From the NCBI GenBank assembly GCA_018398585.1, contig JAGTTD010000001.1, positions 25,737,438-25,801,437 on the forward strand: a stretch of DNA of 64,000 nt, written 5' to 3'. Source of the stretch: Simmondsia chinensis. Lineage: Eukaryota > Streptophyta > Magnoliopsida > Caryophyllales > Simmondsiaceae. Of the stretch, positions 1-64,000 are shown one piece after another. The notes under the pieces are model-generated. The model had not been told where the DNA came from and ran no database searches. It saw nothing but the letters and a program-made list of their open reading frames with translations. Position 1 is the stretch's first letter, and each line of letters starts with the position of its first letter. A program made the translations under genes and the position numbers.

Positions 1-10
1 CTGAAGCACC

Positions 11-584
11 ATGAGTATCTTATGTTGGAATTGTTAGGGTTTGGCCAAAGCCTGGTCGTTCAGGCTCTTAGGGAGCTATGTAATAAGTTAGGGCCTAGTG
101 TTGTGCTTTAATTGGAAACTAAGAAACCTTCTGATTACATTTGTGGCGTTGCAAAAAAAAAAACTTGATTTTCAAAGCTCTTTTTGCTTGGCCTCCATTG
201 GAAAGACGGGTGGCCTTTCACTTTTTTGGAACCATGAATTTGACATTTCAATTATCGGCCACTCCTCCCGTTTTATTTTTGTGGACATTCATTATATTGA
301 AAGGGATGCTAAATGGTCCTAGTGCTTCCTCTATGGTGAACCCCAGAAAGCTAAGCGATCCACCTTCTAGTCAAATTTCACCATGCCCTTCAAAGACATA
401 GTGCAGCCGCTTTGCTTCTCAAGTGACTTTAATGCTATCACCTCTGCCTCCGACAAGCTTTATGGTTGCTTGGTTTCAGATGCTCAATTGGCTTAGGTAA
501 TGGATTTCTTTGAGTCGTGCAATCTTGTAGAAATTGTCTCCTAAGGATGCCGCTACGCTAGGTCCCAGAAAAAGGAGAGGGTAG
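11..584 (+). pseudogene. L1 ORF2, apurinic endonuclease domain (first part)
   Basis: The reading starts with MSILCWNC, the usual opening of plant L1 ORF2 endonucleases (M-x-x-L-S-W-N-C-R-G-L). It continues through a degenerate ETKK segment, 'GKTGGLSLFW' (family S-x-G-x-S-G-G-L-A-L-F-W), a DFNAI motif near 430-445 (the catalytic G-D-F-N signature) and 'VMDFFESCNLVEI' near 500-540. In the family this domain nicks T-rich target DNA for target-primed reverse transcription. Stops occur from about 35 bases in and the frame changes at least once, so it is inactive. It is cut at 584 by TE-1 and resumes at 14937. Confidence 0.88.
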
Positions 585-589
585 GACTG

Positions 590-1015
590 TGTCATGATTC
601 TACAAAATAGGGCTTTTAGAATTAAGTACCAATAATTCATAAGCTTGTAAATAACTAGTATAATTCGTTAGTCCTACCTTAATTAGCTTTGTTAGTCTCT
701 TGTACAAGTCAAGTGAGTCAAATGTTAGTTGAAGGTCAAGATTGGCGGCTAGGTTGGTTAATGTCGGTTAGCATTAGGTGTCTATATGCACTGTATCTAG
801 TTAGCCGCCATTAGCTTGAGTTTAGTATGAGTATTAGATGCATCTCTTGTAATTGGCATTGATGAATTAAATTGATATCTTTTCTATCTCTCAACTCTAT
901 TTCTCTCTACTTCTCATCTAAATTCTCTATAATTCTCATCGTGATTTCACTTCTTCCTCATCTCAAATTCTTCTATCCTAGGTTATGATCCAAGATTCAT
1001 CTTTGAATCATAACA
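590..1015 (+). repeat. TE-1 5' LTR
   Basis: 426 bp, TG...CA. It ends ATCATAACA just before the primer-binding site. The second half is CT-rich (TCTCTCAACTCT-type tracts), as in the other gypsy LTRs of this window. Confidence 0.9.
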
Positions 1016-1274
1016 ATTGGCATCAGAGCTTGTGATTTTGCTTTCGATTAAGTTAATTAAGTTCAATTTAATTGCATAAGCATTAGATCAAGCTTAAGTT
1101 GATATCAAGTTCTTTGATCGCAATGCAATTGATTAAGAGTTCAGTATTTGGATTCTTGATTGAGAAGCTTACGGTCATTAGCTGAATTAAAGCAACTTCT
1201 TCGTAGAGCTTGAGGATTTGCATTTGATTTAGTTGAATCTACTTTAATTAAGTTGAGTTTGTATTGAATCAAGC

Positions 1275-2582
1275 ATGATCTACAGTAGAAGTCTAGCTAT
1301 TGGAGCAAGAGATGTTGTTGCTGATTTGATGCAACAAGAACAGGCTGCTCGAGCTCTACAACATAGGCAGCAATTCATTCAAGATTACAAGCTTACATTG
1401 CAACGATCTCAGCAGCAGTATGTGCAAAGGCAGTTGCAAATTCAGCAGCAAATGCATAGGAATGCAAAACCTCAACCAATCACAGTGCAAGAACATTATA
1501 ATAGACAAGGAGGAACTACTCAAAAGTCTTTCCCAGATTCTGTAGGAATTGGAATAAACTCGAGCTTAAAAGTTGATGCTGCGAGTTAGATTAATGTAGA
1601 GCCAACTCATCAAGTTGTTCGTGATGGATTGATTGGGAATTTTGGAGCCAAGCTTGCTGCGTTTGAGAATAAACCAAAGCAATTGAGCTGGAATTGAGTT
1701 ATGAATGATCAAGAAAATGTTAGTTGGCCAAGGACAAGCTCAACTTCATTTGTGAAGACTGATGGGACAGAACGACCTGGAATTGGATCACTATAACCTA
1801 AAATAGGTGCAATTCAATCAAAATTAATGTATCACGGCCAGAGGTGCAATTTGTGGAATCAAATTCTAGTGCTGCAAACAGGTCTCAGGTACGAATTAAG
1901 GTTTTGAGCACCAGGAAGCTCCGAGTGAAGGTCAAATTTCAAAAATGTAAGAACATTAATTTGGTACTTCATATAAATCACAAGAAATGTTATTCAAGCA
2001 AGAAATTTATAGAGAAGGAGAGGCCAATTTTGGTATATAATGGAAGTGCACCAGATTTCTTACAACTTGAAGATGAAGAAGTTCTTGACAAGTTATACAT
2101 GACCAAGAAGTTAGGAATGAAGCAGACCAAAGTGTTATTGATGTCTTTTGATAGGTTTGGAGCATTTTCTTAGATCCAAAGAAGTATCAAGAGGGCCAGA
2201 ACAGAATACAAATCTAGCAACCAAGGCACAAGATCGGCATTAAATCAGGAAGATTACAATGTAGAGCTTCCAAATACAGAACAAGCAGCAGTTAATTTTG
2301 GTATCAATGCTACTGCTAGTTGTAATGCTGAAGTTGAAACTAAAGCCGAAGAAAATCAATTTGAACAATTTGGGCTTCAGATGCAAGAGTTGCTTTGCAG
2401 CGTTCTCTTGAGGAGAAATTGGATCAGAAATTGAAAGAATTGGATCAGAAGTTGAATTAGCATTTCCACCAATGGCAACTGCAAATCAATGGCTTATAAG
2501 AACAGCTCAATAGACAACTTTTACTTGAGGGAATTGGATTCATTTCAGATGTTAGCCAACAAGTTCGGCCACTAGAAGTTGT
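1275..2582 (+). pseudogene. TE-1 gag N-terminal part, decayed
   Basis: From the ATG at 1275 the first 104 codons encode a glutamine-rich, probably helical protein (runs of Q with R/L, e.g. QRSQQQYVQRQLQIQQQ). Then stops accumulate: TAG at 1587, and TGA and TAA further on. A second stretch, 1844-2173, is open for 109 codons without recognisable homology. Around 2380-2470 a charged repeat, EEKLDQKLKELDQKLN, looks like a coiled coil, as is common at the N-terminus of plant gypsy Gag. The sequence is cut at 2582 by TE-2 and continues at 6927. Product assignment rests on the downstream capsid-like block and on position after the primer site. Confidence 0.6.
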
Positions 2583-3263
2583 TGTCACCCACAACCTATT
2601 TCTGTAGGAATTTTACTTAAGTAGGCTTTGTACTTAGGAATATTCTAGAAGGATCTAGGATGCGCTAGATCCCTCCGGAATAATTATGCGTGTATTTTTG
2701 GGTATAAGTTCATGTATGTTGGAAGAGTCATGTCCCTTGGTACAAAGGATGTTTCCAATGGGGCCTTGACAAGGTCCATGCACGTGGGCCTTTGGGAATG
2801 GACATGTCCCTTCCTTATTTTGCTAGATTCATGTATCTAGGACTAGGTGCATTGTCATGGTAGCTTGGGAAGGGGTGTGTCCCCAAACCATGTGGTGCAT
2901 GCATTTAGGATTAGATTCATTCAATGTACATAGGGGTGGATGTACACGGTTCGGGGATGTGTCCCTTCATTGTAAAGAGTTGTATTGTTTCATCTTCTAT
3001 AAATAAGATGGCAAGGCATCTGCCAAGGGCGATCAACCCATTCCCTTAAAACTCTCTCTCTATTGTTCAAGTACTTAAAACGTGCCAATTATACTTGTGT
3101 GGTCATAATTTTCCTCTACCCTTCCATAAGTACTTTCATTGCCTTAATATTCACATAAAGTGTGTCTTGTGCGTGGGGGTTGCCTGACTTAGTGAGGGAC
3201 TTTCGGAGTGAAGTTAAGTGGCACACGGGCTTTGATAAGGGTGTCAAGAGTCATCCCGTGACA
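2583..3263 (+). repeat. TE-2 5' LTR
   Basis: 681 bp, TG...CA. It carries an internal TATAAATA at 2998-3005 and is followed by the primer-binding site at about 3266. Confidence 0.9.
2998..3005 (+). promoter_or_regulatory. TATA box in TE-2 5' LTR
   Basis: TATAAATA, followed by AAGATGGCAAGG. The same sequence sits in the 3' LTR near 6660. Its position in the LTR fits a U3/R promoter; activity is inferred. Confidence 0.5.
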
Positions 3264-3288
3264 AGTTGTATCAGAGCGAGTTACGAAT

Positions 3289-4890
3289 ATGGCTGGGAGT
3301 GTTGTTATGGAAGAAGGGAACATTAGTACATCACAAGCCGTGGAGGAACAACCAAGGGGTAGGCCAGAGACTCGTGCAAAGAAGTCAAGCAAGGGTAAGG
3401 ATCCCTCAATACTGAGGGATGCGCTTACAAGTCTTGATGTACGGGTGGCCAAGCTAGAGTTGGCAATGGGGGATGTCCACAAGAACCTTGACACTGTTGA
3501 TGCTTTAGGTGAAAGTGTCATGGGGCTAGAGGGCAAGGTGCTCGGTTTGGTAAATGAGGTCAAGGCTTCCTTGGAGGAGCAACTTGACAAGTTGACAACG
3601 GCAGTGTATGGGCTTAAGGAGGAGCTTGACATTGTCAAGGCAGATTGCGTGCTGTACAAAACTGCCATTGCGGGAGGCGTTGGCACCGGGGGTGTGTCAC
3701 GCATCATAGTACCAGATCCGCTTATGTTTGGTGGAAAACACAATGCTAAGGAGGTTGACAACCTCTTATGGAGTCTTAAGAGGTACTTTGAGGCATTGCA
3801 CATTCGTGATGAGGCTTCCAAGATCAACACGGCTACCTTATACTTGGGGGATGATGCTGCTTTATGATGGAGGAGGCGCCATGGTGACATAGCCAAGGGG
3901 CTTTTCACTATGGATACATAGGAGGACTTTGTTGAGGAGTTTAAGAGGCAATTCTTTCCTAAGAATGCAGAGGGGTTGGCCATAACGAGGCTTGGGGGAC
4001 TGAAGCAGACAGGGTCCATCCAGGACTACGTCATGGAGTACCAGTCCCTTATGTTGGAAGTTCCAGACTTGCCAAAGACAATCCGCCCACTTTATTTCAT
4101 GGATGGCCTACAACCATGGGCCAAATTGGAGTTGAGAAGGAGGAATGTTCAAGATCTTGCTAGTGCTATTTCCAAAGTCGAAAACTTAGTGGAGTTCCAA
4201 GACTACACTAAGAAGAAGGAGAGAAGGGATGACAAGGAGAAACGTGGCGGAGACAAACCTCACAAACCTCCTACATTCAAGGGCAAAGAGAAATCGCACA
4301 AAGGCAAGCAGGATCAAGAGAGGCGTCGGGGATGCTTCTTGTGTGATGGGCCACACTATGCCCGTGAGAGCCCTCGGCGAAAGGCACTGAATGCAATTGT
4401 GGTAGCACAAGAACAAGAACTGGAACCGCAGGCAGAAGTGGAAGGAGCTTGCATGGGATCGATGCGCTTCCTGGGGGCCATGTCCCAGGTGGTGCATGGA
4501 GCTTCTGGTAGCAATGCCCACGTTGGGCCTGATGGGCCCAGGGCTACTGCAAGACAATGCGCAGGTCCTGGGCCTAACACAGCAGAGGACACTGGGTTCG
4601 CAGTGCACTGGAAGCAACAGGAGCAGGGCACGGGTTGCTGCGCAAGTTCAAACGCAGGCCCATGTCATGACACAGACGCTGGGTGCTACGCATGGCTAAG
4701 CGCAGGCCATGGGTGCTGCGCATGTCTAGACGCAGGCCCAAGTCATGTAGGCACAGGCCCAGGTCCCAAGGAGCTACAGAGGGAGAGGGCATGTCAGGAG
4801 TTATGTGCCAGGGGCTGCGCTAGTCCAGACATTAAGGGCATGGCTGGGCATGACCGGAGGGCCAAAGCGCTGGGATGGTCGGAGGTCTAG
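3289..4890 (+). pseudogene. TE-2 Gag polyprotein with two premature stops
   Basis: One frame runs from the ATG at 3289, interrupted by TGA at 3865-3867 (a W-rich position, so probably TGG to TGA) and TAG at 3919-3921. Residues 1-190 include a leucine/charged stretch (VRVAKLELAMGDVHKNLD) likely to be coiled coil, then the capsid region (EFKRQFFPKN, 'LGGLKQTGSIQDYVMEYQSL', 'LYFMDGLQPWAKLELRR'), typical of plant Ty3/gypsy Gag. A basic linker (KKKERRDDKEKRGG) precedes a broken zinc knuckle, CFLCDGPHYARESP, in which the last Cys is replaced. After about 4640 the frame enters a repetitive GC-rich tract and the protein there is low complexity. Confidence 0.82.
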
Positions 4891-5282
4891 AAGGGTGCTT
4901 AGGTCACAAGGGCCAAGGCGTAGGGAGGCGTGGAGGTCCAGGAGAGTGCACATGGGTTTGCCACAGGTGCACGCGGAGCGTAGGTCTTAGGGACCCATGG
5001 GGTTGAAGCACAAGGAGGCACAAAGACCCAGAGAGGTGCACAACAAGAAGTGCAAAGGTTGGCTACGGTGGCGCAGGGTGTGCGGGCCACAGGAATCCAT
5101 GGGACTAAGACACTGTGGTGTGCCCAAGTCCAGAGGGGTGCTATGCATGTCCAGGCGCAGACCCATGTCATGACACAGGCGCAGGGCGCTGTGATAGTCC
5201 AGGCGCAGGCCCAAGTCACAGTGAAGTAGGCGCAGGGCGCTGCGCATGTCCAGGGGCAGGCCCAGGCCAAGAGGACTTCAGC
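4640..5282 (+). repeat. GC-rich degenerate tandem repeat between gag and protease of TE-2
   Basis: Variants of GCGCAGGCCCAAGTCATG, GGCGCAGGGCGCTGCGCATG and TGTCATGACACAGGCGCAGG recur about every 50-70 bp. Base composition is far richer in G+C than the flanking DNA. A similar GCGCATGACA-type tract returns near 5840-5945. No conserved protein is encoded; all frames are low complexity. Confidence 0.7.
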
Positions 5283-5283
5283 A

Positions 5284-5643
5284 TTGGGGGTGCACTCAAG
5301 GCGAGGACTGATGTTTGTCAACGCAAGAGTGAACGGGGCTGAGACAAAGGCACTTCTTGACACGGGTGCCACAAATAATTTTGTCTCAAAGGAGGAAGCG
5401 GCACGGCTCAGGCCGAGCTATGCCCAAGAGGTGGGGTGGATGAAGGCCGTAAACTCTTCATCCAAGCCCATCCATGGGATTGCATACGAGGTTCCAATGC
5501 AACTGGGAGATTGGCATGGCACTTTGGATTTGACAATGATCATGATGGACGACTTTAAGATGGTATTGGGGACGGATTTCTTTAATTCCTTGGGGCCTCT
5601 ATCATTTCTAAGGGACAACGTGGTGGAAATTTCGCAGGGCTAA
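5284..5643 (+). pseudogene. TE-2 retropepsin (aspartic protease) domain
   Basis: A 119-codon open stretch with the catalytic triad LLDTGATNNFVS (D-T-G), preceded by 'RGLMFVNARVNG' and followed by 'DDFKMVLGTDFF', the hydrophobic I/V-L-G-x-D/x flap-side motif of retropepsins. The domain is complete in outline and would cleave the Gag polyprotein as a dimer. The ATG at 5284 is not a natural start: in intact elements the protease is made as part of Gag-Pol. It ends at a TAA/TAG-rich region with no RT after it. Confidence 0.82.
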
Positions 5644-6044
5644 GAGATTTATTCAGTGCCTTTACTTGGGAACAATTACAGCTCAAGCAAGTCTCAGCCA
5701 TGCAACTTGTGGGTGTGCCCAAAGAAGTAGAGGGAGGACTTGAAGCTGACAAGGGTGTAACACTGCTAGGACAACTAGATCTCAGGACCTAGGACAAGGC
5801 CTAGGTTGAGCACGGGGTGCACAAGGCTACTCTCAAGGTGCGTTGGAGCGCGCATGACATAGGGCTGAGTGCACATGGGTTGCGCACGAATGCTCGTGAC
5901 ATGGGACTGGAAACGCATGGGGTGCACATGGCTGCGCATCACTCTGCAACAAAGGAGCAGTTCAAGTTTGACTGAAAAGGGGCTGGACATCTAGGAACCG
6001 AGAAGACAAGGGCATTAACAAAGTATGCATGTCAAGGGCCACGG

Positions 6045-6236
6045 ATGCTAGGACCTTTGCCAAGCCGGGACAAGCCGAACACGAAGGACCTTGCTGAACA
6101 AGTGCTTGAACGCAGGGAAAGGACTAAGCACATGGAGTACTTAGCTCATTGGAAGGGCCTTCCAAACGTTGAAGCTTTGGGGAGGCATTGGAGGCATTCA
6201 AAAGCGCTTAGCATTGACGGGGACATCAATGGCTAA
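6045..6236 (+). pseudogene. TE-2 chromodomain-like tail
   Basis: An open reading of about 60 residues ending near the purine tract. It contains 'EQVLERRERTKHMEYLAHWKGLP', which fits the core of a plant chromovirus chromodomain (I/V-L-x-R-R ... Y-L-V-K-W-K-G-L-P ... W). Such domains sit at the integrase C-terminus and direct insertion to heterochromatin. Here it lies about 400 bp after the protease with no RT or integrase between, which points to a large internal deletion in an ancestor. Confidence 0.6.
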
Positions 6237-6248
6237 AGTGGGGGAGAG

Positions 6249-6926
6249 TGTCACCCACCGCCTATTTTTGTAGGATTTTTACTTAAGTAGGCTTTGTACT
6301 TAGGAATATTCTAGAAGGATCTAGGACGTGCTAGATCCCTCTGGAATACTTATGCATGTATTTTTGGGTTTTAAGTTCATCTATGTTAGAAGAGTCATAT
6401 CCCTTGGTGCAACGGACGTGTCCCATGGGGCCTTGACAAGGTCCATGCACACGGGCCTTTGGGAATGGACATGTCCCTTCCTTATTTTGCTAGATTCGTG
6501 TATCTAGGACTAGGTGCATTATCATGGTTGCTTAGGAGGGGGTGTGCGTGTGTTGCATGCATTTAGGATATATTCATTCCATGTACATAGGGGTGGATGT
6601 ACACGGTTGGAATAAGGGGATGTGTCCCTTCATTGTAAAGAGTTGTATTGTTTCATTGTCTATAAATAAGATGGCAAGGCATTTGCCAAGGGTGATCAAC
6701 CCATTCCCTTAAAACTCTCTTTCTATTGTTCAAGTACTTAAAACGTGCCAATAATGCTTGTGTGTTCATAATTTTCCTCTACTCTTCCATAATTACTTTC
6801 GTTGCCTTAATATTCACATAAAGTGTGTCTTGGGCGCGGGGGTTGCCTGACTTAACGAAGGACTTTCGGAGTGAAGTTAAGTGGCGCACGGGCTTTAACA
6901 AGGGTGTCAAGAGTCATCCCGTGACA
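6249..6926 (+). repeat. TE-2 3' LTR
   Basis: 678 bp, preceded by a GTGGGGGAGAG purine tract. It is collinear with 2583-3263, with scattered substitutions and small indels. Confidence 0.9.
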
Positions 6927-8614
6927 TTGTGCACCCTCCTGTGTTCGAGGAAATGTCGCAGAAGAACACTTTAGTAGAGGTAATGCATTTTGAAGAATGG
7001 AGAGCAACAAGGTTATCTATGCAACAAGAACCTGGTGAAGAATACTATGTGACTTGTTTTATGGATGGCCTCCCTTCCACATTCAACAATTTTATGAAGA
7101 CCCTTAATCCTAACACTTTGGCTATAGCATATGCTAAAGCTAGGTTGTTTGAGTCCTTAACTCTTTCTCAAGTGGGGGTAAATCAAGGAGAAATCGATCA
7201 AGTATCAAGGGAAGTATCTCACCAGCCACAACCAGCACTGATATTGAGTATAGAGGCAGCATGATGTTCGGCCAACTTCCTTCAAGATCTGGATGCTAGG
7301 TTGATTGAGGTAGGGAGCATATAGAGCAATAACAAGTCTAGACTGAAGTCCAAAAATCCTCCTCAATTGGAAGTAAAGCGAGTGGAAGTTAATCGACTGC
7401 TAAGTGAAGCATCTTATTTTTCAGATTCAGCACCAATCTTGGGTGAAAGGGCAGCAAGATTCCCTGATAAATTCATTCAAGTTCTAGATAAAAGATTGTT
7501 CAGCACCAATCTTAGGCTAAAGTTTACAACATGTCCGAGTGTGAGAGGTTAGCTAAGCTCTTGCAAATGGACTAGGACGAAGAGGTTGCATTCTATGTGG
7601 GTTGATCTAGGTGTCATTCCAACAATACAACCCAATGTGAGGCCTCCGAAATGGTTATTGTATCCTTCACAATGCCAAATGATAGAATTGATCAACCCTT
7701 CATATTGCCTAAGAGTAAGGAACAAGATTGGTGGCAAGAAAGATCAATTGTTGGCTTAAATTAGGTTGAGAAAGTGGCTCAAGCTTACCCACAGCTTCAG
7801 GAATGGTTCCTACTAGTAACAATTAGGCAACATTTGCTTGGACAAGAACGTTATCAGCTGGCTGTAATACTGAATTGTGTTCTTATGCAAGCTAAGGAAG
7901 CTGACATGAGTTTGAGGACTGAGAAAAGTTTGGGTGAGTTGAGTAGTGATAACAACAGAAAAGTGAGGCAGCAGGAATAGGGATTTAATCAGCTTCTCGA
8001 GTCTGAATTAGATGGAACATCCACATTACAAGTACAATGTTATATGGGACACCATTATGTGAGATGGTGGAGATTTGGGCAAGCCAAGAGAGTGAAGTAT
8101 GCAGCATATCTCACTCACTGGAATCTGGGAACTTAGGTTCTTAAGGGGTTGTCGTGCAATCTCATCCCATCTTGGCAAGTAAAGAATATGGAAGTATGCA
8201 ATAGGGATAGGAGCGATCAAGATCGATCTATTGTTGAATGTGCAGGAGTTTGGGAAATGAAGATTTAGTCTCCCATAGAATCAATGGACAAATTTGGTAT
8301 GCAAATAGCAATTTCTAGGGAAGCTAATGTTAGTTCATTGGTTAAATCATCGGAACCAATGGTAGCAGTACTTATGGATGCTAAATGGCCAATGGAATGT
8401 GCAAGCTTGATTCTTGAGAGCCTTGAGAACTTGAGTTCAGTTGAGAGACATTTCCAAAGCAAGAAAAGAGCTGAGTTTTGCAGGGTTAACAGCAGGAGAG
8501 TCTTCTGGTTCTGTGAAGGAATGATTAGGCTATTGAAATTCAAATTGAGGGCTGAGGTTCTTTGTTTATAGCTGCTACATTATGGGCCATCAGTGCACTT
8601 TAGCTGCAAAATAC
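6927..8614 (+). pseudogene. TE-1 gag capsid fragment and unrecognised internal sequence
   Basis: After TE-2 the TE-1 gag resumes. An open stretch at 6929-7264 includes 'EEYYVTCFMDGLPSTFNNF' and 'AIAYAKARLFESLTL', matching the capsid C-terminal signature shared by Gag of TE-3, TE-4 and TE-6 ([11 protein letters not shown] ... KAKL-EA). Beyond 7264 only short open pieces remain (7367-7552, 7774-7980, 8284-8571) with no protease, RT or integrase motif, so the rest is either decayed or a non-coding filler of a non-autonomous element. TE-3 interrupts it at 8619. Confidence 0.6.
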
Positions 8615-8619
8615 TGATG

Positions 8620-8957
8620 TGTTATAATTCGTTTAGTTCATTTGAATTTTTAATTGTTGTAATAATGTGTGGGTATTGTTGATTTACAATTTGAATTGTA
8701 GTTAGGGTCCGGTAGGCACCAAAATCGGGTGTAGCGGTTAGTTTGGGGGCATCTTGGTGCATTGTGTCAAGATCTATTATAAATAGATCTAAAACTTGTA
8801 ATCTTGGCATTCAATGAATAAAAATTCATATTACCATTTGGTTAATCCTCTCTATTCTCATCTCCTTCTCTATTTTCTCATCTCCCTTCATTTCTATTTC
8901 TCATCTTACCTCTATCCTTCACAAGGTTAGCTATCAATTTAGGGTTGGTAGTTAACA
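8620..8957 (+). repeat. TE-3 5' LTR
   Basis: 338 bp, TG...CA. TATAAATA at 8778-8785 lies about 180 bp before the primer site. Confidence 0.95.
8778..8785 (+). promoter_or_regulatory. TATA box in TE-3 5' LTR
   Basis: TATAAATA inside AGATCTATTATAAATAGATCT, a palindromic setting. It is repeated in the 3' LTR. Promoter role is inferred from position. Confidence 0.5.
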
Positions 8958-9001
8958 TTTGGTATCAGAGCTGGTTCAAGTGGTCAATTGCTTGAATTGA
9001 G

Positions 9002-12000
9002 TTGGAAAAATCAAAGAAGCACGATCAAGGAATGGCTGAAGGTGTAAGGACTCGATCGGGTGCAGGTGGTGGCATTGTTGCACTTGCGGTTCAAACAGAA
9101 AGATCAGATGCTGCTGAGGCTGGTGCGAACAATCCAAAGGAGAGTGTCACGCTTGATCAGATGCAGGCATTGATCATTCAATCAGAAGAACGCTGATTCT
9201 CGAGGTTTCAGCAAGTAAACCTGGAAAATCATCAAATGCAGTTAGCAATTCAGCAAAGGAATGATGCTCGGTTGTCTAAATTGGAGGAAAGGATGGAGAA
9301 TTTGCAAGATCAGGTCAAGAAACAAGGAGAATCATCCGTCAATGCAATCCTTAAACCTGCAAGTCAACTGGTTCCTCCTTCTAATGTGACTCAACCGCAA
9401 GTTCATCTGGACAGCAACGTGAATGTGGAAAGGAATCGAGACAAATCTCCTGTGATTCAGGCTGAAGCAGGTCCCTCAGTGTATATCCGATCAGAAAAAG
9501 ATCAACCTTCAGTAGCTGAGGTTGCTGCAGGAACTTTTGATTGAAATGCAGGGCAAGGATAGTTCAGAAGTTGTGGCCAGGGTACCGGTTTGCATTATAG
9601 GCCACCTGATTTGAATGAGCATCCAAGAACTTCATCCGATGATCTGGAACAACCTAACAGACCTCCTGATTTGTATCAACAGCAGAGATCTTTGAGTAAC
9701 AAGGCTACATCCGGTGGCAGAGGTTATGCTCATAGACAGCCAAGAGTATAAATTGAGCTGTTTGAGGGAAAACAGCCTGAATCTTGGCTGAGGGGATGTG
9801 AAAGGTACTTTCACTTTTATAACAACAGTGAGGCGGAAAAAGTTGAGCTAATTGTTGTGCATCTTCATGGAGACCACGAGGTATGGTTTTATAGTGTTTT
9901 GAGGAGTAATCCTTGTCTTTCTTGGGACCAATTTGTGGAGGAGCTTTGGGAGAGGTATGGTGAAGAGGATTCAAGCGATGTTGTTGATAGATTTAATAAA
10001 GTCTATCAAACATCTACGGTGAAGGAGAACATGACTAGATTTGAGAATTTGCATGCTAATATGATAGCCATTAATCCACACTCCACTGAAGCTTATTATG
10101 TTTCAAGCTTTATTAGTGGATTGAGGCCAAGAATTAAGAGCTTGGTTAAGGCCATTGAGCCAAAAACCCTTTCCAAAGCTTATAACAAGGCTAAATTGAT
10201 TGAGGCTACACTTGTTTCTTCAAGTGACAAAAGCAAATTCAAAAGTAGCAATTACAAGATTCATCCAAAGGACTCATCTAGTAGCAAATCTGGCCGGTAT
10301 GAGGATAGGAGATATGCTCGGTTGTGTTACAGATGCAATCAGCCTTATCAGCTTGGTCATAGGTGCAATCCGAAGTTCTTGATGTCTGTAAGGGGTTCTC
10401 ATGTGGAGATTGCATCCGATACCAAGAGCACAGGTTCTGCAGAGGACAAATCAAAGGCTGAATCACAAGATGAGTTGCTGGAAGATGAAGTAGAAATTTC
10501 TATGAAGGCTCTTACCAGGAGTGGAGCACATAACACCATACGCATTGGTGGCAAGGCAGGGAAAACTTCCATTACCATTCTTGTGGATAGTGGGAGCACT
10601 CATAGCTTCGTTGATCCCAAGTTGGTAAAGAAGGTGATGCATGACATCATTAAAACTCATCCTTTGGCCGTAATGGTAGCTGATGGTAATTCAATTACGA
10701 TTCAAAACAAGTGCCAATCATTCCAATGGTCTATGCAAGACCATAAATTCACCTTTGATTTTAGAGTACTTCCTTTGGGAGGTTGTGATATGGTACTTGG
10801 TGTTGATTGGATGAGGACTTTTAACCCGGTGTTATTTGACTTTGATAAGATGACCGTGTCTTTTGAAGTCCATGGCAAGAGAGTCACATTACATGGGATT
10901 TCAGACCATGCTTAGCTGAAATTTATTAATGTCAAACGCTTGCAAGATAGCTTCAAGAAGAGGACAATACAATGGTTTGGACAATTGTTCTTGATCGCCC
11001 CTGCAGATCTGCCGCCTAACTTGTAGCCTGAAGTTCATGCTTTGCTGGTGAAATTTGAGGATATTTTTGAGGCACCAAAGAGCCTTCCTCCTCAAAGAAG
11101 TGTTGATCATGCCATTCCACTTCGACCAAACTCGGATCCGGTGAAAATCAGGCCATACCATTATGCACATGCTCAAAAATCAGAGATTGAAAAACAAGTG
11201 GAAGAGCTGCTGCAGATGAGCTTTATCCGTCCAAGTCGTAGTCCTTTCGCTTCACCAGTGATTCTTGTAAAGAAGAAGGATGGCACGGCTCGAATGTGCA
11301 TAGATTATCATCAATTAAATTCGTTGACAGTGAAGGATAAATTTCCTATCCCTGTCATAGATGACTTGCTTGATGAATTGTATGGAGCTTGATTTTTCTC
11401 TAAGCTGGACTTAAGGCAGGGATATCATCAAATTAGAGTTCTCGAGCCGGACATATACAAGACCGCTTTTCAAACTCACCATGGACACTTTGAGTTCGTT
11501 GTGACACCTTTCGGTTTATCTAATGCTCCGGCTACATTCCAAGCAGCTATGAACGACATTTTCAAGCCTTATTTGAGGAGATCGGTGCTGGTTTTCTTCG
11601 ATGATATGTTGATCTATAGTTCATCCTATGAAGATCACCTTAATCATCTCAAGGAGGTGTTCATTGTGATGCGGCAGCACAGTTTTTTCGCCAAGCTATT
11701 GAAGTGCACCTTTGCTCAGTCCAAGCTTGAATATTTGGGCCACATAATCTCTCACGAAGGTGTCTCTACCGATCCTTCTAAAGTGCAAGTGATGCAAGAT
11801 TGGCCAACTCCCATGACATTGAAGCGATTGAAAGGGTTCTTGGGGTTGACCGGTTACTATAGGAAGTTTATAAATGGTTATGGGTCCATTGCAAAGCCCT
11901 TAACCGAGCTGCTTAAGAAGGATGCATTCAAGTGGAGTGATAAGGCACAAGAAGCATTTGAAGCCCTCAAGTCCGCTATGTGTAAGGCACCGGTATTAGC

Positions 12001-13826
12001 TATGCCGAATTTTGAGGAGGACTTCATTTTGGAGACCGATGCTAACGGGACTTGGGTGTGGGGCTATTCTTTCACAAAATGGAAGACCGATTGCTTATTT
12101 GAGTCAAGCCCTTAGTCCTAAACATCAGGCCATGTCCACCTACGAGAAAGAGTATTTGGCAATCCTTCTTTCAATTGAGAAATGTAGGCATTATTTGGAT
12201 GGACATAGGTTCATCATATGAACGGATCATCAGAGTCTCAAGCATCTTTTGGAGCAAAAGATAGTCACACGAATCCAAAAGAAGGGGTTGATGAAGTTGC
12301 TTGGGTTGGACTATGCTATCGAGTATAAAACGGGGAAAGAGAACCCGGCCGCAGACGCTCTTTCCAGGAAGTTTGAGGACCTTGAGCAAGGTTCTTGTCG
12401 GGCATTATCCATCGTTTTACCTTCTTGGATGGATGAAGTCTACAAATCTTATGAAGGGGACACATTTGTTCAAGAGACCGTGGCTGCAGTAGTAGCTAAA
12501 AACAGCTCCGAGAATGACAGTGCAGCTGGTGTTAATGTGCAGAGTGGTATTATCCGTGTGCAGAACAGAATTTACATTAGTTCCTCGACTGATTTGAGGG
12601 ATCAGATATTGAAGGCGTCTCATGATTCAGCTTGGAGTGGTCATTCCGGGGTTGAAGGTACTTATCAACGAGTCAAGGCATATTTTAGTTGGTCCGGATT
12701 GAAGAAATCTGTCTCAAATTTTGTGAAGTCTTGCGAGGTGTGTCAACAAACAAAGCTGGGGGATCATCGATACCAAGGACTCTTGCAACCACTTCCCATT
12801 CTGGAGGGTGCTTGGATCAACATTAGTATGGATTTTATTGAAGGACTTCCCAAGTCCGATGGTAGGGAAGTAATTTGGGTCGTGGTGGATCGTTTCACGA
12901 AATACAGCCATTTTATAGCCTTGATTCAACCTATTACAGCTGAAAGGTTGGCTAAGAGTTTCTTAGACAACATATACAAATTGCACAGATTCCATTGTCT
13001 CGGATAGGGACAAGATCTTTACGAGCAACTTTTGGCGTGAGTTGTTCAAATTGTTAGGCACAACCTTGGCACTCAGTTCATCTTACCATCCTCAATCGGA
13101 TGGACAAACAGAGAGAGTCAATCAGTGTGCCGAGCAATATCTTCGAAGTATGGTTTTTTCCCGACCTCGAGAGTGGAATCAATGGCTTTCTTTAGCGGAG
13201 TATTGGTTCAATACTCACTTTCATGCTTCCCTTGGCACATCTCCCTTTCAAGCATTGTATGGATACGCACCACCAACTCCAATGTTGCTGCAGCAACGCA
13301 ATCCATCTGGTTCTGCAGCAAAGGACCTGATTCTGCAGAGGAGGGAAATGACTCAGCTCCTCGAATGAAGTTTTACGGTGACAAAAAAAGGGTAGACAAA
13401 GCTTTCGAAGTGGGAGACATGGTCTAGCTAAAATTACAACCCTATAGACAGTCCTCATTGGCTGTCCGAAGAAACGTCAAGCTAAGTGCACGTTACTTTT
13501 GTCCATACCGAATTTTGGAGAGGATCGACAATGTTGCTTATAAACTTGATTTACCATCACATTCGTGCATTCACCCCGTGTTTCATGTTTCATTACTTAA
13601 AAAACAGGTTAAGAGGGGTGTTAAAAGTTCCAAAGCACCACCAGAAACAGAATTAGATGGAATTTTGCTGTTGGGACCGGTTGCTGTCAAGAAATCCGGC
13701 CTGATTGCAGCAGGAATAGGGTCTTCGCATCAGATTTTGGTGAGATGGCAGAACTTGGATAAAGATATCCTCACATGGGAGAATCCAACATTCTTGAAGA
13801 GTCAAGTCCCGAGCTTTTCTCCTTGA
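9002..13826 (+). pseudogene. TE-3 gag-pol polyprotein (Gag, PR, RT, RNase H, integrase), with stops and frameshifts
   Basis: A single frame covers gag to RT. Visible in order: GVRTRSGAGGG near the Gag start (9033 ATG or 9002); capsid '[13 protein letters not shown]'; zinc knuckle CYRCNQPYQLGHRC near 10325; protease [12 protein letters not shown] near 10583; RT with [11 protein letters not shown] and the FFDDMLIYS catalytic box near 11597; RNase H (ETDANG, YEKEYLAI); integrase zinc-binding H-x-H ... CEVCQQ, then the D-D-E residues in MDFIEGLP, SDRDKIF and QTERVNQ. The C-terminus has HPVFHVSLLKK and a weak chromodomain-like segment. In-frame stops lie near 9194, 9542, 9558, 9749, 10913, 11024, 11390, 12219 and 13425; frameshifts near 12050, 12985 and 13355. 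It is therefore inactive despite young LTRs. Confidence 0.93.
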
Positions 13827-13855
13827 GGACAAGGAGCTTCTCAAGGGGGAGGGAA

Positions 13856-14193
13856 TGTTATAATTCGTTTAGTTCATTTGAATTTTTAATTGTTGTAATA
13901 ATGTGTGGGTATTGTTGATTTACAATTTGAATTGTAGTTAGGGTCCGGTAGGCGCCAAAATCGGTTGTAGCGGTTAGTTTGGGGGTGTCTTGGTGCATTG
14001 TGTCAAGATCTATTATAAATAGATCTAAAGCTTGTAATCTTGGCATTCAATGAATAAAAATTCAGATTACCATTTGGTTAATCCTCTCTATTCTCATCTC
14101 CTTCTCTATTTTCTCATCTCCCTTCATTTCTATTTCTCATCTTACCTCTATCCTTCACAAGGTCAGCTATCAATTTAGGGTTGGTAGTTAACA
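13856..14193 (+). repeat. TE-3 3' LTR
   Basis: 338 bp, preceded by TCAAGGGGGAGGGAA. It differs from the 5' LTR at about 7 positions. Confidence 0.95.
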
Positions 14194-14198
14194 TGATG

Positions 14199-14492
14199 TT
14201 TGGTCGCACTAGTCGTAACAAAAGGCTCATCGGTGTGGTTATGGGCTGCACTAGAGTTTGGCTGTTTTGGTATGGCAGTGGCAGACCTCCTGATGTATAT
14301 TCTTCAAGCTGCAACATCAACACCGGTGCTTAAGCAACTCAAATTCCATTGTCCATAGCTCAGGTGTACAACAATAAGAGCATTATGCAACAATAACTCA
14401 CCGTTCTCCACATTCTTCGCTGACGCAGGGACTTCAAGTGTCAATGCTTCACTTAGATTCTTAGGACAAGAATCCTTTAAAGGGGGGAGTAT
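14199..14492 (+). other. 3' end of TE-1 interior
   Basis: Internal TE-1 sequence between the TE-3 duplication and the TE-1 polypurine tract (CTTTAAAGGGGGGAG, ending about 14490). No coding feature is recognisable. Confidence 0.7.
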
Positions 14493-14931
14493 TGTCATGA
14501 TTCTACAAAATAGGGCTTTTGGAATTAAGTACTAATAATATGTAAGCTTGTAAATAACTAGTATCTAGCTTAATTAGCTTTGTTAGTATCTTCTATAAGT
14601 CAAGTGAGTCAAATGTTAGTTGAAGGTCAAGATTGGCAGCTAGGTTGGTTAATGTCGGTTGGCATTAGGTGTCTACGTGCATTGTATCTAGTTAGCCGCC
14701 ATTAGCTTAAGTTTAGTATAAAAATTAGACGCGTCTCTTGTAATTGGCATTGGTGAATCAAATTGATATCTTTTCTCTCTCTCAACTCTAATTCTCTCTA
14801 CTTCTCATCTAAATTCTCTGTAATTCTCATCTTGATTTTACTTGTTTTTCATCTCAAATTCTTCTATCCTAGGTTATGATCCAAGAGTCAACTTGAATCA
14901 TATGATCCAAGAGTCAACTTGAATCATAACA
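14493..14931 (+). repeat. TE-1 3' LTR
   Basis: 439 bp, collinear with 590-1015 but longer. Near its end ATGATCCAAGAGTCAACTTG is repeated in tandem, which accounts for much of the length difference. The duplication GACTG follows. Confidence 0.9.
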
Positions 14932-14936
14932 GACTG

Positions 14937-16685
14937 TCAAAGAATGCTTCTCAAATAATGGGTGGCTGTCCATGTTTCATCAAGCGTCTGCTACGCTGCA
15001 CCCGGCCATGGTATCAAACCACTCGCCTTTGTCAATCCAGCTCTTCGGTCCATGGTCATCCAAAAAGTGGAATTTCAAATTTGAATCCAAATGGCTTGCC
15101 GAGGACGATTGTATTGAGAATGTTTCAAAGGGTTAGAACTTGGGGAGAGCTGGTTTAAGGATGTTTTGGTTACACAAGAAAACTAACTCTTGTAGGAAGG
15201 CACTAAAGGACTGGAGTATCGAAAGAAGAAAGGAGAGATCGGACTTCTTTTATGTCGCTTCTACTCGGCTGACCGAACTTTAGATTAGATCAACTTCTGA
15301 ACAAGAAAGGAAAGAAGAAGAGGATCTCAAATTGGAAATGGGGAAATAGTGAGATGCTAAGGAGAGGTTTTGGCATCGAAGATCCCATATTAACTGGCTT
15401 TCCTTTTTGGACAAGAACAGTAAATTTTTCATGCTTTTCCTCACAAAGAAAAAGAAGTACCGTATCAAGGTTAAATATTAATGGCAATGTTTGGGAAGAG
15501 AATCAAAGCAAGATCAAAGAGAGCATTGTTCACCACTTTGAGACCTTCTATGCTGCAAGAGGGTCCCCTAACATGGAAGATTTGTTAAACGAAATGCAAC
15601 TTACGATCTCGCGTGGAGTGAACAATTTCCTCATTAATGCGGTTACCGAGAAAGAAATCAAAGATGCCATGTTTTAGCTGAGGGGCAAGAAAGCCCTCGG
15701 TCCCGTTGGTTTTCTCCATATTTTCTACACCACTTTTTGGGACACTATGTCTATTGATGTTATTGTTGTGGTCAAAGTTTTCTTTAAGAGTCTTAAAATG
15801 TTAAAAGCCTTTAACTTTACCAACATTGTTCCTGAATCAATCCATAACTTCCGCTCCATTAGTTTATGTAATTTTTGCTATAAAATCATCACAAAAATAA
15901 TAACAAACCACCTTAAGCCCTTCATGAACCAAATTATCTCCCCTTACTAATCGGTATTCATTAAAGGCAAGCTCATCCAAGATAGCTTCCTTATTGCCCA
16001 TGAAGCCTTGCATGTCCTAAAAAATCATTGCAAAATTAAAAAGCATTTTATGGCTATTAAACTTAACCTTGTGAAAGCTTATGACCAGGTTGAATGGCCT
16101 TTCCTTGAAGGGGCCCCTGTTAAGTTGGGTTTCTCTCTTATCTTTGTTGATTGGATCATGGAGTGTGTCTCTACAGTCCACATCTCACTGATGGTTAATG
16201 GGGAGAGGCTCAAGTCCTTTCCCATGGGGAGAGGCCTTAGACAGGGCGATCCACTCTTTCCATTCCTCTTCCTTATTGTTATAGATTGCCTTCCCAGGCT
16301 TAATATGAAAGCCGAAACTACAAGCCTATTGTGTAAGTTTCACATCAAGCCGGCTTACCCAGGTCTCTCGCATCTTCTCCCACGGATGATTGCCTCCTTT
16401 TTTTCCCAAGCTACATTGCATACCTGTCGAATGGTAATGGGAATCCTTGGTAAATTCTGCCATGCCTTGGGTTAACGGGTCAACTTTCATAAATCCCATG
16501 CCTTCTTCTCTTCTAGGAGAAGAATGATATGAGTGGTATTTAAGATCCTAGCTTATTTGGGGAAGATTGAAGAAGGCCACCCTTTCGTTCCTTTTTGAGA
16601 GGATTAGGAGAAAAATCCAAGGATGGAAAGGCAAACTCCTCTCCCATGCCGGAAGAGAGATTCTCGTCAAATCCGCTATCTCACC
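14937..16685 (+). pseudogene. L1 ORF2: end of endonuclease and reverse transcriptase
   Basis: Continues the LINE after TE-1. From about 15400 the RT reads in pieces: 'TEKEIKDAMF', 'GKKALGPVGF' (family K-A-P-G-P-D-G-F), 'SISLCNFCYKIITKI' (R-P-I-S-L-C-N-x-x-Y-K), 'MAIKLNLVKAYDQVEW' (K-L-D-x-x-K-A-Y-D-x-V-x-W) and 'GRGLRQGDPLFPFLF'. The catalytic x-x-D-D box survives in another frame as TDDCLLF near 16382, and 'RVNFHKSHAFFS' follows. These are specific to plant L1 RTs. Stops and frameshifts make it non-functional. It is cut at 16685 by TE-4. Confidence 0.93.
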
Positions 16686-17045
16686 TATTATGATGCAAGA
16701 TCAACCTTGAATCATAGTCTAGGATAAATGTAGAATTAGAGTGGAGATGAGAAGAGAATTAAAGAATTAAGATGAGAATTAGAGAATTGAGGTGAGAAGT
16801 AGAGAAGGGTAGGGTTGAGAGAAGAAGAATTAGATCATGTCATTCATCAATGAATCATCTACAATACAATGCCAATCCTTTATACTATGAGCTAACTAAG
16901 TCGGTTGAACCAAAATATCAAGCAATACAATGAATCGAACCAACTTAACTACCAATGATAAGAACTAAGCCTTTCTCGCCACAGACCTATTCAAATATTA
17001 CAGGAATTGCTCTTAAATTCACTTCTTTAATCTTGAATCATGACA
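16686..17045 (-). repeat. TE-4 3' LTR
   Basis: 360 bp. The left end is mutated (TATTATGATGCAAG instead of TGTTATGATTCAAG). Confidence 0.88.
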
Positions 17046-17099
17046 ATACCCCCTCCTTAACAACACTCTTGTCTCAAGAATGAAGTAATGGAAATTGGC

Positions 17100-18009
17100 T
17101 CGTAATGAAACTCAGCCTCTCCCAAGTAGCAGCTTCATGATCCGAATTAGTCCAAAGTACCAATACTTGCTTTACTGAATTGCCCTGCTGCTGAACTTCC
17201 CTTGAACCCAAAATTGCTGCTGGTTCCTGCTTCAGTCTTCCATTAGTAGTTATCTCTGGAGCTGACTTAGAACTGATCTCGCCTACAGCAATGTGCTACT
17301 TCAAAAAAGAAACATGGAAAATAGGATGGACAAAGGAGTCTAGTGGTAGCTCCAACCTATATGCTACTCTTCCAACCTTCTCTACAACTTTGTAAGGACT
17401 AAAGTAACGAGCACTAAGCTTCACATTCTTGTGAACTGCTACAATGGCTTTTCTATATGGCTGCAACTTCAAGTAAACAAGATCTCCCACTTGAAAGGAC
17501 TTATCAACCCTCTTCCTATCAGCATAGAATTTCATCCTAGCTTGAGCCAACTGCAAATTGTTTTTTAACTGCTGCACCAATTCCTTCATTCGCATCAACA
17601 AATCATTTACTTCACTCAGAGAAGAAGTAGTACCTTGTATCAACATTGGAGATGGAGGATCATAGCCATAAAGAGCCTTGAATGGAGTTGTCCCCAAGGC
17701 AGCATGGGCGTGTGAATTGTACCAGAATTCAGCTAATGACCCATACTCCTCATAAATGGACAAATTCATGTGTTTTGGGCTAAGACCCTGACTCAAATAA
17801 GCCACTGACCTTCCCCTTTGAGAAAGAACTGCCCCCATTCCAGTACCACTAGCATTTGTCTCCAATGTAAAGGGAATGCTAAAGTCAAGCATCACAAGCA
17901 CAAGAGCTGAACACAATGCCAACTTCAATCTTTCAAATGCTTCTTGAGCTTTCTCAAACCATTGGAAGGCATCTTTCTTTAGAAGATCAGTAAGGGGTTT
18001 AACAATCAT
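17100..18009 (-). pseudogene. TE-4 in-frame fusion of RNase H to integrase C-terminus
   Basis: One 237-codon open frame (17296-18009) starts in the RT/RNase H connection ([24 protein letters not shown]), runs through RNase H (LETNASGTGMGAVLSQRGR, AYLSQGLSPKH) and passes directly from 'LSIYEEYG' to 'SLAEFWYNSHAHAALGTTPF', which is the end of the integrase core. It ends with the integrase C-terminal signature HPIFHVSFLK, and a decayed chromodomain-like tail follows to about 17100. The end of RNase H and the H-H-C-C and most of the D-D-E domain are deleted, about 1 kb compared with TE-3, near 17735. Confidence 0.85.
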
Positions 18010-18780
18010 GCCATATCCAACTACAAACTTCCTGTAATAACCTGTAGTCCCAAGAATCCCCTTAATCGCTTAAGAGAAACAGGTGTAGGCCATTGTCTCA
18101 TTACTTCAATCTGGGCTGGATCAATATCTACTCTGAGGAGATAATGTGACCCAAGTATTCTACCTTATCTTGAGCAAAGGTACATTTAGACAGCTTAACA
18201 TACAACTTGTGTGGCCTCATGAGCTCAAACACTTGACTAAGATGATCCACATGTGAGTACAATGAAGGACTATATACCAGTATGTCATTAAAGAAGACCA
18301 AGACAAATTTCCTTCACAGAGGCTTGAAGACTGAATTCATCAAGCCCTAAAATGTAGCTAGAGCATTGGTTAACCCAAAGGGCATCACCACAAACTCATA
18401 ATACCTATGATGAGTTCTAAAAGTAGTCTTATGAACATCTTGCTCCAATACTCTAATCTGATGGTATCCCTGTCTCAAATCCAGCTTAGAAAAGAAGTGA
18501 GAACCATGTAATTCATCCAGCAGATCATCTATGATTGGAATTGGAAACTTATCTTTGATAATGAGAGAGTTAAGCTGTCTATAGTCTATACACATCCTCG
18601 ATGTACCATCCTTTTTCTTGACTAGTATAATAGGAGAAGCAAAGGGACTATGAGAGTGTTTGATGAATTCAGTTCTCAATAGCTCATCCACTTGCTTTTC
18701 AATCTCACTTTTCTGAGACTGTGGATATTTATAAGGTCTCAAATCCATAGGGTCAGAGTTAGCCTTCAATGGAACAACAT
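18010..18780 (-). pseudogene. TE-4 reverse transcriptase
   Basis: The RT core is open at 18347-18769: [21 protein letters not shown] entry, '[19 protein letters not shown]', '[14 protein letters not shown]', 'MPFGLTNA'. The catalytic V/F-F-x-D-D-I-L-x-Y box is readable at about 18270-18300 in another frame, close to a deletion and stops. Frameshifts separate this block from protease and RNase H. Confidence 0.85.
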
Positions 18781-18783
18781 GAT

Positions 18784-19540
18784 CTAGAGATCTCTTGGGA
18801 GGAAGACTCTTGGTTGCTCAAATAGATCACAATAGTCCCTAATCAGCTTATGAATTGGAGGGTGAACTTCCTTCTCATCCTGAACTAGTTCTGCTGATAT
18901 GGAAAACAAATTACCTACCCACTGGTTGTCCTTCTTCCACAGGAATCCATCAACCTTTTTACCACTCAACATCTTAAGTTGTCCTTGGTCCACAGTTCCT
19001 TGCAACTTGACTGCTTTACCATGTAAATCAAAGGAAACCGAGAGCTGACTGAAATTAATCACCAAAGGACTAATGGTCTTCATCCAATCCACCCGAAGCA
19101 CCATGTCACATCCCCCTAACTTCAAAACTCTGAAGTCATATTAGAATTGGTGGCCTTGCATCTGCCAATTGGATTGATTACACTTCATTTGGGTGAGCAT
19201 AGAATTCCCATTAGCAACAGTCACGGCTAAGGGACTTGTCTTGATCATTTCATGACCCACTCTCTTTACTATCTTGGGATCAACAAAACTGTGCGTGCTT
19301 CCACTGTCAATCAAGATCAAAAGTGATTTATGATTTGCTTCACCCTTGATCCTTATGGTGTTGTGTGATCTAGTGCCAGTCAAAGCTCTCACAGATATCT
19401 CCATTTCATTCTCATCAACGACTAGCTCTTGCAACAACTCCTCTTCTTGTTCTTCGTTTGCATCCTCTTCCACTTGCTCATCTAACTCTTCTTCAGCCTC
19501 AGCCCCAGTTACTGACATAAGGAGCTTAGGATTGCATTTA
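18784..19540 (-). pseudogene. TE-4 protease region and linker to RT
   Basis: The - strand frame contains [18 protein letters not shown] (retropepsin D-S-G), then, after a stop at about 19141, '[19 protein letters not shown]', the second conserved protease motif (usually V-L-G-x-D-W). An acidic stretch rich in E/D (about 19420-19510) precedes it, as in the related Gag-PR linkers of TE-3 and TE-6. The normal G-V/I of VLGVDW is changed to R-V here. Confidence 0.85.
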
Positions 19541-20640
19541 TGACCAAAGAAATGTCTTTGGTTGCACTTGAAACACAGTCTTCGAGCCTTCTTCTCTTCG
19601 AGACTTAAGGTTTTAGGGGCACCTTACTGCCAACTGATGTTGAACTCATTGCCGCATTCTTGCTTTTGGATGCCTCTGAATTAGCAAGCACAATAGCCTC
19701 ATACAGCTTGGCCATGGAATAAGCCCGAGACAATATTAAAGGATTAATGGCCTTAACCAAATTCTTGATCTTTGGCTTAGAACCGTTGATGAAGCTAGAG
19801 ACATAGTATGCTTCACTAGCACCCGGATTGACTGCCATCATTCTTGCTCTAAGGTTCTCAAATCATGTCATATAATCTCTCATAGTAGTGGTTTGAGTTA
19901 CTTTGTTGAAGTGATCCACCACATCTCCCGAATCCTCATCTCCATATAGTTCACAAAATTCATCATCAAATTCATACCAAGTAATGTCCAGATTATTGAG
20001 GAGCAAGCTATGAAACCACACCTCATGGTCTCCACTGAGTTGAACTGTAGCCAATTCCACCTTCTTTGCATCCATCACATGATAAAAATAGAAATATCTC
20101 TCACACCTCCTAATCCAAGACTGTGGCTGTGATCCATTAAGGGTATCAATTTTGATCTTAGGATGCCTGAAACCGCTGCTCCTGGTCACAAATCTAGCTT
20201 CAGTTCTTTCCTCTAACACTCGAGGATGCATTTGGTTAGGATGTTTGCCATGCTGACTTGTTGGTGTCAAAAATCCAGCTCCCGGGGATGCTGATTGAAG
20301 GTTAAGTTACTCCTGCATATCACTCATCTGTCGTTGCATTTGTTGGCTCGTATTGTTATTATCTCTTAATTCTTATTTAATACCTGCCATTGCTGCTACT
20401 AGCTCCTGAATTTCAGCTCTTAGCTGATCCTGACCTTCTCCTTGATTCGAACTTACTCCTGTAGTGACTCCAGCTTAAGTTCCTGAAGCAATGCCAACAG
20501 TAGCAGCTGCATTTGCAGCAGTAGCACCAGCTCGAGTTGTAACTCCTCCAGCCATTGGAACAGCTATGCACAGAATTGTCACATGGTCCGGACCAGTAAC
20601 ACTCAATGTGTGTGAAGTAGCTGATTGCGAGCTAGTATAA
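19541..20640 (-). pseudogene. TE-4 Gag
   Basis: Starts near 20575 with GGVTTRAGA, the short N-terminal motif also present in TE-3 (GVRTRSGA) and TE-6 (GGVTTRSGA). The capsid follows at 19863-20270 (RRCERYFYFYHVMDAKKVELA, GDHEVWFHSLLLNN) and 19605-19841 ([22 protein letters not shown]). The zinc knuckle near 19540-19590 reads as C-F-K-C-N-Q-R-H-F-F-G-H-K-C. Several stops break it. Gag would form the particle that packages the element RNA. Confidence 0.85.
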
Positions 20641-20719
20641 GTGATCGGATGTAACAAATCAGTCAAATCGAATGCAATTCAATTTGATCAACAACAATCA
20701 AGCAAGCTCTTATACCAAT

Positions 20720-21078
20720 TGTTATGATTCAAGATAAATCTTGAATCATAACCTAGGATAGATGTAGAATTAGAGGGGAGATGAGAAGAGAATTAGAGAA
20801 CTAAGATGAGAATTAGAGAATTGAGGGAAGTAGAGAGAGTTAGGGTTAAGAGAAGAAGAATTAGATCATATCGTTCATCAATGAATCATCTTAAAATACA
20901 ATGCCAATTCTTTATACTATGAGCTAACTAAGTTGGTTGAACCAAAATATCAAGTAATACAATGAATCTAACCAACTTAACTACCAATGACAAGAACTAA
21001 GGCTTTCCCGCCACAAACGTATTCGAATATTACAAGAATTGCTCTTACATTCACTTCTTCTAATCTTGAATCATGACA
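20720..21078 (-). repeat. TE-4 5' LTR
   Basis: 359 bp with intact TG...CA ends. On the - strand its last 50 bp (CTATCCTAGGTTATGATTCA...) match the end of the TE-1 LTR closely. Confidence 0.9.
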
Positions 21079-22862
21079 TCGGCCATCCCGTCCTTTGTTG
21101 TGATGAGTTGTTTTAAAATTCCAAACTCCTTTGTAAAAAAAAAAAAAAAAAAAAAAATAGCACTATCGCTAGGTTTTTTTGGGAAAGGAGGGACTTGTGA
21201 GGAAAAGGGCATACATTGGGTGAATTAGGGGAAAAATCTCTAAACTAAAGGCATTGGATGGTCTTGGCTTTAGTGACTTAATAGGGGAAAAATCTCTCAT
21301 GACATTTACTTGCTAAAAACATATGGAGAGTGACTGAAAATCCGGGTGCGTTGTTGGTCCGTATTGTAAAAGGAGTTTATTTTCCAAATGGTTCCACTCT
21401 TGATGCAACATTGGGGGTCAATCCCTCGTGGGGTTGGAGAAGTCTTATGGGAGGAAGATCACTAATTGAAAAAGATTTACGTTAGAATGTTAAAAGCAGG
21501 TCGAATATCATCATTTGGAAGGATAAATGGGTCCTCAACCTGCTCGGTTTTGTTATCCCCCCCATGAACCCTGTTTTTGGACACCTAACTAAGGGCAATG
21601 AGCTTATTTTCCACAATGCAAAGAGATGGGATGAAGCGAAGATTTCGGTGTTATTCTCCAAGGATGTGGCTGATAGGATTCGTACGATCCCTATCGGTGA
21701 TTGTGCCCATGGGACTCTATAGTCTAGCATTTTGATCCCAAAGGGCGGTACTTAGTGAAGTCAGGATATGCGCTTTGGTCCTCTGTTGCCGCTGCGTCAG
21801 CTTCTTCCTTAGCTAAGGCCTCGAGTTCGCATGCAAACCGTCTTGATACTATGAAACATATTTGAGATACTAATGTCCCTCCTAAAATTCAACATTTCCT
21901 TTGAAAAGCTCTTTCCAACGCTCTTGCAACGCATGAAAACCTTTTTATTAGGGGAATCATTAAGAACCCAAATTGTTTAAGATGTGGGGAAGATATGGAA
22001 ACTATGGAACATATTTTTTTTTTTTGCTCCTTTGCTAGAGCTTCTTGGTTTACCTAGAACTTAGCCTACAAGCCTAACTCAGAGGGTTTCTGGAACTCCC
22101 TTCAATGGTGGTCCTCAATCCATAAAGAGTTTGCAAAATCTGAAAATGTCATTACTTCTCTCTATTTTCTTTGTTGGGAGCTTTGGAAGGAAAGAAATAC
22201 TTTCACGTTGGCTCATTCCTCCTCCTCTCTTGTTGAGGAGGCCCTCAAAGCAAACTGGGATGCATCCATGTTCCTCTCTATTGTGTTTGCCGTTCCTTCT
22301 CTGGCCAATGTTGCTGGGCAGCCCCCCGCTTTGCCGAGATTTTCCCCCCTCCTGTTGGTTCCATTAAAATTAATGTGAATATTGATTTCGAAGTTGCTTT
22401 TGGTTGTATTGGTATTGTTGTAGTTGCTTGCTCGAGTGACGGATCCTTATAGGGGGTTGGTGCTCGACATCGCATGCCTGCACAATTTTGGTAGGCGAAG
22501 CTCATGACACTCGTGTCGCGTGTTCTCTCGCTCTCTCTCGCTTTCTTGGGATCGAATCATTATTGAATTGGATAACTATGTCGTCATCAGCTCTATTAGG
22601 GATTCTACTTCTCCATCGTGGGAAATTGCTGCTATTGTTGAGGATACTAACCTCTTAGCTTGCGTTTTTGTTTCACGTTCTTTTATTTGGGCTCCTCGTT
22701 GTTGTAAGATTGGGGCTCATTAGATTGCTCATCACCGTCTTGCAAATTATTGTAACCACAATTGGTGGTCGAGTACTCCCCCGGATTACTTTTTCTTGTA
22801 CTAAATGATTCTAATGGAATATAATCTCACTTTTGGGCTTTCTAGGGTTAAAAAAAAAAAAC
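21079..22862 (+). pseudogene. L1 ORF2 C-terminal part: thumb, zinc-finger (zf-RVT) and RNase H-like region
   Basis: Resumes with 'SAIPSFVVMSCFK' (family Q-A-I-P-x-Y-x-M-S-C-F). Then come 'NPSWGWRSLMGGRSLI' (P-S-x-x-W-R-S-I), 'IIWKDKWV' (W-x-D-x-W-L), and the zf-RVT block 'PPKIQHFL ... CLRCGEDMETMEHIFFFCSFARASW' with its C-x-x-C-x7-E-x-x-x-H-x5-C pattern near 21990-22050. A weak RNase H-like region (ELDNYVVISSI) follows near 22560-22610. Stops are frequent. An A-run of 23 sits at 21135-21157. The 3' tail is a broken A-run at 22850-22862. Confidence 0.88.
21135..21157 (+). repeat. Internal (A)23 run in the L1 body
   Basis: A homopolymer inside what should be L1 coding sequence, about 1.7 kb before the real tail. 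See findings. Confidence 0.95.
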
Positions 22863-23300
22863 AAAAACCATCCTAAATTGTTTAAAAGCTAAATTTCCGT
22901 TTGCCACTCTCTCTCCAAGCCGAAGATAGGTCTCTCTCTCTTGGCCCCCCCCCCTCCCCTCTCCTCCTCACCTCTCTCCCTCGCGTGCGAACCCTTGTCC
23001 TTTGCAATCTCATACACACTCTACAACCACTGCGTTTCTTTGAAAATCGTTGCAGGACAGTGCTTAATTTCAAGTTGATGAAGCAATTTGAGGCTTCGAA
23101 TCCCGTCGGATATCGTGTCTGAATTGGTTCGAAAGCAGTTCTCAGATAAAATCACCATAGGCTCATTACTCGTCAATGCCTTTCCCTTTCCGGTAATATG
23201 TTCTTCTATTTTCAATTGTTCCCTATCTACTTCGAGCAAGCATTTTCTGTTTTCTCGTATCCGAGTTAGGGAGATTAGCTGATAGTTGTTTCTCTGGAGT
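22863..23300 (+). promoter_or_regulatory. Possible 5' leader / promoter-proximal region (CT-rich)
   Basis: Just downstream of the LINE tail, a pyrimidine-rich stretch (CCACTCTCTCTCC, CTCTCTCTCTTGG, C/T runs to about 22990) precedes sequence of higher complexity up to about 23280. Plant 5' leaders and Y-patch core promoters look like this. GT-containing donor-like sites (CCGGTAATATG at about 23192) and an acceptor-like TTTCTCTTGCAG at about 23383-23394 are present. No conserved protein is encoded. It could be a distant non-coding first exon of the CID-domain gene that starts at 36.7 kb, but the link is only inference. Confidence 0.25.
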
Positions 23301-25525
23301 TGTTAGATTGAACGAGGAGGAAAGTTCTAGATGGTTCTTGTAACCCTACCAGCGTGGGCGGGCTGTATATGTCATTGTCCTTTCTCTTGCAGATGCAGGT
23401 TATCCGTGATATGGTTGTGCTTGTGCCTGTTGAAAATAGGCTAATGAGTAATCAAAATTTGAACTTTAAGACAAATAAAAGGAACTCGAGATAGATAAAC
23501 TGAATTCAAAGAACTCGAGATTTCAAATACTCATATCTCAAACTAGACCAATCTTGACCTCGATCTGAAGCAACCTAGAACTTGAACAGAATTGACCTTC
23601 AACTCAAATCGTACTAGACTTGAGTGACCAGGCATAGGCACGAACTTGAAACAATGTCAACCTCAAACTCAAGCAAACTCCAAGCCATATTAAATGATAA
23701 AGGATAATTAATCAGTAGAAAACCGGAGATAGTGAATGAGAGAATAAACCAAAGAATAGTTGTGCCATGAAGTTCACCATTGCTCTAAGTTGTTTATGCC
23801 CTTGCGTTGGTGTCACATTGACTCCCAAGGTCAACATTGTGCTCACCACTAAAATCTACTCTTGGGTGGAGGACTATAATTTGCTCAGTAATGGAATAAG
23901 GAGAAGCAATGTGGGAGAAGAAAGGAAAATGATTTCTGCGCGTATACATCTTTAGCGAGCCTCTATAGCAGCTGCTTGATAGGACAAGAAATGCATCTCT
24001 TGGTTGTATGAAGCAGTTATGGAAATGGAGAAAAATCTGGCTCTAGTATAGGAGAGGGGATATTATGCCAGCCAATTGCTTCGAACCAAACTTTTGGCCA
24101 AGGAAGATATTTCCCACTATTCCAACTTTTTTCCAAACGACTACATTAAGAAAATGCTCGTAAAAATAAAATTTTGGGTAGAAAGAAGTCCACACCACAA
24201 CATGATGGGCTGCTTGGCCTAGTGAGGTTGGAGCGAGTGTGCGGGTGTGGCCCTCAAGGCCTACTCTAGGCCCTCAAAACTCAACTAAGCCAAATGAGAA
24301 GGGAGTATATAAAGTCAGTCTCCCCGTTCCAAATTTTTCTACGTGGGAAAGAGTATCTTGAACAAAATTGAAGCACACCATTTTCAAAAGTTTGATAAGA
24401 ACTCGCATGGAGCTTGTTAATGACTTAGTATTAGCTCAATATTTTCAATAGTGGCTTGACAGTATCTTGAATAGCTTGGCTCGATAGCAAGTTCGACTCT
24501 ATGGCAAAGTTGGTCCGGTAGCGAGCTCGACTTGATAGCAAGCTCGACTTAATATAAGCTTGACTCAACTCGGTTAGACTAACTAGCTGATTCGAGTAGA
24601 GCATCGAGTATTATGTAATATCTCATCAAATCGAAAACAAAGGTTTGAAAATTCGATCAAGGCTCAACTTAAACTAGGGGCTGCTCAGCTCTGGTTGGCT
24701 TGTTTACACCCTTATTTGTGGATGTTTTAGCTAAGCTAGATGTAAAAGAAGTTATGCCAAACAAACGTCTGAAATTTGTAGCATGAATTGATAAAAGCAA
24801 TCATATACTTTCTTACTAATGCGTGATGAAATGTTCCCTCCATAGCTCAACCACTTATGTAGTGCATAGAGTAAACAAAAAGAGAGCATGGATTTACAAT
24901 TTGCATAAGGTTGTTCGTGATTGTAGCAAGGCATATGGACATGTACAGGGTTGCATGCCCGGTCATGTGTATGATTTGGTCTTGTGAGTCATGCTGTTAA
25001 TTGTTTTGCATTAACTTGAGAGTTAAGTTACTTGGGAATAGAAAACGTTTGAATATCTAAGCTGGGGCAATTGGTCAAACAAGTAGTCCAACAACAATGT
25101 AAACACACTGTTAAGCAAGGATGAACACGCAATTCAGTTGCTAAGCCAAAGACGGAAAATGGTTGCAAAGAAAGGCCAAGCAACAAAATCAACTATCTAG
25201 GAACTTGCTCTATAACTATTCATACTTGCAACACTTTCAGTCATTGAGAAATTAAATTGAGAATTTATCTTTCTACTTTGTCACCATTTGACTTTCTTGC
25301 ATTATTCTCCTTTGAATTTTACGTTTCATACCCCGTGTCAGTTAACACATTGTGAGCTTGAGTTTCATACAACGGAAGAATGGTTCTCACCAGCCACAAT
25401 TAGCAAACATACTACCCTATCCGATCCAAGTTTGTAGTCTTTGAGATCATTCTTATCCTTAATTGTTGCGCAATAATAGAACACATATTACCTGCATCAG
25501 AAAACTACTTGCATCCAACCACTTT
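23301..25525. other. Non-coding stretch
   Basis: No supported gene. Around 24440-24610 there are loose repeats of TCGATAGCAAG / AGCTCGACTTGATAGCAAGC type, about 20-30 bp apart. The rest is AT-rich unique-looking sequence. Confidence 0.6.
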
Positions 25526-25631
25526 TTCATGGGTATATAAGCAGGATTATAGGAGACAAGATTTGAACTTCGAACCTCTTGTCCTAGCGCCTTAACCGTG
25601 ATAGTGTTTTTACCACTACATCAAAGCCTTC
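25526..25631 (-). mobile_element. tRNA-type SINE head (candidate)
   Basis: On the - strand, TGATGTAGTGGTAAAAAC fits a pol III A box, and GTTCGAAGTTCAAATCTTG about 35-40 bp later fits a B box (G-x-T-C-R-A-x-x-C). This pattern is usual for tRNA-derived plant SINEs. The sequence does not fold as a full tRNA, and no body, tail or duplication was identified. Confidence 0.4.
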
Positions 25632-28600
25632 ATACCTAAGCTAATCCACGAGATCCCCTGTGATCTTTGTAGTTACACGTGTAGTCATGGGATTGTCACA
25701 TCTTGGCATGTCTTTATGTTGTACTTTGTTTATCGAGTATTTGTAGTTTAATAATTAGGATAAGTTTCTTCATCCAAATACATACCCTAACTAAAACCCA
25801 GAAGCTGTACCATAAACCTTAAACCCAAATACCCAATCCGCCATAACCAAAGTCCTAACTCACACAAACCATGATCCAAATTGCAACCTTAATCCGATCC
25901 GAGCATGGTGCAAGCAAACATGCTTCTACTTCAACTTCACATGGCTCATGCAATCATGTGGCATTGTTTATTTGAGCGATCCCTTTAATTTAGCCTTGAG
26001 ATGTTGGATGCTAACACTTCATCAATAGAAGGTTCACAACAGATCAATGTTCAAAGGGTCTTATAAAAGAGTTGCACTGAAGGGAGGATATCCTACAAGC
26101 CGCATGCGAGCTGCCTGCCGGCCCAAACACCTCCAATTTCTACAATGAACGCTCATCCTATCGAGAAGTTCTCATAATCTACAGATCTGCATGCCTTATG
26201 TAGGTGCTACTGGTATTTTGATTGGAGGTCTAATCTCAAATGCTCTTTCCTGTCCAAAAGCTTTAGCAGAGAACTCCCTTGTTAAGGCCAATCAAAGCCA
26301 CACGTACCTAGGATTTGTCCCTGGCCAAGTTGAGCCCTACACAACATCATTTTTTTCCCTAAACCGTGTGTTCACCATGTCACCTTTGACTAGAACCGGG
26401 TCTTATGTCGTGGAGCCAAATCCCATGTTCACATATATATCTAAAGGGGATCATACGCACGGCTATTTGAGCTCGACTTCACTTTATTTAATGGAACATA
26501 GAGAAGTAATTTAATTCTTATGTTATTGGAGAACTCAAAGTTTCTTTGGCTTGCATGCTCTTGGATTCCAATTTGATATTTGGTATCAAGATTATCAGGT
26601 TAGTAGAGGCCCCTCGCTCGGACTTAGTTGAATGTGGACTCGTGTAGGTGGTTTGATGACAAGGAGAAGCATGTTGTTGTGAACTGTCAAACAATCTCAT
26701 TAAAACTGGAATCGTGGGTGAATACTTCGATCAATATGAGGAGTTAAGACCTTGGATGCCTATGCAAATACTTAACCTACTATGCCCTTCCGGCCTTTAA
26801 AAGCCTATGAACTAGCCAAGTGACAAGAGCTTACTTCTCAAAATCACCCAATGGCCAATCTGGGGGCCTTTAAAGGGTTTGGGAAGAATAAGAATGTTAA
26901 ATGTTATTTTATACAACTATGTGGCTGTTCGTTGGTTTATTTGGCTGGAAAATAGTTGCACAATGCTAATTATCGTGAAATCATATCGGTATTTGTGGCC
27001 ATGTCACAGTTGCAGTCATAGTGTCAATGAATGTGAAAGATTTAGGGAAGATTAGTTGCTTTTATGTCTTGTATTTGCGAGAGATGCGTATGAATAGCAA
27101 TAAAATCATCATCCCTTTGATAGATTTTAAAGTGTAAACACATTTATAGTAGAGTTTTAGTAAAAAAAGAAACAATCTTTATGCATTATGGAGACCGCTG
27201 CAAATGTACCACTATGTACTGGCGATTATTTACCAGCCAAAAGCATAATTTTAGCTCGTAATCCGTTACATAATGACCTTCATTTGAGTATGTGGTGTTG
27301 ACCATTATACCATCTAGTCAAAATTGAAAGGTAGTGAAATTGCATAGTAAGGTATAAAAACAAGTCAGTATGTATTAGTCTAAAAGTGGAAGGGTGCTAC
27401 TGTGTGGAACTTGATTTGAAATAGTTCTTTGGGTTTTCAAGGAGATTAAGGAACTTAAGGTCACGAATTATTGTTTTGTCATAAACTTTACCATAGTATG
27501 TGTTTGCAATCCAGTATTCTATGTTGACATTTCATCTCTACGAGCTAGTTTTCTAGGTTGCGTATGCATGGATGGTATGCCTGTTTACTTGTCAATATGC
27601 TAATAGGATCACGAAACTTGTATTGGAAATGTTGGGGCTGTTTAGAAACAAAGAATTTTCCAGTTTTCTTGGAAAAGTTTCCATGCAAACTAGACAACGT
27701 GATCAAAAGCTCAGTTTTCTAATTAAAGTTGGAAAACAATTTTCTAGTTTTCTATATTTTTTTTTGAGATATTTGGAAAAAATATATTCTTCCTTACTAG
27801 TTAGCTCCGTGTTGTCCTAATTCCTCCCAACTTACCCCTCCGTGTTTTCTGATCTTTTGTTTTTCACTCTCTCCTCCCTATTTCTTCCCATTATCTCTTT
27901 CTCCTTTACTCACTCTCCCGCATCTTCCATTCTCTCTCTCCCCCCTTTACTCAATCTCCACAGACTACGTCTAATCCATATATTTATTTAACATTTCAGT
28001 CAATATCTAGTATAATTCGTACATATAAGTAGACGGTGTTCCATATCTGAATTTGTAAACCAAAAAAATCCCAAAGCAGTATTTGTACACTAAGTGATAT
28101 TTTGACATTTTTGTGGATCATATGTACTTGAGTTGTTCATTTTTAGTTCGATTACCATAATTGAAAATCAGTATCACAGCATATTTTCAGTTTTTTATAT
28201 TTGAAAATTGTTACTCCTTAACATGTTTTCCCAATGAAAAATGGAAAAGGAAAACTGGAGATGAAAAGGAAAACTGAAAATGGAAAATGAAAACTGTTTT
28301 TTATTTATAGATAGGGCTTTTTCTATTTTCATTTTGGGCCTTCTTATTTCTTTTCTTTTTACCTTAGATTATTAATAGGTTTATGCTTCGCTTGTGTAAA
28401 ACCATTGTTCATTTCGATATAACACGTATAATTGTCCAATTGGTTTGCCGGTTCTATTTAGGTTTTGCTCACAACGATGCTATAGTTACATTGCCGCCCT
28501 TAGCCCTCATATTCTACATGGATTTTTGAAGTTCTGTTTTTTACCCTTATCACTGCACAGAGAGATGCAATGTTCTTCTGCTTTGCTGTCTTCCACCCTC

Positions 28601-29589
28601 AGCTTCTTAGGTTCTACATTCTCAAAGCTTCTCTTTTGTTAAAGTTGAAACTAATGTAAAGTGAAATGATCATGTTGTATCCCTTAGGGGATCATCTACC
28701 AAACTAGTACTTTATCCTAAAATATTTCTCTCATTAATGATCATCTCTTGCACCCAATTTTCTTTAAAGCTTTCAACATTGACCATTTGTAAGAAACAGC
28801 AAACCAAAGTATTTTGATGTAAATTCTAAAACTTTCATAGGCTGACAACTTATTATTGCTGGTTGATGATTTTTCTTTTGGCATGGGTGCTATCAATCTG
28901 GTTCTTATCTTTATCCATTTGTGAAATATTGTTCTGTCTGCTACAGATTTATATTTGTAGAGGAGGAATGTGGATTGGATGTTACTGTTACTTTCTAAGG
29001 TAACCTTGGGGAGCAAGGATGCTGTGCAATGTGTTACTGTCGTTCATTGAGGTAACTTTAGATTCTTTTGGTATCGTTTTTTGCTCATAACTTTGAGTGG
29101 TTTTTTCCTAGTTTCCTCAATATTTGTTTAACCATTTTAGAAGAACACTCACAGTTTACACTTTTGTGGATCATTAAGCTCTGGTATGTTCAGTATGAAG
29201 TGAATTTGTTGCATCTTTGTTGATACCTCTTGACATGTTTGATGGTAAGGACATGTGTGGACAAGCAAAGTTTTGGACACAAAGTATTTGGCTCAAATGG
29301 GATTTATTTTGGGATCCACTAAAGGCTAACAATATTGTTTGGTGATTAGTTGATTCTGTATTTATGTTTTTTGTGCTTTCAAGAAATCAAACAATTGATA
29401 GTGGAAGCTTAATGATTTGGCATCCAATTTTAGCAAGGTTTTCAAAGAAGCAAGGTATTGGAGGTGTCTGAAGTCAAGATGGACCTTCTGTGGTCTTCTA
29501 AGTGGCAGACTTAGTGATTCCAGGTGAAACTACACCAGTTATTGAGACTTCTGTAGTCTTCTTTCACAGAAGTTACTAATCCTTTTGAT
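25632..29589. other. Long non-coding stretch
   Basis: Short ORFs (for example 26191-26514, 107 codons, and 27572-27820) show no recognisable domain and no splice or codon support. A CT-rich low-complexity tract lies at about 27840-27965. Nothing else is supported. Confidence 0.6.
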
Positions 29590-29776
29590 CCAATGAACTG
29601 TGTCTCTGTTGAAAACTTGTTCTGAAGGATTTGCTTTTTTAAATTTGCCAGAACTTATGGTTTTCAAATTTTCTCCTCTGTATTAAGAAATCTAACACAC
29701 CCTTCTATTGAAAACTTGTTCTAAAGAACTCGCACTTTCAATTTCTCAAAACACATGGTTTTCAAATTTTCTCTTT
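29590..29776. repeat. Tandem repeat, left part (interrupted by TE-5)
   Basis: A unit of roughly 100-120 bp containing GAAAACTTGTTCT, a short A/T-rich link, CACATGGTTTTCAAATTTTC and CTCTGTATTAAG occurs at about 29600-29705 and again at 29706-29776. The same unit appears at 31757-31905 after TE-5, so TE-5 lies in this array. Confidence 0.75.
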
Positions 29777-30005
29777 TGTATTTAGGGTCTATAGTATTAG
29801 GATCTTTAATATTAGGGTAGTCTAATAGTAAGTATAGTGGAACCCACCTAGAGAGGGGTTATTCTATAAATAGAGGGGTCATTGTAATCCAAATCTTCCA
29901 ATCAATGAAAATGTCATCTTTTATATTTTTCTCCATCTCCCTTTATTTTTGGTATTTTAATGCTTTCCTTTAGTTTATAGTTTACTTTTATTTAGGATCG
30001 TAACA
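29777..30005 (+). repeat. TE-5 5' LTR
   Basis: About 229 bp, with TATAAATA at 29865-29872. The start is set by loss of similarity to the second copy and is uncertain by a few bases. Confidence 0.8.
29865..29872 (+). promoter_or_regulatory. TATA box in TE-5 5' LTR
   Basis: TATAAATA followed by GAGGGGTCATTG, also kept in the 3' LTR near 31615. Confidence 0.5.
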
Positions 30006-30065
30006 TTGGTATTAGAGCCAATTAGTGCTCGGATTGTGGGAGAAATGCTCATGAGAAGGGTCCTC

Positions 30066-30420
30066 GCTGACCCCCCCACTGGTGGCCACCACCTCCTCTG
30101 CCACAACCACCCACTTCCCTCCACCCACCACCTTCCATGTCATCCCCCGCCTCCCTCCACCCACCACCACCCATTTTGTCACTCACCTCCCTCCTTACTA
30201 CCCCCACAGCTATGCCCTTCCCACCTCCAGGCAGCCACCATCCCCAGACCCACCTCCTTCCCTCCACCACCGAACCCACTTTCCACTCCTTACCTCCACC
30301 ACCCACCAAACCCACTTCCCCCCTTCCTCCCACCAACCTTGTCCACAACCCCTTGACCCACTCACCCTTGTCCATCTCAAACACCACCCACACCCACACC
30401 CACACCCACACCCACACCCA
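30066..30420 (+). repeat. C-rich low-complexity tract ending in a CCCACA array
   Basis: Almost purine-free top strand made of CCACC, CCTCC and ACCCACC variants, closing with repeats of CCCACA (about 30382-30420). All frames in it are proline/histidine/threonine or glycine/tryptophan low complexity and are not taken as genes. Confidence 0.9.
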
Positions 30421-30465
30421 CTTGATAGCAATTGATCGGTAGCAATTGCCGGGATTCAAAATACA

Positions 30466-31348
30466 ATGGGGAAAATTCTACAAAAAGTCGATGAGCTTCA
30501 AGACGGGTACAATAATCAGTATAAATCAATACAGACTACCTACTCGAATTTAGTGGCGGTTTTCTACAAGCTGTTACCAGAATCAGAGATGGAAAATGAT
30601 TGGACCATTGTGGAGGAGCCGACACTCCCCAAAAAGGGCCACGACGAAGAGATCGGAGACGACAGGAAGATCGATCACGACGCGAAGATTGGCCAAGAAA
30701 CACCAGAGCCCGTGATTCTGACCGTGAACGAAAGGTTGCCGTAGGCGACACACATACTTGAAAAGGACGGAGGACAGAGTACGGAGATTGAAAACTTAAC
30801 AAATTCGACGGCGGGTATTTGGACCACCACCGAAGTGCCAGAATCACAACCGCGGGTCGAGGACGCGAAGATTGGGCTTGTCGAAGCGAAGGGGGACGAT
30901 TGGACCACCGCGATGGAGAGAGAAGACCACCGTCACCAAGGCCAGGAACTACCACCCTCTTCACTGCCGTGCGCCGCCGGAGAGAGAGCCGAAGCAGACA
31001 ATTGCACGGGTTTCGAAATCTCGGTGGCTGAGAACACAGCCAAAGACCATGTCGAAGCAATCCCGGAGGGTGAGGAGGCCGCGAAGAATGTCGCTCCTCC
31101 GCCGTCATCAGGATGTGACATCCGCCGCTGTGGAAGCGATGGCGCAGAGTGGTTTTCGAGCTAGGGTTGCGCTAAGAGGGAGAAGATTGCCAGTGAAGAA
31201 GATGGGGTTAGGTTTGGGGTTCCAATTTACACAAAATTACAAATTTGCCCCTTTCATTCTTTTTGATTACTTATATTTCTTTCACTTGATTATGCTAGGA
31301 GAACAAGATATACAATTTATTATTAATTTTAGACAACTTTTAAGTTAG
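30466..31348 (+). pseudogene. TE-5 internal coding-like sequence of unknown nature
   Basis: An open frame from the ATG at 30466 gives 92 residues (MGKILQKVDELQDGYNNQY..., acidic, with PEPVILTVNERLP at the end). Further open pieces occur in other frames to 31348 (for example EREDHRHQGQELPPSS), all G+C-richer than the flanks. Nothing matches a retroviral Gag motif: no capsid signature, no zinc knuckle. It may be a decayed Gag-like protein or a captured host fragment. Function unknown. Confidence 0.4.
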
Positions 31349-31525
31349 TAAAATTTGTCCCTATTGTGTTCAATCAAGGGGGACAAAAACAGAAGTTATA
31401 TTAAACAATAAAAAAAGATGACGTGAAAATTTGTTTATTGTTTTCTTTTAAGCTATAGAATATTGTACTGAGATTGTTGAAGACATGGGTCTCTCGAAGG
31501 AGAAAGTATTGATACGTTTCCAAAT

Positions 31526-31756
31526 TAGGTCTTTAGGGTCTATGGTATTAGGATCTTTAATATTACAGTAGTCTAATAGTAAGTATAGTGGGCCCCACCT
31601 AAAGAGGGGTTTTTCTATAAATAGAGGGGTCATTGTAATCGAAATCATCCAATCAATGAAAATTTCATCTTTTATATTTCTCTCAATCTCCTTTTATTTC
31701 TAGTATTTTAATGCTTTCCTTTAGTTTATAGTTTACTTTTATTTAGGTTTGTAACA
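31526..31756 (+). repeat. TE-5 3' LTR
   Basis: About 231 bp, collinear with 29777-30005. Confidence 0.8.
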
Positions 31757-31905
31757 CAGAACACATGGTTTTAAAATTTTCTCCTCTGTATTAAGAAATA
31801 TAACACACCCTTCCATTGAAGACTTGTTATAAAGAACTTGCACTTTCAATTTTCCAAAACACATGGTTTTCAAAATTTTCTCCTCTGTATAAAGAACCTG
31901 TAATG
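31757..31905. repeat. Tandem repeat, right part
   Basis: Resumes the unit seen at 29590-29776: CACATGGTTTTAAAATTTTC, CTCTGTATTAAG, then GACTTGTTATAAAGAACTTG and a second CACATGGTTTTCAAAATTTT. Confidence 0.75.
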
Positions 31906-34569
31906 TTTTCCTGTTTTCTTGATTTTCCAAGTTCTTTTTGTTTTTCAAATTTTTTGGCAGGTATGTTTTCCATTTTCTCATTTCAATATTTTGGAAATTA
32001 TTTTCTTTAGACAACATTGGGAAAAATGTAGAAAATTTTAAATTTTGTCCATGGCTGCTGTGGAGGCTGGCGAGGGGTTGGGGAAGGCCTACAACAGCGA
32101 TGGTGCTGGTGCGGCAGGCCATCGGTTGCGATGGAGGGAGATTTGTTATTTTTTTTTATTTAAAAAATTTTTTAAAACATTTTTGAAACAATTAAAACGT
32201 TTTAACTATTTTAAATGTGGATGACTTTTTTTATCCTAGTTAAATTATTTCTTAGGCATTCTGTTTTTTTTTTGCAGTGCCATGATAGCATAAATGAATG
32301 ATACTGTAACAGTGTTATGGGGAGTGTACTAGAAAAAGAAAAGTTATCAAAGTTCAAGGCACCTTAAAAACATTTAAAACTTCAGGGTACTTGAATCAAA
32401 TTTTCTTAAAAGTGTCATCTGTTGAGCGATTTAGTGATTCTTGATGAAACTACTAAACCAATTTTGTGGAGTTCTGCGCTGCAGTCTTTTTCCAGGGTAT
32501 CAAATCATGGTTCCTAGTCATGCCGTGGTCAAGGTGTTGTGAAAGGATAGTGTCGCGTACAATACATAATAGGTCGTGGCAATTTTGGTCACACCAACTT
32601 GCTCAAAATTTGCTTTGTTAACGTCGATTGTATTTTGATTCGATATCCAGTCCTTAGAAATTGTGATACTATCTTCTTATACTTTATACACTAACTATAA
32701 AGCCTTATATCTCTCTATGGTGACAAAGTTCAAATGTATGATAGTTTGATGATTATCAATCAGTATGCCTTTGTTTTGAAATATGTTGACGACAAGGTAC
32801 TGTGTACATAGTAAAATACACGTATAATTGGCGTATTGAACACGTATTCGTATTTTTATGTTTAAAAGGGCATTTATGAATGATTGCCAAAAATACGGTA
32901 AAATACGCATTTTTTAATTTTAATTGTATAATACACGTTTTACATCATGAGTTCTGTTTTTCCCGAATAAAAAGTAAAAGATCGGTTGAAATTAATCATA
33001 CTTAAATTTAAATTAAGTATCCATATTGTATATTTTGCAAAATTTGTCACTTCAACTTACAAATTATTGACTTATACATTAATTCTTGATTTGTCTTATG
33101 GTTCTTACTGCCGTTATTATAAGTAATACCATCGAATAAAAGTCAAAAACCACAACGTCACGTTCATTTCCCCTCTATAATTATTTAAGAAGAAGTTATA
33201 AACATTGTTATAATCCTATATAAATTTTTAATAAGTTACCGAACTTTTGACCGAATTTTTTGTGTATAGAGCGAAGAACTTATTAAATTCCGTTTAATTC
33301 CTGCACCGTATATTACTAACTATGTCTGTACTTTCTCTTGTGTCCTATGTTACATAGGGTTCCACTTGTCTTGTTTTTGGTTTAATCTATCGAGAGATCG
33401 TAGATGATAACCAAAGAGACAGTTTTGACTTCCTTATTTATGATGGTTACCATTTACAGGCCATTAATCTACGTATCCAATCATCTCTTAGAGAGCTTAT
33501 TTTTTGGAAAATGTCTCTGTTGATCTTGCTGGACATTTTGGTAGAGACAAGACCATTGCTTTACCTGAGAAATGATTCTGTTGACCTTCTATTGAAAGGG
33601 ATGTTGCTTATGTAGTGTCTCAATATTCTTGATGTGACCAATATAAGAAACTAAGGATGGTTCTTTTCTTTTTTGCCTATGCTTCAATCTCATTAGAGAG
33701 AACTGAGGCATGGACTTTGTTTATCATAAACTGCTCTGACTCTATTGTGGTTGTGGTCTGTATGTTTTACCCACTATACTCTTATTTTAAGATAACAAAT
33801 GCTGCACATGTAGACTGAATTTTTTTTCTATTGAAAAAGAAATATTATTAAGAGAGAAAGAATGTACAAAGAGTTGAGGACAATCTGTCCTAGAAATAAG
33901 AATAACGCAACACAAAAAACCAAGAGCTAATAACATAAAGCCCTGTAATCCTTTTGCAAATCCTAAAAGGACCACCTTTTCACATTACTCTGCTGTCAAA
34001 TGAATGGCTCCACCGTGATGCTACAATGACAGCATTGATTGATTCATACTCCATGGCTGCTGAGAAATTGATTTTTCTATTCTAGTTTAGCTTAGATCCA
34101 TGGCTTTATTGTAGCATTACTTTCTGCTTGAATGTGTTCATATACCATCTTCGACTCTCAATTTTCGCATATTTTTCTTGATTTCGAAGTTTCTGCTCCA
34201 TCTGTAAGTGATGCCTTTAGGAAGATCACCCGACCGTCTTGACGTATGGTCTCAACACATCCAACTTGAGTGAAGGGGTGACTACCAATATAGAGCTATC
34301 CTTCTCATCTTCCTCTAAGATTTCTCCGGTTCTCTTCTCCTTGCTTCTTTTTCCAAATTCCCATTTCTCTCTCTCCTAGATAGGAGATAAGAGGGGATGA
34401 GGGAGGGGAGTGGGGGAAGGTTGTCCAAATGGCTAGTCAATCAGCACATTTTGGTCCTAGTATTATCTGGACATATGATTGTAAGCCCTAGCTCTTGACG
34501 TGGGCTCTCTGGGTCCTATTTACATTCCTCATAAGATGCACCTTATAAGATGCACCTGTATGTTGAAGG
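31906..34569. other. Non-coding stretch, one possible LINE 3' remnant
   Basis: AT-rich, no supported gene. At about 33822-33990, AAAAGAAATATTATTAAGAG and following bases, preceded by a T-rich run, resemble the 3' end of an L1-type element on the - strand, but no protein is readable. Confidence 0.5.
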
Positions 34570-35728
34570 GAAAAATAATGTACGACCCCCTAAGTTATGC
34601 CATTAAACACAACTAACACCCTGAATTTTCATGTTTAAAATTTTACCTTCTAAAATTTGCTATTAAACTCAACACACCCTCTCAACTTTCAATTCCAAAT
34701 ACCAGCCCTCGAACTTTGTCACTGAATACAATTCACCCATGAGCTATCTTATGAAACAAAACTTACCCCATCCATGTTTAGTTTAGCTTCTTAATTATTT
34801 AATTCTACGTAATCTACCCGTTGTAATTTTTCAAAAGGTGAAATTGATCATTTTAACCCCTTAACCTTTTAAATTGCATGCCTGGAGCCATAGAAGCCGG
34901 AATACTAAACTTCTCTTTCTCCATCCTCCAACAACAAAACCGTAGTATCATCACATTTTTATCTATTATCTAGTCCAACGGTGGCCATAATTTCAAGGGA
35001 CCACTTCTTATTATCAACAAGGTCTATTTTGCATCAAGGTTGTGCTTTTCTGGTTACAATCTGTCGCACCTGACACCAATATTTACCCCTCCTATCTTTG
35101 TTCTTCTTCCTAAGTTTCAGCAGGTAAGTTCTGCAGCATTCTTTTTCTTCTAGTTTTAGGTACAATTTTCTAATGCCAAATTGATTTCTTAGGAAAATCT
35201 CTCAAGTTAAAAATGTATTCATTTCTAAAATATGCAAAAGTTGTTTTCTTATGTAGGAGTTATGTTGAAATAATTTGAGGGGCCTTGGAACAATTTGTGT
35301 CCAGTACAATATGTATGTGCAATGCAACTGGAAATAAGGTCTGGTGGCTTTGTACAGAAGAATAAGAAAATGAGGGAAATAGTTGGGAAAAGACTGTATT
35401 TTTCCTTGAATGATATACTAGTAAATCCAGCTCTATGTGAATACTGTTTAGTTCGGAGTTAAATTAGATGTGTGTGTGTGATTTGGGTTTAACATAGGTT
35501 TGGAGGTTATTTTTAAAGGTAAATATCCAGAAGGTTGAGTTGTGTGTTAATATCATAGTTCACGGGAGTTAAATTCAATGTGGAGAGGTTGAGTTGTATT
35601 TAGTACGATAGTTTAGGGGAAGAATTGTGTAAGAGACATAGTTTAGTGGACTATTTTTTAAAATTTAAAGTTCAAGAGTGAGGTGCATTTAATAGCATAA
35701 TAAGACGTCAATTATTTCTCAATATTTT
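34570..35728. repeat. Long imperfect terminal-inverted-repeat sequence (MULE-like or foldback)
   Basis: The left end (GAAAAATAATGTACGACCCCCTAAGTTATGCC and on) and the reverse complement of the right end (GAGAAATAATTGACGTCTTATTATGC and on) align over more than 100 bp with roughly 70% identity. Both contain short motifs such as CTATTAAA(C/T). No transposase is inside. Target duplication not resolved. Confidence 0.45.
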
Positions 35729-36675
35729 GGAGTTCTGGTGATCATACAACTGTTGAGGCCATGTCTCTCTTATCTATGCTGCTTGTTTGGTTAAGGGATC
35801 TGGCAAATGGTAACATGGTGTGAAATATTTGTTGATACGATAATGTTCATAGTCATGTATCCATCATGTTTTATTTCCTGGCATGAAGTCAATAGTATGC
35901 GAGCTTCTAGCATTATATCCATGGGATTTTCTTATATGGGTAGTTGCTGACAACACTTCTCCGACAAGTGTGCATACTGATTCAAATATTTTAGAATCAA
36001 ATAATATGGGAAATATCATTAATTATGGTGCCTCACGAGAATATCTACGCATGAAATATCAGTACCATCAAGAGACGTTATGCTCATGTTATGCCTACCA
36101 GGCATTGATTTACCATTCACGCATTTCTTATCCCCTTCTATAGGGACATCCGTTGTGGATTTTGTGCTAACGGCATATATGCAATTTCTGAAATCATTGC
36201 TCTCAGTGGTCTAATGTTTAGATGAAATCATGCATATGAGTGAACAGAACATTATCCTTGTTCAAAAGGGAACCTGCTTTGAAAAGATTCTTCATCCTAA
36301 TTATGGTAGTAGGTATGTTAATAAAAGGTTTCATGCTATTCTTGGGGGTAGTAAGACGGTGTTTCAGTGTAATGGATTGAAACATTAGATGGAAAGAGAG
36401 GGATTTGGGGACAGGATGTTGATGTACTACTCTGTGATCCAAACGTTAGCTACTGTATATTTTTGTTGATGGCGATTTGCCCCTTTCTAATGTTTTGTTT
36501 TCAGTGTTAAAAGGGGATGTCTAGCATTTCTGTTTGCCAAACTAAGTAGGAAGTAAAACCATTCTGCGATTCCTTGCAAGCATTCTCATTTTTTGTTTTT
36601 TGAATTGCTGCTGGAAGCATGTGTTTTTCCTTTACAATTTGAAGTAATGATGTCTAGTTTCCTGTATGTTTCCAG
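35729..36675. other. Non-coding stretch upstream of the CID-domain gene exon
   Basis: An 86-codon open frame (35883-36143) has no recognisable domain. Directly before 36676 the sequence TGTATGTTTCCAG is a good splice acceptor, so at least the right end of this stretch is probably intron of the gene. Confidence 0.5.
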
Positions 36676-36807
36676 TTACGGCGATAGAAACCGAGATATC
36701 CATGCAGCAAGGCTCTGAAGGCGGCAAGATGAGCAATGATGTTTTTGATCCAAAGATACTAACTGATAAATTATCGAAGCTGAACAATTCTCAACAAAGT
36801 ATAGAAT
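36676..36807 (+). CDS. CID gene, exon with start codon
   Basis: Follows acceptor TTTCCAG. There are two in-frame ATGs: 36702 ([10 protein letters not shown]...) and 36729 (MSNDVFD...). Family proteins usually begin MSND-like, which favours 36729. The bases before are 5' UTR, so an upstream non-coding exon is expected. The exon ends GAA T|GTATCC in phase 1. Confidence 0.82.
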
Positions 36808-38537
36808 GTATCCTTTGAATAATTTAAGTTGGCCGTGTTTATCTTTTGGGAGTTTTTATATTATCTTCTCATCTGTAACATTTCAATCGACTGAGGTTTG
36901 ACATTTGTTTCCTATTCTTCTTTTTCTGGCAGCTGAAGTGGTGCTTTACTGTATGTTATAGCAGCTTTTATGTTTCCACTTTCGTTTGTGTATTTCATAC
37001 TTGATTACCTTAGACGACCGGAATTCTGTATTCCCAACTTGGCAACTGGGAAGTCAGTCTAGGATGGGTAAAATATATAGAGATTTGTAGTAGAGAAATA
37101 ATGAGATGTTTTAACTAACTTTTTGAGCTAATTTCGGAGGTGTCCTCTGGCCGGTAGTTCTTTTCATTCATGTTGGTGATCAATGTGTTATGGATTCTAG
37201 GAGTCAAAAATTCTTCACAAATAACGTAAAAATTAATGAAAGCAGGAGCGAACTAGAATTATATTATGTTTTCTGTAAAATCAGTCAGGCATTCTCCATT
37301 CTTTTTTTTTTTTTTTTGCAATTCTTTTGCCATTCAGTGCCACAATGTTTCCATTAACATCTTATGAGCCCTATCTCGGTGGTGTATCTCCCACCGCAAG
37401 AAGGCAAGGCAGGTTGTTGAAACATGGGAAAAAATGTTCAACTCATCCCAGAAAGAGCAATGTGTTTCTTTTCTCTATCTTGCAAATGATATATTGCAAA
37501 ATAGCAGGAAAAGGGGCAGTGAATTTGTGAATGAGTTCTGGAAAGTCCTTCCTGCTGCTCTTAGACACATTCATGAAAATGGTAATGAACTTGGCAGAAA
37601 GACCGTCTCCAGACTTGTAAGTGTATCTGTCTTTTTTGTTGTTATTATTATTATTATTATTATTATTAGTTTATTATTTTTCTTCTTGGATTTTATAAGC
37701 TTCTCTCTTTTTCTTATTCTCCTCCTTTCTACCTGTGGAAGACATGTCGAGCATGCACAAGAATGTTTTATTTTCCTTTTTCTTATGTGCCTTTGTGTGT
37801 GGACTGTGCTGAGTTTGGCGATATCGAGCAATTGTTTAGTTTGATTTTCCATTATTTTTCCTATTGACAATCATATTTCAGGATTCACATTCATTTCAGG
37901 TGCTTTCCTTCACTTAACTAATTGGGAATATTATGTAATAAAAAAACTGTAGTTCTACTTGATCGTTCAGCCACTCACAATTGTACTTCTCTTGGTTGAC
38001 CTTTTTCTAATTTCTACTTAGGTTAATATTATTAAATAGGCAATGTCGAGCATCTAGATTTGGGACCTGATATTGGAGTTGGGATTCATAATTCCAATTT
38101 GTTGCTTGCTGGTAGCTGCAACCAGAGTTGACTGTGCAACAGAATCGAAGGTCGCATACCCGAACATAAACTAAGTTCTCAGTTGTACTGGAATGGGAAT
38201 TTTGATTTTTAGGCCTCCATGGAATTGGGTTATAATATATATTTTGACTATTTGGAGTGGTGGAAAAATACAATTCCATATAAACTTTAGGGATCCAATA
38301 TTTGAACTAGGATTTTTTTGCAAATGACCACCTACATTTTATGCCATTTAGCTTTTAACTACCAGATTTTTTTTTCATTTTGCATTTAACCACCTCAAAA
38401 AAAAGTTTGGGTAGCAAATGACAATCAGTTAATCCCTTCGTCAACCAAAATCGAATATTTGGATGGAATATCCAGCTTTGGCTGACGGAGGAATTGTGGT
38501 CATTTGTTATCCAAACTTTTTTTTAGATGGTTCAATG

Positions 38538-38572
<35 letters not shown>

Positions 38573-41500
38573 AACCAAAAAAAAAGGCTAAAAAAAAAAA
38601 ATTGGGTGGTTAAGTGCTAGATGCCACAAACTGTAGGTGGCCTTTTGCAAAAAACTAGAAATTAATTATTATTATTAGTGATGGAGATAAAAACTAATAA
38701 TCAAACATTATTTCAGTATATGTATATGTCAGTCTGACATGGCATCAAGAAATCCCCTTGGCCACTTAATGACATAAACAAAGATGCGGGGCATGATTCA
38801 TGTGAAGCATGAGAATTGTTATTTAGGGTGATATTATAGTGACTTACTTAGGGTTTATCTGTTGAGACTTTAACAAAGCAAGTCTATCTTCTTGTGGCTT
38901 ACTTTTTAGGATATGATAAATTAAAGAATTTAACTTGGATAATGAACACTCATAAGTAATTAATTAATTTTTAGTATGCTCATTTATGCAAATCTAAATC
39001 GTAATAACTTTAGTATAATCTTAGTATAAATGGCTAATGTAGTGGTCTAGTGGTGTTAAACACGCTTGGTTGCCTCTTCTTTTCCACAAGATCGATCCCT
39101 TATAATAGCTCACTTTCCCATTTCCCTTTAAAACATTTTCAAGTCGAGATATATAGTAATCTTAGATAATTCATGTTACTAAAAAATTTATCATTCATGT
39201 GCCCAAGTGCGGTATGCCATGATTCGCACAAGAAAATAATATAAATAGAATTAGCAAAAGTTTTTATTTTGCCTTAGCATTTAGAGCATGTTTGATATGA
39301 GGTTAAAAGAGGTTAATGGTTTCAGGGGTAACTATTGCACCTTTTTTAACCCCATCTGCCTTACTATTAACATTTAACTCATAAAAAAGTTAACCCCAAA
39401 TGGGGTTAAAACATTGTACTACTACCTACTAAAGCAAATGGTCATTACAAGGGAATGGTAAAAATTGTACTAGTTGTTTTTTCTGTTTTAGGTTGAAAGA
39501 TTATAAAAAGTTTTTTTTTTGCAAAAGACCACCTATATTTTATGCCATCTAGCTGTTAACCATACGATTTTTTTTTTGTTTTTGCATTTAATCACCTAGG
39601 CTATGTTTGGCGTCAGCTGTTAGCTATTGGCTGTTGGTTCTTAGCTGTTAGTGGATGGTTGTTAGCTGTTAGCGTTTAGCTGATTGACCAGTTGTTAACT
39701 GTTGGCTGATAAATAAATGAGTAAATGCAAGTATTTGGTAAAATCAGTTGTTACGATTAGTTTTTTCAATGTAAATTACATATAAAGACTTTTAAAAAAA
39801 ACCAAAAGAGTTAATAAAATAGTATGACTTCTTTTTTATCAATTAGACATCACATTTATAAATTAGGTAAAATAGTTGTATAAATTAACTTTTTTTTCAA
39901 TCATAGTATGGATTATCTTATATTATGTGAATTCTAATAATTTCAATTTTTTGATCAATGTAACAATTAAAATATTGATAATAGTAAAATGAGTTTGGTT
40001 TAAATTAATTAATTTTTAATATTTTTTAAATTAAGTTACAATTCTATCTGTAAAATTAATTTAATATTTTTAGAAACATAAATAAGGTCATATATTTATG
40101 TTGTATTTTTTTTAGAAAATAATAGAAGGGTACACTAGTAATTTAATATGTAAAAAGCTAAACTCTAAACTCTATAGCTTTTCAAAAGCTAACCTCCAAC
40201 CGCTAAAAGCTACGCAAAATGCTGACTTAAAATTATTTACCGAACACCAGTTTTAGCTGTTTGACTATTCAAAACTCTATGAAAAAGCTTTACCAAACAT
40301 AGCCCTAAAAAAAGTTCGGGTGGCAAATGATCACTAGTTAACCCCACTGTTAGCCAAAACCGAATATTCCATCCCAAATGCATGCAATATTTAGTTTTGG
40401 CTAACGGAGGGGTTAACTAGTGGTCATTTGCGACCCGAACTTTTTTTAGGTGGTTAAATGTAAAAACAAAAAAAATGGAAGGAATATTCGGTTTTGGCGG
40501 ACAGAGGGTTAACTGGTAGTTATTTGCTACCCAAACTTTTTTAGGTGGTTAAATGCAAAAAAGAAATTAAAAAAAATAAAAAATAAAAAAATCGGGTGGT
40601 TAAAGCTAGATGGCATAAAATTTAGGTGGTCATTTGCAAAAAGCCCTTAGAACGAACCCAACTTGATTGACCTAAAACTCACGATGACTCGAAATTGAAA
40701 TGACTTGATCTAACTTGAATTTGAGCTAAACTCAAAATGACACCAATCGATTGACCGAATCCTTGATGACCTGGCCATTTAGACTTGACCTGATCTGACT
40801 TGAAGACCGAAATGAACCAACCCTTTTGACCCAAAACCAAAGATAATTGAAACCTAGAATGATCCTACTGAAACACAAACTATCCCAACATGATTGACAT
40901 GAAACCCAAGGTAATCCAAAGTCATCTAAGCTGACTCGAATCCGAATTGGATATGACCCAACCGTAGGTGATATGAAATCTGAAATAACCCAACGTGACT
41001 CGAATAAAAAATGAACTGACCCTGCTAAGATCCGACTTGAATTTACCTGAGTCCAAAATGACCTAGCCATATAAACCCGAAAACCTACTCATACCCAAAA
41101 ATGACCTGAGCAGACTCAAATCCAACCCAAGTTTATATAAAACCCGAAAGGATCCAGCGTCATTAACTAGAAACCTGCCCTGAGTAAGAATTCTTACTGG
41201 GATTATAATTCTAGCGTTTTAATCCTTTGATTATCTAAAGAATGGAATTTCAATTCTTATATAAAATGGAATACTAGTTCTATCCTAATTCCAGTTCTTC
41301 AAAATTGGAATCGAATTGTGATTCTATAGTGGAGTCCTAATTCTATGTGCCAAATGGAGCCTTAATGAATTTCATCTTCTTCCTGTTATTTCTGAGTTCT
41401 ATGTTTCTTCCTTGTACTTCTGTAGTTTCTTGTTACAAATTGTTAGCTTGAGAGATTGGCACTGCAAGTGATATATTAAGCTTATGTAGTATTTGATAAT

Positions 41501-44500
41501 GTTTATTATGGGACATGCTGTGGAAGTTTCCTTCCTAAGTAATGGAAAAAATGCGGCACAGATATTCCTTCAAAACATATTTTGTGGGGAAGCCCATTGA
41601 TTCTAAATTTATAGCACTGATAATTTTTTATCAACCTTATTGCTTTCTGAAAAGGAATTAAAAATGGTTGTAGTAAAGAATTGATGATATATGTTTGTAG
41701 AAATACTATAGGAGAGGCAGTATGGTGCTACTGGCTAGCAACATTGAAGAATAATTCTAAAATGCAATTGATGAAGTCTTTCTGAAGGATAGACTCTTTA
41801 CTGTTGTCATTTTAGTTGCTGTGTTCAAGGTTTCATGTAGGAAGGGGAGTCTGGGGAGCAAATTTACATTCTGTTTGGAGGCATGTGTTACATTCTTTTC
41901 TTTATTTTTCTCTATTGGGAAAATGATTTACAACTGTGTGTGTGTGTATTATTTTTTGTTGAGTGCTTTGATGTGTTTGATTGCATGCTTGTGTAGGTAT
42001 TTGAGCAGTGGTGTGGTATTGATGGGTATATGGGGTTGTTACTTGAAGCCTGCCGCGCAGGGAAATTATGTTTAGAACAAACCGGAGTAGCACTAAATGG
42101 GTTATTGTTGGTGTGCTCGTATGTTTGGAATAGTATGTATGCAGTGTATTATAAGAATTGAATTAAGTTACAATTTGCTGGCTTGTTATGGTCGCGGTTG
42201 CCATATGGTGGAAGCAGGATGTCAAGGACTTTATGTAATGGGCCACCACGCTTGTGCTGGATTTTTTTTAAGGGAAAGTAAATTGCTTTTAAGTGAAACA
42301 TCCTCGCTACAAGTTCCACTCTGTAGGGGTAAGGCTACGTACGTCTTACCCTCTCCAGACTCTGCCTTGGCGGGAGCCTCTTTGAGGCATTGGGTTGTTC
42401 TTGTTGTTGTAAATTGCTTTTAAGCTTTACACAAAAATTTGATGACCAACTATACTATCATTATTGTACATCTTTGACAGATTGATATATATAAAATATT
42501 TTGTATTTATATTTTAGTAATGTAATTGCGTAAGTGGGTACCAACACGCAAGCATTGGATCCCATTAGAACTCCGAAGTTAAGCGTGCTTGGGCGAGAGT
42601 AGTACTAAGATGGGTGACCTCCTGGGAAGTCCTCGTGTTGCACCCCTCAGGTTGGGGGTTTGGTAAGCTCCAAGATCTACTTGAGCTTAACCTTGTGGAA
42701 TGATAGGATAGTGAAAGAATCAAGATGAGAAGAGAAGTGAAAGAGATGAGAGATTAGAGAAAGTTAGATGAGATAGAGAGAAAATATCTCAAAGAGATGA
42801 TTGTAATTTTCATTGAATGAATCAATATTACACTTGAGCAAGCTATTAATACTAGATCAAGATACATTGCACATAGGCAAAACCGAAATCAGCTAGCTAG
42901 GCCTTAGTCGCCACATTGACCAACACTTGACCTTACAATCGACTTAACTAACAACTAAGACCTTTGGCGCCAACAAGAAGCCAATTCAAACATTATAATT
43001 CAGTTAATGAAACGCAGCACTTAACTAGAGCTAATACATCCAGACTTAACTAGCATAACAATAGCAAGATCATAACATTCCCCTCCTCTTGAAAACGTTC
43101 TTGTCCTCAAGAATTGGAAGGTAGGAAATTGACTCCTCAAGAATTGAAGCTCTTACCAAGTTGCATTCTTCTTGTCCAAATTGGTCCATTGCACCAAAAC
43201 CTCCTGAATTGTTCTGTCACAGCCTTTACCTCGTGTGAATCAAGCACAGCAGCAGGTTGCAGAAGTAAGGTTCCATTTGAGCCAATGTCCGGAGGATGAA
43301 GTGAACTTCCACACCCCCTTTTCACCTGTTTCTTGAGAAAGGAAACATGAAAAACAGGACGAATGTAAGCGTTAGGAGGTAAATCAAGCTTGTAGGCTAC
43401 TTTGCTAATCTTCTCAAGGATCTTATAAGGCCCAAAGAACCTAGCACACAACTTCACATTCTTCCTCACAGTCATGGTTGCTTGTCTGTAAGGTTGCAAT
43501 TTCAGATAAACCATGTCCCCAACTTCAAAGTTTCTGTCCACATGTTTCTTGTCTGCATACAACTTCATTCTAGCTTGTGCTTGATGAAGATTATCTTTCA
43601 ACATCTGCATCAATTATCTCCTCTGCTGTACTAGATCAGTAACTTCAGGAACTGATGACAATCCCTTGCAATGTCAATGGTGTTGGAAGATCATAACCAT
43701 AAAGAGCTTTGAATGGAGTAGTTCAAATAGAAGCATGAGCATGTGTATTGTAGCAATGCTCTGCGAGGGATAACCACTTGCTTCACACTTTGAGATGACT
43801 GAACACCATGCTCCTGAGGTATTGCTCAAGGCACTGATTGACTCTTTCAATTTGTCCATCGGTTTGAGGATGGTATGATGAACTAAGAGCCAATGTTGTT
43901 CCCAAAAGGTTGAACAACTCCTTCCAGAAGTGACTTGTGAAGATCCTGTCTCGATCTGATACAATAGATTGTGGCAAGCCATGAAGCTTGTAGATGTTGT
44001 CCAAGAAGCTCCTTGCCAATTTCTTAATTGTCATAGGTCTTACCAAGCCAATGAAGTGACTGAATTTGGTACCGATCAACCACAACCCAAATAACCTCCT
44101 TCCCTTTTGATTTGGGCAAGCCCTCAACAAAGTCCATGCTAATATTCTGCCAAGCTCCTTCAGGGATTGGTAAAGGTTGGAGAAGACCTTGATATCTATG
44201 ATCACCCAACTTAGTTTGCTGACAAACCTAGCAAGCCTGCACAAAATCAGCCACTGCTCATTCCTGTCCAGCTGAAATAGGCCTTAAGCCTTTGATAGGT
44301 GCCTTCAACCCCTGAATGTCCCCCCAGGCTGAATCGTGAGAGGCACTGATGATTTGCTATCTTAATCAGTGGAAGAGCCAATGTACAACTTGCCCTTTAA
44401 TCAAATAACTCCCTTCACAATAGACTCCTCCGCATAAGTGGCAGTACTGCTTGTTCTGCTCACACTAAAAGCTGTTATAGACTCTTGTGCAAAAGAATCA

Positions 44501-47500
44501 TCCTCATAAGACTTATACACCTCTTCAACCCAAGCTGGAAGTATAATAGACACTGCTCCACAAAATCCTTGCTCATAATCTTCCAACATGCGAGACAATG
44601 CATTAGCTGCCACATTTTCTTTCCCTTTCTTGTACTCAATGTCATAATCACGCCCCAACATCTTCATTAACCCCTTCTTCTAGATCCTTGTGACAATTTT
44701 CTATTCAAGAAGATGTTTCAAACTTTGGTGATCAGTCTTGATCGTAAAGTGATGCCCATCAAAATAATGCCTCCACTTATCAACAGCAAGCAAGATTGCG
44801 AAGTACTCCTTCTCATAGGTGGACAATGCTTGATGCTTAGGACTCAAAGCTTGGCTGAGGTAGGCTATTGGCTTCCCCTTTTAAGACAAAATAGCCCCAA
44901 TACCATTTCCACAAGCATCTGTCTCTAGGATGAATCCCACAGCAAAATCTTGCATTGCTAAAACTAGTGCCTTACACATTGTAGACTTCAAAGCTTCAAA
45001 TGCTTCTTGAGCTTTATCTGACCACTTAAATGCATCTTTCTTCAATAGATCAGTTAGAGGTTTGGCTATAGCTCCATAACCAGCAACAAACTTTCGGTAA
45101 TAGCCAGTCAAGCTCAAAAACCCTCTCAACTGCTTCAAGGTCACCGGCACAGGCCACTCCTTCATTGCTTGGACTTTAGAAGGATCAGTAGAGACTCCTT
45201 CATGAGAGATAACATGTCCCAAATATTCCAATTGGTTCTGTGCAAAGGAACACTTAACCAATTTTGCATATAACTTGTGATTGCGCATGATCAAGAACAC
45301 TTCCCTTAGATGCACCAGATGATCTTCCAATGAAGAACTGTAAATCAGGATGTCATCGAAGAAAACCAATACAAATCTCCTCAAGAACCACTTGAAGACA
45401 TCGTTCATTACTGCTTGAAACGTTGCTGGAGCATTGGTTAAGCCAAAGGGCATAACCACGAACTCAAAGTGCCCATGATGTGTTCTAAAAGCAGTCTTGT
45501 GCACATCTTGCTCAAGTACTCTGATTTGGTGCTATCCTTGCCTCAAATCAAGCTTGGAAAAGATATGAGCTCCATGTAGCTCATCCAACAAATCATCTAT
45601 GACAGGAATTGGGAACTTATCCTTCATCGTCAATGAGTTAAGATGCTTGTAATCTCTACACATCCTTGCCGTGCCACCCTTCTTCTTAACAGGTATGACT
45701 GGAGAAGTAAAGGGGCTGTGGCTCTGCCTCACAAAACATGTCTTGAGCAATTCAACCTGCCTCTCAATTTCAGTTTTCTGTGCATGAGGATACTTATAGG
45801 GTCTCAACTTCACCGGCTCAGAATTTGGCTTGAGAGGAATTGCATGATCTAGATTCCTCTTAGGAGGTAATGCTTTAGGCTGCTCGAACAAATCCTCAAA
45901 CTCTTCTATCAATGCTCTTACTTCAGGTTGAGGAATGTCTCCCATCTCCATTGGAGATATTGCAAACAGTTGTCCTACCCACTGATATGCATTCTTCTTG
46001 AATCCACCTTTCAGCTTCTTGCCTTTAATCACTTGCAACTGAGCTTGATCAGCAAGACCTTGCAGAATCACCTTGGATCCTTCTACCTCAAATGATACTG
46101 TCAGCTTTGCAAAATAAAAAACCACAGGACTGAAGGTTCTCATCCACTTTACTCCCAAAACCATGTCGCATCCTCCCAAGGTCAAGATTCTGAAGTCATA
46201 AACAAATTTGTGATCTTGCATAGACCACTGAAACCCTTAACACTTGTTCTGAGTTAGGATTGAATTTCCATTAGCAACAGTCATTGCTAGGGGTGAGTCT
46301 TGATAACTTCATGTCCCACTTTCTTCACCACCTTTGGATCAATGAAGCTATGAGTGCTACCGCTATCAATCAAGACAATGATTGATCTCTTACCTGCTTT
46401 TCCTTTGATCCTTATAGTATTGTGAGTTCCATTCCCTGTCAATGCTTTCATGGAGATCTCAACTGCATCTTCAATCAGCTCATCTTGTGATTCCTAGCCC
46501 AAATTATCCTCTTCAATCTCAGATTCATCACTGCCAGATTGCTCATCAGCACTGACTCCTCTAGCTGTCATGAGAATTTTAGGATTGCATTTGAGGCCAA
46601 ACTGCTAAGGCTGATTGCATTTGTAACAAAGCCTTTGAGCTTTCTTCTCAGCAGAACGAGTAACCTTGGGCCTATCAAATCCCTTCTGCTGCTTGGAGCT
46701 TCCTCCCTTGTACCTTAGTCCACCAGAAGAAGCAAGAACTGTGGCCTTAAAGAGCTTAGCTTTGGACAGTGTTTTAGGACCAATTGCCTTCACAAGGTTC
46801 TTGATTTTAGGCTTTAAGCCACTAATGAAACTCGAGACATAATATGCCTCAGTGGCTTGAGGATATGCAGCTATCATGCTCGCTCTAAGGTTCTCAAACC
46901 TTGTCATATACTCCTTCACAGATGTTACTTGAATCACTTTGTTGAAATTATCCACAATGTCACTTGAGTCTTCATCACCATATCTCTCGCAAAGTTCTTC
47001 CACAAACTTAGCCCAAGAAAGAGCAGGATTAGTCTTTAATACCCTATAAAGCCACACTTCGTGATCTCCTTGAAAATACACAGCAGCCAATTCCACCTTC
47101 TGCTCATCTGAAATGTTATAAAAGTGAAAATACTGATCACATCTTTTAATCCAAGACTGTGGCTGCTTGCCATCAAAAGGTTCAATCTGTATTCTTGGCT
47201 ATCTAAATCCACTGCTTCTATTATTGGATGAAGCATCATTACTTCCTGATTGCTGCTGATGCCTCTGATCAGGTGGGCTATCCAACTGTTCAGCATTCAT
47301 ATTGGTAGATCTGAGGTGTTCTGGATGATTAGGAGGGCGATCATTCTGTTCTAAGATTCATACTGGAAGATCAAGATTGCACTTGATCAAACAGTTGATC
47401 ATGAGGTCTGGCAGTTACTTTAGCCTCTGGAATTCGATCTTGAGGTCTAACATCAGCTCCCTGAGGACGAATTTGGGGACTATCAGTCACATTAGCCACT

Positions 47501-49498
47501 TGAGGTCTATCTTCAGATTCAGCAACAACATTCAGAACTTGAGATTGAACCACATTAGAAGGTTGCATCTGCTGACTTGCAAGCAACAAGATTCCAACTC
47601 CGGACGAAACACCTTATCTATTGACCTGATCTTGCAGACCAGTAAACCTTTCCTCCAATTGTTGCAATTGCTGAGACATTCGACCTTCAAACCTCTGATT
47701 GCTCTCCAGCTGAACTTGCCTCATCAGCTGAAGCATTCGTTGATCCCTCTTTTGATCATTCTCCTGCTGCATTTGCTTAAATCGATCGAACATTTCATCC
47801 CTCTGTTGATTGTTCTCCTGCTGCATTTGCTTAAATCGATCGAACATTTCACTCATCTCTGATTTCAACTGATCATTTGTAACGAACTGAACATTTCTTG
47901 CTGCACTAGCACCAACTGCCTCAGCATAAGAGACATTAGGATCAACAAAAGTAGCTGGATTTCCAGCTCTTGCTCCTGATCGAGTTGTTACACCACCAGA
48001 CAGTGTTGAATTCTGTTTCTTGCACTTTGCCAGCTCGAATCAATCAACAAACGAGCAATTAACAGCCAGACCTGGCTCTGATACCAAGTGTTAAGCTCCA
48101 AGATCTATTTGAGCTTAACCTTGTGGAAGGATAGGATAGTGAGAGAATCAAGATGAGAAGGGAAGTGAAAGAGATGGGAGATTAGAGAAAGTTAGATGAG
48201 ATAGAGAGAAAATATCTCAAAGAGATGATTGTAATTTTCATTGAATGAACCAACATTACACTTGAGCAAGCTACTAATACTTGATCAAGGTACACTGCAC
48301 ATAGGCAAAACCGAAATCAGCTAGCTAGGCCTTAGCCGCCACAATTGACCAACACTTGACCTTACAACCGACTTAATTAACAACTAAGACCCTTGGAGCC
48401 AACAAGAAGCCAATTCAAACAATACAATTCAGTTAATGAAATGCAACACTTAACTAGAGCTAATACATCCAGACTTAACTAGCATAACAACAGCAAGATC
48501 ATAACAGGGTTCTCGGAAATAGCCTCCCTTCAGGGTAGCACCTTGAAGGGGGAAGGTTGCGTACATCCACCCCCCTAGTCTCTACTCAGGCGGGAGCCCT
48601 TGGGGCATTGGGAATGTTGCTTTATATATTTTAGTAATGTAATTACAATTTATAATACTAAAAAACAATACTATTGATACACATTGTGGAGGTTACAAAA
48701 TACAATTATGTAATAGAAAATCGCACATTGACAAGCTCAAAATCAGCTATGTATTTGTTAGATTCCATGTTTATAAGCATACCGTTTAATAGTGATTCAT
48801 TATGAACGTTATGTATGATCTTTATCATTTGTATTTTACTTTATAATGTTGGTGGAGGCAGTGCCGATTGTCTGTTTGTCCAGGTCTATGCGTTCTCATT
48901 TTTTTTGTCCATCTCACTCAAGAAGAAATTTATTAATTTTTTTCTACAACAGAACAACAGTCAAAACAGGATAGACACAGATGAAGCTTTCATTGTTTTT
49001 GCAAAATTAAAGGAAACAAGAACCTTCACTTACTTCGACGTTCCTTATGGGCCTTTTTGTAACTATGCTTTAGGTGGACATATGGGAAGAGCGGAAGGTT
49101 TTTGGATCTCGTGGTCAGAATCTTAAAGACGAAATTCTGGGGAGGGAACCTTCTTTGCGGGTGTCAACCACTGCAAAGAGTAATAATCCCGTCAAGATAG
49201 TAAAGAAAGATGCACACTTACTAAGAATTGTCAGTGTTACTGCTTTATGCCTCTGTTTCATGATTTTCTGCATTCAATCATTTGTTTAGCGTATGAACCT
49301 TTTCACATAATGAAGTGTTTTCTTGCTTCTTGTGATTTCAGAAACTGGAAGTTGGAAATTTGCCTGAGAAGATTGTGACAGCATTTCATAATGTTCACGA
49401 TGGATGTTCAAATGAAGAATCAACATTGGCCAACTGTAATGCTGCCGTCCTTTCTGTAGAAGGATTCAAGAAAGAATTGGAAAGCAATGTTATTCAAG
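36702..49498 (+). CDS. CID-domain protein of the RPRD / Rtt103 type (partial; exons 36702-36807, 37369-37616, 49074-49229, 49342-49498)
   Basis: The only host gene recognised. Joined exons give the N-terminal CTD-interaction domain (CID), an all-helical fold that in this family binds the phosphorylated C-terminal repeats of RNA polymerase II in the nucleus and links transcription to 3'-end processing and termination. Diagnostic stretches are '[16 protein letters not shown]', '[20 protein letters not shown]', '[19 protein letters not shown]' and '[12 protein letters not shown]'. Then comes the linker '[20 protein letters not shown]'. Exon phases fit (1, 0, 0, then 1). Introns are 561, 11,457 and 112 bp; the long one is full of transposons. 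The last exon ends in a normal donor (CAAG|GTATGC), but no exon for the C-terminal coiled-coil region was found up to 64000. The gene is either truncated or has another very long intron. No stop or frameshift was seen in the four exons. Confidence 0.88.
37369..37616 (+). CDS. CID gene, main CID exon
   Basis: After acceptor TTATGAG the exon reads CC-CTA-TCT-CGG-TGG-TGT, which completes the split codon and gives [20 protein letters not shown] and the core helices. The stretch from [12 protein letters not shown] to ALRHIHENG is nearly identical to what I know of plant family members. It ends CTT|GTAAGT, phase 0. A non-coding TTA/ATT microsatellite lies 25 bp into the following intron. Confidence 0.9.
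38311..38652. mobile_element. MITE copy 1, long TIRs, contains a (C)30 run
   Basis: Both ends are inverted copies: GATTTTTTTGCAAATGACCA at the left, and AGTTTTTTGCAAAAGGCCAC as reverse complement of the right; CCACCTACA is shared further in. The flanking 6-bp AACTAG is on both sides (38305-38310, 38653-38658). The middle is a second inverted arrangement around CCAAAATCGAATATT / GCTTTGGCTGACGGAGG. No coding capacity. Confidence 0.75.
38541..38570. repeat. (C)30 homopolymer
   Basis: Thirty Cs followed by an A-rich stretch, inside MITE copy 1. The corresponding place in copy 2 is A/T-rich, so the run arose after the copies separated, or is a sequencing or assembly artefact. Confidence 0.9.
39507..40645. 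mobile_element. MITE copy 2, interrupted by another MITE
   Basis: Same family as 38311-38652: the left end TTTTTGCAAAAGACCACCTA and the right end TAGGTGGTCATTTGCAAAAA form TIRs, and the GGTTAACTAGTGGTCATTTGC type inner repeats are shared and partly duplicated (40310-40560). It is split by the element at 39599-40304. Confidence 0.75.
39599..40304. mobile_element. MITE with GGCTATGTTTGG ends (PIF/Harbinger-like)
   Basis: Terminal inverted repeat GGCTATGTTTGGC / reverse complement of ACCAAACATAGCC. The 3-bp CTA occurs on both sides (39596-39598, 40305-40307). The TIR style and 3-bp duplication suggest the PIF/Harbinger (Tourist) group. It contains no transposase and a repetitive CAGCTGTTAGC / GGCTGTTGG start. 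Confidence 0.7.
40646..41360 (-). repeat. Degenerate GACTTGA/GACCCA-type repeat stretch
   Basis: Dense short motifs (GACCTAAAAC, TGACCCAA, AACTTGATTGAC) in no fixed period, ending near 41340 in CCAAATGGAGCC, which as reverse complement (GGCTCCATTTGG) looks like a MITE end. Similar sequence on the other strand is seen at about 56290-56480. A 112-codon - strand frame here is not believed. Confidence 0.5.
42294..42408 (+). mobile_element. SINE S1, TTG-tailed (Au/TS-like 3' part)
   Basis: The sequence carries GGGGTAAGGCTACGTACGTC, ACCCTCTCCAGACTCTGC and the end TTCTTGTTGTTGTA, the known 3' half of the widespread plant SINEs that end in TTG repeats. A 16-bp duplication GTAAATTGCTTTTAAG brackets it exactly (42278-42293, 42409-42424). 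It lacks a tRNA-like head, so it is 5'-truncated. Confidence 0.88.
42528..42660 (+). mobile_element. SINE S2, first part: 5S head and start of SINE body
   Basis: Begins right after the 20-bp direct repeat TATATTTTAGTAATGTAATT (42508-42527). The 5S portion ends CACCCCT and continues CAGGTTGGGGGTT, which aligns with the start of the SINE body in S4 (CTCAGGTTAGGGGCCCTCGG) and S5. It is cut by TE-6; the second part begins at 48512. Confidence 0.88.
42534..42647 (+). rRNA. 5S rRNA-derived sequence forming the head of a SINE (not a functional 5S gene)
   Basis: From GGATCCCATTAGAACTCCGA (about 42557) to GTTGCACCCCT the sequence is nearly that of plant 5S rRNA, including the internal pol III promoter: box A (GTTAAGCGTGCTTGGGCGAG), the intermediate element (one change, AAGATGG for AGGATGG) and box C (GGGTGACCTCCTGGGAAGTC). 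The first 25 bases of 5S are diverged or shortened (GTGGGTACCAACACGCAAGC). It is not followed by a T-run terminator as a 5S gene would be, but joins a SINE body. Confidence 0.9.
42661..43077 (-). repeat. TE-6 3' LTR
   Basis: 417 bp. Its left terminus reads TGGTAAGCTCC against TGTTAAGCTCC in the other copy. Confidence 0.95.
43137..48035 (-). pseudogene. TE-6 gag-pol polyprotein, broken
   Basis: Reading down the - strand: [13 protein letters not shown] near 48000, a coiled coil with a 54-bp tandem duplication (47761-47868), capsid ([34 protein letters not shown]), zinc-knuckle start CYKCNQP near 46615, protease with I-V-L-I-D-S-G-S near 46370 and [13 protein letters not shown] (46110-46180), RT ([31 protein letters not shown] near 45350), RNase H ([14 protein letters not shown]), integrase (H-x-H-x-C-C remnants, [32 protein letters not shown]) and the C-terminus [16 protein letters not shown]. 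Stops and at least four frameshifts are present. In RT the normal D-Y-R-Q is D-Y-K-H, and in 'RMCID' the I is R. It is inactive. Confidence 0.92.
47761..47868 (-). repeat. 54-bp tandem duplication in TE-6 gag
   Basis: Two nearly identical 54-bp units (47761-47814, 47815-47868) encode [18 protein letters not shown] twice in frame, lengthening the predicted coiled coil by 18 residues. Confidence 0.9.
48089..48506 (-). repeat. TE-6 5' LTR
   Basis: 418 bp, next to the primer-binding site at about 48071-48086. Confidence 0.95.
48512..48624 (+). mobile_element. SINE S2, second part: SINE body and tail
   Basis: CTCGGAAATAGCCTCCCTTC, then GGTTGCGTACATCCACCCCC, GGCGGGAGCCCTTGGGGCAT and a short tail GGGAATGTTGCTT. 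It ends exactly where the second TATATTTTAGTAATGTAATT (48625-48644) begins. S4 and S5 align over the whole body. Together with 42528-42660 the insert was about 246 bp before TE-6 arrived. Confidence 0.88.
49074..49229 (+). CDS. CID gene, exon after the long intron
   Basis: 156 bp, 52 codons, phase 0 to 0: [20 protein letters not shown], then '[28 protein letters not shown]'. The first line is the end of the CID; the rest is a basic linker. The donor ATT|GTCAGT is weaker than consensus but starts GT. Confidence 0.9.
49342..49498 (+). CDS. CID gene, linker exon
   Basis: Acceptor GATTTCAG, then [20 protein letters not shown] and '[23 protein letters not shown]'. It ends CAAG|GTATGC in phase 1, so at least one more coding exon must follow. 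Confidence 0.88.
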
Positions 49499-49530
49499 GT
49501 ATGCATTGCACTGTTTCTTTTGTTAGTATC

Positions 49531-49609
49531 GCGGGGAAACGGATTTGAATCTGGTACCCCTTGTCTTATGGCCTCCTCATTTATAGTGTTTCCAACTGAA
49601 CCAAGGCTT
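49531..49609 (-). mobile_element. tRNA-type SINE head (candidate)
   Basis: On the - strand CCTTGGTTCAGTTGGAAAC fits a pol III A box and CCAGATTCAAATCCGTTTCC a B box, about 45 bp apart. It lies 30 bp after the last CID-gene exon found. No tail or duplication was defined. Confidence 0.42.
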
Positions 49610-51467
49610 CATTGGCAAATGCATTATACTTGGAAGCTTGTAAATTTCCAAAGTAAATTCGGAGGCATCTTACATAGGACTCCCATGTTAATTAGTAAAA
49701 CTGGTCCTTTCTTTTGGTTTATATAGGCAAAGAAATCTGTTGAAAATTGGAGGAATTCGTGCAAGGCAAGAATTTGTTTATCCTCCATGGAAAGAGTGAA
49801 AATTTAAATCTAGAGCTATAGATTACAATGATCAAATGAAGATGGCTTGAGAAATTCCCTCTTCATGCCTTCTTGATAGTTACCTTAAATCCTAATATAA
49901 TCAGGGCTCTTTTCTCTGTCTTCTTTCTCTTACAATATTAATCAAACTAGTAAGTTAGATTTTCTCATTCCTTGCTTTCACGTACAATTACATCCTATGT
50001 ATTCTAATAAAGCTTGAAGTCGCTGATTGTTGTGTCTCGTTACATTGTTATATCTTCATTTTCCTTCATGTGTATAACTCCTGGACCTGTATGACTGACT
50101 GAAAGCTGCCAACCCAACTATACCTTCTTTCATACTATATTACATCATTAAAATCTACTGGGAGCATGTGAAAGTTATAATGCAACCCCTTATGGGGATT
50201 GAAATCAGAGCTTTTGAGGTAAAATGAAAGATGCTTTAGGTCTTTGAAGTGAACGGCAGTGACCAGTTCTTGCTGTCAATTGGTAGAAATAAGTGGCTTC
50301 AATTTGCTATGTACATTCATATCTTATAGGAAATGGCCATGGCCTTAGGCCTCACATCACAAAGAGTTCTATCTAATTTTAATGCAGGCTTCTACCTAAA
50401 TGCCTATGCTGGCAGCTTTTTGTTCATTTTTGGAGTTTAGTACATTCTTGGTTTAAGCTCTTGGGAAAAGTTCCCAAAAGCCCAAGGCAAAAAGGAAAGG
50501 TACGACAAGAAGCTCAAGGGGGGTGTGTTTTGTAGTCCAGCCTTCACCGTGGGTTTATTGAAATGTTTAAATGGTCTGCTTGCCTCTGAATTAGAAAGGC
50601 CATGTTACAGTAAGTTCCCTTAAGCCCAACCTTATCACCATTATTGGCCACTGTTACAGGAGTGCTCTTCTTCCATCAAGTCCTGAAAATGCTTCCCTCC
50701 TGACCACTGTGCTGCAGACCTCTCAGCTAAAACCCCATTGTTGTTCATTTATCTTTTATTCGTTGTTCATTTATCTCCTCTTCAAGTTAAAGAAAGGCTT
50801 GTCATTGTTTCATAACTAATTTGAAATATCACAATTGCCATTCTGCTGCCAATATACACATCCTTACCAAGTCGCAATGGACCAACCCCCCTCTCCTCTC
50901 CCTCCAAGTAGACAACTATTATAGATCCCACCGTGTCTGAACTGCACAATGATGGAACCAATAAAGGGCACTGCTCATACGAATGTTATTCATGGATTTT
51001 AAGCTAGTCATTATGCAAGCGGCCACTGCCCAATAATACTTTTGTGATGGCCTTGATAATGCATATCTATTTTATTTTACATATTAAAACATTTTTATTT
51101 ATATTTACAAGTTAAAGCCTATCAAATGGGTACATATATTAATGATTGTATTGAACTTTTTTCAAGCATAAAGCAGTGTCAACTTATGTTTTGCCATGAC
51201 CCACCACGTAACATTCGCGACACTCTGGTATGCGACAATGCTAGCTACGATTTGGTTTGTGTTGGACTTGGCTAGCACATTTCTCTAAAGTCAATTTCAA
51301 GAATAATTGAATGTCAATATTCAATTTGGCCCTCCTCTTAGGCTCCGTTTGGTTTGATGGAAGTACATTCCACCCCATTGCTATAATTTCCTTATATGAA
51401 TATTTAGGAACGATAGCCCATTTAGAAAATCTTTTCTTCTCTTTTCCTCCAAGGTGGAGAACACGAC
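49610..51467. other. Non-coding stretch, probably intron of the CID gene or 3' flank
   Basis: No exon of the CID gene and no other gene is supported. The sequence is AT-rich with no clear repeats. GGCTCCGTTTGGTTTGATGG near 51342 resembles a MITE or LTR end. Confidence 0.5.
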
Positions 51468-51497
51468 CTTCTCTCTCTCTCTCTCTCTCTCCTTTTT

Positions 51498-51531
<34 letters not shown>
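51468..51531. repeat. (CT)n followed by (G)32
   Basis: A dinucleotide run at about 51469-51492, then seven Ts and 32 consecutive Gs (51500-51531). Long ORFs crossing it (polyproline/polyglycine) are artefacts. Confidence 0.95.
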
Positions 51532-51532
<1 letters not shown>

Positions 51533-51542
51533 GGGGGATTTC

Positions 51543-51675
51543 CCTTTACAACAACAATAGTCCACTGCCTCAAAGAGGTCCTCGGCAAGGCCAGGTTTGA
51601 GGAGGGTAAGATGTACTTAGCCTTACCCCTACAAAGTCCTACCCTTTAGAGAGGATGTTTCCGAAGGGCCCCTAG
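51543..51675 (-). mobile_element. SINE S3, TTG-tailed family
   Basis: Reverse complement reads GGGGCCCTTCGGAAACATCC, GGGGTAAGGCTAAGTACATC, TTACCCTCCTCAAACCTGGC and ends CTATTGTTGTTGTAA. It is the same family as S1, with a longer 5' part. The 3' end abuts the (G)32/GGGATTTCCC tract. Confidence 0.82.
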
Positions 51676-51839
51676 CCCTGAAAAAGAAAAGAAAGAACAA
51701 TATTTATAAAATCCAAGTCAAATAACGCGATAGTAGACATGCACACAACAATAATGGAGCAGCAATAACACACATGCAAGTTTAAAAGCACTGTGAACTA
51801 GCATTAATGTGCTCCTCTCTTCTAACAATTATGTTGATC

Positions 51840-52460
51840 ACACTAATTGTTAACTGCCTACTTAGTTTTATCGAAGGCCATTTCTTTAATAATGTTTAGG
51901 TGGGTAAGGTCATGTTTAATTGTCTCGATCCAACTTTTTTCTAGCCTGTCTCTACCTCTCTTCCAGTTTGTATCTTATAGTTCACATTTTCTAACATGGG
52001 CGGTAGTCGAGCTCTTCTTAACATGCCCAAACCATTGCACATGTTGCTCTTTCAACTTATCTTCAATGGGAGTCATGCCTAATTTGTTTCCTATAATGTC
52101 ATTTTGATCATGTACTTCATGGTATGTCCACACATTCACCACAACATCCTCATATCCGCCATCTTCAACTTCTTGGTATGGTGTTGTTTAACTGGTTAGC
52201 ATTCAGCACTATATGACATAGCCGGTCTCACTATCGTCGTATGGTATTTTCCGTTCAATTTTAGAGGCAAATTTTTTAGCTCATAGTATCGCTCAATCCA
52301 TCTTTTGCTTCTGCCATCCCACTTTAATCCGATTATTAACATCCTCATCAACTCTGCCATCTTGCTGCACCATGGAGCCCAAATATCTGAACCAAATTTT
52401 TTTTGGTATGCATTCTATCCCAATTTTCACGTCCTCTGTGCTTAGTGTGGTTGTGGTACA
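51840..52460 (-). pseudogene. RTE-type LINE, C-terminal part of the RT protein
   Basis: On the - strand, in several frames: 'YLGSMVQQDGRVDEDVNNRIK' (family Y-L-G-S-x-x-x-x-D-G-x-x-D-x-D-V-x-x-R-I-x-A-G-W), 'PLKLNGKYHTTIVRPAMSYSAEC', 'MRMLWWMCGHT' and 'PIEDKLKEQHVQWFGHVKK'. This is the signature of the plant RTE clade, whose protein has endonuclease and RT but no RNase H. The catalytic core lies upstream and is missing here, and the copy is strongly decayed. Such LINEs have short 3' ends. Confidence 0.85.
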
Positions 52461-52829
52461 AACTTAAATTCCATTTACGAGGAGGAAATTTTTCCGTTTT
52501 TATTCGTACATTATCAACCTCACATCTAGAGGTGTATGTGAGCTAAGCCAAGCCCGAGCTCATTGATGCTCAGCTCATCTGCATTTTGCTTGGGTTAGCT
52601 CAGTTGAGATTGAATCCAACTCAGGGTGTTCAGAACTAATCTTTCTTTATTTAGGCTTATTTAAGCTTGATATAGGTTCGTTTGACTCATTTGGGCACGA
52701 GCTTTCGTCCTTCAGGATCAAACTAGACTCGATAGGGCATATTTTTAAGCAAATAAATTGTTTTAAGATGGACTCATTTTGGTTTGTTTAGGCTTGGGTG
52801 CCCACGAGCTCCAACTTTTTTGGGCCTGG

Positions 52830-53143
52830 TGACTTGAACAACTTGTTACTCAAAAACTAAATTCAATTTTAATTCTCCAAAACTGAAGTTAGTGAATTAC
52901 AAAACTATGTTTATAGTCCAAATTTATCCCTATTGGATAGCTAAAGAGATAAATATGAAACTAATTAAGAGAATTCTTTTAGATAAAAACAACTTAATTA
53001 TCCTATTAACTAAAATAATGATAACTAAAATATCTTATTGACTTGAAAAGATATATTTTATTCTAGTTCTATCAACTAACCAACCGATATGTAATAACAT
53101 ATCATCTCTACTACAATCATTATACATCTTCTATGTTGCGTCA
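52830..53143 (-). repeat. TE-7 3' LTR
   Basis: About 314 bp. Shared with 56010-56673 (without its insert) and, at its 3' end, with 56974-57128 and 63438-63492. Boundaries are uncertain by up to about 15 bp. Confidence 0.7.
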
Positions 53144-53399
53144 ATTCCCCCCTTTATTCAGAAAAACTCGACCACGAGCTTTAAACAAGATTAGAAAAAG
53201 GAACTTGTAGCTAAGATCTATTTGCATGCGGGGCTCGTCTTGGATGTAGTACAGAAGTTTCATCTTTGGGGATGTTGCTGGACAAGTAGGTATGATGAGG
53301 TATGATGAACTCAATATGAGGGGCGTTCTTTGTAGTTAATATAACGCATGCTCATCCTTAATTAAAGTTTGTTGAGCTTGTTGGAATTCTATGCCGTCA

Positions 53400-53890
53400 G
53401 ACTCTTCCTATGCTTTATCTTCCTCTTCCTTTTCTTCTTCTTCTTCTTCTTCCAAAATACCATTTGATGACACTAATTTAAGAGCAAGACAATATTTGGG
53501 ATTTAAATCGTAAGGAAGCTCATAAATGGGCATCGTGGAAGAAGTTGGGGCACTTATATCACTGTAAGCCCTAAGATACACTGTGGGCTCGACTGGTGGA
53601 AGTACATACAACTTATCCTTAAGCCTAGAAACATAATAGGCATTGGGTATATGATATATCTTGAATAAAACAGGATGCCAAACCAATTCCCACGAATGAC
53701 ACGGATGCAAAGAGTATGCTTGCTATATGACTTAAGACAATCCAATTCTGAGGTTGAAAAGTAATTGGAAGCGAGCATGATATTTGAGGGAGGACACTGA
53801 AAGGCGATGATCTAAAAGCGATCAAAGGTTAGGTTGGTGGCCTGTAATGATCAAAGGTGAGTTTGATTTGGGGTGATGAATGTATAATGT
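53400..53890 (-). pseudogene. Coding-like fragment near the 3' end of TE-7 (possible integrase C-terminus)
   Basis: A 100-codon - strand frame (53408-53710) reads 'ELVWHPVLFKIYHIPNAYYVSRLKDKLYVLP', then 'YELPYDLNPKYCLAL', and ends in an acidic run of E. 'I-H-x-P-N-A-Y-Y-V-S-R-L-K' loosely resembles the H-P-V-F-H-V-S-x-L-K signature at the end of gypsy integrases, and the position just before the purine tract agrees, but the match is weak. A piece of the same sequence occurs in + orientation at 56674-56745. Confidence 0.4.
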
Positions 53891-54125
53891 ATTCGAACTA
53901 GGGTTAGGGTTCCGTCGGGGGTGGAATTCAAAAAGTTGTTTTTCCATTTGAGGCTATAGATTGGAATTGATTTGGGGTTATGGTTCAAGTGATGGTTTTT
54001 GGGTTGGTAAAGGGTCTATTTAGGTTTAGCAGTCGAATCAAAGGTAATTTGTCGCTGTTTTATTATATCGTTCGAGGTTCAACTTTGAACTAGGTTAGGG
54101 TTTTGCGTGGGGATGGGGATGGGGA

Positions 54126-55555
54126 TGTCACGACTCCAAACATAGCAAACCAAGGGCCAATGACTTATAAGCCAACCAGGGAATGTAGGTGAAATACCAA
54201 GAAACTTTATTCTAAATATGTTTAATATTACAACGGATAACACACGATACAATTATTGGAGTTCAAAACCCAAAACAAGAGCTAAGACTTCCTAAGTAAA
54301 CATATTCGTATATAACCAAACTACTAACTTATAAAACATAAACGAAAGTCCTTCAAGGTGGTAACCACTTCAACCATGTAGAAAGTAAGTTTCTTGAACT
54401 TTTCGATCCAGCTTACTATGCCTTATCAGAAATTGTTGAACAACAGGGTGAGCATAAAGCTCAGCAAGTAACAAATCCGTCAAAAAAACAAGGACCAAGC
54501 ATTATTTAAAGGCATGAACACATCAAAACATAGCCGAAATTGTTTACTAAAAATTAATTTGGAAAACTTATGACGCATCAACTGAATTCTTGGGCTTTAA
54601 GCCTCTTGGTTGTGGCTGCATATAATCCCCGCAACTGGGCTCAGAGTTGGCTACGAAAATTGGGTCCCCGGCCAACCATGGGTTCTGAGGGACGTTTCAA
54701 ATAGTGCACTAATAACAGAGACGGTATAATCCCCCATCGAGGGCTCAAATATGTCTTTTCCCGTCATCGTAGGGCACAACCCACAAACAAAGCATAAGAA
54801 ATATATTTCATATCATAGAACATGAATCAAATCATATTTTCAAAAATTCTATAAATCAAAGCATTATAACATAGCCCAAATTCCATATTTCACAAACTTA
54901 GTCAAAAATGTTGATCCCCTTTTTAATTTCAAACACCTAGAAAGTGAACATGTGGTGCACAAAACAAGTATTTTGAGAGTTTAAGAAGCTATTAACATAT
55001 CAAAACTTAAAAGCTTTAACAAAAGACGGAAAAGTTAACGAATAAGTTACTTACCAGAAGAAGCAAAGTATTATTATTATTATTATTTTTTTTTAAATCC
55101 CAAGCAAAGTTCTCCCTCTCTTTCCTCTCTTTCTCTTATATTTGCTTAGTTTTATTTTTGGATGCTTTAGAAAGGGAATGCAATGGGTTATTTATCGGGG
55201 TTTTAGGGTGCAAAAGGCTGAGTTTGTAAAGTTGGTGGCTGATTTTCAGAAAAGTTTTTGCTTGGTCGACAAGGAGAATGCTTGGTCATAAAGGAGTTTG
55301 CTTGGTCACCAAGGTGAAGGCTTGGTCATCAAGGAGTATGCTTGGTCACCAAGGAGAATGCTTAGTCTTCAAGGAGAATGCTTGGTTAACATTTGCGGGC
55401 CATACTTTTGCAAGAAGAAAATTTCCTTTTGTTTAGAAATTGAATGCTTATTTAGCTAAAATTTGAACGATCACTTATAGTTTATTGGTAATTTGTGTGG
55501 GCAATACTTATGTCTGAAAGAAATTTAAATTTCTTATAGGGGATGAGCCATGACA
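54126..55555 (-). repeat. Solo-type LTR 'a' (Tekay/Del-like) within TE-7
   Basis: 1,430 bp. On the - strand it starts TGTCATGGCTC and ends TTGGAGTCGTGACA. It is homologous along its length to 60819-62793. Shared landmarks are GAGCCCTCGATGGGGGATTA, CTGAGCCCAGTTGC and TTGCTGAGCTTTATGCTCAC, which I associate with large chromovirus LTRs. No internal coding region adjoins it. Flanking 5-mers do not match, so it may be truncated or old. Confidence 0.72.
55261..55387. repeat. 20-bp minisatellite
   Basis: Six full units of CTTGGTCACCAAGGAGAATG type, exactly 20 bp apart, with a partial seventh. Several contain the near-perfect palindrome CTTGGTCACCAAG. Present in LTR 'a' but not in its relative 'b'. 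Confidence 0.95.
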
Positions 55556-56009
55556 ATGGTCGGTTAGTGGTGGCTGGTTGGTGTCCGTGGAAGGGTGATC
55601 AAGAACTAGTTGGCAGTGGCGAGGAAGTTTGATGGTGGCTGACGGTGATTGTTGCTATAGGCTTTCGATTGGTAGGTTTTCGAGTCCTAGAATTCAAAGC
55701 TAGGTTTGAACTTGGTTAGGGTGTTGTGTAAGTGTTTCGTGGGTAGTGGGTGTGGAGATCCGGCGAGGGTGCTGGTTTTCAGCAAAGCCTTAAGTTCTTT
55801 ATTTTTGGCCAGCTAAGGGTTTTTTTTTTCTTTTTTTTTGGGGGGGTGGTTACTTTTGGTGTTAAGAAGAGATAAGTACTACTATACTGTGGCAGTGGCA
55901 AGTAAAAGATACTATTCAATTGTAGTAGTGGTGCATAAGCAGCGACACTAGGATAGCCACTACGACAGCTTTGCAGTGGCGATCCAAAACTAGAGCTCTG
56001 ATACCAAAT

Positions 56010-56673
56010 TGACGTAGCAGAATTAGTCAAAAACTAAACTCAATTTTATTTTCTCTTAAACCCAACCGAATGGATTGCAAAGCTATATTTGTGGCAAAAC
56101 TAATCCCAACATTGGATGACTAAAGAGATAAATTTGAAATTAAGGAAATACTTCCAAGGCTCTGCTTGGCACGGGGAATTGGAATTAAATTTTGGAATTG
56201 CAATTCCATTCCGTTGTTTGGTTAATCAAAGGAATTGGAGGTTGGATTATAGTTCCATAATGATTCGAATTATTATGGATTTTCACAACCGAGTTGGAGC
56301 ATTTTGAGTTTTGAATCAACTAGGGTCAGATTTGGGTCGAATCACTTTGATTTCGAGTTATTTGGGTTTTTAGTGAAATCGGGGTCGAGTTTGAGTTGCG
56401 TTGGATCATTTGGGGTTCAAGTCATCTTGGATTTTCAGTTAATTGGGTTAGGTCATTTAGGTTGAGGTTGAAATTGGGGTCCATAATTCCAATTATGTTG
56501 TTTGGTTTTAGTTGAAAATTCCACATTCCAATTCCTTGAGATGGAGGTAAGGAGTTGCCTAAAAACAACTAAAACAATGTATCTTATTGGCTTAAAAGAT
56601 ATATTATGTTGCCTATCAAATAATCTATCAAAATCTAGTAGCATATCACGTCTTCTACAATCATTAAACATCA
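56010..56673 (-). repeat. TE-7 5' LTR with an insertion
   Basis: Collinear with 52830-53143 except for an extra block of about 390 bp at 56158-56548. Confidence 0.75.
56158..56548. mobile_element. MITE-like insertion in the TE-7 5' LTR
   Basis: Starts GGCTCTGCTTGGCACGGGG, followed by GGAATTGGAATTAAATTTTG. Its right side gives CAAGGAATTGGAATGTGGAA as reverse complement, so the ends are imperfectly inverted. The middle is a GGGTC/TTTGGGT-type low-order repeat like that at 40646-41200. Confidence 0.55.
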
Positions 56674-56745
56674 TGATATAACTGCCCCAACTTCTTCCTT
56701 GGTGCCCTGATGAGCTTCCTTACGATCTAGATTCAAAGTGTGCCT
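56674..56745 (+). pseudogene. Fragment homologous to the TE-7 coding-like piece, inverted
   Basis: TGATATAACTGCCCCAACTT, CTTCC and GAGCTTCCTTACGAT match the - strand at 53460-53560 almost base for base, in opposite orientation to TE-7. It borders the TE-7 5' LTR on one side and SINE S4 on the other. Confidence 0.7.
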
Positions 56746-56869
56746 TGCTTTCGTTATTTGCCTATTATTTGCCTTTCGTTACTTTCTGCTTTCGTTATGC
56801 TTGCCTTATGCCGTGTTTTTGCTCTTATGCTTTTATGCTCTCATGTTTTTATGCCTTCATACTTCTCAG

Positions 56870-56973
56870 GTTAGGGGCCCTCGGACATATCCTCCCTTTA
56901 GGGAAGGCTGCGTACCCTCCCGACTGCTTATGCAGGAGCCCTTGAGGCACTGGGTTTTGTTGTTGTTGTAGTT
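56870..56973 (+). mobile_element. SINE S4, TTG-tailed
   Basis: CTCAGGTTAGGGGCCCTCGG, GGGAAGGCTGCGTACCCTCC, GCAGGAGCCCTTGAGGCACT and the tail TTTTGTTGTTGTTGTAG. The bases before it (56745-56869, TATGC/TTTCGTTA-rich) may be its 5' part, but no pol III boxes are convincing. Confidence 0.8.
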
Positions 56974-57144
56974 TCTTAGTTAATTTCATATTTATCTATT
57001 TACATATCTGATATAGAGTAGCTTTTTTTATTTTTTTATTTTTAAATATAGCTTTGTAATTTGTTAATTCCAGTTTTGGAGTAAATAAAATTGAGTTGAA
57101 TTTTTGAGTAGCAAGTTGTGCTACATCAATTTGGTATTGGAGTT
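56974..57144 (+). repeat. TE-8 5' LTR (3' part only) and primer-binding site
   Basis: 56974-57128 is the last about 155 bp of the TE-7-type LTR in + orientation (GTTTTGGAGTAAATAAAATT ... GTGCTACATCA). The primer site TTTGGTATTGGAGTT follows and is broken by the TE-9 insertion at 57144/60184. The 5' half of the LTR is missing or replaced by S4. Confidence 0.75.
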
Positions 57145-57663
57145 TGTTACAATCCGAAAATCCGAGGCTAGAATTTAATTGATGAAATAGGCGGGAAAAC
57201 TAGTTGGAGGGAAAATCTGTTAAAATCTGTTATGGCTGCTGGACCTGTGCTGCTTCACTGCTGTTATGCTGCTGCTGTTATTTTGTTCTGCCCAAGCTGC
57301 TGCTGCGTACTACTTGCTGTTGTTAGTTACTACTGATATCTGCTGTTATATTTGTGTTTTTGGCGCCAATTCAATAAGTGAATATTAGTTAATAGTTCTA
57401 GACTGTTCTTAGTAGCTTTGTCTTACTTAGATTGTTATAAATAAGTGAAGGTTGTAATGGTTCAAGCATTCAATCAATGAAATCTGAAACTTAATCTCAT
57501 TTGAGATAAAACTCTACTCTCTCATTTCCTTTTCCCTTCTTTCTCTCATCTAACTCTAAAATTCTATCTTCTCATCTCAATTTCACATTCTTTCTCATCC
57601 CAAACTCTCAATCCTATCAAAATTATATTAGTTTACGTTCGAGGTTCAAGCCCGAGTGTAACA
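57145..57663 (+). repeat. TE-9 5' LTR
   Basis: 519 bp, TATAAATA at 57436-57443, CT-rich second half. Confidence 0.95.
57436..57443 (+). promoter_or_regulatory. TATA box in TE-9 5' LTR
   Basis: TATAAATA preceded by GATTGT, about 225 bp before the LTR end and identical in the 3' LTR. Confidence 0.5.
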
Positions 57664-58218
57664 ATTGGTATCAGAGCCTCGATCCGATCGAGTGCGTAAT
57701 CAAAAATAAAAAAAAATTCAGAAATCAAATTAGTGTTGCTCAGATTGTGCAGATTTCAAACAATCAGATTGTGCTGATCAAAGTGCAAATTTCGAGTTCA
57801 ATTCAGATTTTGTCAGCGAGGCGATTTCTGACATCTGACACGGAGGCGATTTCTGACATCTGACACGGATTCTGATGAGCGACATCAGGTGTTGAAATCC
57901 GATATTGTTCTTGAAGATTGTTGTGTTCCGTGTGTTTAAATCATCACTATAGATAGAAATCGAACCTATTTCGGATTCTCAGACCGAATTAATCAAGAAA
58001 ACATCATTGTCAGAACTCGATCGAAGTTAGGGTTTGTCGAATTCGTTGTGCGCGAAATTCTGCAAGCTAGGGTTTGGAATCACTGACGATTGTCGAACCG
58101 ATAGCAAGTGGTCGTTCGTGCGTTCGAAGGAGTAAACTTCATTAAGCAATCGATCGTTGAAAATTTGCGATTTTGCGAACTCTTCCGATTTAGATCAAAG
58201 TTGTTATTCATTGCAAAT

Positions 58219-59601
58219 ATGGCTGATGAATCTATGACACAATCGGAAGTTGGCGCAAATGTTACAATCAAACCTCAGTGTTCCCTTAACGATCAGCTCT
58301 GGGAGTTTTGTGTCAAAGTTGAGCAGAGGACTGCTGAGCATAAGGAGCAGAAAATCGAGCATAACCGCCAGCTTGATAGTATTCAACAAATGTTGAAGAA
58401 GCTGTTGGGTGAGGATGTGAACAAAGAAGATCGGGTGCAACAAATTGAGCCTTCTAGCTAGATTGTTCCACCAACGGAAGTAGCTCTACCGCAAGAGCTC
58501 GAAGTTGAGCACAAAGAGGAAGCTGTAATAGAAACGATTGTTGTTGAGGATGAATTCGACCACGACAATGCCGAAATTGATGAAAACAAGCTTGAAGAAC
58601 CTGAGTTTGAACAAGACGATCCTTATGAAGACCCTTTGCTAGAGTTAGAGTATCTTGATGACGTTGAGGCACAATATGACATGTATCCGGAATGGGGAGA
58701 TGATTTTCATATCATGAAAATGTTGAAGAATGCAAAAAGCAAAATGAAGAAGAACCACCTCAACGACGCATTAAACGATTATTGGAAAGCAAAGACGATT
58801 ACAAAAAAGAAGTCGACAAAGCCAAAGTTGAAGCGCGAAGAAGGATCTCAAATTGCTAAGGTAAATGTTAGTCCTCAAGTTCATCTTCCATCAAATGAGG
58901 ATAGGCATCAAAATCAAATGTCAGAGGTGGAATTAGTTGTCAGATCTCATGAACATACAAATCATCAAGTTACTGATGTGGAGTTGGATGCTGCTTCTAC
59001 CAATTTACATGCTGGTATACAAGATTTTGAAATGAGTGTTGGCATACAAGGGTTGGGTGCAGCCGAGTTTGGGATTCCAGCTGAAAAATTAGATGTTACT
59101 GCTACAATATCACTGAATACATCTCCAAGTCGGTTAAGTATGATCCCATGGCAAGCTTATAAGCAGAACCTAAGTGCTTTCAATGCTGAGCCATATCATT
59201 CTGTGTGGAAATCAATCGTGGCTGTTGCTGCAATGTTCAACGTGGCTGTGGGACCTGCAGTGGTTGAAGGAATGACTCGTGAGGGACTTCAAGTTGTGAA
59301 TGTGCTAGCTAAACCCCAAAGTCTAACTCGAACAGCTGGTGTTAGCTTCCAAAATCCAATTCCAGTAGCAGTTAGACAGTGTCGACAAGCCGATCGGCAA
59401 GTTCAGGATGATTTTTTTAGTGGAGTTGTGATCAATAGGGTCCCTTTCAAGAAGCTATGCTATTGGGAAGATATTTGTGAGTTGTACATCAAGTTATATA
59501 GCTGCAACAAGTTCTCATCAGTGGTATTACATAGTTCTTACAGTAATGATCCAGAATTCAGAAGTTCATTACATTCTCAGCTGCACTTCCAGCATGGATA
59601 A
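58219..59601 (+). CDS. TE-9 ORF, product unknown (one internal amber)
   Basis: 460 codons from the ATG at 58219 (MADESMTQSEVGANVTIK...), interrupted only by TAG at 58459-58461. The frame is also open upstream to an ATG at 58108. Residues 1-80 contain a likely coiled coil (VEQRTAEHKEQKIEHNRQLDSIQQMLKKLL cut here into shorter motifs: EHKEQKIEHNRQL, SIQQMLKKLL). Residues 90-150 are very acidic. Residues 160-215 are lysine-rich and would bind nucleic acid. The C-terminal half (PWQAYKQNLSAFNAEPYHSV, AVAAMFNVAVGPAV, LCYWEDICELYIKLY) looks globular but matches no family I know. There is no zinc knuckle, D-T/S-G or RT box. Only the N-terminal coiled coil recalls plant gypsy Gag. The stop is a single change from CAG (Q), so the element's recent ancestor may have had it open. 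Confidence 0.7.
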
Positions 59602-59664
59602 GTGATTTTAAAGTCTCAATTCTCTTTCATTCTTGAGGACAAGAATGTTTTCAAGGGGAGGGAA

Positions 59665-60183
59665 TGTTACAATCCGAAAATTCGAGGCTAGAATTTAATT
59701 GATGAAATAGGCGGGAAAACTAGTTGGAGGGAAAATCTGCTAAAATCTGTTATGGCTGCTGGACCTGTGCTGCTTCACTGCTGTCATGCCGCTGCTGTTA
59801 TTTTGTTCTGCCCAAGCTGTTGCTGCGTACTACTTGCTGTTGTTAGTTACTACTGATATCTGCTGTTATATTTGTGTTTTTGGCGCCAATTCAATAAGTG
59901 AATATTAGTTAATAGTTCTAGATTGTTCTTAGTAGCTTTGTCTTACTTAGATTGTTATAAATAAGTGAAGGTTGTAATGGTTCAAGCATTCAATCAATGA
60001 AATCTGAAACCTAATCTCATTTGAGATAAAACTCTACTCTCTCATCTCCTTTTCCCTTCTTTCTCTCATCTAACTCTAAAATTCTATCTTCTCATCTCAA
60101 TTTCACATTCTTTCTCATCCCAAACTCTCAATCCTATCAAAATTATATTAGTTTACGTTCGAGGTTCAAGCCCGAGCGTAACA
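59665..60183 (+). repeat. TE-9 3' LTR
   Basis: 519 bp, same length as the 5' copy with no indels. Confidence 0.95.
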
Positions 60184-60188
60184 GAGTT

Positions 60189-60320
60189 CCAGTTCTAGAA
60201 TGTCTCCATAGAGCCGTCAATAGCGGCCTCCTTAGTGTCACTGCTTTTGCGTTCATACTATTGTCGAGTTCTCTTTCATGCTACTACCACGGTATAGTGG
60301 TACCATCCCTAACCATTACC

Positions 60321-60351
<31 letters not shown>

Positions 60352-60818
60352 GAAAAAGAAAAGAAAACCCTAGTTGCCCAAGAAAAATTCGTTAAAACCC
60401 TTGCATTGCACCTGCCTCTGAGGTTTGACTACTAGACCTTAGCTCCCTACCACCCAAATACTTCGCCGCCCCTACCCTCTCGGATCTCTGCCAACACTTC
60501 GTTCCCATATCTCCGCCACCCATAAAACACCTTCATGTCGTTTGCACACGAAACCCTAATCAAGTTCTAGCCCAACTTCAAATCCTAGAACTTAAAACCC
60601 TGCCATTCTCCCTAGAATCACGATTTGCCTTCCATTCGACTTCCAACCCACGAATTGACCCTTTACCCTAGTTAAAAACCATAATCGTAAACCCTAATTT
60701 CAACCATGCTGAGAAATGTTGATTTGTCCAGTTTCAACTAGTAGCCGAACTTGTTCCCTGGCATAGCCAAGTTGATGAGTGTCTTGAGCAATTTTTAGCC
60801 GATATTAAGGAGTTTGAC
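60189..60818 (+). other. TE-8 5' UTR and beginning of its gag
   Basis: Continues TE-8 after TE-9. CCTTAGTGTCACTGCTTTTG and the following 120 bp match the TE-7 5' UTR on the opposite strand. A (C)23 run is at 60319-60341. From about 60700 a frame reads 'FQLVAELVPWHSQVDECLEQFLADIKEF', which is picked up again after 62963, so gag starts around here. Confidence 0.65.
60319..60341. repeat. (C)23 homopolymer followed by an A-rich run
   Basis: The corresponding position in TE-7 (reverse complement of 55826-55852) is CCCCCCC followed by AAAAAAAAAG, so the run expanded in TE-8. Confidence 0.9.
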
Positions 60819-62793
60819 TGTGACTGTAAGGAACTTAAATTTCTTAAACATAAGTATTTCTTACACAAATTACCCATAAACAACAAGTGATTGTTCGAAT
60901 TTTAGTTGAAATTTCTAGCCAAAACGTCCACTTATTTCATTAGTTTTAATCCTCCTCATAATTAAACAAAATAAGCCTACAATTTTAAACAAAATGAACC
61001 TTCTTTTGTTTTGAAAAAGCATGGTCCAAATTTTGACCAAAAAATTTCCTTTTTGACTAAGGGCCTATTTGGGATTGCTGTGAAAAAACTGCTTATTTTA
61101 AAAGCACTTTCTGCAAAAGCACTTATGTGAAAAGTGCTATTTTGAAGAAGCAGTTTGTGTTTGGCTTAATTAGTCAGAAGTGCTTAATTTATTATTGTTA
61201 GTATTTGGCCAGTGTTTAAGAAAAGTGCTTTTTTTTGGTCAAATTACTGAAAAGGACCAAATTGGTTGGGTAGAAGGTTAGGGTTTTGAAAGATGATAGG
61301 GTATGATGTAATTTTAATGTTTGATTAGGGATATTTTTGTCCTAAAAATTTTAAGTTTTTGATTATGCTTCTGCTTATAATCAGAAGCACCAAATTTCTG
61401 CTTCTGCTTATAAGCAGAAAAACATCTTCTGCTTTTAATAAAAATCGCTTTTTGATGTTTGCCAAACACCTTCCAAATTTCAAAAAAGTGCTTTTTCTAG
61501 AAAAAAGCACTTATTTCCCCATAATAAGTAATCCCAAACACTAAGTAAAACCTTGCCTTTTGAATTTGACAAGCACAAGATTATTTTTTGAGTTTGACTA
61601 GTCAATCCCTTTTTTTGATCTTTGACAAGCCATTTTCTTTGACTAAGAAATCAACTCTTCTTTAAGCACCCTAAAGCCCAAACCATCTCCTATAAATACC
61701 CCTCTATCTTCCCTTTCTTGAATCATACAAATTAGTAGTTCTTCGTTTTAAGTAACTTTAAGAATAAGAGTTAGGGGAGAAGAGAGGGAGAAGAGAAGGA
61801 GAAAAGAGCTAAAGTTTGCGCTTGGGATTTTAGGAAAGCTTTATTTCTTTTAGTAAGTAACTTATTCGTTAACTTTTCCGCTCTTTTTGTTAAAATGTTT
61901 TGATATGTTAACAGCTTCTTGAATTCTCAAAATACTTGTTTTGTACACTACATGTTTACCCTCCATGTGTTTGATATTAAAATGGGATCAAACATATTTG
62001 ACTAAGTTTGTGAAATTTGGAATTTAGCTACGTTATAATGCTTTGATTTATGGAATTCTGGAAATATGATTTGAATCATGTTCTATGATGTGCAAATATG
62101 AAATAAATTTATTATGCTTTGTTTTGTGGGTTGTGCCCTATGATAACGGGGAAAAGACATCTTTGAGCCCTCGATGGGGGATTATACTATCTTTATTATT
62201 AGTATACTATTTGGAACGTTCCTTAGAACCCTTAGTTGGCTGGGGACCCAATTATGATAGCTAATTCTGAGCCCAGTTGCAGGGATTGTATGCAGCCACA
62301 ACCAAGAGACTTAAGGCCCAAGAGTTCCGTTAATACGTTCTTAAGTTTTTCGGATAAATTTTTAGTAAGCACCTTGGCTATGCTTTTGAAATATGTATCA
62401 TGTCTTTAAATAATGCTTGATCCTTGTTTCGTTGACGGATTTGTTACTTGCTGAGCTTTGTGCTCACCCTATTTTTTAACAATTTCAGACAAGACATAGT
62501 AAGCTGAATGGAGAAATTCAAGGGACCTTCTGTCAACATGGTTGAAGTGGTTACAACCTTAATAGGCTTTTTATTATGTTTTATGAGTTAGTGGTTAGTT
62601 ATATAGAATCCGTTTACTTTTGGAAGTCTTAGCCGATTGTTTTAAACTCCAAGGGATTGTATCATGTGTTATCCATTGTATTATAAAGCATGTTTAGAAT
62701 AATATTCTTAGTATTTCACCTATGATGACCATTGGTTCCCTTGTTGGCTTATGAGTCATGGACCCAGTGTTTGCTAAGTTTGGGGTCGTGACA
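60819..62793 (+). mobile_element. Solo LTR 'b' (Tekay/Del-like)
   Basis: Starts TGTGACTGTAAGG, ends GGGGTCGTGACA, with the exact 5-bp duplication TTGAC on both sides (60814-60818, 62794-62798). A single LTR flanked by a duplication is the product of recombination between the two LTRs of a full element. About 1.5 kb after removing the MITE inside it. Related to LTR 'a'. Confidence 0.88.
61062..61539. mobile_element. MITE inside solo LTR 'b'
   Basis: 478 bp. Ends are GGCCTATTTGGGATTGCTGTG and, as reverse complement, GTTTGGGATTACTTATTATG. The 6-bp ACTAAG lies on both sides (61056-61061, 61540-61545). The interior is rich in AAAAGCACTT / AAGTGCTTTT. LTR 'a' lacks it, which confirms an insertion. 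Confidence 0.82.
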
Positions 62794-62798
62794 TTGAC

Positions 62799-62961
62799 TC
62801 TCTCTCTGTGCCGTTGGTTTTATGCTTTTTAGTTTGGGGGTCCTCGGGCATAGCCTCCCTCGAGGGTAGAAGGAGTAAGGCTGCGTACATCTCAACCACT
62901 CCCCGACTCTGCATTGACGGGTGCCCTATACGCACTGGGTTTGTTGTTTTTGTTGTTGTAT
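62799..62961 (+). mobile_element. SINE S5, TTG-tailed
   Basis: CTCTCTCTGTGCCGTTGG, then AGTTTGGGGGTCCTCGGGCA, GTAAGGCTGCGTACATCTCA and the tail GGGTTTGTTGTTTTTGTTGTTGTA. Its duplication ATTAAGGAGTTT(G/C)ACTC is at 60804-60820 and 62961-62977. The left copy is separated from the SINE by solo LTR 'b', which inserted within it. Confidence 0.85.
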
Positions 62962-62962
62962 T

Positions 62963-63440
62963 AAGGAGTTTCACTCCTCGATTTTGATAGAACTACAGGA
63001 AATTAGGAAATCAATAAATAATCATGGGAAGCAAGTGGTATCCGAGGAACCTGATGACACCTTCAAGCGAGATTACACACACGACTTCGCAAATAGTAAG
63101 GTTCTCAGACTTTAACTCGGGTAATCTTAGTTCCACTCATAATTCTAATTATGGATTAAAATTAGAATTGCCGAAGTTTGATGGGAAGGGGATCCTGAAG
63201 AACTTCATGACTGGATTAGTCATATGAAGAATATTTTTACTTCAAAAGGGTTGAAACAAGAATATCGGGTCAATTTTGTTGTACTTTGTTCCAAGGGATA
63301 TGGTCTTGGTTGGTTGGTTTATACTAAAGACTCACCCAGGTCTGCAAGGTCCGATTTTGACTTGGAAAATAAGTCATGCTGCTCGTGCAACCCTTCTTCT
63401 CGTTTGATGGTGACCTATTTTTTCAAGATGGGGAAAATTA
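62963..63440 (+). pseudogene. TE-8 gag fragment
   Basis: After S5 the gag of TE-8 continues: 'KEFHSSILIELQEIRKSINNHG', and in other frames 'LPKFDGKGDPEELHDWISHM' (family L-P-x-F-x-G-x-x-D-P-x-x-W-L) and 'VLCSKGYGLGWL' (L-x-G-x-A-x-x-W-W). These are the Gag capsid hallmarks of plant gypsy elements. It has at least two frameshifts and stops, and the rest of gag-pol is missing. Confidence 0.68.
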
Positions 63441-63492
63441 TGCAACACAACTTGCTACTCAAAATTAACCTCAATTTATTTCTCCAAAACTA
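63438..63492 (-). repeat. Short inverted copy of the TE-7/TE-8 LTR end
   Basis: TGCAACACAACTTGCTACTC followed by sequence matching the reverse complement of 57070-57128 at about 85%. The orientation is opposite to TE-8. Confidence 0.6.
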
Positions 63493-64000
63493 AGAGATTG
63501 TTGAAGTCCTAGCGCACTCATTAAAGAGAAAGAACACACTTTTGATAAGAGGAATGCGGTAACCTGAAAGATTGTCTACTATAAGAGCAGTGTTGCTAGT
63601 GCACTCATTAAGACTCTAGTATGAATTAGGTTTCTTGTGCCACATTCCTCATTGCATGCAACTTCCTGACTTTATCAAAAGATGATGTAAGAAAATTGAA
63701 ACAAGTTATTGTTAAGGTTCATGAGGAATTGTATAACAGTGCTCTGCCACTATAAATCTGGATGCATGTCTTGACCCTGTATTCTTAGGCTCCGTTGATC
63801 TTAGGGGAAAAGTAGATTCTAGGAATTGGTTTTCATTTTTTCCGTTGTTTGGCGCTCAATATTTGACGGAAAAGATTTTTCGAAAGAAGAAAGGTTTCTA
63901 CCCATGAGTGGAAAATTATCTTCCTTATAGAATGGGGGGAGTCACCTTATGTCACGACCCTAGCCGTGACAAAGCCCTATGCAGCAGCCGAGAGCACCAA
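63493..64000. other. Non-coding right edge
   Basis: No gene. GGCTCCGTTGATCTTAGGGG near 63788 resembles a MITE end. TTATGTCACGACCCTAGCCGTGACA near 63950 may begin or end another LTR-type repeat that runs out of the window. Confidence 0.4.

Follow-up and report, generated by a model that had tools for sequence, protein, structure and literature searches.

We found that a short composite of 5S rRNA-like and LINE-like sequence in the genome of Simmondsia chinensis is a member of a multi-copy SINE family and not a one-off; very probably, it is a copy of a plant family of the SINE3 type, with a 5S head and an RTE-like LINE tail, that is mobilised by a LINE and descends from a founder made by template switching. 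The composite lies in a window of 64,000 nucleotides (the whole stretch of DNA that was analysed; C31:25737438-25801437 of a host genome of 831,394,711 bases in 35 contigs). An earlier note on this DNA had described a 5S rRNA head joined to a SINE body, bounded by a perfect 20-bp duplication and split by an inserted element (TE-6) with a GGGTT duplication of its own, with about 246 bp left after removal of the insert. These features were all recovered (Table 1): the 20-bp repeat, TATATTTTAGTAATGTAATT, is an exact pair and occurs at just these 2 sites in the window even when up to 3 mismatches are allowed (shuffle mean 0.02); the head matches the Rfam 5S_rRNA model over its full length (42530-42646 (+), model positions 1-120 of 120, 78.5 bits, E 5.7e-15); and removal of the insert, for which both the LTR pair and the GGGTT duplication were found, leaves 246 bp. 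Beyond the insert, 48507-48623 is 92.3% identical to positions 129-245 of the family consensus. The junction at 42642-42660 could, by eye, form a small hairpin between CCCC of the 5S 3' end and GGGG of the LINE part.

Table 1. Parts of the window copy of the SINE and of the LTR retrotransposon within it, in window coordinates
Feature	Position	Strand	Basis
Left target-site duplication, 20 bp	42508..42527	+	Exact pair with 48625-48644
5S rRNA-derived head, with presumed box A, intermediate element and box C	42528..42646	+	Rfam RF00001
LINE-derived body, first 14 bp	42647..42660	+	LINE 3' ends match consensus from 119/120
GGGTT, left duplication of the LTR insert (last 5 bp of the first body piece)	42656-42660	+	
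Younger Ty3-type LTR retrotransposon (TE-6) within the SINE	42661..48506	-	LTR pair, Pfam pieces
GGGTT, right duplication of the LTR insert (repeats the GGGTT of the body)	48507..48511	+	
Remaining LINE-derived body and tail, ending ...GGGAATGTTGCTTTA	48512..48624	+	Family consensus, LINE 3' ends
Right target-site duplication, 20 bp	48625..48644	+	Exact pair with 42508-42527

The insert is 5.8 kb long and contains frame pieces on the minus strand that match the Pfam families Ty3_capsid, Retrotrans_gag, RVT_1 and RT_RNaseH_2; among the best 120 protein matches listed for a frame piece, the named ones are all from flowering plants. Its LTRs (42661-43077 vs. 48089-48506) differ at 22 of 417 aligned sites (K2P 0.055), and this divergence, halved per lineage, comes to ~2.8% as against the 6.5% that separates the window SINE copy from the family consensus, which fits an order in which the SINE was inserted first and a Ty3-type LTR element would later have split it. 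The window also holds two further LTR elements that are 67-68% similar to the SINE's insert (8620-14194 and 16688-21078, with LTR-pair identities of 97.9% and 90.8%, respectively), and, at 38313-40642, a group of mutually related repeats in direct and inverted orientation that is MITE-like by eye and includes a 147-bp near-palindrome (86%, at 40304-40450).

Whether the composite was a one-off or one of a family, a question raised by the earlier note, was settled in favour of a family. With the 246-bp composite as query against the host genome, we scored the best 40 of 5924 first-look candidates, the latter figure not being a copy count. All 40, chosen as they were by likeness to the window copy, proved to be near-full-length 5S-plus-body copies with 89-92% identity on 18 contigs, covering composite positions <=16 to >=241 and keeping the 5S/body junction (one more partial match was listed), and an Rfam 5S match was obtained in each of the 20 loci scanned, out of 30 loci. 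We then compared the 250-bp flanks of a set of 46 copies (36 copies of >=180 bp at 30 loci, shorter matches being left out, and 10 further scored places); both sides were alike in one pair only, L060/L067, a segmental duplicate whose members lie ~34 kb apart on C15 with flanks 95.6 and 98% alike. As no other pair shares both flanks, the other copies are taken to be independent insertions. The head of the composite is the window's sole 5S-like sequence, just as it would be had a single template switch taken place at this site and never been recopied; nevertheless, such a chimera is an extremely improbable account, given the 40 of 40 candidates that keep the junction, the flanks that differ in all but one pair, and the many copies with duplications of their own.

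The family consensus is 245 nt without its variable tail (unit ~245 bp). All 49 aligned copies are ~4.5% or more from this consensus, so that present activity is not established, and conservation among copies (0.948 in the head and 0.912 in the body) is roughly as expected of post-insertion drift. Twelve random 10-kb stretches contained 2 more copies in 120 kb, and both of the Rfam 5S matches in this random sequence were members of the family; extrapolation from these 2 copies gives a copy number of ~14,000 (Poisson range ~1,700 to 50,000) for a draw that was confined to 20 contigs and limited ranges there, with 12 of 60 drawn stretches used. The flanks of the 30 loci, a non-random sample, held 6 further copies in ~90 kb. 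One of the random stretches carried a plant C/D box snoRNA, snoR71 (L098, 1336-1442; Rfam 47.2 bits), and at locus L061 (1501-1882) there is a local tandem duplication: behind a family copy come part of another SINE 3' end and recurring flanks that resemble AATAATGAAGTTGATGAT.

Target duplications at the ends of the unit were found in 32 of the 46 copies, to which the 20-bp pair of the window copy comes in addition; one of them (L075_640) is doubtful and to be discounted, as it sits between tandemly repeated flanks, which leaves 31 sound. Under our rule, the repeat had to end <=6 nt from the expected 5S start and its partner had to start between -15 and +70 nt of the match end. Among the first 36 copies, 23 had a duplication (score >=11, lengths 11-21 bp), as against 3/1260 positives in the control of mismatched 5'/3' flank pairs, and 9 of the ten further copies had one of 15-22 bp. 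This control supersedes an earlier one with shifted positions, which had given two high scores (25 and 15) and otherwise values of <=9. One boundary falls no more than 6 nt from the start of the 5S, a placement imposed by the search rule, and the other just after the tail. L1-type insertion is expected to give duplications that start in A runs; the 23 positives started with TT in 7 cases and AA in 4, and a strong preference for an A-run start was not evident among them. The inference in the earlier note that a 20-bp duplication means that both parts were inserted together is supported: one duplication surrounds the 5S and body parts alike and the pattern recurs in the family.

It could be argued that the unit spread as a passenger of another repeat (a DNA transposon or a segmental duplication) and not by LINE-aided retroposition, in that 14 of the 46 copies are without a convincing duplication, L060/L067 is a segmental duplicate, and L061 shows local tandem repeats of a partial copy. 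We consider this very unlikely: L060/L067 is the only pair among the 46 copies with both flanks in common, exact inverted matches between the two 40-nt ends of the consensus do not exceed 6 nt, the sound duplications lie at the ends of the unit, and its 3' end is LINE-derived.

The consensus opens with ~11 nt that are common to the copies and do not match 5S (ACCTAAGAGGG), continues as 5S to position 119, and then as body to GGGAATGTTGCTTT. Compared with Arabidopsis 5S, the head shows 8 differences in sites 1-11, 6 in sites 12-49, 2 in sites 50-97, and 2 beyond, one of which is an end gap, so that most of the divergence is located outside the internal control region; higher divergence upstream of the promoter has been described for SINE3s (PMC10886601). 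A near-full-length 5S head with box A, intermediate element and box C would be suited to TFIIIA/pol III transcription, but the non-5S first ~11 nt and two changes in the control region (sites 79 and 81) leave promoter function less than certain. The lack of TTTT runs inside the unit carries no weight as evidence, as 57% of shuffles are likewise without them. The element is not a tRNA-headed plant SINE (TS, Angio-domain superfamily): its head is 5S, and an ARAGORN scan of the window and of 52 loci gave no tRNA gene.

Two other sources of the 5S part were weighed. Because this part is near full length, one could think of dispersed 5S pseudogenes or 5S gene fragments that came to lie beside LINE 3' ends by chance; we give this next to no credence, since the junction is fixed at consensus 119/120, one target duplication runs round both parts, and the departures from 5S are common to the copies. 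The other source, which according to the earlier note would refute its reading, is the LTR of a Cassandra element (a TRIM) adjoining a SINE or LINE. Cassandra is a known 5S-bearing plant retroelement (PMC10853983); however, the 246-bp unit has its 5S at the 5' end, variable duplications of 11-22 bp and no LTR pair round it, and every one of the 40 scored copies has this junction. The same paper places the Cassandra 5S in the middle of the LTR, never terminal, and gives its C-box as AGGATGGGTG outside some Asteraceae, where the SINE consensus has CAAGATGGGTG (PMC10853983). A Cassandra origin is therefore rejected on structure, with only a slight residual chance.

The reading that we prefer, of a 5S head on a LINE-derived tail, is borne out by the body. 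When 70 consensus matches (genome loci and window) were considered, 49 started at positions 1-27, 21 at >=116 (ten of these at 116-123), and none at 28-115; because no match starts in this last interval, the unit appears to consist of two modules that meet at the 5S end. With a body-only copy as query (best 40 of 2656 candidates scored, 8 loci, of which the three with the longest shared homology were extended), we found four LINE 3' ends in L107-L109 that align with the SINE consensus between 119/120 and 234-241 (85-88%); the similarity begins exactly where the 5S ends, and ~120 nt are shared. Judging from these alignments, the SINE body corresponds to the terminal ~120 nt of a LINE that resides in this genome. 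Homology among the three loci extends over 566-790 bp, takes in the 3' end, and covers a frame whose translation looks like the C-terminus of a reverse transcriptase. Its Pfam match to RVT_1 is weak and confined to one of three pieces (13.5 bits, cut-off 29.6); among the best 120 matches listed, it has relatives in Nicotiana, Solanum and others, a few of them named reverse transcriptase, and the named ones come from flowering plants except for one bacterial plasmid record. No intact LINE was seen among the LINE loci examined.

TTG repeats follow these LINE 3' ends. Among the LINEs of flowering plants, those of the RTE clade have been catalogued with (TTG)n or (TTGATG)n ends, and nearly all of the L1 type with A runs (PMC3747384). 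The TTG repeats, taken together with this tail rule and with sequence motifs, suggest that the partner LINE is RTE-like. The description of the element in the earlier note as a TTG-tail SINE was right in part: TTG runs occur in some of the 5S-headed copies, but most end in GTTGCTTT and a variable T run. The 3' end of the SINE may resemble the Angio-domain / TS-type 3' end. Similarly, the body does align with two other elements of the window that had been called SINEs (S4 and S5), but these are without 5S and are better read as LINE 3' ends. Four body-like stretches of the window are without 5S, two in which the match begins at composite positions 119-122, that is, at the 5S end (56865-56954 and 62831-62950), and two in which it begins inside the body (42295-42407 and 51548-51664); all four have the appearance of LINE copies truncated at the 5' end, and not of SINEs. 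Immediately upstream of the 5S-headed copy, 42278-42424 is a body-only insertion of the LINE 3' end type with its own 16-bp duplication (GTAAATTGCTTTTAAG, at 42278-42293 and 42409-42424).

We propose that the founder of the family most likely arose when the LINE enzyme, after copying the 3' end of the LINE, switched to a 5S rRNA at the 3' end of the latter and read it through. A switch to the 3' terminus of the mature 5S RNA is favoured because the junction coincides with the point at which the 5S finishes and 5S spacer is not seen; at this junction, the LINE side and the end of the reference 5S have TC or CTC in common. The new SINE would then have possessed an internal promoter of its own and a tail recognised by the LINE reverse transcriptase, which would be sufficient for repeated rounds of mobilisation in trans; copying would proceed by target-primed reverse transcription, with a fresh duplication at every insertion.

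With its 5S head that includes the control region, its dispersed unit of constant junction, its variable duplications, and its LINE-shared 3' end, the family belongs to the SINE3 kind and is apparently new for plants. SINEs headed by 5S have been reported in vertebrates and in certain insects (PMC7245038), and 5S-related SINEs from a fungus (PMC5063351). We found no plant 5S-headed SINE in the open full-text literature (subscription papers, Repbase and SINEBase being outside this scope); one paper does speak of 5S-homologous SINE3 sequences in plants, but the reference it gives is the Cassandra paper (PMC3095306). The junction pattern had 0 matches in viral contigs, and 38 stretches with this pattern in a prokaryote collection included none that matched the composite over >34 bp.

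BovB is a LINE of the RTE type. The springhare SINE Ped-1 is, like the plant SINE, short and non-coding, with a 5S head and an RTE-type LINE 3' end, but its host is a mammal and its tail comes from BovB, not from a TTG-tailed plant LINE (PMC3747384). HaSE3 and other insect SINE3 elements likewise have a 5S head, and HaSE3 is seemingly RTE-mobilised; they differ in their insect hosts, and are likened here by design and not by body sequence (PMC7245038). The tobacco TS SINE and a potato RTE LINE share ~100 nt of 3' end with a TTG-repeat end, which resembles the plant SINE, likened here by description; however, TS is headed by a tRNA-derived part, with boxes A and B, in place of the 5S (PMC3747384). 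Cassandra, finally, is likewise a plant retroelement with a 5S rRNA promoter, but it is an LTR element with mid-LTR 5S, a methionine PBS and a PPT (PMC10853983), whereas the family described here is a SINE whose 5S is 5'-terminal and whose tail comes from a LINE.

According to its published description, AnnoSINE excludes candidates that are near-identical to tRNA, 7SL or 5S in Rfam (default E 1e-15), and its SINE-Finder step seeks boxes A and B (PMC8825457). As the 5S matches of the family copies have E-values of 3.6e-16 to 1.2e-9 (values that vary with the amount of sequence searched), some copies might be discarded at this threshold. A descent of the Cassandra 5S promoter from a 5S SINE has been reported as speculation (PMC10886601), and the 2024 Cassandra paper illustrates promoter capture of this sort with SINEs of animals (PMC10853983). 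That 5S SINEs are long-standing but overlooked residents of flowering plants, missed by finders that look for tRNA boxes or discard 5S, and could have been the donor of the Cassandra promoter, is a tentative idea that we regard as rather unlikely. The occurrence of such a family in many copies in a plant suggests that plants, too, gave rise to the 5S-plus-RTE-LINE design, and it makes testable both the descent of the Cassandra 5S promoter from such a SINE and the extent to which repeat annotation misses 5S-headed elements.
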